A stretch of 64,000 nt of DNA, from the NCBI RefSeq assembly GCF_020037125.1, contig NZ_JAIQDG010000039.1:1-64000 (forward strand), given 5' to 3'. Under the pieces are notes generated by a model. It did no database searches, had not been told where the DNA came from, and saw nothing but the letters and a program-made list of their open reading frames with translations. This document shows, one piece after another, positions 1 through 64,000 of this stretch; position 1 is the stretch's first letter, and each line of letters begins with the position of its first letter. This stretch comes from Myxococcus sp. RHSTA-1-4 (GTDB lineage Bacteria; Myxococcota; Myxococcia; Myxococcales; Myxococcaceae). The translations under genes were made by a program, and so were the position numbers.

Positions 1-8212
<8,212 letters not shown>

Positions 8213-8249
8213 GGGGGGCCAGCGCTCTTGCGTCCAGATGAACGAGGCC

Positions 8250-8268
8250 GGGGCCTATATCAGGCCCC
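8250..8268. promoter_or_regulatory. Perfect inverted repeat in the NRPS leader
   Basis: A 7-bp perfect stem (GGGGCCT/AGGCCCC) with a 5-nt AT loop lies 38 bp upstream of the NRPS start, in the 155-bp gap below the PilZ-DnaK gene. No T-tract follows on either strand, so it looks more like an operator or leader hairpin than a terminator. Function is inferred only. Confidence 0.35.
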
Positions 8269-8367
8269 GCCGACGTTTAAAGATTGGACAGAAAGAGCGC
8301 AGAGTTACCCCTGCTCTGGATTTGCATCGAGAGCGAAGCAATCCGATTCGCTAGCAGGCGAGGAGGC

Positions 8368-10692
8368 TCAGGCCCGTCCGAACAAGCCCTTGAGCCAGCT
8401 CATGAAACCTTTTTGTTTCGGAGCCGTCGCGGCCGCGTCAGGCACCGCGTGTACGGGCGCCGGTGCCTGGGTGGTTCCGCGTGCGGGCGTGTGCTTCGGC
8501 GCCGTGGCATGTGCGGTGGCGACGGCGGAGGTGCCATTCGCGGCGGGCGCCCGCACCGGGGCCGCGGGGCCCGTGGCCATCGCTCCCGCATGAGCCCCCG
8601 GGGCGTGCGCGCCTTCCGCTGCGAGCTGAGACAGCTTCGCCTTCACCGCCTCGGGCGTCGCGCGCGTGGTGAAGGTGCTCGACACTTCGCGCCCGGTGGA
8701 GGTCTCGCGCGCGGTCACCTTCAACAGCGACTCGTTGTTCACCTCGAAGGTGATGGACACCTGCACGCCACCGCGCGGCCGCTTCGGCAGGCCCGCGAGC
8801 TTGATGGTGCCCAGGAACTCGTTGTCCGCTGCCTTGTCCGAGTCACCCTGGAACACCGTCAGCTCCAGCTCCGTCTGCTCATCACGGTGCGTGGAGACGG
8901 TGTAGCTCTTGGTGGAGGGCAGCGAGATGTTGCGCTCCAGCACGGGCTTGAAGCGCCCACCCGGCAGGCCCACGCCGATGGCCATGGGCAGCACGTCGAT
9001 GAGCACCACGCCCTCGAGCTGTCCCAGGCTGTGCGCCAGCAGCGCCGCGCCCAGGGCCACCGCTTCATCCGGGTGCACGCCCTTGCTGGGCGGCTTGCCG
9101 AAGAACTTCGTGATCTTCTCGTGCACCAGCGGGAAGCGGCTCTGCCCACCCACGAGGATGACCTCGTCCACGTCCTTCGGGCCCAGCCCCTTCGTCTTCA
9201 GCACCTCGTCGCAGACCTGGACCGTGCGGTCCACGAGCCCCCCGGTCAGCTCGATGAGCTTCTGCCGCGTCAGCGTGACGTCCAGGTCGTACGGCTTGTC
9301 GTCGATCATCGTCACGAAGGCCACGTGCACCCGCATCTCCGAGCGCTCGGACAGCGCGCACTTGGCGCGCTCCGCCGCGTCGTTGATGCGCTGCATGGCC
9401 ACGCGGTCCCCCTGGAAGGGCCGGCCCGTCTTCTTCTGGAACTCCTCCAGGAGGTACGCGACGATCGCATTGTCGAAGTCGAGGCCGCCGAGGAACGTGT
9501 CACCGCCGGTGGAGATGACCTCGTAGACGTTGTCGCTCAGCTCCAGCACCGACGCGTCGAACGTGCCGCCGCCCAGGTCGTACACCAGCACGCGCTGGTT
9601 CAGCTTGCGGCCGTAGCCGTACGCCAGCGCCGCCGCCGTGGGCTCGTTGAGGATGCGCTCCACGTACAGGCCGGCCAGCTTCCCCGCCTCGCGCACCGCC
9701 TGGCGCTGGTTGTCGTTGTAGTAGGCGGGGACGGTGATGACCGCGCGCGACACCGGCTGGCCGAGCTGGTTCTGCGCCACCTCGCGGACCTCGCGGAGGA
9801 TGAGCGCGGAGATCTGCTGCAGCGTGTAGACGTGGTCTCCCAGCTTCACGCCCGCGTCGCCGTTTTCGCCGGGGATGATCTCGTAGTGGAACCGGTCCTT
9901 GATGTGCTCCACGACGGGTGACGCATAGGGCCGCCCCACCAGCCGCTTGGCGCCGTACACCGTCTGCCGCGGGTTGGTGAGCATCTGCCCCTTGGCGGGG
10001 TGGCCCACCACCAGCTTGCCGCGCGTGTTGACGGCGATGATGGAGGGCACGGTGTTGTGGCCCTCGCGGCTGGGCAGCACCCCGGGGCGTCCGCCGCGCA
10101 CGTACGCCGCGCAGGAGTTCGTCGTCCCCAGGTCGATGCCGATGACCGGCCCCGCGCGCTTGGGCTCCTCCGTGCTCAGGCCCAGTGCCGCGTCCGTCAT
10201 CATCACCGGCCCGGAGGCCGGAGCCGCCCGCCCCGGACCACCGCCCGGAGTCCCGGCCCCCGGAGCCGCCGCTTGGGCAAGGGAGGGCGCCGCGACGGGC
10301 GGGGCCTCGGGTGGGACGGTGTAGTCCGCTGCTCCCACCCCGTTGGGAACCGGGGGAGCGTCCGACTGGGCGTGGGGCAGGGTGACGACGGCGGAGTCGA
10401 GGAACCGGCGGGTCGGCGGGTCCACGTTCAGGAAGCGCAGGCCCATGCCCACGACGCCCTGGCCGCCCTGGCCGGTGACGAAGTGGACGACAGCAGAGGC
10501 ATAGATGAGCCGCTCTCCGCCCGCCAGGCGGAGGTCCAGGGTGACGGGGGTTCCGGGGGCTTTTACCGCACGGGCGCGCAGGTAGATGCCGCCACGGGTG
10601 ATGTTGGCCCCATATTTCGCCAGGAACTCCTCGGGGGTCGCGAAGGGCAGCTTCACGACCAGCCCGACCGCCCCCTGATTCGATTCCGTCAA
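8368..10692 (-). CDS. PilZ-Hsp70 (DnaK-like) fusion protein
   Basis: 774 residues. Residues ~1-110 form a PilZ-like domain of the kind repeated in Myxococcus (TIGR02266 type). It keeps an NITRGG version of the N/DxSxxG motif but no clear RxxxR, so c-di-GMP binding is doubtful. After a Pro/Ala linker, residues ~185-560 are a complete Hsp70 ATPase (IGIDLGTTNSCAA, DLGGGTFDASVLE, VGGQSR), followed by a substrate-binding beta domain. The alpha-helical lid is replaced by an Ala/Pro-rich tail ending in a short amphipathic WLKGLFG segment. No dnaJ or grpE is adjacent. Divergent from guaB, with 167 bp between the starts for both promoters. A housekeeping DnaK would lack the PilZ domain and keep the lid, so a specialised chaperone is inferred. 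Confidence 0.9.
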   Translation of the reverse strand: MTESNQGAVGLVVKLPFATPEEFLAKYGANITRGGIYLRARAVKAPGTPVTLDLRLAGGERLIYASAVVHFVTGQGGQGVVGMGLRFLNVDPPTRRFLDSAVVTLPHAQSDAPPVPNGVGAADYTVPPEAPPVAAPSLAQAAAPGAGTPGGGPGRAAPASGPVMMTDAALGLSTEEPKRAGPVIGIDLGTTNSCAAYVRGGRPGVLPSREGHNTVPSIIAVNTRGKLVVGHPAKGQMLTNPRQTVYGAKRLVGRPYASPVVEHIKDRFHYEIIPGENGDAGVKLGDHVYTLQQISALILREVREVAQNQLGQPVSRAVITVPAYYNDNQRQAVREAGKLAGLYVERILNEPTAAALAYGYGRKLNQRVLVYDLGGGTFDASVLELSDNVYEVISTGGDTFLGGLDFDNAIVAYLLEEFQKKTGRPFQGDRVAMQRINDAAERAKCALSERSEMRVHVAFVTMIDDKPYDLDVTLTRQKLIELTGGLVDRTVQVCDEVLKTKGLGPKDVDEVILVGGQSRFPLVHEKITKFFGKPPSKGVHPDEAVALGAALLAHSLGQLEGVVLIDVLPMAIGVGLPGGRFKPVLERNISLPSTKSYTVSTHRDEQTELELTVFQGDSDKAADNEFLGTIKLAGLPKRPRGGVQVSITFEVNNESLLKVTARETSTGREVSSTFTTRATPEAVKAKLSQLAAEGAHAPGAHAGAMATGPAAPVRAPAANGTSAVATAHATAPKHTPARGTTQAPAPVHAVPDAAATAPKQKGFMSWLKGLFGRA

Positions 10693-10718
10693 AGCCGGTT
10701 CCCTAGACGAGAGGGTAG

Positions 10719-12317
<1,599 letters not shown>

Positions 12318-12422
12318 CGGCCCGGCGCGCCCGGAGCGGGGCCCGCCCCATGGGCCCGTTCCGGGCGGGACGCCTGCAGGCCAGACCGGAGGCGCCCCGG
12401 AGCCCCGAGGTCCGGCGGCACG

Positions 12423-12454
12423 AAAAAGGGCCCGCGCCTCGCGGCGGGGCCCTG
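12423..12454 (-). terminator. Rho-independent terminator of the lipoprotein gene
   Basis: Read on the minus strand, a GC-rich stem (AGGGCCCCGCC against GGCGCGGGCCCT, one bulge, GCGA loop) is followed directly by five T. It lies 31 bp past the lipoprotein stop, in the convergent gap with guaB. Confidence 0.75.
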
Positions 12455-12484
12455 GGAATCACGGGCGGCGGGGAGGGCGGGGAA

Positions 12485-13111
12485 CTACCGGCTACCCCGC
12501 TTCTTGCCCCCGGAGGCCGGCTCCTCGGAGGCGGGCGCGGAGGCGGGCGCCACCTTCTTCTCCGCGTTGGCGACCCGGGTGAGGAGCGCATCCTTGTCGT
12601 CCGGCTCCAGCGTCTCGATGGCCTGGCGCAGGGTGTTGAAGTCGAGCCGGGCGATGGTGACGGTGTTGCCGCCCTTGATCTCCTGGACGGTGGGTACGTC
12701 CACCAGCTCGCGGATGTAGGTTTCGAACTCCACGCGCACGTCGGCCGTCTGCTGGACGCAGGCGTCCTTGGCGTTGACGATGTGCTGGCTGCCCTCGCGG
12801 TAGCTCAGGTCCGGGTTGCGGTTCATCGCCTCCTCGAAGGTGGCGGTGCGCTTGCGGAGCGAGGAGTACAGCTCGATGTAGTCCACCAGCCGGTCCGTCT
12901 CTGGCCGGTTCACGTTGCGCGCCTTGCCCAGCGCGTCCGTGGTGTCGTCACAGTTGAGCTTCTGGAGTTCCGCGGCACCGGGCGTGTCCTTCACCGCCAG
13001 GTTCTGGGTCTCGCGGTCCAGCCGCTCGTCCGAGGAGATCTCCTTCACGCATCCAGGAGTGCACAGCAACATCAGGGTCGCGGCAGTGGGGGCGGACAGG
13101 CGGCGAAGCAT
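12485..13111 (-). CDS. Putative lipoprotein, unknown function
   Basis: 208 residues from the ATG at 13111, preceded by GAGGT; a TTG 15 bp upstream is possible but less likely. The N-terminus is a short positively charged segment and a hydrophobic stretch ending LLCTPGC, a weak lipobox with the Cys as likely acylation site. The remainder is polar and mostly helical, with a Lys/Arg-rich end (GGKKRGSR) after an Ala/Ser/Pro segment. No catalytic motif was recognised. It sits alone on the minus strand between guaB and guaA, with its own terminator. Confidence 0.75.
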
Positions 13112-13214
13112 CCATACCTCGAACAATTGAGGGTACTTGGGCGTTGATTTCCGGAAGTTTGTAGCGATAAGGGCCCCCAGCCGTCAACGCCGCCCCCCCA
13201 TTTGGAGACCCCCG

Positions 13215-14768
<1,554 letters not shown>

Positions 14769-14783
14769 GGCGGTAGGGAAGGG

Positions 14784-14809
14784 CGGGGCCCTCCGCTTCG
14801 AGGGCCCCG
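14784..14809. terminator. Hairpin between convergent guaA and S46 peptidase
   Basis: A perfect 10-bp stem (CGGGGCCCTC against GAGGGCCCCG) with a 6-nt loop, 15 bp past guaA and 16 bp past the peptidase stop. T-tracts are weak on both sides, but position and symmetry suit a bidirectional terminator. Confidence 0.6.
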
Positions 14810-14825
14810 TGTGTGGCGGTGACGA

Positions 14826-16922
14826 CTACCCCGCCGGGTTGGCCTTCACGGGCGGCACCTTGGTGCTGCCGGGGCGCAGCTCCTCGAGCACGCGGGTGGC
14901 GCCGTAGATCTTCCGCAGCGACTCGATGATGGCCTCGCTGTGGACGGCCACGGTGCGGTTCACGCTCTCGTCGAAGCCGTACTCGCCGCCGAGCGACTGG
15001 ATGTTGCCGTCGAACACCAGGCCGACGATCTCGCCGTCCTTGTTGATCATGGGCGAGCCGGAGTTGCCGCCGATGATGTCGTTGGTGGTGACGAAGTTCA
15101 TCGGCGTGGTGCCGGTGATGACGTTCTGGGACTTCAGCCAGGACTTCGGCAGGGCGAACGGATCCTCACCCGTGTGGCGCTCGAAGGTGCCGGCCATCTG
15201 GGTGAGGGGCTCCACCTTCTTGCCGTCCTCCAGGTAGCCCTTCACCGCGCCGTAGGACAGGCGCAGGCTGAAGGTCGCGTCCGGGTACTGGTTGGTGCCG
15301 TAGACCTCGAACTTCGCCTTGGCCACCAGCTCGCTGTTCTTGCGCACGACGGACTCGATGTTCTCCTCGACGTGCTTGCGGATGGCGCGGGCGTCCGGGT
15401 CCACCAGCTTCGCCAGGGCGATCATCGGGTCCTTGGAGGCGTCCACGGCGGCCTTGCCACCGTCGAAGAGGGACTGGCGCAGCTTCACCTCGCGCAGCTT
15501 CGTGCCCTTGATGACGCGGGTGGCCAACGTCTCCGGGGACTCCTTGCCGAGGACCTTCTTCACGAACGGGTGGTCCGCGCCCAGCTCCTCACGCATCTTG
15601 GTGAGGCCGAAGGTCAGGCGGGCAATCTCCAGCTCCGGGTAGATGGGGGCCGGGCTGAAGAGCCGGGCCTTGAGGGCGGGAAGGCCCGCCTGGCTGAACT
15701 CGCGCAGGCGCTGGCCGTTCTCCTTCGGCAGCTCCTCGGCGCCGCGCACCAGCGTGCGGGCGATGCCGAACAGCTCGGAGGACTGGGCCAGGATGTGCTC
15801 CTGGAAGACGAGCTCCGTGCGGACGTTGCGGAACTCCTCCTGGGCCTTGGTGATGGCGTCCCAGGCCGCGCCGTACTTCTTCTTCATCTCCGGGTTGGAC
15901 TCGACCTTCTTGCGCAGCTCCTGCTCGGCGGCGGCCTTCTGCGCGAAGAACTTCTTGTCCAGCAGCGCCTCGTGGCGGCCCTTGGAGGCCTTCAGCGCGT
16001 TCTCCACGCCGAAGAGGATGTTGTTGGAGATGCGCTTCTGCTCGGGGCCTCGCTTCTGGAACTCCGCGAGCATGCCGCGCATCTCGGAGAGCTGCATGAG
16101 CGTCTTCGGAAGGACGAAGTCGCGCTGGAACTCCAGCTCCGCGATGGTCAGCCCGCGCGAGGTGCGGCCGGGGTGGCCGGAGACGAAGGTGAGGTCGCCC
16201 TCCTTGGCGCCCTTCTCGGACCACTTGAAGTAGTTCTTCGACGTGTCCGCCGGCTTGCCGTCCACGTAGACGCGGAGGAACGTCATGTCCAGGTCGTAGC
16301 GGGGGAACTCGAAGTTGTCCGGGTCGCCGCCGAAGAAGGCGATGGCGTGCTCGGGGGCCATCACCAGGCGCACGTCCTGGAAGCGGCGGTACTTGTACAG
16401 GTTGTACTGGCCGCCCTGGTACAGGGTGACGATGTCACAGCGCACCTTGGCGTCGCCGGCGGAGCAGGCCTGCTCCAGCTCGGACATCTTCGCCTTGAGG
16501 GTGTCCGCGTACTGCTTGCCCGACAGGCCCTGCGTCGCCTTGTTCAGCTCCGCGGTGACGTCGGTGATGCTCTCGAGCTGGTTGATCTCCATGGCCGGGC
16601 ACTGCGTCTCCTCGGCCTGCGTCTTGGCGTAGAAGCCGTTGGCGATGTAGTCCTTCTTCGCCGTGGAGAGCTGCTCGATGCAGCCGCGGGCGCAGTGGTG
16701 GTTGGTCATCACCAGGCCCTCGGGGGACACGAAGCTCGCCGAGCACCCGCCCGCGAGCCGCGCCGAGGACAGCCGCACCTTGTCCAGCCACTGCTGGGTC
16801 GGCTCGAAGCCGTACTTCTCCTTCACCTTGGCGGAGGGGAAGTTGTTGTACGTCCACATACCCTCATCGGCCAGCGCGGGCGCCGCACCGAGCAGGGTGG
16901 CAATCACGAACAAGCGCTTCAT
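14826..16922 (-). CDS. S46-family dipeptidyl-peptidase (DPP7-like)
   Basis: 698 residues with a signal peptide (MKRLFVIATLLGAAPALA) for export. The chymotrypsin-type triad is visible: TNHHC (His ~75-76), the Asp region DPDNFEFPRYDLD (~214-226) and nucleophile Ser 621 in GGNSGSP. S46 enzymes remove dipeptides from the N-terminus of oligopeptides; length matches the family (~700). The S1-determining position 18 residues after the Ser is Gly, as in DPP7 (hydrophobic P1), not Arg as in the acidic-specific DPP11. A role in feeding on prey protein is inferred. A terminator-like hairpin lies in its leader. Confidence 0.93.
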   Translation of the reverse strand: MKRLFVIATLLGAAPALADEGMWTYNNFPSAKVKEKYGFEPTQQWLDKVRLSSARLAGGCSASFVSPEGLVMTNHHCARGCIEQLSTAKKDYIANGFYAKTQAEETQCPAMEINQLESITDVTAELNKATQGLSGKQYADTLKAKMSELEQACSAGDAKVRCDIVTLYQGGQYNLYKYRRFQDVRLVMAPEHAIAFFGGDPDNFEFPRYDLDMTFLRVYVDGKPADTSKNYFKWSEKGAKEGDLTFVSGHPGRTSRGLTIAELEFQRDFVLPKTLMQLSEMRGMLAEFQKRGPEQKRISNNILFGVENALKASKGRHEALLDKKFFAQKAAAEQELRKKVESNPEMKKKYGAAWDAITKAQEEFRNVRTELVFQEHILAQSSELFGIARTLVRGAEELPKENGQRLREFSQAGLPALKARLFSPAPIYPELEIARLTFGLTKMREELGADHPFVKKVLGKESPETLATRVIKGTKLREVKLRQSLFDGGKAAVDASKDPMIALAKLVDPDARAIRKHVEENIESVVRKNSELVAKAKFEVYGTNQYPDATFSLRLSYGAVKGYLEDGKKVEPLTQMAGTFERHTGEDPFALPKSWLKSQNVITGTTPMNFVTTNDIIGGNSGSPMINKDGEIVGLVFDGNIQSLGGEYGFDESVNRTVAVHSEAIIESLRKIYGATRVLEELRPGSTKVPPVKANPAG

Positions 16923-16997
16923 GAACAGGTCCTTTCCAGGGCCAGGGGATGCGCAGGGTTCTGCGGGAACCCCCTGTCTGGGTCAAGCCGCTAAAAA

Positions 16998-17016
16998 GCC
17001 GGGAAGAATTCCCGGC
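16998..17016 (-). terminator. Intrinsic-terminator-like hairpin in the S46 gene leader
   Basis: On the minus strand, GCCGGGAA-TTC-TTCCCGGC (8-bp perfect stem) is followed by TTTTTA. It lies 76 bp upstream of the peptidase start. No minus-strand gene lies upstream of it, so it either blocks stray transcription or acts as an attenuator. This is the clearest element in the 402-bp gap 16923-17324. Confidence 0.55.
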
Positions 17017-17082
17017 GCACGGAACATGCGAGCGGCCCTTCGATTCCTCGCCGCCGCACCGTGCTTCACGTCGTTTTCCCTC

Positions 17083-17101
17083 GGTAATTGCAGGTAATTG
17101 C
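17083..17101. repeat. Direct repeat GGTAATTGC x2, 10-bp spacing
   Basis: Two identical 9-bp copies one helical turn apart (17083-17091 and 17093-17101), in the divergent AT-richer gap between the S46 peptidase and the RibD-like pseudogene. A repressor or activator site is possible; the regulator is unknown. Confidence 0.35.
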
Positions 17102-17324
17102 GTGGAGTGCGGCGCGAATTCCGGACCTCGAAAAGAGGTAACGGAGGCAGGTGAAAGAAGTCGCATTACGCCGGGCCGGAAGTGCGCCGACGAGCGACCT
17201 GTCAGGGGCTGGCGCGGCGCGTCGTGAGCCGTGGAACGGGCCCCGTGATGGCGCTACCGGATTCCGGACGAACTCGGCTAACGCTCCCGGCTCACGGCTC
17301 GATCCACTGGACTGGAGACTCGCG

Positions 17325-17860
17325 ATGGATGCGACGAAGCGCCCCTACGTCATCTGCCACATGGTTCCGTCGGTGGACGGGCGCATCGTGACGAAGCACT
17401 GGAAGCTCCCGAAGGGCGCCCTGGACGAGTACGAGCGGACGGCGGAGACCTTCGACGCGGATGCGTGGATCATCGGCCGCGTCTCCATGGAGCCGTATGC
17501 CGGGAAGTCGAAGGTGCCCGCGCGGAAGCGCCCGCAGCCGATTCCGCGGAAGGACTTCATCGCGCGGCGGGACGCGGACTCGTACGCCATCGCGTTGGAC
17601 CCGTCCGGGAAGCGGCCTTCGGCATCAAGACGCTGCTGCTGGAGGGCGGCGGGCTCATCAACGGCTCGTTCCTCGCGGCCGGCCTGATTGACGAGCTGAG
17701 CCTCCTCTTCGCGCCCATTGCCGATGGCGGCACCGGGCTCCCCTCGCTGTTCGATGCGAAACCGGGCAGGGGGCCCACTCGAAATCTGAAGCTGCTTTCC
17801 GCGGAAAAGCGTAAAGGGGACCTGCTCTGGGTGCGCTACAGGGTGGCACAGGGAGGCTGA
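17325..17860 (+). pseudogene. RibD-C/dihydrofolate reductase-family gene with internal deletion
   Basis: The ATG at 17325 follows GGAGA. The first ~95 residues read as the N-terminal half of a RibD-C/DHFR-fold protein (VPSVDGRIV, DAWIIGR, SYAIALDPSGK). The frame is then lost near 17615, and the family C-terminal half resumes in another frame at FGIKTLLLEGGGLINGSF through 17860. Intact relatives carry roughly 60-70 more residues between DPSGK and FGIKTL (family knowledge), so this is a deletion plus frameshift, not one miscalled base. The NADPH-binding end LEGGG is retained. Ends one base before the next gene. Probably non-functional. Confidence 0.75.
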
Positions 17861-18758
17861 GTGGCGTTGCATGCTGTGACTCAGGAGGTGCGGCAGGCCC
17901 TGGCCGCTGCGGAGTCTCGCGCCTTCCTGCGCCGTGGCCCGGGATTTGCCCGGCGCGCCGAGGCCATCGAGTTCCTCGACACCCATGTTCTGGACCGCCT
18001 GGAGTTTCTTGGGGAAAACACGAGTCTTCCTGAGGACTTGCGGGTACTCGTGGCTCAGGCGCAGGGGTTGCGCCAGCGGCTCGAGACCGCCAACGGGCGG
18101 GTGATCCGGCGGCTCCGCGAACAGGTTGCCGCGGGCCGATACACGCCCGAAGCGCTCCGAAGCACGATGATCCGCCATGCCGGGCCGCCCGGGAGCCCCG
18201 GGAGCTACGACGGCCTGGACCTGATGATGGGTGGGCTGCTGGGGGGCAGCGCGCCGGCCGAACCGAGCGTCGAACGCGAGCCGGAGATGGTCGGGTACCA
18301 GCCGACGCCAGCCCGGGCCATCCTGGACCTGGTCGAGCGGGCGGAAATCCGCCGGGACGACGTTTTCTGCGACCTGGGCTCGGGGCTGGGCCAGGTGGTC
18401 ATCCTGGTGGCGCTGCTGAGCGGGGCCCGTGGATGGGGCGTGGAGCTCGAACCGGCGTATTGCGAGTACGCGCGGCTGTCCGCGGGCCGCCTGGAGGTTC
18501 CGGGCGTCGAGTTCATCCAGGCCGATGCGCGCGTGGGGCCGCTGGCGGGGGGGAACGGTGTACTTCCTGTACACGCCGTTCCGCCGGGCGCTGCTGCGGC
18601 AGGTCCTGGGGCGGTTGGAAGCGGAGGCGAGGTCTCGGCCGAGCCGGGTCTGCACGTTGGGGCCATGTACGGCCGAGGTCGCCGGAACGCACTGGCTGGT
18701 GCAGGCGGACGGGCGCGAGCTCCACGAGCACCAGGTGGCCGTTTTCCGGAGCCGCTGA
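17861..18758 (+). pseudogene. SAM-dependent methyltransferase, frameshifted at a G7 run
   Basis: GTG start right after the previous stop. Residues ~1-135 are helical; then comes a class I Rossmann methyltransferase core (FCDLGSGLGQV, GVELEPAYCEYA, FIQADA). At the seven-G run 18547-18553 the frame breaks. One base fewer restores GTVYFLYTPFRRALL and a coherent end at VAVFRSR (stop 18758), while the unshifted frame runs on as Gly/Arg-rich noise to 18841. The restored protein would be 298 residues. Explanations: sequencing or assembly slip, recent mutation, or phase variation. Some DOT1-like methyltransferases share this layout; the substrate is unknown. Confidence 0.7.
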
Positions 18759-18839
18759 GGCCGCGCCGAGGGCAGCGGAGGAGGCCGCTGGAGGCCCAGG
18801 AACCGGGTCCGAAAACGACCCCAAAGTCCCCAGAGGTTT

Positions 18840-18867
18840 AGTTTACATAACGCATGTTATCGGACGT
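18840..18867 (-). other. dif: dif-like XerC/XerD recombination site (left junction of the element)
   Basis: Read on the minus strand: XerC-type arm ACGTCCGATAA, 6-bp spacer CATGCG, XerD-type arm TTATGTAAACT. The XerD arm is identical to that of Bacillus subtilis dif and 9/11 to the E. coli arm; the XerC arm matches 8/11 to B. subtilis. This 28-bp AT-rich island lies between the methyltransferase gene and the element. The XerD arm and spacer are the chromosomal side; the XerC arm is the element's. Confidence 0.8.
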
Positions 18868-19060
18868 TATGTGCCCGTAATCACTAGGGATTTCGGGCGT
18901 TTGGTCGGCTGCTCGACACTGCCTGTCCGTTCACTGCGGCCAGTGCTTTCGCCTGGACCTTCCACGTTCATTCCGGCCGCCGCTGGAGCCTCCGAGCTCG
19001 CGCGCCGCTTCCGTCTCACCAGGCCCCGGGCGACAATCCGCGCGGGTCGCTCGGGCCTGT

Positions 19061-19111
19061 CGCGTCCCCCACGTGGTGCGCCTCCATTCAGGCGGCCACG
19101 TGGGGGCGCGG
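19061..19111. repeat. Long imperfect hairpin at the left end of the element
   Basis: CCCCCACGTGG (19066-19076) pairs perfectly with CCACGTGGGGG (19096-19106). An inner CGCCT/AGGCG stem closes a 6-nt loop, and the outer CGCG bases pair with one bulge. It lies 38 bp before the first gene and ~200 bp inside the dif junction. Possible packaging signal, single-strand origin, folded attachment structure or leader hairpin. With the dif site it is the main content of the gene-free 18759-19148. Confidence 0.5.
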
Positions 19112-19148
19112 CGCAGTCCCACCCGCCGCGCGGGACCCGAGCCACGCC

Positions 19149-20213
19149 ATGAGCCGCAAGCCCCATCGGCCCGTCCACCAGGACGGCGCCACGCAGTCCC
19201 CATCCACGCCCACGCGAGCGAACCCGCTGGAGCATGACGCCCCGTGCACGTGCGGACACTCCCCGGCTTGGCACTCGCCGACCTGGCCGGGGTCCTCGAA
19301 GTGCACGCACAACACCTGTCCCTGTGAGCGCTACAGGCCCGCCACGGGCCAGCAGGCGCCCAACCGCGCGGCCCTCGCCGTCGTGCGCTTCGCGGCCCTG
19401 CGCGCCGCTATCGCGCACGAGCGCCAGGCCGCGCTGATGTGCCTGCCCGGCGCGCGTCCGGACCTCCCCGAGGACCTCTGCCGCTCGCTCACGGCCTGCC
19501 ACGGCGCCGTGGAGCGCGTGGGCCAAACCATGGCGTCTTACGCCGCGTGGCCCCGTTCGTTCGTCGCCGCGGTGGGCCATGCCATCCGGGCAGCGTTGGA
19601 GCTGCTGCCGGACGGCGCCGCCGTGGGCGTGTCGCAGGACCTCCGGGACGCGCTCCGGGGCACGCGGGATGCTCTGTCCCGCGCGGGCACGCTGCTCGCC
19701 ACGGAGGGCGCCGCAATCCTCGACGGCCTCACGGGTGCTCACCCGGACCTGTCCACCGCGGCGCACCTGGGCGACGCGGTGAAGGCCCGCACGCGCAAGG
19801 CGTCGCCTCCGCCCACCTCGCACCCCCTCGCGGTCCCGTCGTTCCCCGACGTGCCGGCGGGCCTGGTTGCACAGCTCGTGTTCGCAGAGCGCGCACTCGG
19901 GCGCGCGTTGGACGCGCTGGAGCACGCTGTTTTTGAGGCGCAGGAGCTGCCCGGGCTGCCCCCGGACGTGGGGCCTCTCGCGGAACGCCTCGCCGCGCTC
20001 ACTACCAAGGTCAACAGGCTTCGCCGCGAGACGCTCGCGGAGGCGCTGACCCTGGCGCCGCTGGAGCGCGCTGGCTTCTTCCGCTCGTCTGTGGCGGAGG
20101 AAGCGATTGCAGAGACGCTCGGGGGCCTGGGGGACTCCGAGGAAGCGGCGGAGGACGGGAACGCGAAGCCCGCCGGGGAGACCCTCGCGGCGCGTGGCAA
20201 GGGGGTGCACTGA
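19149..20213 (+). CDS. Element protein, N-terminal Cys/His cluster, unknown function
   Basis: 354 residues from the ATG at 19149; no strong ribosome site is seen. Residues ~33-62 hold a compact Cys/His cluster (PCTCGHSPAWHSP, then CTHNTCPC) that could bind zinc. The rest is Ala-rich and helical with no membrane segment. First gene of the early operon: its stop overlaps the next ATG (TGATG), implying translational coupling. No family recognised. A DNA-binding or early regulatory role is only a guess from position and the metal-site pattern. Confidence 0.75.
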   Translation: MSRKPHRPVHQDGATQSPSTPTRANPLEHDAPCTCGHSPAWHSPTWPGSSKCTHNTCPCERYRPATGQQAPNRAALAVVRFAALRAAIAHERQAALMCLPGARPDLPEDLCRSLTACHGAVERVGQTMASYAAWPRSFVAAVGHAIRAALELLPDGAAVGVSQDLRDALRGTRDALSRAGTLLATEGAAILDGLTGAHPDLSTAAHLGDAVKARTRKASPPPTSHPLAVPSFPDVPAGLVAQLVFAERALGRALDALEHAVFEAQELPGLPPDVGPLAERLAALTTKVNRLRRETLAEALTLAPLERAGFFRSSVAEEAIAETLGGLGDSEEAAEDGNAKPAGETLAARGKGVH

Positions 20214-20473
20214 TGCTCGCCGCTGCTGCCTGCATGTTGGCGGCGCGGGCGTGTTCTCGCGTCATCCGCCGCGACCTGTACGAAGGAAGCCCGCTGCTCG
20301 CGTGTTCCTTCCGTGGGGAGGACCTCGCCGCCATCCGCACGTGGATGGAGCGCGTAGCCGCGGCCCTCGACGCGGTGGCCGTGGGCGCCGCGCCGCGCCT
20401 GCTGCCCGGCGCCCTGCTGGAGCGGCTGCGCGCGCTCCAGGACGCCGCGAAGCGCGGGGTGCCCCATGCGTAG
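20213..20473 (+). CDS. Small element protein, unknown function
   Basis: 86 residues, starting inside the previous stop (TGATG) and overlapping the next gene by 8 bp. Helical and Ala/Arg/Leu-rich; the N-terminus (LAAAACMLAARACS) is mildly hydrophobic but too short for a confident membrane helix. No family recognised. Supported mainly by tight coupling with its neighbours and codon usage. Confidence 0.6.
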   Translation: MLAAAACMLAARACSRVIRRDLYEGSPLLACSFRGEDLAAIRTWMERVAAALDAVAVGAAPRLLPGALLERLRALQDAAKRGVPHA

Positions 20474-20825
20474 GCCGTCCGTCCTGGAGTTGCCCCCGCG
20501 TGGTGCGCACCTGCCGCGTCACTGGCGGCACTTCACGCCGCGTCAACGCGAGGTGTTCGCGCAGCCGCGGACGGTGGCCACGCTGCTGGAGCTGCTGCGC
20601 GAGAGGCCCCGCGGCACGTGCGTTGTGTGCTGGCGGGACGTGCACGCGAGCAGCCTCGCCGAGTCGCTCGCGTGCAGCCGGCTCGACGTGCCCGGCCTGA
20701 AGGCGTCAGCGTGCTCCAGTTTTGTCCGCGCAATCGTCGTGAGCCGGGAGCGCAGCACGGAGAGGGCTAAGGCGTCGCTGCTCGCGGAGCTGCACGCGGC
20801 GGAGGTGCACCGTGCTGCCGCGTGA
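20466..20825 (+). CDS. Small Cys-containing element protein
   Basis: 119 residues, basic (many Arg). A single CVVC pair at ~res 52-55 and later Cys residues in SLACSRL and SACSS may form a metal site. Overlaps both neighbours (8 bp upstream, 14 bp downstream). No recognised domain. Confidence 0.6.
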   Translation: MRRPSVLELPPRGAHLPRHWRHFTPRQREVFAQPRTVATLLELLRERPRGTCVVCWRDVHASSLAESLACSRLDVPGLKASACSSFVRAIVVSRERSTERAKASLLAELHAAEVHRAAA

Positions 20826-21402
20826 CGGAATCGCGAAGGTGCGGAAGCACGTGGCGCACCTTGAGGCGGAACTCTCCCACGCAGACGAGCGGGAGCGCGC
20901 CACACGTGCGCACGTGCGGGACGCGTGGGCATCTCGCGCGGCCCGCTTGCGATACGAGCTGGCGATTGCGCGTGAGGCCCTCCGGCTCGTGCGTTTGCGC
21001 GCGGTGCACTCGCGGCTGGAGCAAATCCGCCAGCCGCGGCTGACGGCGCGGGAGCCGGTACAGGTGCCGTTGCTCGACGTGCTGCACCCAAACGCGGTGA
21101 GGTGCCAGCGCTGCGGCGGCCGCTGGTCGTCCGTGCGCTGGCTTCCGAAGCCGCGGGCGTTCCTGTGTGAAAGCTGCCTCGTGCGCTGCGGGCCCACGGT
21201 GCCCAAGGTGGGGCAGGTGCGTGTCAACCTGCGCACGCGGGCGCCGTCTGCGCGCGTGGCGGCCGCGGACCGTGAGGAGCTGACGCACGGGCCGGATGAA
21301 TACCACCTGGAACCGGACGGCTTCCGCGTGGTGCTGCTCCCCCGCCCCACGTGCCCGGCGGAAACCCGGCCGCACCTGGTCGCCGCGCGAGGTGCCGCGT
21401 GA
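20812..21402 (+). CDS. Zinc-ribbon element protein with N-terminal coiled coil
   Basis: 196 residues from the GTG at 20812. Residues ~8-75 are a charged Ala/Glu/Arg helix, probably coiled coil. Residues ~100-132 form a zinc-ribbon pattern (CQRCGG, then CESCLVRCG). The acidic C-terminus lacks motifs. Coupled by overlap to both neighbours; its TGA overlaps the next GTG. Could be a DNA- or RNA-binding early protein; no specific family recognised. Confidence 0.7.
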   Translation: MLPRDGIAKVRKHVAHLEAELSHADERERATRAHVRDAWASRAARLRYELAIAREALRLVRLRAVHSRLEQIRQPRLTAREPVQVPLLDVLHPNAVRCQRCGGRWSSVRWLPKPRAFLCESCLVRCGPTVPKVGQVRVNLRTRAPSARVAAADREELTHGPDEYHLEPDGFRVVLLPRPTCPAETRPHLVAARGAA

Positions 21403-21674
21403 CTCCGGCACAGGCGGCACAGCTCAAGGCGGCCACCCGGCACGCGACTGCTACCGTCAACCTCTGGCAGGCGCAGAGAGACGAGCTGGCGAGCAGCGAG
21501 GCGTGGGCGGGCGAGGTTGCGCGGCATGGCCCGGGCTCGCCCCACGCGGAGAGCGCGCGCGTTGCGTTCATGGCGCGCGCCTCTGACCGGGAGCTGCGCG
21601 CGAGGGAGCTGGACGAGGCGAGCCATGCCCTTTCCGCCGCTATGCTCGCCGTCCACCAGGAGGCGCGGCGATGA
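21399..21674 (+). CDS. Small helical element protein
   Basis: 91 residues from the GTG at 21399, which overlaps the upstream TGA (GTGA). Almost wholly Ala/Glu/Arg helix (ATVNLWQAQRDELASSE, then AFMARASDRELRARELDEA), a likely coiled coil. No Cys, no membrane segment, no recognised family. Its end overlaps the next ATG (ATGA). Confidence 0.6.
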   Translation: MTPAQAAQLKAATRHATATVNLWQAQRDELASSEAWAGEVARHGPGSPHAESARVAFMARASDRELRARELDEASHALSAAMLAVHQEARR

Positions 21675-22039
21675 GCGTGCCGGCGCACCTGTTGTTGCCC
21701 GGTGGGGCTACATCCGCATGGGGCGGCCGGCCGGCTCGCACGCCGGCAGAGGTGGAGTACCTGCGCGCAGTGCTGGCGCACGCTCGGCACCGCTCGGAGC
21801 TGGGCACCGCGGCGAAAGCCGATGCGGAGGCTCGGCAAGCGCTGCTCGCGGCCACGGCGGAACACGGGCCGTGCCACCCGGTGACGGATGCTGCCTCTCG
21901 CCGCTGGGACGCGGCGCGGAAGGCCACGCAGACGGCCTCGGTGCTGGTGGCGAAAGCCGCGGAACGCCTCGCACGCGCGCACGCCGCGTGGGCGGCGGAA
22001 GCGGCGGCAGCAAGCGCGGCGGAGGCGGTTTCGCCATGA
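21671..22039 (+). CDS. Small Ala-rich helical element protein
   Basis: 122 residues, ATGA-coupled on both sides. The sequence is dominated by Ala/Glu/Arg helices with an almost pure Ala/Glu end. It resembles its upstream neighbour in composition and length, so the two may be diverged paralogues acting together as structural coiled-coil proteins (inference). No recognised domain. Confidence 0.6.
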   Translation: MSVPAHLLLPGGATSAWGGRPARTPAEVEYLRAVLAHARHRSELGTAAKADAEARQALLAATAEHGPCHPVTDAASRRWDAARKATQTASVLVAKAAERLARAHAAWAAEAAAASAAEAVSP

Positions 22040-22302
22040 GCGCGAACCTCGACGAACACGGCGGGTGGTGCGAGAGCTGCCGTAAGAGGCGAGCCTCGGT
22101 GAGGCTGCTGTTCCGCCAGGGTCAGCCGGTTTGGCTGTGCGCCGCGGCACCGTGCCGGAGCGTGCCGGGCTGGTTTCGCGTGCAGTTGCGCCGCGAGAAG
22201 GACGCACGCGCGAGGCTGCTGGTGCCCGCCGACACCGTAGGTGGAGTGCAACCCCATGGCCTGGCCGGCGAAAATCGCCGGCTCCCTGTCATGGGCCCGT
22301 GA
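22036..22302 (+). CDS. Small zinc-finger-like element protein
   Basis: 88 residues. The N-terminal half carries WCESCRKRR and a later CAAAPC pair, 24 residues apart, a plausible treble-clef or ribbon. The C-terminal half is basic. Its ATG overlaps the previous stop (ATGA). Last of the tightly coupled early group before a ~170-bp gap. Likely nucleic-acid binding by pattern; no family recognised. Confidence 0.6.
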   Translation: MSANLDEHGGWCESCRKRRASVRLLFRQGQPVWLCAAAPCRSVPGWFRVQLRREKDARARLLVPADTVGGVQPHGLAGENRRLPVMGP

Positions 22303-22474
22303 CGGCGGCGCGGCCCGGCCGCTACCCGCGCTGTGAGCGCCTCCCCTGCCCCGCTGGCGAAACCTCCGCCAGTGCTTGGCACGGGAGGCGTGCGCGTTTC
22401 GCCATTGCGCCCACGGGGGCCGCCGCGCCGCCCGCGGTGCGCGAAACCCGCGCGGCGGAACGGAGCTGCGGCAG

Positions 22475-22723
22475 GTGGCGAGGAAGCCGAAGGCGGAGGA
22501 GCAAGGCACGCACGCGGTGCGCGTGCTCCGGGGGCAGTTGGACGGCGAGGGCTACCGGCTGCGGGCTGACGAGTTGCAGCGCGCGGTTGTCGCGGCCTCC
22601 CCGGGCCTGTGGGCCCCTGGAGTGCGGCGGGACTTGGCGCAAGCGGTGTTGTTGCTGCACCAGCTCGCAGACCTGCTCGACGGGTCCGCGGAGTGGCTCG
22701 ACGCGGAGCCTCGCAACGGCTGA
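22475..22723 (+). CDS. Small helical element protein upstream of rep
   Basis: 82 residues from the GTG at 22475 (GGAGCTGCGGCAG upstream). Predominantly helical with a Leu-rich C-terminal half (DLAQAVLLLHQLADLL). Longer upstream starts would run through low-complexity sequence and are disfavoured. No family recognised. Followed by the palindrome-bearing 312-bp gap before rep. Confidence 0.5.
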   Translation: MARKPKAEEQGTHAVRVLRGQLDGEGYRLRADELQRAVVAASPGLWAPGVRRDLAQAVLLLHQLADLLDGSAEWLDAEPRNG

Positions 22724-22902
22724 CCTTTCGCCCGGGGGCGCGAAACCGGAGGCCCCCCACGGTGCGGCCGGCACGGCGGAACGTCGCCAGAGGCCCGCCC
22801 GCGCGGCTGTATCGCGCGAGGACGGGCCGATGCGGGGCACCACTGCCCCGGCCGGCAGGCGGCAGCAGCAGAGGGCTCGGCCGGAGCTGGTGCGCGCGGT
22901 GC

Positions 22903-22926
22903 CGGGGGCCTGGCGCCAGGCCCCCG
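22903..22926. repeat. Perfect 24-bp palindrome upstream of rep (origin candidate)
   Basis: The left half CGGGGGCCTGGC is followed directly by its exact reverse complement. It sits 110 bp before the rep start, in the gap 22724-23035 where no convincing gene is seen. Rolling-circle double-strand origins are often such extrudable palindromes next to rep, so an origin role is inferred; no nick consensus can be assigned. Confidence 0.55.
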
Positions 22927-23035
22927 CCGGCAATGTGGGTGGAAGTGCGCAACCCTTCCCCTCCGGTGGCCCCGAGGGCACGGCCCTGCGGGCTGCTGCT
23001 CGGCCCCGTGGGCGTGGTGGCGCTGGGGGTGGCCG

Positions 23036-24799
23036 GTGAGGGCTGCCCCCGTGAAACAGGCGCCAGAGGCCAAGGGCGCGCGTCCTGGAGGCCACGCCGA
23101 AACCGGGCACGGCGCGAGGGGTCCAGGGGGCGTCAGCCCCCGGCTTGTCTGGAGTAACGTTAAGTCGGACAACGGGGGGGCAGGCACGGCCCCCCCAGGC
23201 CCTGCGGCGCCGCGTCCCTACACCCCCCGTAGCTGTCAGGCGTGCGAGGCCCGGGAATGGCGGATTGCGCTGTGGCCGAAAGCGTCGCCAGGGGAGCGGA
23301 AGTTCCAGCGGTACGAGTGCCGAAACTGGCGCCACGCGGGGGAGTGCGCGCGGTTCGTTTCGCAGCGGGATTACGCGCGCATCTCGAAGGCGCTGGAGCC
23401 GTGCGCGCTGGATGACCTGGTGCTCATGGTGTTGACGCTGGACCCGGAGACGGCACCAGCGGGGCTGGACGACCAATATCGGCACATAGAGCCGCTATGG
23501 GGCGTGCTCCAGAAGTACCTCGTGCGGGGCTGGGTAGAGGGCAACGTACCGCCCATGCGCCGCTTTGATTACGTGACGGTGCTGGAGCAGCACGCGACGG
23601 GGAGGCCCCACGTCAACGTCATCGTGCACAGCCCCGCGCTTGCGGACCATCTGCGCTGCAACCCACCTACGGAAAACGACGTGCGGCGCGGGTGGGGCCC
23701 GCGGTGGTTCCGAACCCTCGTAGCTCACGTGGGATGGGGCCCCATGAGCTACATCGGCCACGCCAAGAGCAAAGATGACGTGGCCTCGTACGTGACGAAG
23801 TTCGACAAGGGCCGCGTGTCACACCCAACGCTCGTGGGCGAGGTGGTGAAATCGGCTCAGCTCCCCATCATGGCGCCGCGGCGCACGCGGAGGTTGCGCA
23901 GCTCCAAGAGATTCTTGCCCCCTGCGCGGCTGCCCACCCACCCGGACTGGACCGGGACCATGGAGCAGCTCCCCACGCCAGAGGACATGAAGGCGGTACA
24001 GGGCGAGCGACACGCGGAACTTGAGGCCCACTTGGGGGAGCCGTTGCCGGTGCGCCCCGTGGAATACGAGTGGCTCGGCCGGAGAGAGGTGAGGCTCTCT
24101 CACGTGGAGCGGCGAACGCTGCGGCGTGGCGTGCTCGGCTGGGCGGAAGAGACAACGACGCATCGCGCGGGCACGTGGCACGGGTGGCAGACGGCGAAGC
24201 GCAATGCAGCCGTGGCGCGCCCCTGGCGCGGCCGCGAACTACAGGCATACGCGCGTGCCCTGGGGCGACTGCGCGCGCACGAGTGGCGGCGCGCAGTCGC
24301 AGAGGAGAAACCGGAGTTGCGCGCGTGGCGCGAGGCGTGGTGCACGTGGCCTCACTTGCCGGCGCCTGAGTGGATGCGTCCCGTGCGGCAGCTTGACGGG
24401 CTCGCTTCACTGGAGCCGGTGACGTTGAGCACGGAGGACCGCTTCCAGCTCGCGCGATACCTTGCCGCGAAACGACGCGCGGAGACGCCGGAAGCGTGGG
24501 CCGCGGCGGACGCACTCCGCCCGAGTGCGGAGGTGCTGGAGCTGTGGCACGCGGAGGAGGACGACAGGGAGCGCGCCGAAGCTGCCGCGGGGCTGCCTGC
24601 GGTAGACGTGGGGACGGCGCAGTACCAGCCGCCGGAGCCACCGCGCACGAGCGACGATGACGGGCGTTACCTCTTCGGGAAGGACCTCACCGCGCGGTTT
24701 GAATACTTCCAGGCCGTTTCGGAGGCGATGGCGCGCGGTGAGGACCCGGCCAAGGTGAAGGCGCCGCGCGGCTGGCGTCTGCGAATGCCGCTGGCGTGA
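23036..24799 (+). CDS. HUH-type rolling-circle replication initiator
   Basis: 587 residues from the GTG at 23036; the GTG at 23051, preceded by GAGGG, is equally possible. The first ~60 residues are low complexity. A zinc-site pattern follows (Cys 67, 70, 95, 104; SCQACE and YECRNW). The HUH motif is seen as PHVNVIVH with His192 and Asn194 in place of the usual second His. The nicking-tyrosine motif is SYVTKF with Tyr252. The C-terminal half (~300-587) is basic then acidic, Trp-rich, with no helicase motif. Such enzymes nick one strand and prime rolling-circle replication. Superfamily is fairly clear; a conjugative relaxase is less likely, as no mobilisation genes are present. Confidence 0.75.
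   Translation: MRAAPVKQAPEAKGARPGGHAETGHGARGPGGVSPRLVWSNVKSDNGGAGTAPPGPAAPRPYTPRSCQACEAREWRIALWPKASPGERKFQRYECRNWRHAGECARFVSQRDYARISKALEPCALDDLVLMVLTLDPETAPAGLDDQYRHIEPLWGVLQKYLVRGWVEGNVPPMRRFDYVTVLEQHATGRPHVNVIVHSPALADHLRCNPPTENDVRRGWGPRWFRTLVAHVGWGPMSYIGHAKSKDDVASYVTKFDKGRVSHPTLVGEVVKSAQLPIMAPRRTRRLRSSKRFLPPARLPTHPDWTGTMEQLPTPEDMKAVQGERHAELEAHLGEPLPVRPVEYEWLGRREVRLSHVERRTLRRGVLGWAEETTTHRAGTWHGWQTAKRNAAVARPWRGRELQAYARALGRLRAHEWRRAVAEEKPELRAWREAWCTWPHLPAPEWMRPVRQLDGLASLEPVTLSTEDRFQLARYLAAKRRAETPEAWAAADALRPSAEVLELWHAEEDDRERAEAAAGLPAVDVGTAQYQPPEPPRTSDDDGRYLFGKDLTARFEYFQAVSEAMARGEDPAKVKAPRGWRLRMPLA
23126..23162. repeat. Stem-loop and TAACGTTA palindrome in the rep 5' region
   Basis: GGGGGC-GTCA-GCCCCC forms a 6-bp stem (23126-23141); 13 bp later an AT-rich TAACGTTA 8-bp palindrome (23155-23162) is followed by AGTCGGAC. 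Rolling-circle initiators nick in such AT-rich spots beside a hairpin. The GTTA...TCGGAC string resembles the XerC arm at the element ends. The elements fall within the low-complexity start of the rep reading frame. Confidence 0.4.
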
Positions 24800-24802
24800 A
24801 TC

Positions 24803-25069
24803 TCAGGCGTGTTGCGCGTCCGGCCTGAAAGGCTTTAACGAAATCGGCTTGGAGTGGGCGTTCAGGGCAATCAACCACTGCCCCACTCCAGACGCGAGCC
24901 GGTCCCCGAGAATGAGCCCCTCTTGCGCCCACCGGCTCAGCGTGCGTGCGGGAATCCCTGTCTTGAACGCAGCCTCTTTGATGCTCAGCCACTCCACCGC
25001 GGGGCCCGCGGTGGGAAGCGAATCAGCGAAGGGCGAGGCAGGAGGGCGCGGCGGTGGAGGGCAGCTCAT
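24803..25069 (-). CDS. HTH (excisionase/MerR-like) regulator
   Basis: 88 residues from the ATG at 25069. After a Pro-rich start, residues ~28-65 form a winged-helix/excisionase-type motif (WLSIKEAAFKTGIPARTLSRWAQEG). It is a small opposite-strand gene tucked between rep (3 bp past its stop) and the late operon, the typical place for a lysogeny repressor or Xis-like factor. Which of the two is unknown. Its start lies beside the gap 25070-25417, so it could control late transcription. Confidence 0.7.
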   Translation of the reverse strand: MSCPPPPRPPASPFADSLPTAGPAVEWLSIKEAAFKTGIPARTLSRWAQEGLILGDRLASGVGQWLIALNAHSKPISLKPFRPDAQHA

Positions 25070-25269
25070 CGCAGGAGATCGTAGAGCCAGGGCCTGACGG
25101 ATTGCACGGCGTGGCGAGTCGTGGCGAGGCCCCCGGGGTGTTTGGCGAGGGGGCAGGGTCGAACCGCACCGCGTGGCGCAACCCCTACGTGTCGCGCGCC
25201 GCGTGGCGGGTGCTGGCGGCGGACCCCGATGCATGGCGGGCCCGAAAGCGTGACAACCACTCGCGTTGA
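25054..25269 (+). CDS. Possible small ORF between the regulator and late operon
   Basis: 71 codons from a GTG at 25054, overlapping the HTH gene start by 16 bp. The end is Trp/Arg-rich (AWRNPYVSRAAWRVL). No ribosome site or family seen, and the codon pattern is only weakly coding. The rest of the gap 25070-25417 shows no clear promoter to me. Confidence 0.25.
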   Translation: MEGSSSQEIVEPGPDGLHGVASRGEAPGVFGEGAGSNRTAWRNPYVSRAAWRVLAADPDAWRARKRDNHSR

Positions 25270-25417
25270 CGGCGGCGCGCATCCTGGAGCGAGCCACCAG
25301 CGCAAGGGCACCGTGCAAGGTAAGTCCGGCAGGAGCACCGCCGGCCCCCATAGACCGGCCTAGTGGACCCCGGATGCCCGATGCGCGCCGCCGTCTCAGT
25401 AGTTCTCGCAGCACCTG

Positions 25418-26485
25418 GTGAGTGAGGCCCGCGTGTCCCTGAGTGCCGACCATCCGAGCGTGGACGAGGCCCCCGTGGACGAGCTGCGCGACGACAGCAG
25501 CGAGGCACTCAGACCCGGCAATGCGCGCAAGGCGGGACGTGCGCGGAAGCCCGGAAGGAGGCGCGAGGCGGGCCGCGGCGCGAAGGGCGGCAGGCCCGCG
25601 ACGAACCCGGGCCGCTGGCCCCGCACCTACCGGGAAATGCTCCGAAAGGCAGGCAGCGACGTGGCAGCCATCGTGAAGGCCAACGCATGGGGCCGCGCGC
25701 ACGGCGTGGCGCTGGAGGGCGCGGCGGAGCTGGTGGAGCGCAACGCGCCCCACGCGCTGACCCCGGCCGCGGACGAGGACCCGGCCGCGACTGGCCCCGT
25801 GGTGGACGTGCCCTTCTCCCGCGTCGATGCCCCTCCGGCGGAGGACGGCACGCCCCCCACGCCCCCGGCGGATGCGGGGGCACCTGGTGCCGCGGCCCCG
25901 GAGCTGGTGGAGGTGGTTGACCCCAGCGTGTTCCCCGACCTCGCGCCGCCGGGCTCCCCTCCCCCGGACGTTGGCGCCGGCACCAGCTCCAGCACGAGCG
26001 AGGCCCCGGCCGCGAGCGAGGCGCCGCCGAAGCCGGCGGACAGCTTCATGGGCGAGCCGGCGGACCTCGTAGAGGGGTGCGCGAGGGGCCCGCTGTTCAT
26101 CCTGGGGGCCATCGCGGAGATGACCCGAGGCTCCGTCATCGACCTGACGCGCCCCGTGGAACGCACGCTGTTCAAGGGCACGCCGGTTGAACGCACCGTG
26201 ACGGCGGACCCGGTAACGCGAATGGGCGAGCTTGCCGGAGTGGCCATCGCCCGGCGCGTGCAGGCGGCCGCCGCGCTCGCCGCGGAGAAGGGAGACGCCG
26301 CCGGCGGCAAGCCCTCCGTCACGTGGGAGCTGGTGCCGCTCGGCCTCGCGTTCGGCGCGGCCGTCGTGGTGCCCTCCGCCGGCAAGCTCAAGGGGGCGGC
26401 CGCCGCGGTGGGCGGGTGGTTCATGCGCGGCGCCGCTGGCGCGGCCGCGGGCGTGTCGCGGCTGGTGAGGAGGGGCGCGCGGTGA
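25418..26485 (+). CDS. Element membrane-associated protein with disordered N-terminus
   Basis: 355 residues from the GTG at 25418. Residues ~30-70 are strongly basic (Arg/Lys/Gly), ~115-215 Pro/Ala/Ser-rich and probably disordered. Two hydrophobic stretches occur near the end (LVPLGLAFGAAVVVPSAG and AAAAVGGWFMRGAAGAAAG). First gene of the late block; its TGA overlaps the ATPase GTG (GTGA), suggesting that the two products act together. A virion membrane or packaging-vertex protein is possible. No family recognised. Confidence 0.65.
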   Translation: MSEARVSLSADHPSVDEAPVDELRDDSSEALRPGNARKAGRARKPGRRREAGRGAKGGRPATNPGRWPRTYREMLRKAGSDVAAIVKANAWGRAHGVALEGAAELVERNAPHALTPAADEDPAATGPVVDVPFSRVDAPPAEDGTPPTPPADAGAPGAAAPELVEVVDPSVFPDLAPPGSPPPDVGAGTSSSTSEAPAASEAPPKPADSFMGEPADLVEGCARGPLFILGAIAEMTRGSVIDLTRPVERTLFKGTPVERTVTADPVTRMGELAGVAIARRVQAAAALAAEKGDAAGGKPSVTWELVPLGLAFGAAVVVPSAGKLKGAAAAVGGWFMRGAAGAAAGVSRLVRRGAR

Positions 26486-27219
26486 GCGAGGCCACGTGTT
26501 GCCGCACCTGTCACAGGCCCTTCCCGCGCGGCGTGGCGCGGTTCGTCCGTCCGTGGCTCCCGAGGCCCTACGAGGTCCTCATGTTGCTGGGCATGACGGG
26601 GAGCGGGAAGTCTTTCCTCTTCAAGCAGTGGCTCGCGATGCTGATGGGGGCAAACCGCGCGGTGTTCGTCCTCGACGTGGGAGACGAGTACGCGGCCACG
26701 GGGAACAACCGCGGCGGCACGCTCCAGCTCGGCCCGCTCCGGACGCGCCTCACGGTGCCGGAATTCCTCGCGCAGTGGCGCAAGTCGAGCGCTTTCATTC
26801 GAGACCCGCGCGCCGCGGTGGCCATCGTCCCCACCGTGACGGACGCTGGCGAGGCCCTCGCCGAGCACATCCGCCCCGTGCTGCGCGTCCTCTACGGCCG
26901 CGGCCGGTGCGTCATCGGCTTTGACGAGCTCCAGAAGTACGGCGCTTGGCTGGAGTCGGACCTGTACCGCGCCGCGGGCGAGCTGGGGAAGGACGGGGTG
27001 ACTCCCTTCTTCCTCTCGCAGTACCCGGGAGGCGTGCCCGAAATCGTGCGCAAGCAGGTGTCCACGTGCCTGTGTGCGGACATGGGGAAGGCGTCTGACC
27101 GCCGAATGCTCGCGTCGGACTTCGGCGAGGACTTCGGGCGCTCGCTCCAGGACCTCCCCGCGCGCACCTTCCACATTGGTTTCTCCCGCTCGCAGTTCGC
27201 GAGCATCCCCACGCGGTGA
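26482..27219 (+). CDS. FtsK/HerA-superfamily packaging-type ATPase
   Basis: 245 residues from the GTG at 26482. An N-terminal CCRTCHRPF pair may bind zinc. Walker A GMTGSGKS is at res 37-44, Walker B CVIGFDEL with Asp148-Glu149, then a sensor-like SQYPGG region and a DRRML end typical of HerA/A32 ATPases. Size fits the genome-packaging ATPases of tailless viruses (about 200-270 residues), which push DNA into preformed membrane capsids. Filamentous-phage Zot proteins also have a Walker A but are longer with a membrane anchor, not seen here. Packaging is inferred from family and its position next to the capsid candidate. Confidence 0.7.
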   Translation: MSEATCCRTCHRPFPRGVARFVRPWLPRPYEVLMLLGMTGSGKSFLFKQWLAMLMGANRAVFVLDVGDEYAATGNNRGGTLQLGPLRTRLTVPEFLAQWRKSSAFIRDPRAAVAIVPTVTDAGEALAEHIRPVLRVLYGRGRCVIGFDELQKYGAWLESDLYRAAGELGKDGVTPFFLSQYPGGVPEIVRKQVSTCLCADMGKASDRRMLASDFGEDFGRSLQDLPARTFHIGFSRSQFASIPTR

Positions 27220-27245
27220 CACCGCGGACAGAAAGGCGGCAGCAC

Positions 27246-27437
27246 ATGAGCGGCAGCGACAACCCCGAGAAGGACGGCAAGAGCTGGGGGCGCGACCTGG
27301 CCATCTTCGGCGCGGGCATGGTGACGGGCGCCGTGGGCACCGTGGTGGCCGGCCACTTCTTCCCGGCCGTGCCGGTGCCGAAGGTGGCGGCGGACGTGCT
27401 CAACGGCCCGGGGAACGACCCCGCGGCGAAGAAGTAG
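27246..27437 (+). CDS. Small single-pass membrane protein
   Basis: 63 residues from the ATG at 27246, preceded by AAAGG; an upstream GTG overlapping the ATPase stop is less likely. Polar, charged first 15 residues, one hydrophobic Gly/Ala/Val helix (LAIFGAGMVTGAVGTVVAG), then a Pro/Lys tail. Lies between the ATPase and the capsid candidate, where small virion membrane proteins occur in internal-membrane phages. No family recognised. Confidence 0.65.
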   Translation: MSGSDNPEKDGKSWGRDLAIFGAGMVTGAVGTVVAGHFFPAVPVPKVAADVLNGPGNDPAAKK

Positions 27438-27483
27438 TCCGCGGCCCTCCCCCCTTCAACCACCACACGACAGAGGCAACCAC

Positions 27484-28920
27484 GTGGCCACCGAATCGAC
27501 CCTCAACACCCTCGTGCCCTTCAAGAAGGGTAAGCAGACCCTGGAGCGTGACGCCGGCTTCATCCAGGGCCAGATGATTGCGCCGGCCGGCACCGTCACG
27601 GATGCCATCGTGATGGAGGTGGAGTGCACCATCTCCAGCACGGGAGCAATCGGAGCCCTGACGCTCGCTCAGCGGCTCTCGGTGCTCGGGCTCTTCTCCG
27701 CGAGCCTGAAGCAGTACGCGGGGGAGAACGGAGCGGTCATCTTCGAGAGCTACCAGGATGTTTCGCTCGACAAGGTGCGGCTCGACGCGCTGCGGCTCCT
27801 GGAGCAGGAGGTGGAGGGCCTCGACGACGCCACGACGGGCCTGGCCCGCTCCTACGTCCTCGGAAACAACCAGGTGGTGTTCCGGGCGTACCTGCCCACG
27901 GGCCACATCGCGAAGGTGCGCGAGTCGGTGCTCTTCACGGGTCTCAGCCCGGAGCAGCTGCTTGACTGCGAATTCACACTCAAGAGGGGAGAGGGAGACC
28001 CGTTCACGACGGCGAATGTCGGCCTGGCGCTCGGCACCGTCAAGGTGACGTTCTCGCCGGGCACGAAGAAGGCGGAGGCGCGGCGCATCGGCATTCCGCC
28101 CTTCACCCGTCGAGTGGTGAACGCGGAAAGCGATACCATCACCACCCCCCAGGGGCTGGTGTTCGACCTCAGTCACGAGGGGCCGCTGCTGGGGACCGCG
28201 CTCGGCATCCTCACCGTCAAGGCGGGCGGCATCACCGTGACGGACGACCCGAGCACGCCGGCCAAGGTCTACGCGGACTTCCTGCGCAAGTACCCGTCCG
28301 CGAGCGACGCGGAGAAGACCATCACCTCGCACCGGACGCCCGTCTACCTGGCCGCGCCCAATGCGCTGACCCGGCACTTCTCCGGCGCGGTGGAGGCGAA
28401 GCAGAAGGACAGGACGGTGGAGTGGGCCGGGCGCGTGCTCTACCTGCCGCTGCTCAAGCACGAGGAAATCCTCGCGTTGGTGGAGGCGTACGCCGCGCGC
28501 ATCGAGCCGGGGCGCCAGCTCCTGGCCGTCAATACCGCGCTCTACGAGGGCATGAACCTGGATGACAGGCTCCTGCCCTACGCGGGCATCACCGTGCTGC
28601 TCGACAACGAGGAAGGATTCGCGGACTACCCCGGCCTGTTCTGCGAGCGGAACGGGCGCGCGTACGTCCACATCCCCGAGCACCGCCAGCGCCAGGTCGT
28701 GGCGAAGGTGGCGGAGGCGATGCGCCCGGGGCAACGCCAGTTCCCGAGCGGCAACCTTCGCCTGGTGCGGTCCGCGGTGCTGGATGAGGTGCGCTGGATT
28801 CCGGGCGCGGTGACGGACCCGTCCGGGTTCCGCGTCATGTCCAAGGTCCGCCAGGACGCGACCACCATCCTGCGCGACGCGGCGCACGCCCTGCGGCCGG
28901 AGCTGGCGGCCGCGTTCTGA
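27484..28920 (+). CDS. Candidate major capsid protein
   Basis: 478 residues from the GTG at 27484 (AGAGG upstream), the largest beta-rich protein of the late block. No signal peptide, membrane helix or Cys-rich site. Two similar-sized halves are suggested: res ~1-195, and ~200-478 opening with IPPFTRRVVNAESDTI and then alternating short hydrophobic strands (LGILTVKAGGITVT, GRVLYLPLL). This matches what a double-jelly-roll coat protein of tailless phages would look like, but no diagnostic motif exists. Position right after the ATPase supports the call. Alternative: another abundant virion protein. Confidence 0.5.
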   Translation: MATESTLNTLVPFKKGKQTLERDAGFIQGQMIAPAGTVTDAIVMEVECTISSTGAIGALTLAQRLSVLGLFSASLKQYAGENGAVIFESYQDVSLDKVRLDALRLLEQEVEGLDDATTGLARSYVLGNNQVVFRAYLPTGHIAKVRESVLFTGLSPEQLLDCEFTLKRGEGDPFTTANVGLALGTVKVTFSPGTKKAEARRIGIPPFTRRVVNAESDTITTPQGLVFDLSHEGPLLGTALGILTVKAGGITVTDDPSTPAKVYADFLRKYPSASDAEKTITSHRTPVYLAAPNALTRHFSGAVEAKQKDRTVEWAGRVLYLPLLKHEEILALVEAYAARIEPGRQLLAVNTALYEGMNLDDRLLPYAGITVLLDNEEGFADYPGLFCERNGRAYVHIPEHRQRQVVAKVAEAMRPGQRQFPSGNLRLVRSAVLDEVRWIPGAVTDPSGFRVMSKVRQDATTILRDAAHALRPELAAAF

Positions 28921-28977
28921 CGCACCGGAAGCGGGGGCGCCACCGTGCGCCCCTCCCCTCCATCAACAGGTGACACC

Positions 28978-30216
28978 GTGATTGAGCTGCTTCTCTTTCT
29001 CGCAGTGCCCGCGGGCGCGGCGGCCGTTGGCCGGCGCGTGGTGCGCGCTTCCCCGCGGGGCACCACGCCGAAGGCGCAGGACGAGGAAGCCGCGGCCGGT
29101 GCTCACCAGGGGCCCGCGGCGGCCGAAAAGCCGCGGCCGCCCGACGAGGCGCCCCCGCTTCCACCCCCAGCACCAACCCCGGAGCCGGAGCCGGCCGCGC
29201 CACCTCCTGCGCAAGAGCCGGCGCTACCAGCTCCACCACCTCCGCCCCCTCCCCCGCCCCCACCAGCTCCACCGAAGCCGGCGCCGCCCGCGGCCGCGTC
29301 TGCGGTGGCCAACGGCGGCAAGCTGCTCGCGGCGGCACTCGCGGCCACGCCGGCCGCGCCTCTGGCGCCATTCGTGGGCCTCCTGTCGTCCATCTTCGGC
29401 GGGTGGATGACTGACCATGAGATGGCGAAGGTGGCGCAGCGCTACCTGCGCGACACGCGGAACGGGGCCCTGGCGCAGGGTTATTACGAGGCGTACACCG
29501 CGCTCTATAACCAGGGCGTCAACATCCACAACGCGGGCGGTGACGCGCAATGGCCTGCGCGCCTCAAGGCCGCGGACGAGGCCGGCAAGGCCGCGCGCCA
29601 CAAGGTTGCCGAGCACCTCGACAACCTGGAGCGCGACTCGTACCGCGCATGGATGGCCAAGGGGCGCGGCCTCATGGGCAACGATGACGACCACCTCTGG
29701 GAAGGGTGGTTGCTCGGTAAGGCCGGCATCACCGGCCACCCGAAGACTTCCGAGTTCAACGACGGTAGCCCCGGCGGCTGGCTCCAGATTCGCGCCACGG
29801 ACGGAATGTGTGTGCGGTGGAACTGGAAGCAGGGCCACCCGGACTATGAGGGCACCGTCCTCCCTCCAGTCTCCGATGACTATGCAGCGATGGTGGCCGC
29901 GCGCGCGGAGCAGCGGAACCGCGACAGGGTGCTCGACGAGCAGCTCGGGCGCGGCCCGGGACAGCGCAACGCGGCCATCAAGGACGACAAGCGCACGGGG
30001 ACCCACTTCGAAGATGACTTTGACGGGATTCCCGAGCCTCCGCCGCGGCCGCGCGAGACGCCTCCGCCTGCCCCTCCGCCTGCCCCGCCGCCGCCGCCAA
30101 CACCGCCGCCGTCTCTCCCCTTGCCGGCGCCGGACACCGCGCCGAAGCCCCCTCCCGTGGAGAAGGTGCCGCGCGGCGTCCCACCTGGCCGTAAGGGACG
30201 CAATTTCGAAGTCTGA
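28978..30216 (+). CDS. Proline-rich membrane-anchored element protein
   Basis: 412 residues from the GTG at 28978, preceded by AGGTGA. N-terminal membrane segment (LLLFLAVPAGAAAVG), a long Pro/Ala/Glu-rich stalk (res ~45-105, with runs of consecutive Pro), a second hydrophobic stretch (LAPFVGLLSSIFGGW), a globular Trp/Tyr-rich middle (~145-310) and a second Pro-rich tail. The architecture suggests a rod or stalk tethering a globular domain to a membrane, such as a vertex or infection protein. No family recognised. Pro codons are almost all GC-rich, like its neighbours. Confidence 0.7.
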   Translation: MIELLLFLAVPAGAAAVGRRVVRASPRGTTPKAQDEEAAAGAHQGPAAAEKPRPPDEAPPLPPPAPTPEPEPAAPPPAQEPALPAPPPPPPPPPPPAPPKPAPPAAASAVANGGKLLAAALAATPAAPLAPFVGLLSSIFGGWMTDHEMAKVAQRYLRDTRNGALAQGYYEAYTALYNQGVNIHNAGGDAQWPARLKAADEAGKAARHKVAEHLDNLERDSYRAWMAKGRGLMGNDDDHLWEGWLLGKAGITGHPKTSEFNDGSPGGWLQIRATDGMCVRWNWKQGHPDYEGTVLPPVSDDYAAMVAARAEQRNRDRVLDEQLGRGPGQRNAAIKDDKRTGTHFEDDFDGIPEPPPRPRETPPPAPPPAPPPPPTPPPSLPLPAPDTAPKPPPVEKVPRGVPPGRKGRNFEV

Positions 30217-30230
30217 CAGGAGCCGCACGG

Positions 30231-30665
30231 ATGAATTTCTCTCTCGTGATGACCGGCGCCGCGTCCCTCGTGCTGGGCGCGGGGCTTGCGCTGGCCGTGG
30301 ACGCGCGCCGCGCACGCAACGGCCAGTGTGCGGCGCACGCGCCGCGGGCAGCCGCGCAGCCCCCGGCGCCCCCTCCGGCCCCGAGCACTCCGCAGCTCCC
30401 CGCGGTGGAGCCGCGCGCCTCGCTCCCCCCGCCCGGGGCTCCCGTGCTGTGGCGTGGCGGGCTCGCCGTGGAGGAAATCGAGGCGGCAACGCCGCGGAGC
30501 CCCCCGCCCGCGCCGCCGCTGGAGCTGGAGCGAGAAACACACCTCGCGCGGCTGGGCGCGCCGCCCGTGCGCGCGGCCCGGGACGTGGACCGTCCCCCCG
30601 CGCGCCCCTTCGACCTGAGAGAGCAGGACGCGCCCATTCTCGTCGCACTGCCCGAGTGGAGCTGA
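30231..30665 (+). CDS. Small membrane-anchored Pro-rich protein
   Basis: 144 residues from the ATG at 30231 (GGAG upstream). N-terminal hydrophobic anchor (NFSLVMTGAASLVLGAGLALAV), then a Pro/Ala-rich linker and a charged C-terminal region ending in DAPILVALPEWS. A single Cys follows the anchor. Same plan as the upstream protein (anchor plus Pro-rich arm) at smaller scale. Unknown function; a virion membrane protein is inferred from context. Confidence 0.6.
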   Translation: MNFSLVMTGAASLVLGAGLALAVDARRARNGQCAAHAPRAAAQPPAPPPAPSTPQLPAVEPRASLPPPGAPVLWRGGLAVEEIEAATPRSPPPAPPLELERETHLARLGAPPVRAARDVDRPPARPFDLREQDAPILVALPEWS

Positions 30666-30671
30666 ACCGAC

Positions 30672-31127
30672 ATGAGCGAGACGAAACAGACGAATTGGCT
30701 TCCGTGGGTGGTGGGCTTGGGGGGCGCGGCCGCGGTGGCCGTCACTGGCGGACTGCTCTGGAAGGGCGCCGCGGACAAGGCGGAAGCCGCGGAGAAGCAG
30801 CTGGAGGAGGAGAAGGCCGCCCGGTACGAGGAGCAGCTCCGGAAGCTCGACGAGGCGCGGAGGGAGGCGGAAGCCTCGCGCAACGCGGACGCCGCGCGGC
30901 GCGCGGAAGAGGAAGCCGCGGCGCTGCGGGACTACTTGCGCCAGCTCCAACAGGGGCAGGCGGCCGCGAAGCCCGCCGCGCAGCAGCCGCCCGCGCAGTA
31001 CGCGCCGCCCGCTCCCCAGGCGCAGCCCCCCGCGCAGCAGCAGGGCGGCGGCATCTGGGACGACGTGAACGGGTTCCTGGGTGTCCTGGGGACGGGTATC
31101 GGCATCTATCAGTCGCTGTGGGAGTGA
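30672..31127 (+). CDS. Membrane-anchored coiled-coil protein
   Basis: 151 residues. One N-terminal transmembrane helix (WLPWVVGLGGAAAVAVTGGLLW), a strongly charged Ala/Glu/Arg coiled coil (~res 33-95), a Gln/Pro/Ala linker and a short hydrophobic end (GFLGVLGTGIGIYQSLWE). Spacer-type protein with Rz-like (spanin) layout, though no lipobox partner is seen. Starts 7 bp after the previous gene. Function unknown. Confidence 0.6.
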   Translation: MSETKQTNWLPWVVGLGGAAAVAVTGGLLWKGAADKAEAAEKQLEEEKAARYEEQLRKLDEARREAEASRNADAARRAEEEAAALRDYLRQLQQGQAAAKPAAQQPPAQYAPPAPQAQPPAQQQGGGIWDDVNGFLGVLGTGIGIYQSLWE

Positions 31128-31137
31128 GGCCCGCGCC

Positions 31138-31911
31138 ATGGCAGTGACGCGAGAGCAACAGCGGGTGATGGACGGGCTCCAAGCCAAGGTGCGCGCACTC
31201 GTGGCGCGTGCTGAGGCCGCGGCTCGGCCCGTGGAAGCGGCACAGAAATACCTCGGGTGGGTGCCGGACTGGAGCGGCACCATCGGCAACCCGGTGCTTG
31301 GAGTGCTATCCGCCGCGCGTGAGCTGCTCGGCAACGAAGAGCAGCAGAAGATTGCGGGCGCCCTGCGCGGCGTGGCCGACCTGGTGCCCCGGTGGATGGG
31401 GCCTGATGGTGCCCACTACCGCTGGGTGCAGCAGGGCAAGAGTGACGACGGCTCGGATTACACGCTGGCTGGGTGGCTGGACGAGGGCAACGCGATTGCC
31501 TCGGGGCTCGCGTATGTGCTCGGAGAGGTACACGAGGCGTCCACGGTGGCCGTCCTCGCCGACACACTTGACGCGACCTCGGAGGAATTGGCGGCGGCCG
31601 GCCGCGCCGTTGCGGAGGCGGCCGCGTCCATCCCCGAAGCCGTCACGGGCCCGTGGAGCTGGAAGGTCAAGGCGGCGCTGTGGGTCGGCGGGGGAATCGT
31701 CGGGCTCGGGGCGGCCTCCCTTGCGTGGCAGGCCGTGAGAGCTACGCCGGTGGGCCTCGCGCTGCGCGGTGTCGCCGTCGCGGCCAAGGTGGGCGCGCGT
31801 CCGTTGGGCGCGGCCGCGGAGAAGGTGGGCACGTCCCTGCGCGAGGGAATCGAGCGAGCGGAGAAGGGCACCACGCGCAAGGCCACGAGGCCGGCTCGGG
31901 GGAAAGCGTGA
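31138..31911 (+). CDS. Element membrane protein, unknown function
   Basis: 257 residues from the ATG at 31138. The first ~180 residues are soluble and helical (KYLGWVPDWSGTIGNPVLG, GALRGVADLVPRW). One membrane helix near 182-202 (AALWVGGGIVGLGAASLAW) and a basic C-terminal tail (RKATRPARG) follow. The stop overlaps the lysin GTG (GTGA), so it is coupled to lysis and may be a holin-like or virion entry protein. No family recognised. Confidence 0.6.
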   Translation: MAVTREQQRVMDGLQAKVRALVARAEAAARPVEAAQKYLGWVPDWSGTIGNPVLGVLSAARELLGNEEQQKIAGALRGVADLVPRWMGPDGAHYRWVQQGKSDDGSDYTLAGWLDEGNAIASGLAYVLGEVHEASTVAVLADTLDATSEELAAAGRAVAEAAASIPEAVTGPWSWKVKAALWVGGGIVGLGAASLAWQAVRATPVGLALRGVAVAAKVGARPLGAAAEKVGTSLREGIERAEKGTTRKATRPARGKA

Positions 31912-32561
31912 AGCCCGCGCGTCTACTCGGCGCGGTGCTGCTCACCGGCGGGGCCACTGCGGGCGCCGTGGCGCTTGCACGGCGAGCGGCGCGGCCTCCC
32001 CAGGTTGTCACGCTCCCGGAGCTGCGGCAGCTCACCCCGCGACTCACGGAGGCGCAACGCGCGCAGTACCTGCCGCACCTCAACGCGGCACTCTGGCGGT
32101 GGGACATCACCACGTTGCCCCGCGTGGCGGCGGCGCTCGGGCAGTGGTTGCATGAGTCGTGGCAGTTCTCCGCGCTCGTGGAGATTGCTCCCAACGTGGA
32201 CGCCTACGCGGCGAACGCGCGCCTGGGGAACGTGGGCGCCACGGACGCGGCCCGCTACGTCGGACGTGGCGTTACACAGCTCACCGGGGCGTACAACTAC
32301 AAGCGCGCCGCGGAAGCCCTCGGGATTGACCTGGTGAGCCGCCCGGAGCTGGCGGCCGACCCGCGCCACACCTTCGAGGTTGCCGCGTGGTTCTGGCGCA
32401 AGGGCACGTCTGCGGACCTCAACACGCTGGCAGACGGAAGCGACTTCGACGGCATCACCCGACGCATCAACGGCGGCATGAACGGCGCCGAGGATAGGCG
32501 GAAGTACCACGCGCAGGCGCTGGCCGTGCTCGGCCCCCGCCTGGGGAAAGGCACCACGTGA
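31908..32561 (+). CDS. GH19-type endolysin with N-terminal membrane anchor
   Basis: 217 residues from the GTG at 31908. Residues ~5-26 are a hydrophobic signal-anchor. The catalytic domain is GH19/chitinase-like lysozyme: LHESWQFS with candidate acid Glu83, and the hallmark YVGRGVTQLTGAYNY (Arg120-Gly121) followed by RPELAADP. These enzymes cleave peptidoglycan glycan strands. The anchor suggests a SAR-type lysin or a virion-associated lytic enzyme for penetration. Overlaps both neighbours by 4 bp. Confidence 0.85.
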   Translation: MKPARLLGAVLLTGGATAGAVALARRAARPPQVVTLPELRQLTPRLTEAQRAQYLPHLNAALWRWDITTLPRVAAALGQWLHESWQFSALVEIAPNVDAYAANARLGNVGATDAARYVGRGVTQLTGAYNYKRAAEALGIDLVSRPELAADPRHTFEVAAWFWRKGTSADLNTLADGSDFDGITRRINGGMNGAEDRRKYHAQALAVLGPRLGKGTT

Positions 32562-32857
32562 ACCCGGAGACGATGAAGGCCCTCGAAATCCTCGTGACGG
32601 CGATTGCGAGCGGCGCCGCGGCCGCGCTGGGCAACAGCCGCGCCGCGCGCCGCGCCCTGCGCAAGCTCCGCGCGCGGGTGGCCACGCTGGAGAAGGGGCA
32701 CCGTGAGTTGTCGGTGCGCACCGCGGCGAGCGAGACGCAGCACGCGAGGACGCGCGGCGCGCTCGCCCACCTCGCCGGCGCCGTCCACATCGTGGGCCAG
32801 CAGCTCGGCCTGAAGTTTGGCGCGCGCAACCGCGCGGCCACCGCGAAGGCCCCCTGA
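32558..32857 (+). CDS. Small membrane/coiled-coil protein (holin/spanin candidate)
   Basis: 99 residues from the GTG at 32558, overlapping the lysin stop (GTGA). A weak N-terminal hydrophobic segment (LEILVTAIASGAAAALG), a basic Arg/Ala helix and a heptad-like middle (LRARVATLEKGHRELSVRT). Immediate coupling to the lysin suggests a lysis role, by position only. Confidence 0.6.
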   Translation: MNPETMKALEILVTAIASGAAAALGNSRAARRALRKLRARVATLEKGHRELSVRTAASETQHARTRGALAHLAGAVHIVGQQLGLKFGARNRAATAKAP

Positions 32858-32878
32858 GGGGGAGAAAGAGAAAGTAAG

Positions 32879-33922
32879 GTGCCCATCTACACAAAGGAAG
32901 TAACGGCAAGCACGGCACAGCCGGTGCCCGCTGGAAGCGCCGGAGCGGGATTTCGAGTGAGGCCGGACCCTGCTGGGTTCAAGACGTGGCCGCCTGCAAA
33001 CTACCCCGTCACGATTCGCGCCTTTCTGGATGACGTGACGTATCGCGACCACCTCATTCTGGATTCAGGCTGCCGATTCCCGTCGGAAGGATTCATGCGC
33101 CTGGAGCTGCTCGGCGCCACTGGCGCGATGTGGCTGGTCACGACCTTTTCGACCGTGAACGACTGGGAGGAGCCGACCGCGCCGCCCCACGCGACCTATG
33201 CAGACGGAGGCAGTTTCCCCGGCAACGGGCGAGTGCCCATCGTCCTGCCCACAATGGTGCCCTCGAACGCGGACGGCTCGACTGTGCCCGGGGTGCGTGT
33301 GCCCCTGTGCACGCTGACGAACGTCCCGAAGCTCGCGGAGAGCAGCGCCGGGTTTCCGTCGCCTCTGGCGCTCGACTCTGGCGGGCGTCTCCGCGTGGCG
33401 GTGGAGTCAACGTCGGGGACCGCGCAAAGCGTGTACGTGGCGACAACAGGAGTCGGGACCTCCCTGCTGCGACTCGACAGCAATCAGCGCCTGCGCGTGA
33501 CGGAAGAGAGCGGCCTCGTGAAGCTCGCGAGTGGAACGCTGACGAGGGAGAGCGGGGGGCTGTCTGAGGAGCTGCTGGGGGCCGCGCTCGATACGTCGGC
33601 CTACCGCTTCCTGTGTCTGCGCATCGGGAACGTGACCTTCACGGGCGGCACGGGCCCCACCGCGACGCCGGCCCTCCGGAGCGTCACGCCGTCCACGCTG
33701 GGTGGGGCCGCGGGGGACCTGACTCTGCACTCGTACCTGGGGGGCACCAGCTCTGCCGGCGGCGCGGCGGAGGTGATGGTGGGACAGTGGCTCATCAACA
33801 CCGCTGTCACGGGCTCGACGCGGGGCTACTGCGGCCGCATCCTCCGCGCGCAGTGCGTGGTGACGTTCGGCGGGACGCCCACGGGCTACAGCGTGCCGTG
33901 GGAGCTGTGGGGCGAGCCGTGA
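32879..33922 (+). CDS. Putative spike/fibre (receptor-binding) protein
   Basis: 347 residues from the GTG at 32879, preceded by a purine-rich site (GGGGGAGAAAGAG). No signal or membrane helix. Beta-prone composition rich in Gly, Ser, Thr. Two related strand-turn units occur near 165-215 (LALDSGGRLRVAVES and LRLDSNQRLRVTEES), as in trimeric fibres, and the C-terminal half is Gly/Thr-rich (GNVTFTGGTGPTATP). Some codons differ from the very GC-rich neighbours. A virion spike is inferred; no family recognised. Confidence 0.55.
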   Translation: MPIYTKEVTASTAQPVPAGSAGAGFRVRPDPAGFKTWPPANYPVTIRAFLDDVTYRDHLILDSGCRFPSEGFMRLELLGATGAMWLVTTFSTVNDWEEPTAPPHATYADGGSFPGNGRVPIVLPTMVPSNADGSTVPGVRVPLCTLTNVPKLAESSAGFPSPLALDSGGRLRVAVESTSGTAQSVYVATTGVGTSLLRLDSNQRLRVTEESGLVKLASGTLTRESGGLSEELLGAALDTSAYRFLCLRIGNVTFTGGTGPTATPALRSVTPSTLGGAAGDLTLHSYLGGTSSAGGAAEVMVGQWLINTAVTGSTRGYCGRILRAQCVVTFGGTPTGYSVPWELWGEP

Positions 33923-34302
33923 GCGGCCTTTCGCGCGTGGCTGCCTTCCTGTGTGGCCTGGTGCTGCTCGCGGTGGGGGCGGACCTCATGGCGACGGGCC
34001 TTGTCCCCGAGCCTGCTACGCCGGACTGCGACAGGTGCGGCCGGAGGCGGTGTTCCCGGCTTCGCGTCGCGGAGCTGTGTGTCTCGTGCTGCCTCACGCA
34101 CGCGGACAACGCGGGCGCGGCGGAGCTGCACGAGCACGCGCTCCCGGGCACGTGCGCCGGCTGCGGCAAGGTCGCGGAGGTGGTGCCGGTGCGAATGCAG
34201 GCGTGTGACTCCTGCGCGGTGGACGTGCGCGAGGAAATGCGCGCGCACGCGGCGGCGAAGGACGCCGCGGAGAAGCCGCCGGAGAAGCCGGCGGAGAGCT
34301 GA
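33919..34302 (+). CDS. Membrane-anchored double zinc-ribbon protein
   Basis: 127 residues from the GTG at 33919 (GTGA overlap with the fibre gene). N-terminal membrane helix (VAAFLCGLVLLAVGADLMA) followed by three CxxC-type pairs (CDRCG, CAGCG, CDSC) plus CVSCC, enough for two zinc sites, and a Lys/Glu tail. Unusual combination for a phage; function unknown. Confidence 0.6.
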   Translation: MSGLSRVAAFLCGLVLLAVGADLMATGLVPEPATPDCDRCGRRRCSRLRVAELCVSCCLTHADNAGAAELHEHALPGTCAGCGKVAEVVPVRMQACDSCAVDVREEMRAHAAAKDAAEKPPEKPAES

Positions 34303-34491
34303 CGGAGTGCGCGGCGCGCGGTGGACGGCCGCGCGTCGCACTCCCCTCCCCTTCAACGAATGCAGTGGTGTCCCCCGCGCTGGCGTGCACGTGCACGCGG
34401 TGACGGGGGACGTGTTGCCGCAAACAGCCCGACTCCACCGCGGGGCGTGGAGAGCGGGCCCTCACGAGCCCCGGACGAAGGACACAGCGAC

Positions 34492-34806
34492 ATGGCGAGC
34501 AGAAACGGAATCGTGGCGTGGGTGCTGGCGGGCGTGTGCGCGGTGGCGGGCACGCTGGCGACGTACCTCCCCGAGGGCCAGGTGCAGCAGGGCGCGGACA
34601 CGGCCGCGCAGGTGTGCGAGGCCAGCGGCTTCACGGCGTACCCGCGCCAGCCGGACGGCGGCATCGTTCCGCGCCCCGAGGCGGAGGACGACGGCCGGCG
34701 CGTGGGCCTCGTGCGCCAGGGCAACGGCTTCGCCCCGGTGCTGGTGCCCGCCGGCAGCGGCCCGCGGGCGTCCTCCACCGTGGAGGACGTGGGCGAGGCG
34801 CAGTGA
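34492..34806 (+). CDS. Small membrane protein with polar tail
   Basis: 104 residues from the ATG at 34492, preceded by GAAGGA. One N-terminal membrane helix (IVAWVLAGVCAVAGTLATYL), then a soluble polar domain (PRQPDGGIVPRPEAEDDG). Preceded by a 189-bp gap without a clear gene. The stop overlaps the next GTG. Virion membrane protein by context; no family. Confidence 0.6.
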   Translation: MASRNGIVAWVLAGVCAVAGTLATYLPEGQVQQGADTAAQVCEASGFTAYPRQPDGGIVPRPEAEDDGRRVGLVRQGNGFAPVLVPAGSGPRASSTVEDVGEAQ

Positions 34807-34910
34807 GTGACGCGCACGCGGCCGGTGCCCTCGTCCTGCTCGTGTGGGCCGCGGGCCTGGCCGCGTTGCGCTGGTGGCCGGTGCGCGAGGACCTCGAAGA
34901 GCGCAGGTGA
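34803..34910 (+). CDS. 35-residue single-pass membrane peptide
   Basis: GTG at 34803, overlapping the previous stop (GTGA). Short polar start, a hydrophobic helix (AGALVLLVWAAGLAALRWW) and a charged tail (REDLEERR). Spacing, coupling and a clean helix support reality. Miniproteins of this size are typical of internal-membrane phages. Function unknown. Confidence 0.5.
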   Translation: MSDAHAAGALVLLVWAAGLAALRWWPVREDLEERR

Positions 34911-34950
34911 GGAAGAGCGGAGCCACGCGCCCCCGTGCTACGTAGGCGTC

Positions 34951-35205
34951 ATGTCCACGCACGCCGCACCCTGGGGACTCTGGTTTGAGTGGTTCCGCGC
35001 CTCCGAGCGAGTTGGCGCGGCCCGCATTGCGATGACGGATTTTGTCATGCAGCCGCGCACGGTGTGCGTGGTGCTGGAGCCCCTCCCCGTCCCCTGTCCC
35101 CATTGCGCGGTTGGCTGGGCATGGCTCGCGGCGCGGTTGGCGGCGGCCCGCACCGCGGAGAGGTTCGCCCGCTGGCGGCTGGAGCGCAGCAGCGCCGCCG
35201 CGTGA
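34951..35205 (+). CDS. Small element protein with CPHC motif
   Basis: 84 residues from the ATG at 34951. Trp-rich start (WGLWFEWFRASER), a PVPCPHCAVGW pair that may bind metal, and an Arg/Ala helical end. No family recognised. Confidence 0.45.
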   Translation: MSTHAAPWGLWFEWFRASERVGAARIAMTDFVMQPRTVCVVLEPLPVPCPHCAVGWAWLAARLAAARTAERFARWRLERSSAAA

Positions 35206-35217
35206 GGTAGCGTCTCC

Positions 35218-35706
35218 ATGACCTGCCCCCAGCCACCACGCCGGCCGTATCGCCCCCAGCGCGAGGACCTCGACGCGCACCCGCCCGCGCGGAAGCTGCG
35301 GCGCGGCGCGGTGCTGCGCGACCTGGCCAGCAGGCCCGGCCCGTGGGGCGCGCTGCTCGCGCTGGTGATGCTGCTCGCCGGCACCGCACTGCTACACGTG
35401 GAGCCCTCCCCGGAGCTGGAGCACGCCGCGGTGGAGCTGCTCGACGCGGGCGAGCCTGACGCGGGCGTGGTGGTGGACGTGCACCAGGACCAGGCCGGCA
35501 GCTTGCGAGCCCAACGCATCCCGGAGAAGCCTGACCCACGCTGGGAGCGGGCCCCCTGCCCGGGCGGCTACGTGGAGGTACGCGGGACGTGCTGGGCGCG
35601 GCTCGACAACCGGCCCCCCTGCCCCGTTGCGACGTACGAGCACGCGGGCCGCTGCTACGTGCCGCTGCTCAAGGCACCGAAGCTGCCCAACTCCATCAGC
35701 GAGTGA
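35218..35706 (+). CDS. Membrane protein with kinase-tail-like Cys motif
   Basis: 162 residues from the ATG at 35218. Cytoplasmic basic region (~res 1-40), one membrane helix (WGALLALVMLLAGTALLHV), then an acidic linker and a Cys-rich C-terminal module (PCPGGYVEVRGTCWARL, RPPCPVATYEHAGRCYVP). From memory, that module resembles the extracytoplasmic tail of many myxobacterial Ser/Thr kinases; there is no kinase domain here. Last plus-strand gene of the element; could be a host-derived acquisition. Confidence 0.65.
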   Translation: MTCPQPPRRPYRPQREDLDAHPPARKLRRGAVLRDLASRPGPWGALLALVMLLAGTALLHVEPSPELEHAAVELLDAGEPDAGVVVDVHQDQAGSLRAQRIPEKPDPRWERAPCPGGYVEVRGTCWARLDNRPPCPVATYEHAGRCYVPLLKAPKLPNSISE

Positions 35707-35721
35707 CCCGCTGGTGCCCGC

Positions 35722-36174
35722 TCATGGCGGGCAGGGACACGCCGGCCGCTGGATGACGCTTCCCTTGGCACGGCGGAACCGCTCCCCGCACCGCCGACAA
35801 CGCAGCACGTCCGGGGAGGGCGCGACCTCCGCCAGGTGCCCGGCGGAGTGCCCCTCTTCACCAGGACGCGGGACGACGTAGAGCCCCGCGGCGCGGCGCT
35901 CTTCACGGTCCGCGTCGCGGGCCTCGCGGACCATCGCGGCGAGCTGCTCAGCGGGGCACGTGAGGCACCGCCAGAGGTGCCCGCTTCCGGCCCGGTGCGA
36001 GCGGCACACCGGGCGAAAGCACACCGCGCAGTGGCGCCAGCACCAGGCGCCGCACGCATCGAACCGGCAACGGCGAGCCTGGGGACGCGGGCAGTAGGCC
36101 ACGGGGTCAGAGGGGACACAGGCGGGGCGGGATTGCGCCGCTTGCAGAGGAGTGGGCAGGCGCCTTACTCTCAC
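35722..36174 (-). CDS. Cys-rich zinc-finger protein at the right end of the element
   Basis: 150 residues from a GTG at 36174; the adjoining GGAGG is too close for an ideal start, so a later start is possible. Cys/His pairs are dense: ACGAWCWRHCAVCFRPVC (a RING/FYVE-like spacing), CLTCP, and a C-terminal ribbon CRRCGERF...CPCP. Convergent with the preceding gene (15 bp apart). Unknown role; perhaps a regulator expressed in the lysogen, as it is one of only two minus-strand genes of the element. Confidence 0.6.
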   Translation of the reverse strand: MRVRRLPTPLQAAQSRPACVPSDPVAYCPRPQARRCRFDACGAWCWRHCAVCFRPVCRSHRAGSGHLWRCLTCPAEQLAAMVREARDADREERRAAGLYVVPRPGEEGHSAGHLAEVAPSPDVLRCRRCGERFRRAKGSVIQRPACPCPP

Positions 36175-36197
36175 CTCCGCTCGCCCGCAAAAAGGGC

Positions 36198-36232
36198 GGG
36201 CCCGGTGAGTGTTGGAGCACTCGCCCGGGCCC
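36198..36232 (-). terminator. Strong hairpin near the right end of the element
   Basis: GGGCCCGG...GAGTG pairs with CACTC...CCGGGCCC around a short loop, with one internal mismatch. On the minus strand it is followed by GCCC then TTTTT, so it reads as a terminator for transcripts entering from the chromosome on the right, just before the Cys-rich gene. The stretch 36233-36434 holds nothing else that I recognise. Confidence 0.5.
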
Positions 36233-36434
36233 TAGGCACGTCAGGTGTTCTCAGGCACCTGCGGCATGTCGGTGGTTCCGCGTTTCTCAGCGTGGGCCGC
36301 GCGGCAGAGGCCCCGGAACCGGAAGCTTTGAGTGTCGCCGCTCCAAGGGCGCGTTGTAGCGACTCGGCCTGACGGCCGGGGCGAAACGGGTGCGCCGTGC
36401 GAGTGCGAAACGGACAGCGACGCTACTGCATAAG

Positions 36435-36462
36435 GCGACAGAACACAACCGTTATCGGACAT
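36435..36462 (-). other. Half dif-like site (right junction of the element)
   Basis: Minus strand: XerC-type arm ATGTCCGATAA (36452-36462), spacer CGGTTG, then TGTTCTGTCGC, which does not resemble a XerD arm. The XerC arm differs by one base from that of the left junction. This is the pattern expected when a circular element with a good XerC arm but degenerate XerD arm recombines into dif: the chromosomal XerC arm ends up here. Confidence 0.75.
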
Positions 36463-36696
36463 TCCGACAGAGGGAGGCCAGGGGAGTTCGGGCCACCGCC
36501 GGCTCGGTTCCGGAGCTGCTCCTGGCGTGGCCTGCGGAGCCCCACGGCGGCGGTTCGCGGGACCGGACTCCCCTGATGCTGGAACCCTGCTGATGGCTGC
36601 CCGCGTTTCGTGCTGGGCAGTTCGCCTGAGGCTCGGTTGCCTGCATGGCAGTCCGTGCTTTCCGGAGCCCCTTCCGGCGCATACCGTGGCCGCCCC

Positions 36697-37239
36697 ATGC
36701 GTTTCGTTCGCTTTGGATTCGCCGTGGTCGTCTGCTGTGGAGCCCTCGTCCTGACCGGCTGTCCCGACAAGCCCGCGGCCACGACCGACGCCGGCACGGC
36801 CGAGACCGCCCAGGCCCCTACGATGCCTCCGCCCGCGCGGTTCTCGCTCAGTTACCAGGCCCCCGATGCGGGCCTGGTCGAGATCTCACTCGCCCCCGAC
36901 GAAAAGCCGCTCATCGAGGCTACGTCGGTGCTTGAGCTCCGCAGTACTCCCGGGCTCCGGAACTACCGGGTCCGGCTGTTCGATGAGGCCGAACGCGCGA
37001 TGGTCTCCGACGATGACGTCGAGGAATCCGAGTCCGGGCTCGTCTACCGCATCAACCTTCCTCAGCCGCTCAAGACCGGCTTCGAATACACCCTGGTCGT
37101 CGACGCCCAGACCGGCTCGGCCTTTACCGACTCCTTGGGCCGCGAGGTCGAGGAACTCCGGACCACGTTCCAGATCGCCGGCGAGAAGGAAAAGCCGGCT
37201 CCGCCGCCTCCGCCCGCCAAGAAGAAAAAGCGTAAGTAG
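36697..37239 (+). CDS. Putative lipoprotein with C-terminal Lys tail
   Basis: 180 residues from the ATG at 36697. Signal ending in the lipobox LTGC (Cys ~22), a Pro/Ala/Thr linker, an Ig-like beta domain (RFSLSYQAPDAGLVEISL to YTLVVDAQTGSAF, perhaps SbsA-Ig-like) and a tail of Pro followed by KKKKRK. First host gene to the right of the element. Probably an outer-membrane or periplasmic lipoprotein; function unknown. Confidence 0.75.
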   Translation: MRFVRFGFAVVVCCGALVLTGCPDKPAATTDAGTAETAQAPTMPPPARFSLSYQAPDAGLVEISLAPDEKPLIEATSVLELRSTPGLRNYRVRLFDEAERAMVSDDDVEESESGLVYRINLPQPLKTGFEYTLVVDAQTGSAFTDSLGREVEELRTTFQIAGEKEKPAPPPPPAKKKKRK

Positions 37240-37349
37240 CTGGCCGGATGCGCCCCTCTGGGCCATTCAGCCGGACTCCCCGCGCGAGTCATCAGAGCGC
37301 CCGGGCTCGGGCGACGCCCTCTGGTAAGTCCCCGAAAACGGCCTGCGGA

Positions 37350-37521
37350 CATTCATGAATGTTCCTGGGCGCACTGCTGGGGCCACGGGAATGTTCTTTG
37401 GAGGGAAAAGAATATTCTCGGATGTTGGTTGGTCGTGCCGGAATATTCCTGTGTGCCTCCGCAGTCTCCGGAAATGTTCTTTTGATCATGAGAATGTTCT
37501 TTGGGGCGAAAAGAATGTTCT
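37350..37521. repeat. Helically phased array of GAATRTTC boxes
   Basis: Boxes start at 37357, 37389, 37410, 37441, ~37472 (one base longer), 37492 and 37513. Intervals are 32, 21, 31, 31, 20 and 21 bp, all two or three helical turns. The first sits in a 14-bp perfect palindrome (37350-37363). A 30-bp unit recurs at 37389-37418 and 37492-37521 with ~27 identities. It occupies the 330-bp gap between two convergent genes, so an ordinary promoter role is unlikely. Confidence 0.75.
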
Positions 37522-37569
37522 TGGGCGCCCTTCCGGATCAGCCCAGGTCTCCTGTGGGCCCTGGGGCAT

Positions 37570-38043
37570 CTATAGCCTGTCGAGCCACGCCCTTTGCGCC
37601 AGGGTATCCGGAACGGGGCAACCGCGGACCTTCTCGATCTGGCGCCAGGCCTCATCAGAGGGCACTCCGCTCAGCCGCAGCAACGAGGCGGCGAACAGGC
37701 AGGAGCGGCCAATTCCCATCCTGCAATGTGCCGCTACCGCCGCCCCGTCCTCGACACGCTTGGCGAGCCGGGCCAGTACAGGGCGCACCTGCTCCACGTC
37801 CGGCACGTCTCGGTCAGGAACCGGGAGTGAGACGAACTCCAGACCGACGCGGGCCGCTGTTTCCGCCTCCCGAGTGAGCTCGAGCGCCTCCTCTTCATCC
37901 GCGCAGAGCATCGACGCCAGGACATCGAAGCCGTCTGCGCGGAGGGCGGCGAGTTCATCCGCCAGCCAGTCTCCGCCGCGGGGCCTGCCGACGACAGCAA
38001 CGCGCCCCCGCCCGATCGGGACGGGGAAGATGCGACGCAACAT
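37570..38043 (-). CDS. Dual-specificity/tyrosine phosphatase-like protein
   Basis: 157 residues from the ATG at 38043, preceded by AGGGGG; longer starts are disfavoured. The active-site loop HCRMGIGRS (CX5R, nucleophile Cys) is intact, with an upstream candidate general-acid Asp in PVPDRDVPD. Family members dephosphorylate Tyr or Ser/Thr in proteins, or sometimes nucleotides and phosphoinositides; the substrate is unknown. Cytoplasmic, no signal. Minus-strand, 100 bp downstream of the DUF3014 gene. Confidence 0.85.
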   Translation of the reverse strand: MLRRIFPVPIGRGRVAVVGRPRGGDWLADELAALRADGFDVLASMLCADEEEALELTREAETAARVGLEFVSLPVPDRDVPDVEQVRPVLARLAKRVEDGAAVAAHCRMGIGRSCLFAASLLRLSGVPSDEAWRQIEKVRGCPVPDTLAQRAWLDRL

Positions 38044-38143
38044 ATGAATTCCCCCTTCGAAGTTGCGCGTCTCCGTGACGCGCTGAAGTCTCTGTCGCGG
38101 TAGTGCCATGGCGCCCGCGTCCGCCTCCGAAGGGGCCGCGCTG

Positions 38144-38959
38144 TCAGCGCTCCGCCACGGGCGGCAGCCCCAGGGCGCTCTGCAGCTCCCGGAGCTTGCC
38201 CTGGATGATTCGCATGTTCTGCGGCCCCATGCGCAGCAGGTGCTTCTGGGCGGCGCTCAAGCCCTCCAGTTCCGGCGAGGCATAGGCGTACAGCGCCCCC
38301 CGGGGCTCCACCTCCACCGCCCCCTCCTGAACCGGAACGGCCAGCAGGTGCTGGATGGCCCGGCTGAACGTCCCGTCGAACGTCTGTGCCGGCGGCGCAA
38401 TCTCCCGGTGGGCCTGGTCGATCAGCGGCTTCAGCTCGCGGTACACGCTGCCCGCCGCCTGGGCATCCAGCGACCCGAACACCCGCGCCACCGTGTCGTA
38501 CCGCGCGTAGCTCCGCGGTTCGATGGTCGTCTTGCCCTTTGCCCCGGCCACCTCGAAGCCCCCGGCCGGAGCCAGGAAACCCAGGACCATTCGCGGGCTG
38601 GCGCCTTCCGCGACGTTGTTCACCGCCGCCGTGAAGCGCCGGACCAGGTCCTTCTCCTGCAGCCACTTCGCGAACTCGGGCTCACTCGATAGCCGGCCCA
38701 CCGAATCCCGCACCCGGCCATCGCTCTCCGGGAGAGAAACCTCCGGCGGCGGCGCCTCGGCCAGTCCCGCGTCCACCACGGGCGTGGCGGTGACCTCGGG
38801 CGGACGCGCCTCCTCCTGCCGCCGGAGTCCGAAGTACGAGGCAATCAGGGCCAGTCCCGCGAGGCCCAGGACCACGATCAGCGTCTTCGCGCGGTTGCCT
38901 CCCGGAGACGGCGGCGTCGGCGGGACACCTGGGGACGGCGGGTTCATCGGTTCGCTCAT
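38144..38959 (-). CDS. DUF3014 membrane-anchored protein
   Basis: 271 residues. Pro-rich cytoplasmic start, one membrane helix (~res 25-45, TLIVVLGLAGLALIASYFGL), then a periplasmic domain matching DUF3014 (SVGRLSSEPEFAKWL, RRFTAAVNNVAEG, YRELKPLIDQAHREI). The family is common in proteobacteria without known biochemical function. No lipobox or catalytic motif. Confidence 0.85.
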   Translation of the reverse strand: MSEPMNPPSPGVPPTPPSPGGNRAKTLIVVLGLAGLALIASYFGLRRQEEARPPEVTATPVVDAGLAEAPPPEVSLPESDGRVRDSVGRLSSEPEFAKWLQEKDLVRRFTAAVNNVAEGASPRMVLGFLAPAGGFEVAGAKGKTTIEPRSYARYDTVARVFGSLDAQAAGSVYRELKPLIDQAHREIAPPAQTFDGTFSRAIQHLLAVPVQEGAVEVEPRGALYAYASPELEGLSAAQKHLLRMGPQNMRIIQGKLRELQSALGLPPVAER

Positions 38960-39078
38960 GCGTTCCTCCGGTCGTGAACGCTACAAGCTACAAACGGACC
39001 CTCGACGCATTCCATGGGCTCACCGCGGATCGGCCCCACGGGTGTTCAACGTCGGAACCCCAGCGCCCTACCCGCTCC

Positions 39079-39963
39079 TCAGGCGTCCTGCTCCATGGCC
39101 CGCACCCTCGCGAGCGTCTCCAAATCCCTCTCGGTGGGGCCCAGCTCCAGGATGATCCGGCTCACGTCGTAGAGCACGTCACCGCGCTCGAACACGGGCA
39201 GCCGGGGGACGTCCTGATTCAAATCGTCCGCGCCCCGGTTGTACGCCACGTCCATCAGCGTCCGGAGCTGGAAGGAGTCGTAGAGGTTGTACTCCACCAG
39301 GAACCTCAGCGCCTCCACGTCCCCGCGGCGCTGGTAGGCCCGCCACAGCAGCACCGCGTCGTACCCGTTGACGCCCTTCAGGTGCGGCGGCCGCTCGGCG
39401 CCAATCTTCGCTTCAATCTCCTTCAGCCCGCCGCCCATCCCCAGCCGCCGCGTCACGAAGCGCAGGTCGATGTGCGCGTCCGGCAGCGGGAAGCGCCCCG
39501 GCCCGAAGTAGTCCCGCAGCACCGGTACATCGAAGACCGAGCCGTTGAACGTCACCCACAGCCGCCGCGCCGCCATCGCCTCCGGCAGCGCGTCCATGTT
39601 CCGGCCCTGGATGAACACCTGCAGCCCGCCAGCCTGGTCGAACAGGCTCACCACCGTGGGCGCCTGCGCGTCCCTCCCGTCCGTCTCGATGTCGAAGTAG
39701 ACGGCGTCGTTCTGGAACTCGGGGTACAGCCGCCAGTGCTCCCGGGGCGGAAGCAGCTCCGTCAGCTTGCGCAGATCCCTCCGCGCCAGCGCGTCACGGG
39801 CCTGGGCGATGCGCTCGCGGGCGATGTCGTCCGTCTTCTTGCTGATGGCCACCCCGGTGCCGGCGGCCGGGAAGTCGTCCCAGGTCTTGATGCCCCGCGC
39901 CCACAGGTCCTTCTCCCTCCAGGGGCCCACGCCGGGGATGTGCTGGAACGTGCGCTGCAGCAT
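39079..39963 (-). CDS. RNase H-fold (DEDD, YprB-type) exonuclease
   Basis: 294 residues from the ATG at 39963, which overlaps the mutT-like stop (TGATG). Exonuclease signature in order: YFDIETDG (DxE), TFNGSVFDVPVL, HIDLRFVTRRLG and a late NLYD. An N-terminal helix-hairpin-like region (HIPGVGPWREKDLW) may bind DNA. Predicted single-strand 3'-5' exonuclease of unknown physiological role. Last gene of the minus-strand run from rnc. Confidence 0.85.
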   Translation of the reverse strand: MLQRTFQHIPGVGPWREKDLWARGIKTWDDFPAAGTGVAISKKTDDIARERIAQARDALARRDLRKLTELLPPREHWRLYPEFQNDAVYFDIETDGRDAQAPTVVSLFDQAGGLQVFIQGRNMDALPEAMAARRLWVTFNGSVFDVPVLRDYFGPGRFPLPDAHIDLRFVTRRLGMGGGLKEIEAKIGAERPPHLKGVNGYDAVLLWRAYQRRGDVEALRFLVEYNLYDSFQLRTLMDVAYNRGADDLNQDVPRLPVFERGDVLYDVSRIILELGPTERDLETLARVRAMEQDA

Positions 39964-40391
39964 CAATCGAGCGAGCCCAGCCTTCCCGCCACCAGGTCGT
40001 CCAGCAGCGGGATGTCCGCCTCGCAGAACGGCAGGGCCTGCATCTCCGCCGGCGTGTGGAACGCCAGCGCATTCGCTCCCAGGGGCCTGGGCTCACCGGA
40101 CACCAGCCGCGCCGCGTAGAGCACCAGCTCCACCGTGAGGTCCGGGTACCTGTGCCGGCCTTCCCACAGCCGCTTGCCCACGGCGAGCTCCACGTCCAGC
40201 TCCTCGCGGCACTCGCGGGCCAGGGCGGCCTCGTCCGTCTCGCCCTTCTCCACCTTGCCGCCGGGGAACTCCCACAGCAGGGCCCGGCTTCCGCCGGGGA
40301 GCCGCTGCTGCACCAGGAACCGGTTGCCGTCCTCGGGCTTCGGAATCAGTGCCGCGACGACGCGGACCGTTCGGGTCGCCACCACCGTCAC
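39963..40391 (-). CDS. MutT-like Nudix hydrolase
   Basis: 142 residues from the GTG at 40391, overlapping the bamB-like stop (GTGA). Nudix box GGKVEKGETDEAALARECRE then ELDVEL: catalytic REUxEE is present, with Asp in place of the usual Gly near the end. Resembles 8-oxo-dGTPase MutT (WEFPGGKVE, HRYPDLTVEL). Probably sanitises oxidised nucleotides. Confidence 0.9.
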   Translation of the reverse strand: MTVVATRTVRVVAALIPKPEDGNRFLVQQRLPGGSRALLWEFPGGKVEKGETDEAALARECREELDVELAVGKRLWEGRHRYPDLTVELVLYAARLVSGEPRPLGANALAFHTPAEMQALPFCEADIPLLDDLVAGRLGSLD

Positions 40392-41551
40392 CCGCGAATC
40401 CCGTTCACGTCCAGGGCGTACAGGTAGCCGTTGTTGGACAGCACGAACACCTGCTTGCCCCGCACGAAGGGCGTGGCGGTGATGCCGTCGCCCGGGTTCC
40501 ACGCCACCCGGGACTTGCCCGTCTTCGGGTCCAGGAACAGCAGCGAGCGCTGGATGGGCACGAGCAGCATTCCCTGGGCGAACACGGGGGCGAAGGCCGC
40601 CCGTTCCCCCAGGGGGAGCGACCAGAGGAGCCGCCCGCTGTCGCTCAGGTAGGCGTCCACCCGGCCATCACCCGAGGCGAAGAGCAACTGCCCCCGCGAG
40701 AGCAGCGACGTCACGCCGCCCACGGCCGTGTTCCACACCATGTCGCCCGTCTCCGCCTCCAGGGCGAAGATGCCGCTCTTGTACGAGGCCACGTACAGCC
40801 GCCCGGCCTCGTCGATGGCCGGCTGGGTGTCCACGTCCAGGAACTCGGTGCCGCCGCCAGACAGCGACTTCTCCCAGGTGACGCTGCCATCCGACAGGCT
40901 CAGCGCCACCACGAAGCCGTCCGAGAAGCCGACGTAGGCGGCGTCCTCGCGCACCAGCGGCGTGGAGGCGCCACGGACGGTGAAGCCCGGCGGCGGGTCC
41001 CTCCGGTACTGCCAGGCCCACACGCCATCCGCGGCCTTCACGGCGAAGAGCGTGTCGCTCTCCGAGGCTACCAGCACCAGGCCGTTGGCCAGCACGGGCA
41101 CCGTCGCCAGCGACTCGCCCGCCGTGTACTTCCACTTCACGTCACCCGTGGCCGAGTCCAGCGCGTACAGCACGCCGTCACCGCCCGGCACGTAGGCGAT
41201 GCCCTCGCTCACCCGGGCTCCCGCGTTGAAGCGGATGGCCGTGCGGAAGGACCACTTCACCTTGCCGTCCGCCCCCACGGCGCGGACATAGCCGTCCCGC
41301 GTGAGCGCGATGACGTGCTTGTTGTCCGCGTCGTAGGCCGGAGTCGCGACCTCGCGCGGCGCGTACTCCAGCAGGCCCGGCGGGGCCAGCGGCGCCCACC
41401 AGTTCACCGAGAAGTAGTCCACCGGCGGGTGCGTGGGGCCCCGGGGAATCTCCGGGTTCGTGTAGTACTGCGTCCTACCGCAGCCGCCCAGAAGCCCCAC
41501 CGACGCGGCGCCGACCAGCCAACGCTTCCAGCTCACGAGCCCCTTCTTCAT
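40388..41551 (-). CDS. bamB: BamB-like PQQ/WD40 beta-propeller lipoprotein
   Basis: 387 residues. Lipobox LLGGC at the signal end. Seven or so PQQ-like blades follow (GVLYALDSATGDVKWKY, GIFALEAETGDMVW, YLYALDVNG). BamB is the outer-membrane lipoprotein that assists the BamA beta-barrel machine. The neighbourhood yfgM-like/bamB/der matches the E. coli gene order, which strengthens the call over generic PQQ proteins. Confidence 0.85.
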   Translation of the reverse strand: MKKGLVSWKRWLVGAASVGLLGGCGRTQYYTNPEIPRGPTHPPVDYFSVNWWAPLAPPGLLEYAPREVATPAYDADNKHVIALTRDGYVRAVGADGKVKWSFRTAIRFNAGARVSEGIAYVPGGDGVLYALDSATGDVKWKYTAGESLATVPVLANGLVLVASESDTLFAVKAADGVWAWQYRRDPPPGFTVRGASTPLVREDAAYVGFSDGFVVALSLSDGSVTWEKSLSGGGTEFLDVDTQPAIDEAGRLYVASYKSGIFALEAETGDMVWNTAVGGVTSLLSRGQLLFASGDGRVDAYLSDSGRLLWSLPLGERAAFAPVFAQGMLLVPIQRSLLFLDPKTGKSRVAWNPGDGITATPFVRGKQVFVLSNNGYLYALDVNGIRG

Positions 41552-41562
41552 AACGTGCGTGC

Positions 41563-42369
41563 CTACCCCGCGTCCTGGCCGGTGGTGGCCGCCGCGGGCT
41601 GCGCCGGGGCGGGAACCTTCACGCCCTCGGAGGCGAGCACCGCCAGCCGCTCACTGGCCATCCGCGCCGCCGCGGTGTTGGGATGGTCCGTGGAGATCTT
41701 CGAGAGGACCTGCGCCGCCTCCTCCTTCTTGCCCTGGAGGATGAGCATGCGGCCCTTGTGGTAGGCGCCCATGCCGGCCAGGAACTCGCCGCCGCTGGCC
41801 GCGTCCATCTGCTCGAAGGCCTTGATGGCGCCGTCGTAGTTCTTCTGGGCCTCGAGCGCGTAGCCCTGCCCCTCCAGCGCGCCGGCGCGGAGCGGCTCGT
41901 TCTGGGGCGCGTCCTTCAGGAAGGCCGCGAAGGAAGCCTCGGCCTCCGGGTGCTGGCCGAGCCGGAACTGGGCCTCGCCCAGCGTCAGGGCCGCCGTCGC
42001 GGCCGAGCGGGTGCCGCCGTGCTCCTTGCGGAAGTCGGTGAGCGCCTTCACCAGCGCCTCGTCACGCTCCTTCACCGTCTTGAAGGGGGGCTCGGTGTCT
42101 CCGGGCTGCGCGGGCTCCACGCCCTCCACCGGGCGCTCCAGGACGGTGAGCGCCTGGCCCAGCGCCTGGGCGGCCTTCTCCTCGCCACGCTTGGACACCT
42201 CGTTGGCGATGGCCACGCCCAGGCCGCCGACGATCACCACGGCCACGCCGATGCCGATGATCTTCTGCCGCTGGGCGAGCCAGTCGCTCGCCTCCGCGCC
42301 AACCTTCTGGAAGCTGTCCGGCGCACGGAGCTCCTGCTGGCGCATCTTCTCGGTCTTGGTTCCGGCCAC
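41563..42369 (-). CDS. YfgM-like TPR membrane protein
   Basis: 268 residues from the GTG at 42369, preceded by AGAGG. Cytoplasmic N-terminus, one membrane helix (IIGIGVAVVIVGGLGVAI), then TPR repeats (TLGEAQFRLGQHPEAEASF, GYALEAQKNYDGAIKAF) and a Pro/Ala tail. In E. coli yfgM, bamB and der are contiguous; YfgM links the Sec translocon with periplasmic chaperones. The role is inferred from that synteny. Confidence 0.8.
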   Translation of the reverse strand: MAGTKTEKMRQQELRAPDSFQKVGAEASDWLAQRQKIIGIGVAVVIVGGLGVAIANEVSKRGEEKAAQALGQALTVLERPVEGVEPAQPGDTEPPFKTVKERDEALVKALTDFRKEHGGTRSAATAALTLGEAQFRLGQHPEAEASFAAFLKDAPQNEPLRAGALEGQGYALEAQKNYDGAIKAFEQMDAASGGEFLAGMGAYHKGRMLILQGKKEEAAQVLSKISTDHPNTAAARMASERLAVLASEGVKVPAPAQPAAATTGQDAG

Positions 42370-42472
42370 GTCTGGCAACCTCTCTCGTCGCTTCGGTGCT
42401 GTACCCCGACAAAGGGGGAAAGAGCGGCGCACTGTATGGAGCGCACGCCGCGAGTGTCAACGCACGGACGCT

Positions 42473-43852
42473 TCAGCGCTTCCCCTGGAGGTGCGGCTTC
42501 TTGCGGGCCTCCCGCTTGGCCTTTCCGGGGCGCTCCCGGAAGTGGAGGCGGATGGGCACCCGCAGGTCGAAGGTCTTCCGGATCTGGTTGGTGATGTACC
42601 GCTTGTACATGTCCGGGACCTCCTCGGGGTGGTTGCACATCAGCGCGAAGGTCGGAGGCGCCGCGGCCACCTGGGAGATGTAGTACAGGCGCAGGGGCTT
42701 GCCCCGGACGATGGGGGCCGGGTGGTTGTCCACCATGTGCTCCAGCAGCCGGTTGAGCTGGGGGGTGGGCGCCCGGAAGCGGAACTGCTGGGCCAGCTCC
42801 ACCGCCACGTCCACCACCTTCTCCACCTTGGAGCCCGTCAGCGCGGACGTGAAGAGGATGGGCGCGTAGCCCACGAACTTCAGCGCGTACTTGAGGGACT
42901 CGCGGTACGTCTCCTGCCGGCGCTGGTCCGCGCCCACCAGGTCCCACTTGTTCACCACGATGACCAGGGCCCGGCCGCGCTCCTCCGCGAGCCCCGCCAG
43001 CTTGGCGTCCTGGTCCACCGCCGGCTCCGTGGCGTCCATCAGCAGCACCGCCACGTCGCTGCGCTCCATCACCTTCAGCGCCGCCACCACCGAGTACTGC
43101 TCCACGCGGTGGGCAATGGTCTTCTTGCGCCGGATGCCCGCCGTGTCCGTGAGGATCAGCTTGTGGTCCTTGTACGTCAGCGGCGAGTCCACCGGATCCC
43201 GCGTGGTGCCCGCCACCTCGCTGGCCACCACCCGCTTCTCCTTCAGGATGGCGTTGACCAGGGTGCTCTTGCCCACGTTGGGCCGGCCGATGATGGCCAC
43301 GCGGATGACGCCGTCGTCCGGAGGCGCCTCGGCGCCCTCGTCCTCCTCCTTCGGAGGGAGCTTCGCCACGACTTCGTCGAACAGGCCGGGCACGCCCAGG
43401 CCGTGCTCGGCGGACATGGGCTGCACCTCGCCCAGGCCCATCTTGTAGAACTCGGCGGCAAGCGCCTGCATCTGCCCGGACGTGTTGTCCAGCTTGTTGG
43501 CGGCCACCACCACGGGCTTGCCGCTCTTGCGCAGGTAGGACGCCACCGCGTCGTCCGCGGGGGTGATGCCCTCGCGCCCGTCGACGACGAAGATGATGAC
43601 GTCGCACTCCTCCACCGCGAGCTGGGCCTGCTCCCTCACCTGCTGGAGCAGCGTGTCCTTCTCGCCGGGGACGAAGCCGCCGGTGTCGATGAACGTGAAG
43701 GTCCGGCCCTCCCACTGCGCGTCCGCGTAGTGGCGATCCCGCGTCACGCCCGGCAGGTCCTCCACCAGCGCGAGGCGCTTGCCGACCAGCCGGTTGAACA
43801 GCGTGCTCTTGCCCACGTTGGGGCGTCCGACAATCGCTACGAGGGGCTTCAT
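42473..43852 (-). CDS. der: Ribosome-assembly GTPase Der (EngA)
   Basis: 459 residues from the ATG at 43852, one base after the era stop. Two tandem GTPase domains, each with GRPNVGKSTL (first near res 8, second near 195), DTGGF/DTAGI and NKLD/NKWD motifs, then a C-terminal KH-like domain and a basic tail. Acts in maturation of the 50S ribosomal subunit. Confidence 0.97.
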   Translation of the reverse strand: MKPLVAIVGRPNVGKSTLFNRLVGKRLALVEDLPGVTRDRHYADAQWEGRTFTFIDTGGFVPGEKDTLLQQVREQAQLAVEECDVIIFVVDGREGITPADDAVASYLRKSGKPVVVAANKLDNTSGQMQALAAEFYKMGLGEVQPMSAEHGLGVPGLFDEVVAKLPPKEEDEGAEAPPDDGVIRVAIIGRPNVGKSTLVNAILKEKRVVASEVAGTTRDPVDSPLTYKDHKLILTDTAGIRRKKTIAHRVEQYSVVAALKVMERSDVAVLLMDATEPAVDQDAKLAGLAEERGRALVIVVNKWDLVGADQRRQETYRESLKYALKFVGYAPILFTSALTGSKVEKVVDVAVELAQQFRFRAPTPQLNRLLEHMVDNHPAPIVRGKPLRLYYISQVAAAPPTFALMCNHPEEVPDMYKRYITNQIRKTFDLRVPIRLHFRERPGKAKREARKKPHLQGKR

Positions 43853-43853
43853 C

Positions 43854-44798
43854 TCAGTCGTATCCCAGCTTCTTGAGGCCTTCGGGGCGCTCGCTCCAGC
43901 GCGGCTCCACGCGCACCCGCAGGTCCAGGTACACGTGCGCGCCCAGCAGGCGTTGCACGGACTTGCGCGCGTCCGTGCCAATGGTCTTCAGCATCTGCCC
44001 CTGCTTGCCAATGATGATGGCCTTCTGGCTGTCGCGCTCCACGTAGATGGACGCCGCGATGCGGATGAGCCCGCCCAGCTGGTTCGGCGGCGTGCCCGGC
44101 CGGGGCTCCCGCTCGGACTCGTCGAAGATGTCCACCAGCACCGCCGTGGAATAGGGGATTTCCTGGCGGCAGTGACGCAGCACCTGCTCCCGGATGTACT
44201 CGGCCACCAGCGCGCGCTCCTGCTGGTCGGTGAGCATGTCCTCGTCGAAGACGTTCTCCCCTTCCGGCAGGTGTCCGAGCACCGCGTGGAACAGCCGCTC
44301 CACCCCGTCCTTCTCCCGCGCGGAGATGGGGACCACCTCCGCGAAGGGGAACTCCTTGCGGTACAGGTCGATGAGCGGCAGCAGCGCCGCCTTGGGGATG
44401 GAGTCGATCTTGTTGATGACCAGGAAGGTCGGCTTGCCGATCTTCTGCAGCCGCTCGAGGATGGTGCGGTTGCCCGGGCTCACCTCGAGCTTCTCGCCCG
44501 CCGGCGGCTCGATGAGGAAGAGGACCAGGTCCACCTCCTCGGCCGCCTGGAGCGCGACCTCGACCATGTAGCGGTTGAGCTCGCCCTTGGCCTGGTGGAT
44601 GCCCGGCGTGTCGATGAACGCCACCTGCCCCTCCGGGCGGGTGACGACACCGAGGATTCGGTTGCGGGTCGTCTGCGGCTTGGGCGAGACGATGGCGATC
44701 TTCTCGCCCGTCAGCGCGTTGAGCAGCGTGCTCTTGCCGACATTGGGGCGCCCGATGAGCGCGGCGAAGCCGCTGCGGTGTGTCTTGGGGGAGGCCAT
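43854..44798 (-). CDS. era: GTPase Era
   Basis: 314 residues. GRPNVGKSTLLNAL (G1), DTPGIHQAKG (G3), NKIDSI (G4) and SAREKDG (G5), then a C-terminal KH domain (IIIGKQGQMLKTIG) that binds the 3' end of 16S rRNA. Needed for 30S maturation. Adjacent to der and near rnc, as is common. Confidence 0.97.
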   Translation of the reverse strand: MASPKTHRSGFAALIGRPNVGKSTLLNALTGEKIAIVSPKPQTTRNRILGVVTRPEGQVAFIDTPGIHQAKGELNRYMVEVALQAAEEVDLVLFLIEPPAGEKLEVSPGNRTILERLQKIGKPTFLVINKIDSIPKAALLPLIDLYRKEFPFAEVVPISAREKDGVERLFHAVLGHLPEGENVFDEDMLTDQQERALVAEYIREQVLRHCRQEIPYSTAVLVDIFDESEREPRPGTPPNQLGGLIRIAASIYVERDSQKAIIIGKQGQMLKTIGTDARKSVQRLLGAHVYLDLRVRVEPRWSERPEGLKKLGYD

Positions 44799-44871
44799 GT
44801 GCTTCGAAGGTGATCTGGGAGCCCCAGGAAGTGGGCGCCCCGAAGGAGAAACGTCTGGAATGCCCTATAAC

Positions 44872-44909
44872 AACCCGCCGCCCCGCCATTCAGCATGGCC
44901 GGGCGGCGG
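44872..44909 (-). terminator. Terminator after the cytoplasmic cyclophilin gene
   Basis: Minus strand: a 14-bp stem with one mismatch (CCGCCGCCCGGCCA against TGGCGGGGCGGCGG, 7-nt loop) followed by TTGTTAT. It lies just after the cyclophilin stop and before era, suggesting that era-der has its own promoter in this 120-bp gap. Confidence 0.6.
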
Positions 44910-44918
44910 GCGGGCAGA

Positions 44919-45470
<552 letters not shown>

Positions 45471-45546
45471 GCTGCCCTCCCGTCTGCTGGGGGCCCGGCC
45501 GGATGGACGGGCCCGTGTCAGGTCCTCTGCCCCACGTGCGCGGGGC

Positions 45547-46239
45547 TCACGGCTTCGGTGTAGCCGGCGCCTTCGCGCCCGTGTCCTTCTTCGTCGCGCC
45601 CGGGGCCGTCACGCCCGCGGGGGCCTTGTCGCTCAGCACCACCTGGTTGAGCACCACCGCCGTCCGCGGCCGGTCGCGGTTGTCGCGCGGCACGTTGCCA
45701 ATCTTCTCCACCACGTCGTAGCCCTTCACCACCTCGCCGAAGATGGTGTGCCGGTTGTTGAGGTGCGCCGGCGCGGAGGTGGTGATGAAGAACTGGCTGC
45801 CGTTGGTGTTGGGCCCGGCGTTGGCCATGGCCAGCAGGCCCGGCTTGTCGAAGGCGCGGCCGCTCTGGAACTCGTCCTCGAAGCGGTAGCCCGGGTCACC
45901 CATGCCGGTGCCGGTGGGGTCGCCGCCCTGAATCATGAAGCCCGGAATCACGCGGTGGAAGACGGTGCCGGCGTACAGCGGCTTCTTGGACGTCTTCCCC
46001 GACTTGGGGTCCCTCCACTCCTTCTCGCCCGTGGCCAGACCCACGAAGTTGGCCACCGTCCTGGGGGCGTCCTTGGAGAAGAGGCGGACGACGATGTCGC
46101 CCTCGCTCGTCTTGAGGGTGGCGTAGAGGTCCTTGCCGGCCTCGACCTTCTGGGTCCACTTGCCGGAAGCGGCGGAGGCGGTGCCCGCCAGGAGGCAGGC
46201 CACCAGCGCGAACGTCATTCGGAGGGTGGAGGGGCGCAT
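45547..46239 (-). CDS. Cyclophilin-type peptidyl-prolyl isomerase, exported
   Basis: 230 residues. Signal peptide (MTFALVACLLAGTASA) directs it to the periplasm. Cyclophilin core FHRVIPGFMIQGGDP and NGSQFFIT, with an insert KSGKTSKK, and a Lys/Ala/Pro-rich C-terminal tail absent from the cytoplasmic copy. Likely assists folding of exported proteins; 76 bp upstream of that paralogue. Confidence 0.93.
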   Translation of the reverse strand: MRPSTLRMTFALVACLLAGTASAASGKWTQKVEAGKDLYATLKTSEGDIVVRLFSKDAPRTVANFVGLATGEKEWRDPKSGKTSKKPLYAGTVFHRVIPGFMIQGGDPTGTGMGDPGYRFEDEFQSGRAFDKPGLLAMANAGPNTNGSQFFITTSAPAHLNNRHTIFGEVVKGYDVVEKIGNVPRDNRDRPRTAVVLNQVVLSDKAPAGVTAPGATKKDTGAKAPATPKP

Positions 46240-46285
46240 ATCGGCCGGGCACCTTATGCGTCACCCCTCCTGCCTCCAAGGGGTT

Positions 46286-47086
46286 TCACGCCGGGGTGTC
46301 GTCCCGGGACGTTTCGGGCGGCGGGGGCGTGTCGGACGTGGGGGCCGCCGGGGCCGGTGTGGGAGCGGCGGCCTGGGCCAGCCGCTGATGGAGCATGTCG
46401 AGCGTCATCCGGGCGGCGGCCTGCTCCGCCTCCTTCTTGCTGCGGCCGGTGGCGCGCGCGTAGGCCTCCTCGCCGATGATGACCTCCACCTCGAAGATCT
46501 TCGAGTGCTCCGGGCCGGACTCCGACACCACCCGGTAGCGCGGCGGCATCTTCAGCCGCTCGTGGACGAGCTGCCCCAGGGCCGTCTTGTAGTCCTTGTC
46601 CAGGCTGGAGGCCGCCTCGTCGATGAGCTCCACGAAGAAGCGGTCCACCAGCTGGAGCACCGGCTCCATGCCCGAGCTCAGGTACACGGCCCCGAAGACG
46701 GCCTCCAGGGCATCCGCCAGCAGCGAGTTCTTCTCGCGCCCCTTGTACTTGTCCTCACCCCGCCCCAGCAGGAGCAGGTCCCCGAGCGGAATCCGCCGGG
46801 CCACCAGGGCCAGCCCCTCTTCGTGGACGAGGCGGGCGCGGACCTTGGTGAGGAAGCCTTCCGGCACGTCCGGGAAGCGCCGCCACAGCCGGTCGGCGAC
46901 GCCCAGGTTCACCACCGCGTCGCCGAAGAACTCCAGGCGCTGGTTGTCCTTGAGGCGCAGATCCGGGTTTTCGTTGACGTACGTCTTGTGGGTGAGCGCT
47001 TCAATCGCCAGGTCCTGCCGGGAGATGGTGACTCCCAGGCGGGACTCGAGGAGCTGCACGCGCTCGGCGAGGGTGGGCTTCTCCAC
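46286..47086 (-). CDS. rnc: Ribonuclease III
   Basis: 266 residues. The signature QRLEFFGDAVVN (Phe in place of the more common Leu) carries catalytic Glu and Asp; the second acidic set is LADALEAVFGAVY. The double-stranded RNA-binding domain occupies ~175-240 (KTALGQLVHERL, SKKEAEQAAARMTL). A Pro/Ala/Thr tail extends the end. It cleaves dsRNA in rRNA processing. Starts 4 bp after meaB ends, so probably cotranscribed. Confidence 0.95.
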   Translation of the reverse strand: MEKPTLAERVQLLESRLGVTISRQDLAIEALTHKTYVNENPDLRLKDNQRLEFFGDAVVNLGVADRLWRRFPDVPEGFLTKVRARLVHEEGLALVARRIPLGDLLLLGRGEDKYKGREKNSLLADALEAVFGAVYLSSGMEPVLQLVDRFFVELIDEAASSLDKDYKTALGQLVHERLKMPPRYRVVSESGPEHSKIFEVEVIIGEEAYARATGRSKKEAEQAAARMTLDMLHQRLAQAAAPTPAPAAPTSDTPPPPETSRDDTPA

Positions 47087-47090
47087 GGCG

Positions 47091-48122
47091 TTACTCCCGG
47101 AGCTGGCTCGCGAGCTCCTCGGCCAGCGCGTACGGGTCCGCCTGCCGGTCCGCGATGCGGCCGGCCACCTCGTCCAGCCGCCCGCGCTCCCGCTCCAGCC
47201 GCTCCAGGGCGCTGCGCAGGAGCCGCTCGCGCAGCAGGGCCACGAACTGCATGGCCGCCCGCGCCCGCTCCTTCTCCTTGCGCTGTCCCGTCTTGTCCAG
47301 GAAGGCCTGGTGGTCCTCCACGGCCTTCACCAGCGCGTCCACGCCCTGGTCCTTCGCAGCCACCACCTTGAGGATGGGCGGCTCCCACTCCTGGGGGGCC
47401 GGGGCGGTTTCCTCGTGGCGCCCTTCCGCCTTGGCCCGCACCATGCGGTGGTGCGCGTCGTGGTCCATGGGGGGCGCCTTCACCGCGTGGCGCAGCTCCA
47501 GCATCATCCGCAGCTCACGCACCGTGCGGTCCGCGCCGTCCAGGTCCGCCTTGTTCACCACGAAGACGTCCGCCACCTCCAGGATGCCCGCCTTGATGGC
47601 CTGGATGTCGTCCCCCATGCCGGGCACGGTGACGACGAGCGTGGTGTGCGCCATCTGCGCGATGTCGATCTCGTCCTGCCCCACGCCCACCGTCTCCACG
47701 AGGATGACGTCCTGCCCCATGGCGTCCATGACGCGGATGCAGTCGCCGGTGGCGCGGGACAGGCCGCCCAGGTTGCCGCGCGTGGCGAGCGAGCGGATGA
47801 AGACGCCCGGGTCCGTCGCGTGGTCCTGCATGCGGATGCGGTCGCCCAGAATCGCGCCGCCGGTGAAGGGACTGGTGGGGTCCACCGCGATGACGCCCAC
47901 CTTCTTCCCCTGCTTGCGGAACGCGGCGATGAGCCGGTCCGTCAGGGTGGACTTGCCCGCGCCCGGCGAGCCGGTGATGCCGATGATGTAGGCCCGCCCC
48001 GTCTTCGGGAACAGCGCGCGCAGGTCCTGGGTGGCGCTCTCCGCGCCGTCGTCGATGTTGCGCATGAGGCGCGACGCGCTGCGCACGTCACCCTCGAGCA
48101 CCTTCTTGGAAAGACTGCTCAC
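47091..48122 (-). CDS. meaB: B12-mutase chaperone GTPase MeaB
   Basis: 343 residues from a GTG. P-loop GSPGAGKSTLTD (~res 50), VDPTSPFTGGAILGDRIRM, ETVGVGQDE, NKADLDGADR, and a C-terminal dimerisation arm. MeaB/ArgK gates cofactor loading and repairs coenzyme-B12 acyl-CoA mutases. The mutase subunit genes lie ~9 kb away on the same strand, consistent with serving that enzyme. Confidence 0.95.
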   Translation of the reverse strand: MSSLSKKVLEGDVRSASRLMRNIDDGAESATQDLRALFPKTGRAYIIGITGSPGAGKSTLTDRLIAAFRKQGKKVGVIAVDPTSPFTGGAILGDRIRMQDHATDPGVFIRSLATRGNLGGLSRATGDCIRVMDAMGQDVILVETVGVGQDEIDIAQMAHTTLVVTVPGMGDDIQAIKAGILEVADVFVVNKADLDGADRTVRELRMMLELRHAVKAPPMDHDAHHRMVRAKAEGRHEETAPAPQEWEPPILKVVAAKDQGVDALVKAVEDHQAFLDKTGQRKEKERARAAMQFVALLRERLLRSALERLERERGRLDEVAGRIADRQADPYALAEELASQLRE

Positions 48123-48128
48123 CGTCGT

Positions 48129-48992
48129 TCACTCCTGTGGCGCGTCCGGACCCACCAGCCTCACGGCCTCGGGGGGGACCTTCAGCAGGTCCGCCACCAT
48201 CCGGACGATGCCGGGAAATTCATCCAGCTCGAACCGCCCCGCCCACACCTTGCCCCGAGGCCCCGCCAGCAGGCCCCGGAACGTGCGTCCCGCCACCCTC
48301 GCGGCGGCGAAGCGGTACGGCCTGCCGTCCACCTGGAGCTGCGCCAGCAGCTCCAGTCCGCTGCGGGGCGGCACCAGGGCCTCCGCCCCGAACTTCTCCA
48401 CGATGTCCGCGAAGCGCACCAGCCCGGCCCCCACGGGCGCGGGCTGCGGCCGGGCGGCCGGCTCGCCGAACAGCGCCGCCAGGTAGCCCGTGAGCGCCGC
48501 CCGCTCGCGGAACTCCGACAGCTCCAGCGTGTGCCCGCCGTTGGTCGGCAGCTCCTCGCGGCCCCGCACCACGCGGGCCACCCGGAAGTTGCCCAGCCGG
48601 TCCGCCACCAGCGTGACGGCCAGGTCCCCGTCCACCACCTCGGTGGACAGCTCCAGCGTCTGCGGGTCCACGCGGGGCGTCAGGCCGAGCACCTGCAGCT
48701 CCGCGGAGCGCCGCTGCACGTGGAAGATGTGCTCGTTGAACGCGTCCGACAGCAGCGCCTCGATGTCCGAGACGTCGCTGAGCGCGCCCACCAGGATGGG
48801 GGCCAGCCCCACCACCGCCGCCGGGGCGATGGGGATGAGCCGATCTCCCATCACCTGGAAGGTCACCTCGGGGATGAAGGCCCGGGTGACGGGATTCACC
48901 AGCGGGGACGACTCCAGGTCCAGCACCGCTTCGGTGCCGGCCGCGTCTTCCCTCACCTGCAGCCCGAGTCCCTCCAGCCTCGCGGTGTCCAT
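48129..48992 (-). CDS. Conserved-looking protein of unknown function
   Basis: 287 residues from the ATG at 48992, overlapping the acyl-CoA dehydrogenase stop (TGATG); a GTG 3 bp upstream is also possible. No signal, membrane segment or known motif. Mixed alpha/beta sequence with an N-terminal half (EVTFQVMGDRLIPIAP) and a C-terminal half (VDGRPYRFAAARVAGR). Lies between acd and meaB in one apparent operon, so a link to acyl-CoA metabolism is possible but unsupported. Confidence 0.75.
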   Translation of the reverse strand: MDTARLEGLGLQVREDAAGTEAVLDLESSPLVNPVTRAFIPEVTFQVMGDRLIPIAPAAVVGLAPILVGALSDVSDIEALLSDAFNEHIFHVQRRSAELQVLGLTPRVDPQTLELSTEVVDGDLAVTLVADRLGNFRVARVVRGREELPTNGGHTLELSEFRERAALTGYLAALFGEPAARPQPAPVGAGLVRFADIVEKFGAEALVPPRSGLELLAQLQVDGRPYRFAAARVAGRTFRGLLAGPRGKVWAGRFELDEFPGIVRMVADLLKVPPEAVRLVGPDAPQE

Positions 48993-50137
48993 CACGCCCC
49001 TTTGAAGATCTCGCGGGCGATGATCGTGCGCTGGATCTCGCTCGTACCCTCGCCAATCTCGCAGAGCTTGGCGTCGCGGAGGTAGCGCTCGACGGGGAAC
49101 TCACGGGTGTAGCCGTAGCCGCCGTGGATCTGCACCGCCTTGTTGCAGGCGCGCATGGCCGCCTCGGAGGCATAGAGCTTCGCCATGGAGGCTTCCTTCG
49201 AGTACGGCTTGCCCTCGTCCGCGAGCCGGGCCGCGCGGTGCACCAGCAGCCGCGCCGCGTCCATCTCCGTCTTCATGTCCGCCATCATCCAGCGCAGGCC
49301 CTGGAACTCGCTGATGGGCTGGCCGAACGCGGTGCGCTCGCGCGAGTAGCGGATGGACTCCTCCAGCGCGCCCCGGCCCAGGCCCACCGCCAGCGCGCCG
49401 ATGGTGATGCGGCCCTTGTCGAGGATCTTCATCGTGTCGATGAAGCCGTGGTCCACCTCGCCCACGCGGTTGGCGTCGGGCACCTCCACGTTCTCCATCA
49501 CCAGCTCGGCCGTGTCCGACGAGCGCATGCCCAGCTTGCCGTGGATGGCGCGCTGGCTGAACCCCGGCATCCCCTTCTCCAGCAGGAAGGCGGTGATGCC
49601 CTTCTGCCGCTTCTCCGGGGACGTCACCGCCAGCACCACGAAGACGTCGCCCACGGTGCCCTGGGTGATGAACATCTTGGAGCCGTTGAGCACCCACTTG
49701 TCGCCGTGGCGCACGGCCGTGGTCTTCATGCCGGAGGCGTCCGAGCCGGAGCCCGGCTCGGTGAGGCCCCAGGCTCCGAGGTACTCGCCGGTGGCCAGCC
49801 TGGGCAGGTACTTCTTGCGCTGGGCGTCGTTGCCGAACACGCGCAGGTGGCTGGTACCCAGGCCGTTGTGGCTGGCCACCGTCAGCGCCAGCGAGCCGTC
49901 ATAGCGGGCGATCTCCTCCACGGCGACCGCCACCGCGAGTGAGTCCATGGCGGCCCCGCCGTACTCCTCGGTGACCAGCATGCCCATGACGCCCAGTTGC
50001 CCCAGCTCCCGCACGACCTCCATCGGGAACTTCTCCTCCTTGTCCCACTCGCGGGCATGCGGCTTCACCCGGCGTTCGCAGAAGTCTCGGAGGGAGGACT
50101 GGAGGGCGCGGTGGCTTTCAGGAAGTTCGAAATCCAT
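48992..50137 (-). CDS. Acyl-CoA dehydrogenase, short/branched-chain type
   Basis: 381 residues. FAD-binding motifs [15 protein letters not shown] and [10 protein letters not shown], the quinone-side [21 protein letters not shown], and the catalytic base Glu in GEGTSEIQR, the canonical short/medium-chain position. Isovaleryl-CoA dehydrogenases lack Glu there, so a straight or 2-methyl-branched short-chain substrate (butyryl, isobutyryl, 2-methylbutyryl-CoA) is more likely. Forms an operon with the downstream unknown gene and meaB. Confidence 0.92.
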
Positions 50138-50208
50138 GGTGTCGGCAGGATCTATAGCAGAGCGACCCGGCGCGGGCCGGGCCTTACGAAAGGAGGAAGT
50201 TTTCCTAC

Positions 50209-51738
50209 TCAGACGGGATAGACACCGTGCTTCTTCTCGGCACGGGGGGCGTTGCGCTGGGAGTACAGCTTGTAACGCTGGGCCAGCTCCTGACGCAGGC
50301 GGTCACCGGGGACGATCTCGTCGATGACCAGCTCGCTGGCCAGCTTGTAGATGTCCACGTCGGCCTTGTACTCGTCGCGGAGCTTCTGGACGAAGGCCGG
50401 CCGCTCGGCCTCCGGCAGCTCCTGGATCTTGTTGTAGTAGACGGCATTGACGGCCGCCTCCGGGCCCATGACGGCGATCATCGCCCCCGGCAGGGCCAGG
50501 GTGGCGTCCGGGGCGAAGCCCGGGCCGCTCATGGCGTACAGGCCGGCGCCGTACGCCTTGCGCACCACCACGCAGATCCTGGGCACGCTGGCCTCGGACA
50601 CCGCGGAGATCATCTTCGCGCCGGCGCGGATGATGCCGGCCCGCTCCACCTTGGTGCCGATCATGAAGCCCGGCACGTCCGCCAGGTAGAGCAGCGGGAT
50701 GTTGAACGCGTCACACAGCCAGATGAAGCGCGCCGCCTTGTCCGCGCTGTCCACGAACAGCACGCCGCCCTTGTACTTGGGCTGGTTGGCGACGATGCCC
50801 ACCGGCATGCCGTCGATGCGGGCGAGGCCCGTGATGAGCTCCTGGGCGAAGAGCTTCTTCACCTCGAACCAGCTGTCCTCGTCGATGAGCTCCTTGATGA
50901 GCGCATGCATGTCGAAGGGCTTGTTCTGGTCCGCGGGGACGATCTCGTCCACGCGCTTGCCGCTGGCCCTGGGCGCGAGCGCGGGCGCCTCGGGGGGGCG
51001 CTGGCTGAAGTTCTCCGGGAAGAAGCCGATGTACTTCTTCGCCGCGGCGATGGCCTCCTCCTCCGTCTTCACCAGCACGTCGCCGACGCCGGAGATGGAG
51101 CAGTGCATCTTCGCGCCGCCCATCTCCTCCAGCGTCACCTTCTCGCCAATCACCATCTCCGCCATGCGCGGGCTGCCCAGGTACATGGAGGCGTTGCCGT
51201 CCACCATGATGACCAGGTCGCAGAACGCGGGGATGTACGCGCCACCGGCGGCGGAGGGCCCGAAGAGCAGGCACACCTGGGGCACGAAGCCGGACATGTG
51301 CACTTCGTTGTAGAAGATGCGGCCGGCGCCACGGCGGCCGGGGAACATCTCCACCTGGTCGGTGATGCGGGCCCCGGCGGAGTCCACCAGGTAGAGGAGC
51401 GGGCAGCGGAGCGAGCGGGCCGTCTCCTGGATGCGGAGGATCTTCTCCACCGTGCGGGCGCCCCAGCTTCCGGCCTTCACCGTGGAGTCGTTGGCCATGA
51501 TGGCCACGGTGCGGCCGGCCACCTTGCCGAGGCCGATGATGACGCCGTCCGAGGGCAGCTCGGGGTCCTGGTTGTTGGCGAGCTTCGCGTCCTCGACGAA
51601 GGAGCCCTCATCCACCAGCAGGCGGATGCGCTCGCGGGCGAACAGCTTGCCCGCCTCCTTGTTCTTCGCGTGGTACTTCTCCGCACCACCCTTCTCTACC
51701 TGGGCGATCTTCTCCAGCAGCTTCGAGTCTTGGGACAT
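50209..51738 (-). CDS. Acyl-CoA carboxylase, carboxyltransferase (beta) subunit
   Basis: 509 residues from the ATG at 51738. Crotonase-fold carboxyltransferase with paired N and C halves; oxyanion-hole glycines in [11 protein letters not shown] and [10 protein letters not shown]. It transfers CO2 from biotin to propionyl-, methylcrotonyl- or acetyl-CoA; which one cannot be read. No biotin carboxylase/BCCP partner lies within the window. Context favours branched-chain catabolism. Confidence 0.9.
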
Positions 51739-51946
51739 GGCCCGGGCGACATAGCAGAAAGGTCCCCGCCTGGCTGCCATCTCGCCGAGGGCGCACCGCG
51801 GCATGACGTCCAGCTTACGACGCAGTGTGTGAACGAGGGGGCGCGGGGGGTGCCGCTGATGGCTCCCCTGCCTACCTTGGAGCCTCACGGGGGCGTCACA
51901 CGCGAGCGAAAACGCCTCCGGCAATCATCTGGCCCTGGAGGGACGC

Positions 51947-52306
51947 ATGTTCGCAGCGAAGAAGACCACGTGGATGGCGAAGGGGTTGGCCAAGAGCGAC
52001 CTCGCCCGGAAGTTGGTGGCACGGAAGCTGATCAGTGACCTGCCCCGCGCGGCGAAGGAGCGGTGGGAGGACATGGACGCGGATGACGTGCTGCGTCTGG
52101 TGGGGCTCACCACCTACAAGCCCGCGCGCGTCGGCCTGGGCGGCATCGGCGTCTTCCTCATCGGAGTGGCCGCCGGCGGCGTGGCCGCGCTGCTCCTGGC
52201 CCCGAAGACGGGCACCGAGCTGCGCACCACCGTCAAGGACAAGGCGATGGGCTACATGAGCAAGCAGAACATCGGCATCGGCGGCGAGAAGACCGCCAAC
52301 GCCTGA
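51947..52306 (+). CDS. YtxH-domain membrane protein
   Basis: 119 residues from the ATG at 51947 (GGAGGGACGC upstream). Basic N-terminus (KGLAKSDLARKLVARKLI), one membrane helix (IGVFLIGVAAGGVAALLLAPKTG) typical of YtxH/general-stress proteins, and a short polar tail. Divergent from the carboxylase gene. Function poorly defined in the family. Confidence 0.8.
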   Translation: MFAAKKTTWMAKGLAKSDLARKLVARKLISDLPRAAKERWEDMDADDVLRLVGLTTYKPARVGLGGIGVFLIGVAAGGVAALLLAPKTGTELRTTVKDKAMGYMSKQNIGIGGEKTANA

Positions 52307-52347
52307 GGCGCCTGGAGCTTCCGGCCAAAAGCCTGACGTCAGTGCTT

Positions 52348-52392
52348 CGGGGCGGGGCCTGGGTCAACCGGGCCACCGCCCCGGGTGTTTTT
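52348..52392 (+). terminator. Terminator of the YtxH gene
   Basis: Plus strand: CGGGGCGG-GGCC pairs with GGCC-A-CCGCCCCGG around an 11-nt loop, followed by TGTTTTT. It lies 42 bp past the stop, in the convergent gap with the enoyl-CoA hydratase gene. Confidence 0.75.
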
Positions 52393-52393
52393 C

Positions 52394-55217
<2,824 letters not shown>

Positions 55218-55223
55218 GCCCAC

Positions 55224-55769
55224 TCAGGGGGCGTTGCCCTCTCCCGCCCCATGCGCCGCGAGCTCCAGCGTGAGCTGGGGCCTCTCCTGGCCGAGCAGTG
55301 ACAGCCGCTCGAGCAACTGGCCGCGGCTCGTCTCGGTGAGGTCCAGGTGCAGGTAGAGCAGGTGCAGCCCCGGGCGGATGGCGTCCTCCACCGTGCGGTC
55401 GACGCTGAAGCCCAGGCGTGTGTAGAAGCCCACCGTGTCGCTGCTGGTGTTCAGGTGCACCTCGCGCGCATCGGGAACCTCACACGCCTGGCGGAGCCGG
55501 AAGGCGGTGAGGGCCAGTCCAATGCCCTGACGGTGCAGCGCCTGCTCCACCATGCCCCAGCACAGGTCCACCCGCCCGTCCTTCCAGGCGATGCCGCCGC
55601 AGGCCACCACGCGCCCCGCCTCCTCGACCACCCAGTACGGACCGGGGGCCGTGTCCACGAAGCGGAGGAACTCCGGCTCCTCGTGCGGCTCGAAGGAGCC
55701 GGGGATGTTGCTGCGGAAGACGGCGAGGACCGCGTCACGGTCCTCACGGGTGTAGGGGCGCAGCTTCAT
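55224..55769 (-). CDS. GNAT-family acetyltransferase
   Basis: 181 residues from the ATG at 55769, preceded by GGAG. Acetyl-CoA-binding motif A (ALHRQGIGLALTAFRL) and motif B (VGFYTRLGFS) are clear. Substrate unknown. Its C-terminal ~30 residues go beyond the usual fold. Confidence 0.88.
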   Translation of the reverse strand: MKLRPYTREDRDAVLAVFRSNIPGSFEPHEEPEFLRFVDTAPGPYWVVEEAGRVVACGGIAWKDGRVDLCWGMVEQALHRQGIGLALTAFRLRQACEVPDAREVHLNTSSDTVGFYTRLGFSVDRTVEDAIRPGLHLLYLHLDLTETSRGQLLERLSLLGQERPQLTLELAAHGAGEGNAP

Positions 55770-55824
55770 GGGGGCTCCTGAAACATCCAGCGCGGTATTC
55801 CAGGGCCCCCACGTAACGCGGCGC

Positions 55825-56799
55825 TCAGGTCCGAGCGCCGCGGGAGGCCTTCTTCTCCCGCTCGCCGAGCGCGGCCTGCAGGTACTTGCCGGCCAGCTTC
55901 CGGCCAATGAGCTCCTGGGCGATCTCCCCGGCCTCCACCAGCTTGTCCAGGTTGATGCCCGTCTCCACGCCCATGCCGTGCAGCATGAAGACCGCGTCCT
56001 CGGTGGCCAGGTTGCCCGCCGCGCCCGGGGCGTAGGGGCAGCCGCCCAGCCCGCCGATGCTCGCGTCGAAGGTCGTCACCCCGGCGGACAGGCCCACCAG
56101 CGCGTTGGCCAGCGCGGTGCCACGCGTGTCGTGCAGGTGCAGCGCCAGCTTCTCCACGGGGATGTGCCGCAGCAGCGCCTCGAGGATCTCCTCCGTCTGG
56201 CGCGGAGTGCCCACGCCAATCGTGTCCCCCAGGCTGAGCTGGTAGATGCCCGCGTCCACGAGCTGGCGGCAGATGTCCACCACCCGCTCCACCGGCACGT
56301 GGCCCTCGTACGGGCATCCCCACACCGTGGACAGGTAGCCGCGCACGCGCATGCCGGCCTGGAGGGCCGCCGCCGTCACCTCGCGCGCGCCCGCCAGGGC
56401 CTCGGCGATGCTCTTGTTGATGTTCTTCTTCGAGTGGGCCTCGGACGCGGAGATGAAGATCGCCGCCTCCTCCAGGCCCGCCTCCCGGGCGCGCTGCAAG
56501 CCCTTCAGGTTGGGCACGAGCGCGGAGAACACGACGCCCTCCCGCCGTCCCACCAGACGCAGCAGCTCCTCCGCGTCCGCGAGCTGGGGAATCCACTTCG
56601 GGGACACGAAGGACGTGACTTCGATGCGCTTCTCGCCCGCGGCGACCAGCGCGTCGATCAGCCGAGCCTTGTCCCGGGTGGGCAGCGTGCGCAGCTCGTT
56701 CTGCAAGCCGTCCCGGGGGCCGACCTCATACACGTCGACCCGCTTCGGGAGCTGGCCCAGCCAGCCTAGACGCGCTCGGGGATGTTGGTTCGGATCCAC
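55825..56799 (-). CDS. Hydroxymethylglutaryl-CoA lyase
   Basis: 324 residues; the first codons overlap the B12-subunit gene by 34 bp. HMGL-like TIM barrel: [12 protein letters not shown] at the start, [12 protein letters not shown] metal ligands, and the signature [20 protein letters not shown] with the catalytic Cys. Cleaves HMG-CoA to acetoacetate and acetyl-CoA, the last step of leucine degradation; also relevant to myxobacterial isovalerate chemistry. Confidence 0.95.
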
Positions 56800-57170
56800 T
56801 GGACGATGTCCTGCGTCGAGCTTCCGGGCGTGAAGATCTCCGTCACGCCCATGCCCTTGAGCTTGGGGATGTCGTCGTCCGGGATGATGCCTCCGCCGAA
56901 CACGCGGATGTCGTCCGCCTTGTTCGTCTTCAGCAGATCAATCACCGCCGGGAAGAGCGTCATGTGCGCGCCGGACATGATGCTCATGCCGATCGCGTCG
57001 ACGTCCTCCTGGATGGCGGCGTTGACGATCATCTCGGGCGTCTGATGCAGCCCCGTGTAGATGACCTCCATGCCCGCATCGCGCAAGGCCCGGGCGATGA
57101 TCTTCGCCCCGCGGTCGTGCCCGTCCAGGCCAGGCTTGGCCACCAGAATCCGCAGCTTCCTCTCAGCCAT
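56766..57170 (-). CDS. icmB: Coenzyme-B12-binding small subunit of acyl-CoA mutase
   Basis: 134 residues from the ATG at 57170. B12-binding Rossmann domain with DxHxxG (Asp16, His18, Gly21; His18 is the lower cobalt ligand), SIMSGAHM and GGGIIPDDD. Free-standing subunits of this size pair with ~550-residue mutase subunits (IcmB is ~136 residues). Partner encoded 0.8 kb upstream at 57958-59850. icmB naming follows from the partner's active site. Confidence 0.88.
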
Positions 57171-57891
57171 GTTGAAGCCCTGCTCCCACAATCAGGTCGG
57201 TCGACTGCCGTGCCGGCGACTCACCTTCCAGCCCACCATGCACCCAAGCGATTGAAAAGCCCGTGCTTTCCAACAGTCGTCTCAGTTCCGCAAGCGGATA
57301 GTAGCGGATGGAATATGACGCGGTGAGACGCCGACCGGTCGGTAGGGTGAGTGTCCGCCGCCCCTCATCCCTTCCAGTAACGGGGTCGAAGCGGCTCTGC
57401 TCCTCCAGCACGCTCCCATCCGGCAGCGTCTGTTGGAATGCCGCGCCGGGCGACTCCGCCAACCGCTCGTACGGCACCGTCTGGAACACCAACCGCCCTC
57501 CCGGCCGCAGCACCCGCGCCACCTCGCGGAGGATGTGCACGTGCTCCTCGTCCGTGAAGGCGAAGAGTGTCGAGTACCAGGCGTAGGCCCCGGCCAGGGA
57601 CGCCGGGCGGAACGGCAGGGCCCTCAAGTCCCCCTGCACCGCCGGAAAGCCCGGCCGGCGCATGGACAGGGACAGCGCGTCCAGCTCCAGGCCGATGATG
57701 CGCCCGGCCAGCGGGCCTGACGCATTGAGTCGCGAGGCGTGGCGTCCATGGCCACAGCCCAGGTCGACAATGGGAGCCGGGCCGGGCACGTCGGCGAAGG
57801 CCCGCGCGAGGTACTCCGCCTCCCGGGCCGTGACGGCCTCGGAGAGGAAGGGCAACGTGCTGCGCAGGTAGAGTTCGCCGAAGAAGCTCAC
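57163..57891 (-). CDS. Class I SAM-dependent methyltransferase
   Basis: 242 residues from a GTG at 57891, overlapping the B12-subunit gene by 8 bp. SAM motif [14 protein letters not shown], then [14 protein letters not shown] and [11 protein letters not shown]. Methyltransf_11-type; substrate unknown. Its location between the two mutase subunit genes suggests cotranscription but no obvious biochemical link. Confidence 0.88.
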
Positions 57892-57957
57892 CGGGAGGCT
57901 CGTCCGTGGGGTGTGCTGCTTCCGTGGACGGGAAGCAGCGTCCCGCCGGAGCAGCGC

Positions 57958-59850
<1,893 letters not shown>

Positions 59851-59912
59851 GGCGCGGGGGATGTAGCACCCGCCCCCCACCCTCGCAAGGCACGCGGCGT
59901 TGACGCCGTTGC

Positions 59913-61106
59913 TCAGCGACGCGGCGCCAGCTTCGCACGCAGGCGGCGCACCGCTTCATCCAGCACCGCGTCCGTCTTGCAGAAGGCGAAGCGCGCCAGC
60001 CCGTGGCCCAGGTGCCGGTGCTCCGGGCCGTAGAAGACGCTGGGCGGAATGGCGGCCACGCCCACCTCGGACACCAGGTGGCGGCAGAAGGCGATGTCGT
60101 CCGGGAAGCCGTACCGCGCGATGTCCGCGAGGATGAAGTAGCTCCCCTGCGGCGCGTACGCCGTCAGCCCCGCCTCCCGCAGCCCGCCGAGCAGCCGCTC
60201 CCGCTTCGCCGTGTACGTCGCCGCCAGCTCCGCGTAGTACGCGTCCGGAAGCCGCAGCGCCGCCGCCATGGCCGCCTGCAGCGGCGAGGCCGTGGCGAAC
60301 GTCACGAACTGGTGAGCCCGCTGCACCGCGTCACGAAGCGGCGGCGGGGCGATGATCCACCCCACCTTCCACCCGGTGAGGCTGAACGACTTGCCGGCGC
60401 TGCTCACCGTGACGGTGCGGTCCGCCAGCACGGGCAGCGTGGACGGCCGGAGGTGGCGGGCGGGGGCGAAGACGATGTGCTCGTACACCTCGTCCGACAG
60501 CACCTTCACGTCGTACTCGGCGCACAGCCCGCCCAGGAACTCCAACTCCTCGCGGGTGAAGACCTTGCCGGTGGGGTTGTGCGGCGAGTTGAGGATGAGC
60601 AGGCGGGTGCGCGGTCCGAACGCGGCGCGCACCTCGTCCCGGTCGAACCACCACTCCGGGTGGGAGGCGTCCGGCGGCCGCAGCGGCACGTAGCGCGCGG
60701 TGGCGCCCACGAAGGTGATGTTGGCGTCGTACGAGTCGTAGAACGGCTCGAAGGCGACCACCTCGTCGCCCGGGTCCACCAGGCCCAGCAGCACGTCGAA
60801 GATGGCCTCGGTGGCGCCGCTGGTCACCGTCACCATGGTGTCCGGGTCCACCTGCTGGCCGTAGAAGCGCGCGGCGTGCTCGGAGATGGCCTGGCGCAGG
60901 TCCTTCGCGCCCATGCCCATGGCGTACTGATTCACGCCGTCGCGGATGGCGCGCTGCGCGGCCTCCTTGATGGCCTCCGGCCCGTCGAAGTCCGGGAACC
61001 CCTGCCCCAGGTTGACGGCGCCGTGCTTCGCGGCGAGCGCGCTGAACTCGGAGAAGACGGTGGTGCCGAACCGGGAGACGCGCTGCGCGGACACGGGCCT
61101 GGACAT
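59913..61106 (-). CDS. PLP-dependent aminotransferase (YbdL/kynurenine-aminotransferase type)
   Basis: 397 residues. Fold-type I aminotransferase: [42 protein letters not shown], and the Schiff-base Lys in [16 protein letters not shown]. Closest in feel to the methionine/kynurenine aminotransferase subgroup. Substrate uncertain. Minus strand, 62 bp upstream of the mutase gene. Confidence 0.93.
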
Positions 61107-61173
61107 GGAAGGAGGCTCCTCATGGCCGGGCCCGGTGGGGGTGGGAAGGGACGACGTGTGGGCCGGCCAGCTC

Positions 61174-62151
61174 TCAGGGCCGCAGGATAGCGTCCACCGG
61201 AACGGAACGCGCGGCCCTCTCGACCTCGCGCTGGCGGGCGGCGCGGGAGAGCCCCAGGGCCAGCCCCACCACCAGCATCACCAGCGGAACCGCGCACACC
61301 AGGTCCGTGGCGTAGTGGAAGCGCCCGGCCAGCGTGGCGACGATGAGGCCAAGGCCCGGTGCCAGCATGACCCAGAAGACCCGCCGGGAGAACCGCCACG
61401 CATAGAAGAGGACCAGCAGCGTGGTGCCGGTGTGGCCCGACGGGAAGCAGTCCCGCGCGTACAGCGGCGTGCGCATCACCGAGTCCAGCAGCGGCGTCAG
61501 CACCACGCCCCGCAGCGGCCCGTCGAACGCGTCGATGAGGAAGTAGCGCGGCCCCACCGCGGGCACCAGCGAGTAGGCCGCGTAGTTCAGGAAGAACATC
61601 AGCCCCAGGCCGGTGAGGTACTCGTCGAACTCGGACATGGGCCCGCGCGCGCGCTTGTAGAGCGCCACGCCCAGCACCAGCGCCCAGATGAAGTGGCCGT
61701 AGTAGCAGACCATCAGCACGTCGTTGAGCCAGGGCGGCACCATGCGCTCCAGCTCCACCGCGGCCTGGAACCCGAACAGCCGCTGGTCCGCCGCCACCAA
61801 CTGCGCGTCCATCAAGATGGGGTTGAGCGTGTCCACCACCGGGGACAGACAGCCGTGTGACATCACCGCCACGGGCAACAGCCACCAGTCCGCCAGCACG
61901 GTGAGCCACCGGCGCGATGGGTACGTGGCCTCGAGCGTGCGCAGCACCAGCGGGCCCGCCGCCATGAAAGCGAACATGCAGGCATTGCCTGGCGCATCCG
62001 GCGCCCAGCGGCCCGGGCCCACGAGCACCAGCGCCGCCAGCGAGCAGGCAATCACGACGATGATGTCCACCGAGCTGAGGTGGACCTGCACCGCACGCTC
62101 GCGCCTGGCGACCACGATGCCGCGCGTTCTCTGGAAGGGCCAGGTACTCAC
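61174..62151 (-). CDS. PAP2-family membrane phosphatase/transferase
   Basis: 325 residues from the GTG at 62151, overlapping the exporter stop (GTGA). About six membrane helices. PAP2 motif C2/C3: CFPSGHTGTTLL and GRFHYATDLV; an upstream YSLVPAVGPRYF resembles inositol phosphorylceramide/IPC-synthase-like members. Probably acts on phospholipid or prenyl phosphate heads at the membrane. Coupled to the RND exporter gene. Confidence 0.85.
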   Translation of the reverse strand: MSTWPFQRTRGIVVARRERAVQVHLSSVDIIVVIACSLAALVLVGPGRWAPDAPGNACMFAFMAAGPLVLRTLEATYPSRRWLTVLADWWLLPVAVMSHGCLSPVVDTLNPILMDAQLVAADQRLFGFQAAVELERMVPPWLNDVLMVCYYGHFIWALVLGVALYKRARGPMSEFDEYLTGLGLMFFLNYAAYSLVPAVGPRYFLIDAFDGPLRGVVLTPLLDSVMRTPLYARDCFPSGHTGTTLLVLFYAWRFSRRVFWVMLAPGLGLIVATLAGRFHYATDLVCAVPLVMLVVGLALGLSRAARQREVERAARSVPVDAILRP

Positions 62152-64000
62152 GCTGACTTCCGCTCCCCCGGCGCCTCGCCGCCCACGCCGAGCTCGAGGC
62201 TCCGAACGACAGCCATCTCCCCCTCCGGGGCGGCCTTCCGCCCGCTCCACCGCTCCAGGAGGGCCAGCATCGCGGGGAAGAAGACCGTGGTCCCCAGAAA
62301 GGTGCACACGACCCCGAGCAGCGCAATCTGACCGATGCTGCGCAGTCCCTGGTGGTTGGCGACGAGCAGCGCGCCATAACCGGCCGCGTTCGACAGCGTG
62401 GCCACCACCGCCGCCAGCCCCGTGTGCCGCACCACCTTGCCGAGCGAGCCGGGCCCCTCTTCCTCATACCGGTGGAAGAGGTGCACCGAGTTGTCCACGG
62501 CGATGGCGAGCAGGTTGGGCAGCACCACCGCGTTGATGAAGTTGAGCTGCACGTCGAAGAGGTACATGCCGCCCGCCAGACACGTCATGCCCAGGAACAG
62601 CGGCCCGGTGACGAGCAGCGCGCGCTTGAAGCTGCGCAGGCTCAGGAGGATGACGAAGAACACCACGCCCGCCGCGGACCAGAGGATGAGCGGCCCGTCC
62701 CCGCGCACCAGCGCGAAGATGCGCGCGGCGATGCGGTTGCTGTCCAGCACCGCCATGTCGATGCCGCGCGCCTTCGTCGCCTCCACCACCTGGTCGATCT
62801 GCGCCGCCCAGCGCCGCAGGTCCTCCGTGTCGTAGTTGGACACCGAGGGGAAGAGCAGCAGGAAGGTGCCCTTCCCGTCCGTGGCCTCGAAGCGGCGGCG
62901 CGCCTCCACCGGCAGCGAGTCCAGCCCGTAGGGCTTCGCCTCCAGCATCCGCTGGAAGTCCTGCAGCCGCGGGTCCTCCTCCGCAGCCGGCGGGAGTCCA
63001 TGGAACAGGGTGCGGATGCCGGAGATCTCCGCCTCGCGCCGCTGCAGGTCCGACGGCACCAGGTCATTGAGGGACGCGGTGCGAAGGAACACGGAGCCGG
63101 CGCCGTTGCGGCGCTTCACCTCCGCGATGACGTCCTCCACCTGCCCCGCCTGCTTCAGGTCCTCCACCAGGAAGATGGCCGGGTTGAGCGGCTGGCCGAG
63201 CTGCGCGGTGACGTGGTCGTCCAGGCGCGAGGCCGGCGAGTCCCCCTTCAGCTTGCGCATGTCCGTCTCGAACCCCAGCCGGGGCGCGATGACGGCGGAG
63301 AACACCGCGAAGGCCAGCACCGACAGCGCGATGGTGACGATGACCGGCGTGGGCCAGCGCTTCCACTCGCGCTCGGGCTTCGGCGCCGGGGGCTCGGAGG
63401 CCGAGGCCGTGACGGGCGCGGAGTCGGGGCGCGCGGGGCGCAGGCGCTCGGCGATGGCCAGCAGCGAGGGCCCCAGCGCATACGCGGCCAGCACCGCCAG
63501 CAGCACGCCCAGGCCCGCGAGGAAGCCGAACTGGTTGAAGGCCTGGAACTGCGCCAGCAGCAGCACGAAGAAGGCCGCCGCGTTCGTCACCGCCGAGGTG
63601 AGGGCTCCGCTGAAGGTGCCCCGCACCGCCGCGGCAATCGCGTCACGGGCGGACAGCGTCTGCCGCTCCTCCCAGTAACGCATGCACAGGTGCACGCCGT
63701 ACTCGATGCCCAGGCCGATGAGGATGGCCACCAGGAAGCCCGTCACCACGTTCAGGTGGCCGATGGCGAGCCAGGCGATTCCGAACGTCAGCACCAGGCC
63801 CACCATGACGGGCATGCCCACCACCGCCAGCGCGGCGATGCGCCGGGTGGCCAGCAGGATGAGCCCCACGGCGATGAGCGCGGACAGGAGGCCGGCGCGC
63901 GCCAGGTCCCCGCGCATCACCGCGTCCTCCTCGATGCGGTTCTGGAAGTTGCCCGTGGCCTCCAGCTGGACGGAGGGATGACGCTCCTTTGCCAGCGTCC
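62148..64000 (-). CDS. RND/MMPL-family exporter (5' end beyond window)
   Basis: About 617 residues visible; the reading frame continues past 64000 (SVQLEATGNFQNRI precedes the first internal start), so the true start is outside. Two repeats of MMPL helices (LVLTFGIAWLAIGHLNVVTGFLVAILIGLG with GIEYGVHL; VLPNLLAIAVDNSVHLFHRY) and a large periplasmic loop between them. Resembles hopanoid/lipid transporters (HpnN-like) rather than drug pumps. Neighbouring PAP2 gene suggests lipid traffic. Confidence 0.88.
   Translation of the reverse strand, partial: TLAKERHPSVQLEATGNFQNRIEEDAVMRGDLARAGLLSALIAVGLILLATRRIAALAVVGMPVMVGLVLTFGIAWLAIGHLNVVTGFLVAILIGLGIEYGVHLCMRYWEERQTLSARDAIAAAVRGTFSGALTSAVTNAAAFFVLLLAQFQAFNQFGFLAGLGVLLAVLAAYALGPSLLAIAERLRPARPDSAPVTASASEPPAPKPEREWKRWPTPVIVTIALSVLAFAVFSAVIAPRLGFETDMRKLKGDSPASRLDDHVTAQLGQPLNPAIFLVEDLKQAGQVEDVIAEVKRRNGAGSVFLRTASLNDLVPSDLQRREAEISGIRTLFHGLPPAAEEDPRLQDFQRMLEAKPYGLDSLPVEARRRFEATDGKGTFLLLFPSVSNYDTEDLRRWAAQIDQVVEATKARGIDMAVLDSNRIAARIFALVRGDGPLILWSAAGVVFFVILLSLRSFKRALLVTGPLFLGMTCLAGGMYLFDVQLNFINAVVLPNLLAIAVDNSVHLFHRYEEEGPGSLGKVVRHTGLAAVVATLSNAAGYGALLVANHQGLRSIGQIALLGVVCTFLGTTVFFPAMLALLERWSGRKAAPEGEMAVVRSLELGVGGEAPGERKSA

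Follow-up and report, generated by a model that had tools for sequence, protein, structure and literature searches.

The DNA analysed here (the window) is a 64,000-nt stretch of Myxococcus sp. RHSTA-1-4. At 37357-37520, 3' of a lipoprotein gene that converges with the next gene, it exhibits an array of six exact GAATRTTC boxes and one box with a single mismatch. The features of the locus, including dif and the ends of an element inserted in it, are the following:

about 18837-18864, + strand: intact dif (TTTAGTTTACATAACGCATGTTATCGGAC...), matching the dif published for M. xanthus; now the left-hand end of the element
about 36443-36465, + strand: hybrid half-dif (..CAACCGTTATCGGACATTCCGAC) at the right-hand end of the element
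36697-37239, + strand: lipoprotein gene without Pfam family, upstream of the array; kept in 27/27 genus genomes and used as locus marker
37347-37354, - strand: weak candidate for an eighth box, GGACATTC in + strand letters; one mismatch, a helical turn ahead of box 1
37357-37364, + strand: box 1, GAATGTTC; exact motif match, orthologous arrays in relatives
37389-37396, + strand: box 2, GAATGTTC; exact motif match
37410-37417, no strand: box 3, GAATATTC, a perfect palindrome; exact motif match
37441-37448, no strand: box 4, GAATATTC, a perfect palindrome; exact motif match
37472-37479, + strand: box 5, AAATGTTC; one mismatch, same variant present in the arrays of two relatives (G022, G002)
37492-37499, + strand: box 6, GAATGTTC; exact motif match
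37513-37520, + strand: box 7, GAATGTTC; exact motif match
37570-38109, - strand: gene for a DSP/PTP-type phosphatase; in this genome an insertion that parts the array from the DUF3014 gene
38144-38959, - strand: DUF3014 gene; in relatives usually the array's convergent neighbour

The possible eighth box was left out of all statistics. GAATRTTC gives 8 strand-matches at 6 sites, against 0.59 expected from shuffled sequence, and no match in the 64-kb window lies outside the array. A preliminary description of this DNA had claimed seven GAATRTTC boxes; six are exact, and the fifth departs from the motif at a single base. Its box-to-box intervals of 32, 21, 31, 31, 20 and 21 bp were reproduced exactly, and the duplication of a sub-unit of about 30 bp is borne out by two copies (37384-37421 and 37487-37524) with 84% identity across 38 nt. 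The flanking genes are convergent as it had stated, the lipoprotein gene ending at 37239 on the + strand and the phosphatase-like gene running from 37570 on the - strand. The orthologue of the phosphatase gene in G002 (77%) lies apart from the array, at 11.43 Mb of the chromosome, indicating that this gene has moved.

We recognised dif as the conserved sequence AGTTTACATAACGCATGTTATCGGACCT, whose reverse complement is the M. xanthus dif as published (PMC2731167). Where uninterrupted, the distance from dif to the first box is 0.7-1.0 kb (nine array-bearing genomes). The distance of about 0.9 kb given in the preliminary description thus holds for the relatives; in the window, it is the hybrid half-dif that lies there, and the intact dif is about 18.4-18.5 kb from the array, displaced by the inserted element. 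The insertion left the array beside the lipoprotein gene with its boxes intact.

The element itself (about 17.6 kb, 18842-36460), with the intact dif on its left and the hybrid half-site on its right, has relatives in three other genomes (G015, locus L140; G008; G041, locus L135). Its genes include one for a weakly Rep/G2P-like protein (23036-24796), one for a HerA/FtsK-like P-loop ATPase (26323-27216) and one for a conserved 478-aa protein (27484-28917), whose predicted structure (mean pLDDT 33) is unusable. None of the element proteins scanned had a confident PHROGs match, and no relative of the 478-aa protein was found in phage records. The element possibly represents a new family of dif-integrating phages.

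Distribution, phasing and conservation of the boxes

We surveyed 195 genomes of the phylum, 27 of them from the genus Myxococcus/Pyxidicoccus and 168 others. Named members of the Myxococcus/Pyxidicoccus group include Pyxidicoccus fallax, P. caerfyrddinensis, M. llanfairpwllgwyngyllgogerychwyrndrobwllllantysiliogogogochensis and M. qinghaiensis. An array of 4-7 boxes is found just 3' of the lipoprotein gene in 11 of the 27 species, the boxes following within about 10-280 bp of the stop codon; it is absent in the other 16, M. xanthus-like genomes among them. In every array-bearing genome the array is 3' of this same gene, which is convergent with the next one. The genome search proposed in the preliminary description returned a single array per genome, always at the same locus: outside it, the 11.2-Mb genome of the window strain nowhere has two boxes within 30 bp of each other, and there is no second 2-box or 3-box match away from the locus in the 11 array-bearing genomes. 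The 168 genomes outside the genus exhibit no 3-box cluster except on one eukaryote-like contig of a myxobacterial assembly (G121, contig C69, locus L114). This contig (4.8 kb, AT-rich) looks like a eukaryotic retrotransposon and carries heat-shock-element-like GAATATTC repeats with a 16-bp spacing; its match was set aside as likely contamination.

Single RGAATRTTCY boxes are thinly scattered chromosome-wide, and clustering is seen at the array only. Readings of these isolated boxes as a regulon or as the binder's own promoter were rejected: many of the sites lie inside genes, and no regulator turned up at a promoter. Four site regions are common to G002 and G010, of which two are coding, one falls within a dispersed palindrome and one lies upstream of an uncharacterised gene. 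A dispersed palindrome (GGAAGGAAYRTTCCTTCC), which has the same 8-bp core, recurs in G010 (L185, L189, L190, L192, L196, L198, L201 and L206-L208), with identical 30-bp surroundings in four copies, and G002 has it at least once (L179).

In a tree built from two neighbouring proteins, the array falls in two separated clades, a pattern requiring three changes. By this pattern the array may either be ancestral and subsequently lost, or have arisen twice at the same place. M. eversor (G013), the sister of an array-bearing species, shows what its sequence marks as a decayed remnant: the interior of the array is gone between near-identical flanks, and the remaining last box is mutated at 2 of its 8 bases within conserved flanks. 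Array-bearing genomes measure 10.8-13.5 Mb versus 9.0-10.4 Mb for array-less ones, the decayed G013 (11.4 Mb) being the exception, a size difference that is confounded with ancestry.

The 55 intervals across all arrays are mostly of 20-22 and 28-36 bp. Their best period is 10.4-10.6 bp (R=0.73), equalled by none of 5,000 random sets, under a null of uniform intervals of 18-39 bp that ignores shared ancestry; the intervals are also not independent, some of them sharing descent or tandem duplication. In two genome subsets, none of 20,000 random sets each was phased as well. Larger gaps (51, 53 and 84 bp) are likewise near whole helical turns, and the phase is weak in G041. Loss of the spacing in relatives, which the preliminary description had named as a refutation, is thus not what the 55 intervals exhibit. 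The spacers have diverged between species, and the boxes and their phase of about 10.5 bp have been kept. In six of seven species pairs the spacers are less conserved than the boxes, in either direction of comparison, though the anchoring of the alignment may still favour the latter. The central step is TG/CA in 61 of 66 boxes, TA in 5 and CG in none. One clade mixes the orientations of its boxes (9 TG, 15 CA, 2 TA); in the other, 34 of 40 boxes point the same way.

Position in the chromosome and possible roles

In nine closed genomes the array locus lies at 0.48-0.53 of the chromosome from dnaA, that is, opposite the origin and beside dif, as expected of a terminus-linked cis element. GC skew flips sign across the locus in 9/9 array-bearing genomes checked. 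That the array serves the terminus is our best guess from this position; none of the genomes examined sets a terminus role cleanly apart from a purely local one, since the lipoprotein gene itself adjoins dif in nearly all of them.

The array is likely a maintained DNA binding array. The preliminary description had proposed a nucleoid, segregation or terminus binding platform. A platform is the reading that fits best, because the boxes are more conserved than the spacers, the phase is kept across species, each genome has one array and this array lies at the terminus; the terminus-type role follows from the position. We see an even chance that the array provides a binding platform of double-stranded DNA next to dif, with a putative dimeric protein on each GAAT(R)TTC core and a cooperative complex at the terminus. 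In such a platform a putative, probably dimeric protein would bind each near-palindromic 8-bp core and, judging from the motif, might introduce a kink at its central TpR step. Boxes two or three helical turns apart would place several dimers on about the same face of the DNA, and stacked dimers or wrapped DNA could then form one cooperative complex. This complex may help to organise, position or finish the replication of the dif region. Against the platform, the analysis revealed no binder of the boxes and, up to 20 kb from the array, no gene that tracks it; moreover, 16 of the 27 species manage without the array.

A protein bound to the array might instead act locally, as an insulator or roadblock that separates or ends the convergent transcription of the lipoprotein and DUF3014 genes, with no role at the terminus. 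The constant location 3' of the lipoprotein gene and facing the next gene agrees with this, as does a terminator-like stem at 37386-37420. So may the window, where the array stayed with the lipoprotein gene, boxes intact, at 18.4 kb from the intact dif, moved 17.6 kb by an insertion that may be old or recent. However, in array-less relatives the same two genes still converge, only tens of bp apart, with no substitute terminator seen by eye, and such a role does not obviously need 4-7 helically phased dyads. We regard it as rather unlikely. Stalling of replication forks just past dif, in analogy to Tus/ter or RTP/ter, would also suit the terminus position, and the finer mapping of the skew at first sight favours such a barrier: the changepoint is no more than about 100 bp from dif in the array-bearing G010 and G003, versus -44 kb in the array-less G006. 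Yet the array-less G009 and G014 switch within 100 bp of dif too, whereas the array-bearing G002 does so 10 kb away. We therefore do not count the skew switch in favour of a fork trap, as it occurs at dif with and without the array and does not discriminate. With the array on one side of dif only, and with Tus absent, a fork barrier is quite improbable.

The boxes might also function in RNA: the lipoprotein mRNA could have, in its 3' untranslated region, a structured RNA or the site of an RNA-binding protein. The window array, read on its + strand, folds better than shuffled sequences (z -3.3), boxes are able to pair mutually, and those of one clade are largely in the same orientation. However, both strands fold about equally well against spacer-shuffled controls keeping the boxes, and the flanks of neighbouring boxes pair no more than shuffled flanks (less in clade B). 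The mixed orientation found in the other clade alters the RNA sequence, giving two RNA sequences but a single DNA site. Mixed orientation, unpaired flanks and the similar folding of both strands together favour binding to double-stranded DNA. Compensatory pairing across species is lacking, and Rfam gave no match in the array, one sub-threshold miRNA match lying outside it. The structured small RNA that the preliminary description had offered as an alternative is disfavoured by the mixed orientation and the box flanks without covariation, and an RNA role seems to us very unlikely. We consider it equally hard to believe that the array is functionless debris of a tandem repeat or mobile element, with a spacing that reflects the length of duplicated units. 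Duplication has occurred, as shown by the 38-bp block of the window array and by two identical 20-bp units in G042. But dispersed copies are absent from the genome, the same box recurs at one locus in two separated clades, and the spacers diverge faster than the boxes. The single locus per genome rules out a dispersed repeat (REP, MITE). Among possible plasmid, phage or viral relatives of the array, there was no plasmid match and a phage match of only 24 bp, at chance level; matches in viral contigs, mostly multiples of three or 11 bp apart, were read as coding or simple repeats, their frames unchecked. The block is thus neither dispersed nor the decayed transposable repeat that the preliminary description had set as a refutation.

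Comparison with known systems

Few bacterial groups are known to have a sequence-specific terminus system. The proposed platform resembles MatP/matS of the Escherichia coli terminus macrodomain in its palindromic sites, in its (here putative) dimeric reader and in its tie to the terminus and dif. The matS sites are 13 bp long and dispersed across about 800 kb, whereas here boxes of 8 bp form one array of 0.1-0.25 kb. GAATRTTC is, by inspection only, unlike the matS consensus (GTGACRNYGTCAC), and a profile search for MatP (PF06303) was negative in all 27 genus genomes, with a positive E. coli control.

With plasmid centromere and iteron arrays (parC, parS clusters, 20-22 bp iterons) the array shares short repeats in helical register. 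Such plasmid repeats load several dimers cooperatively. In contrast, the array described here is chromosomal, far from dnaA, without a neighbouring gene that tracks it and without a plasmid match.

The fork traps Tus/ter and RTP/ter are, like the complex putatively formed here, multi-site DNA-protein complexes at the terminus, and RTP binds adjacent half-sites as dimers (PMC10331603). Their ter sites are scattered and polar; the present boxes are near-symmetric and are grouped to one side of dif in a single cluster. Tus (PF05472) was found in 0/27 genus genomes by profile search, the E. coli control being positive. According to one review, most species seem to be without a fork trap (PMC10331603).

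A nucleoid-associated DNA binder is known from the same genus. CdbA of M. xanthus, a ribbon-helix-helix protein, bends DNA and affects nucleoid organisation, and its motif, present at over 500 sites, is a direct repeat with a 4-bp gap (PMC7156744). The boxes of the array are near-palindromes, a distinction drawn from the description of the CdbA motif and not from a comparison of letters, and M. xanthus-like genomes are without the array.

The array thus suggests a candidate, hitherto undescribed protein-docking platform for the terminus region. A compact array beside dif, together with natural array-less sister species, would make terminus organisation testable by deletion and transplantation in soil bacteria that are harmless, and the array could serve as bait for its binding protein. 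More tentatively, and with some doubt, we propose that it represents a third terminus-specific system, in which a dimeric protein would occupy one phased array beside dif, unrelated to MatP/matS, Tus/ter and RTP/ter, kept in the genus's larger genomes and lost in its smaller ones.
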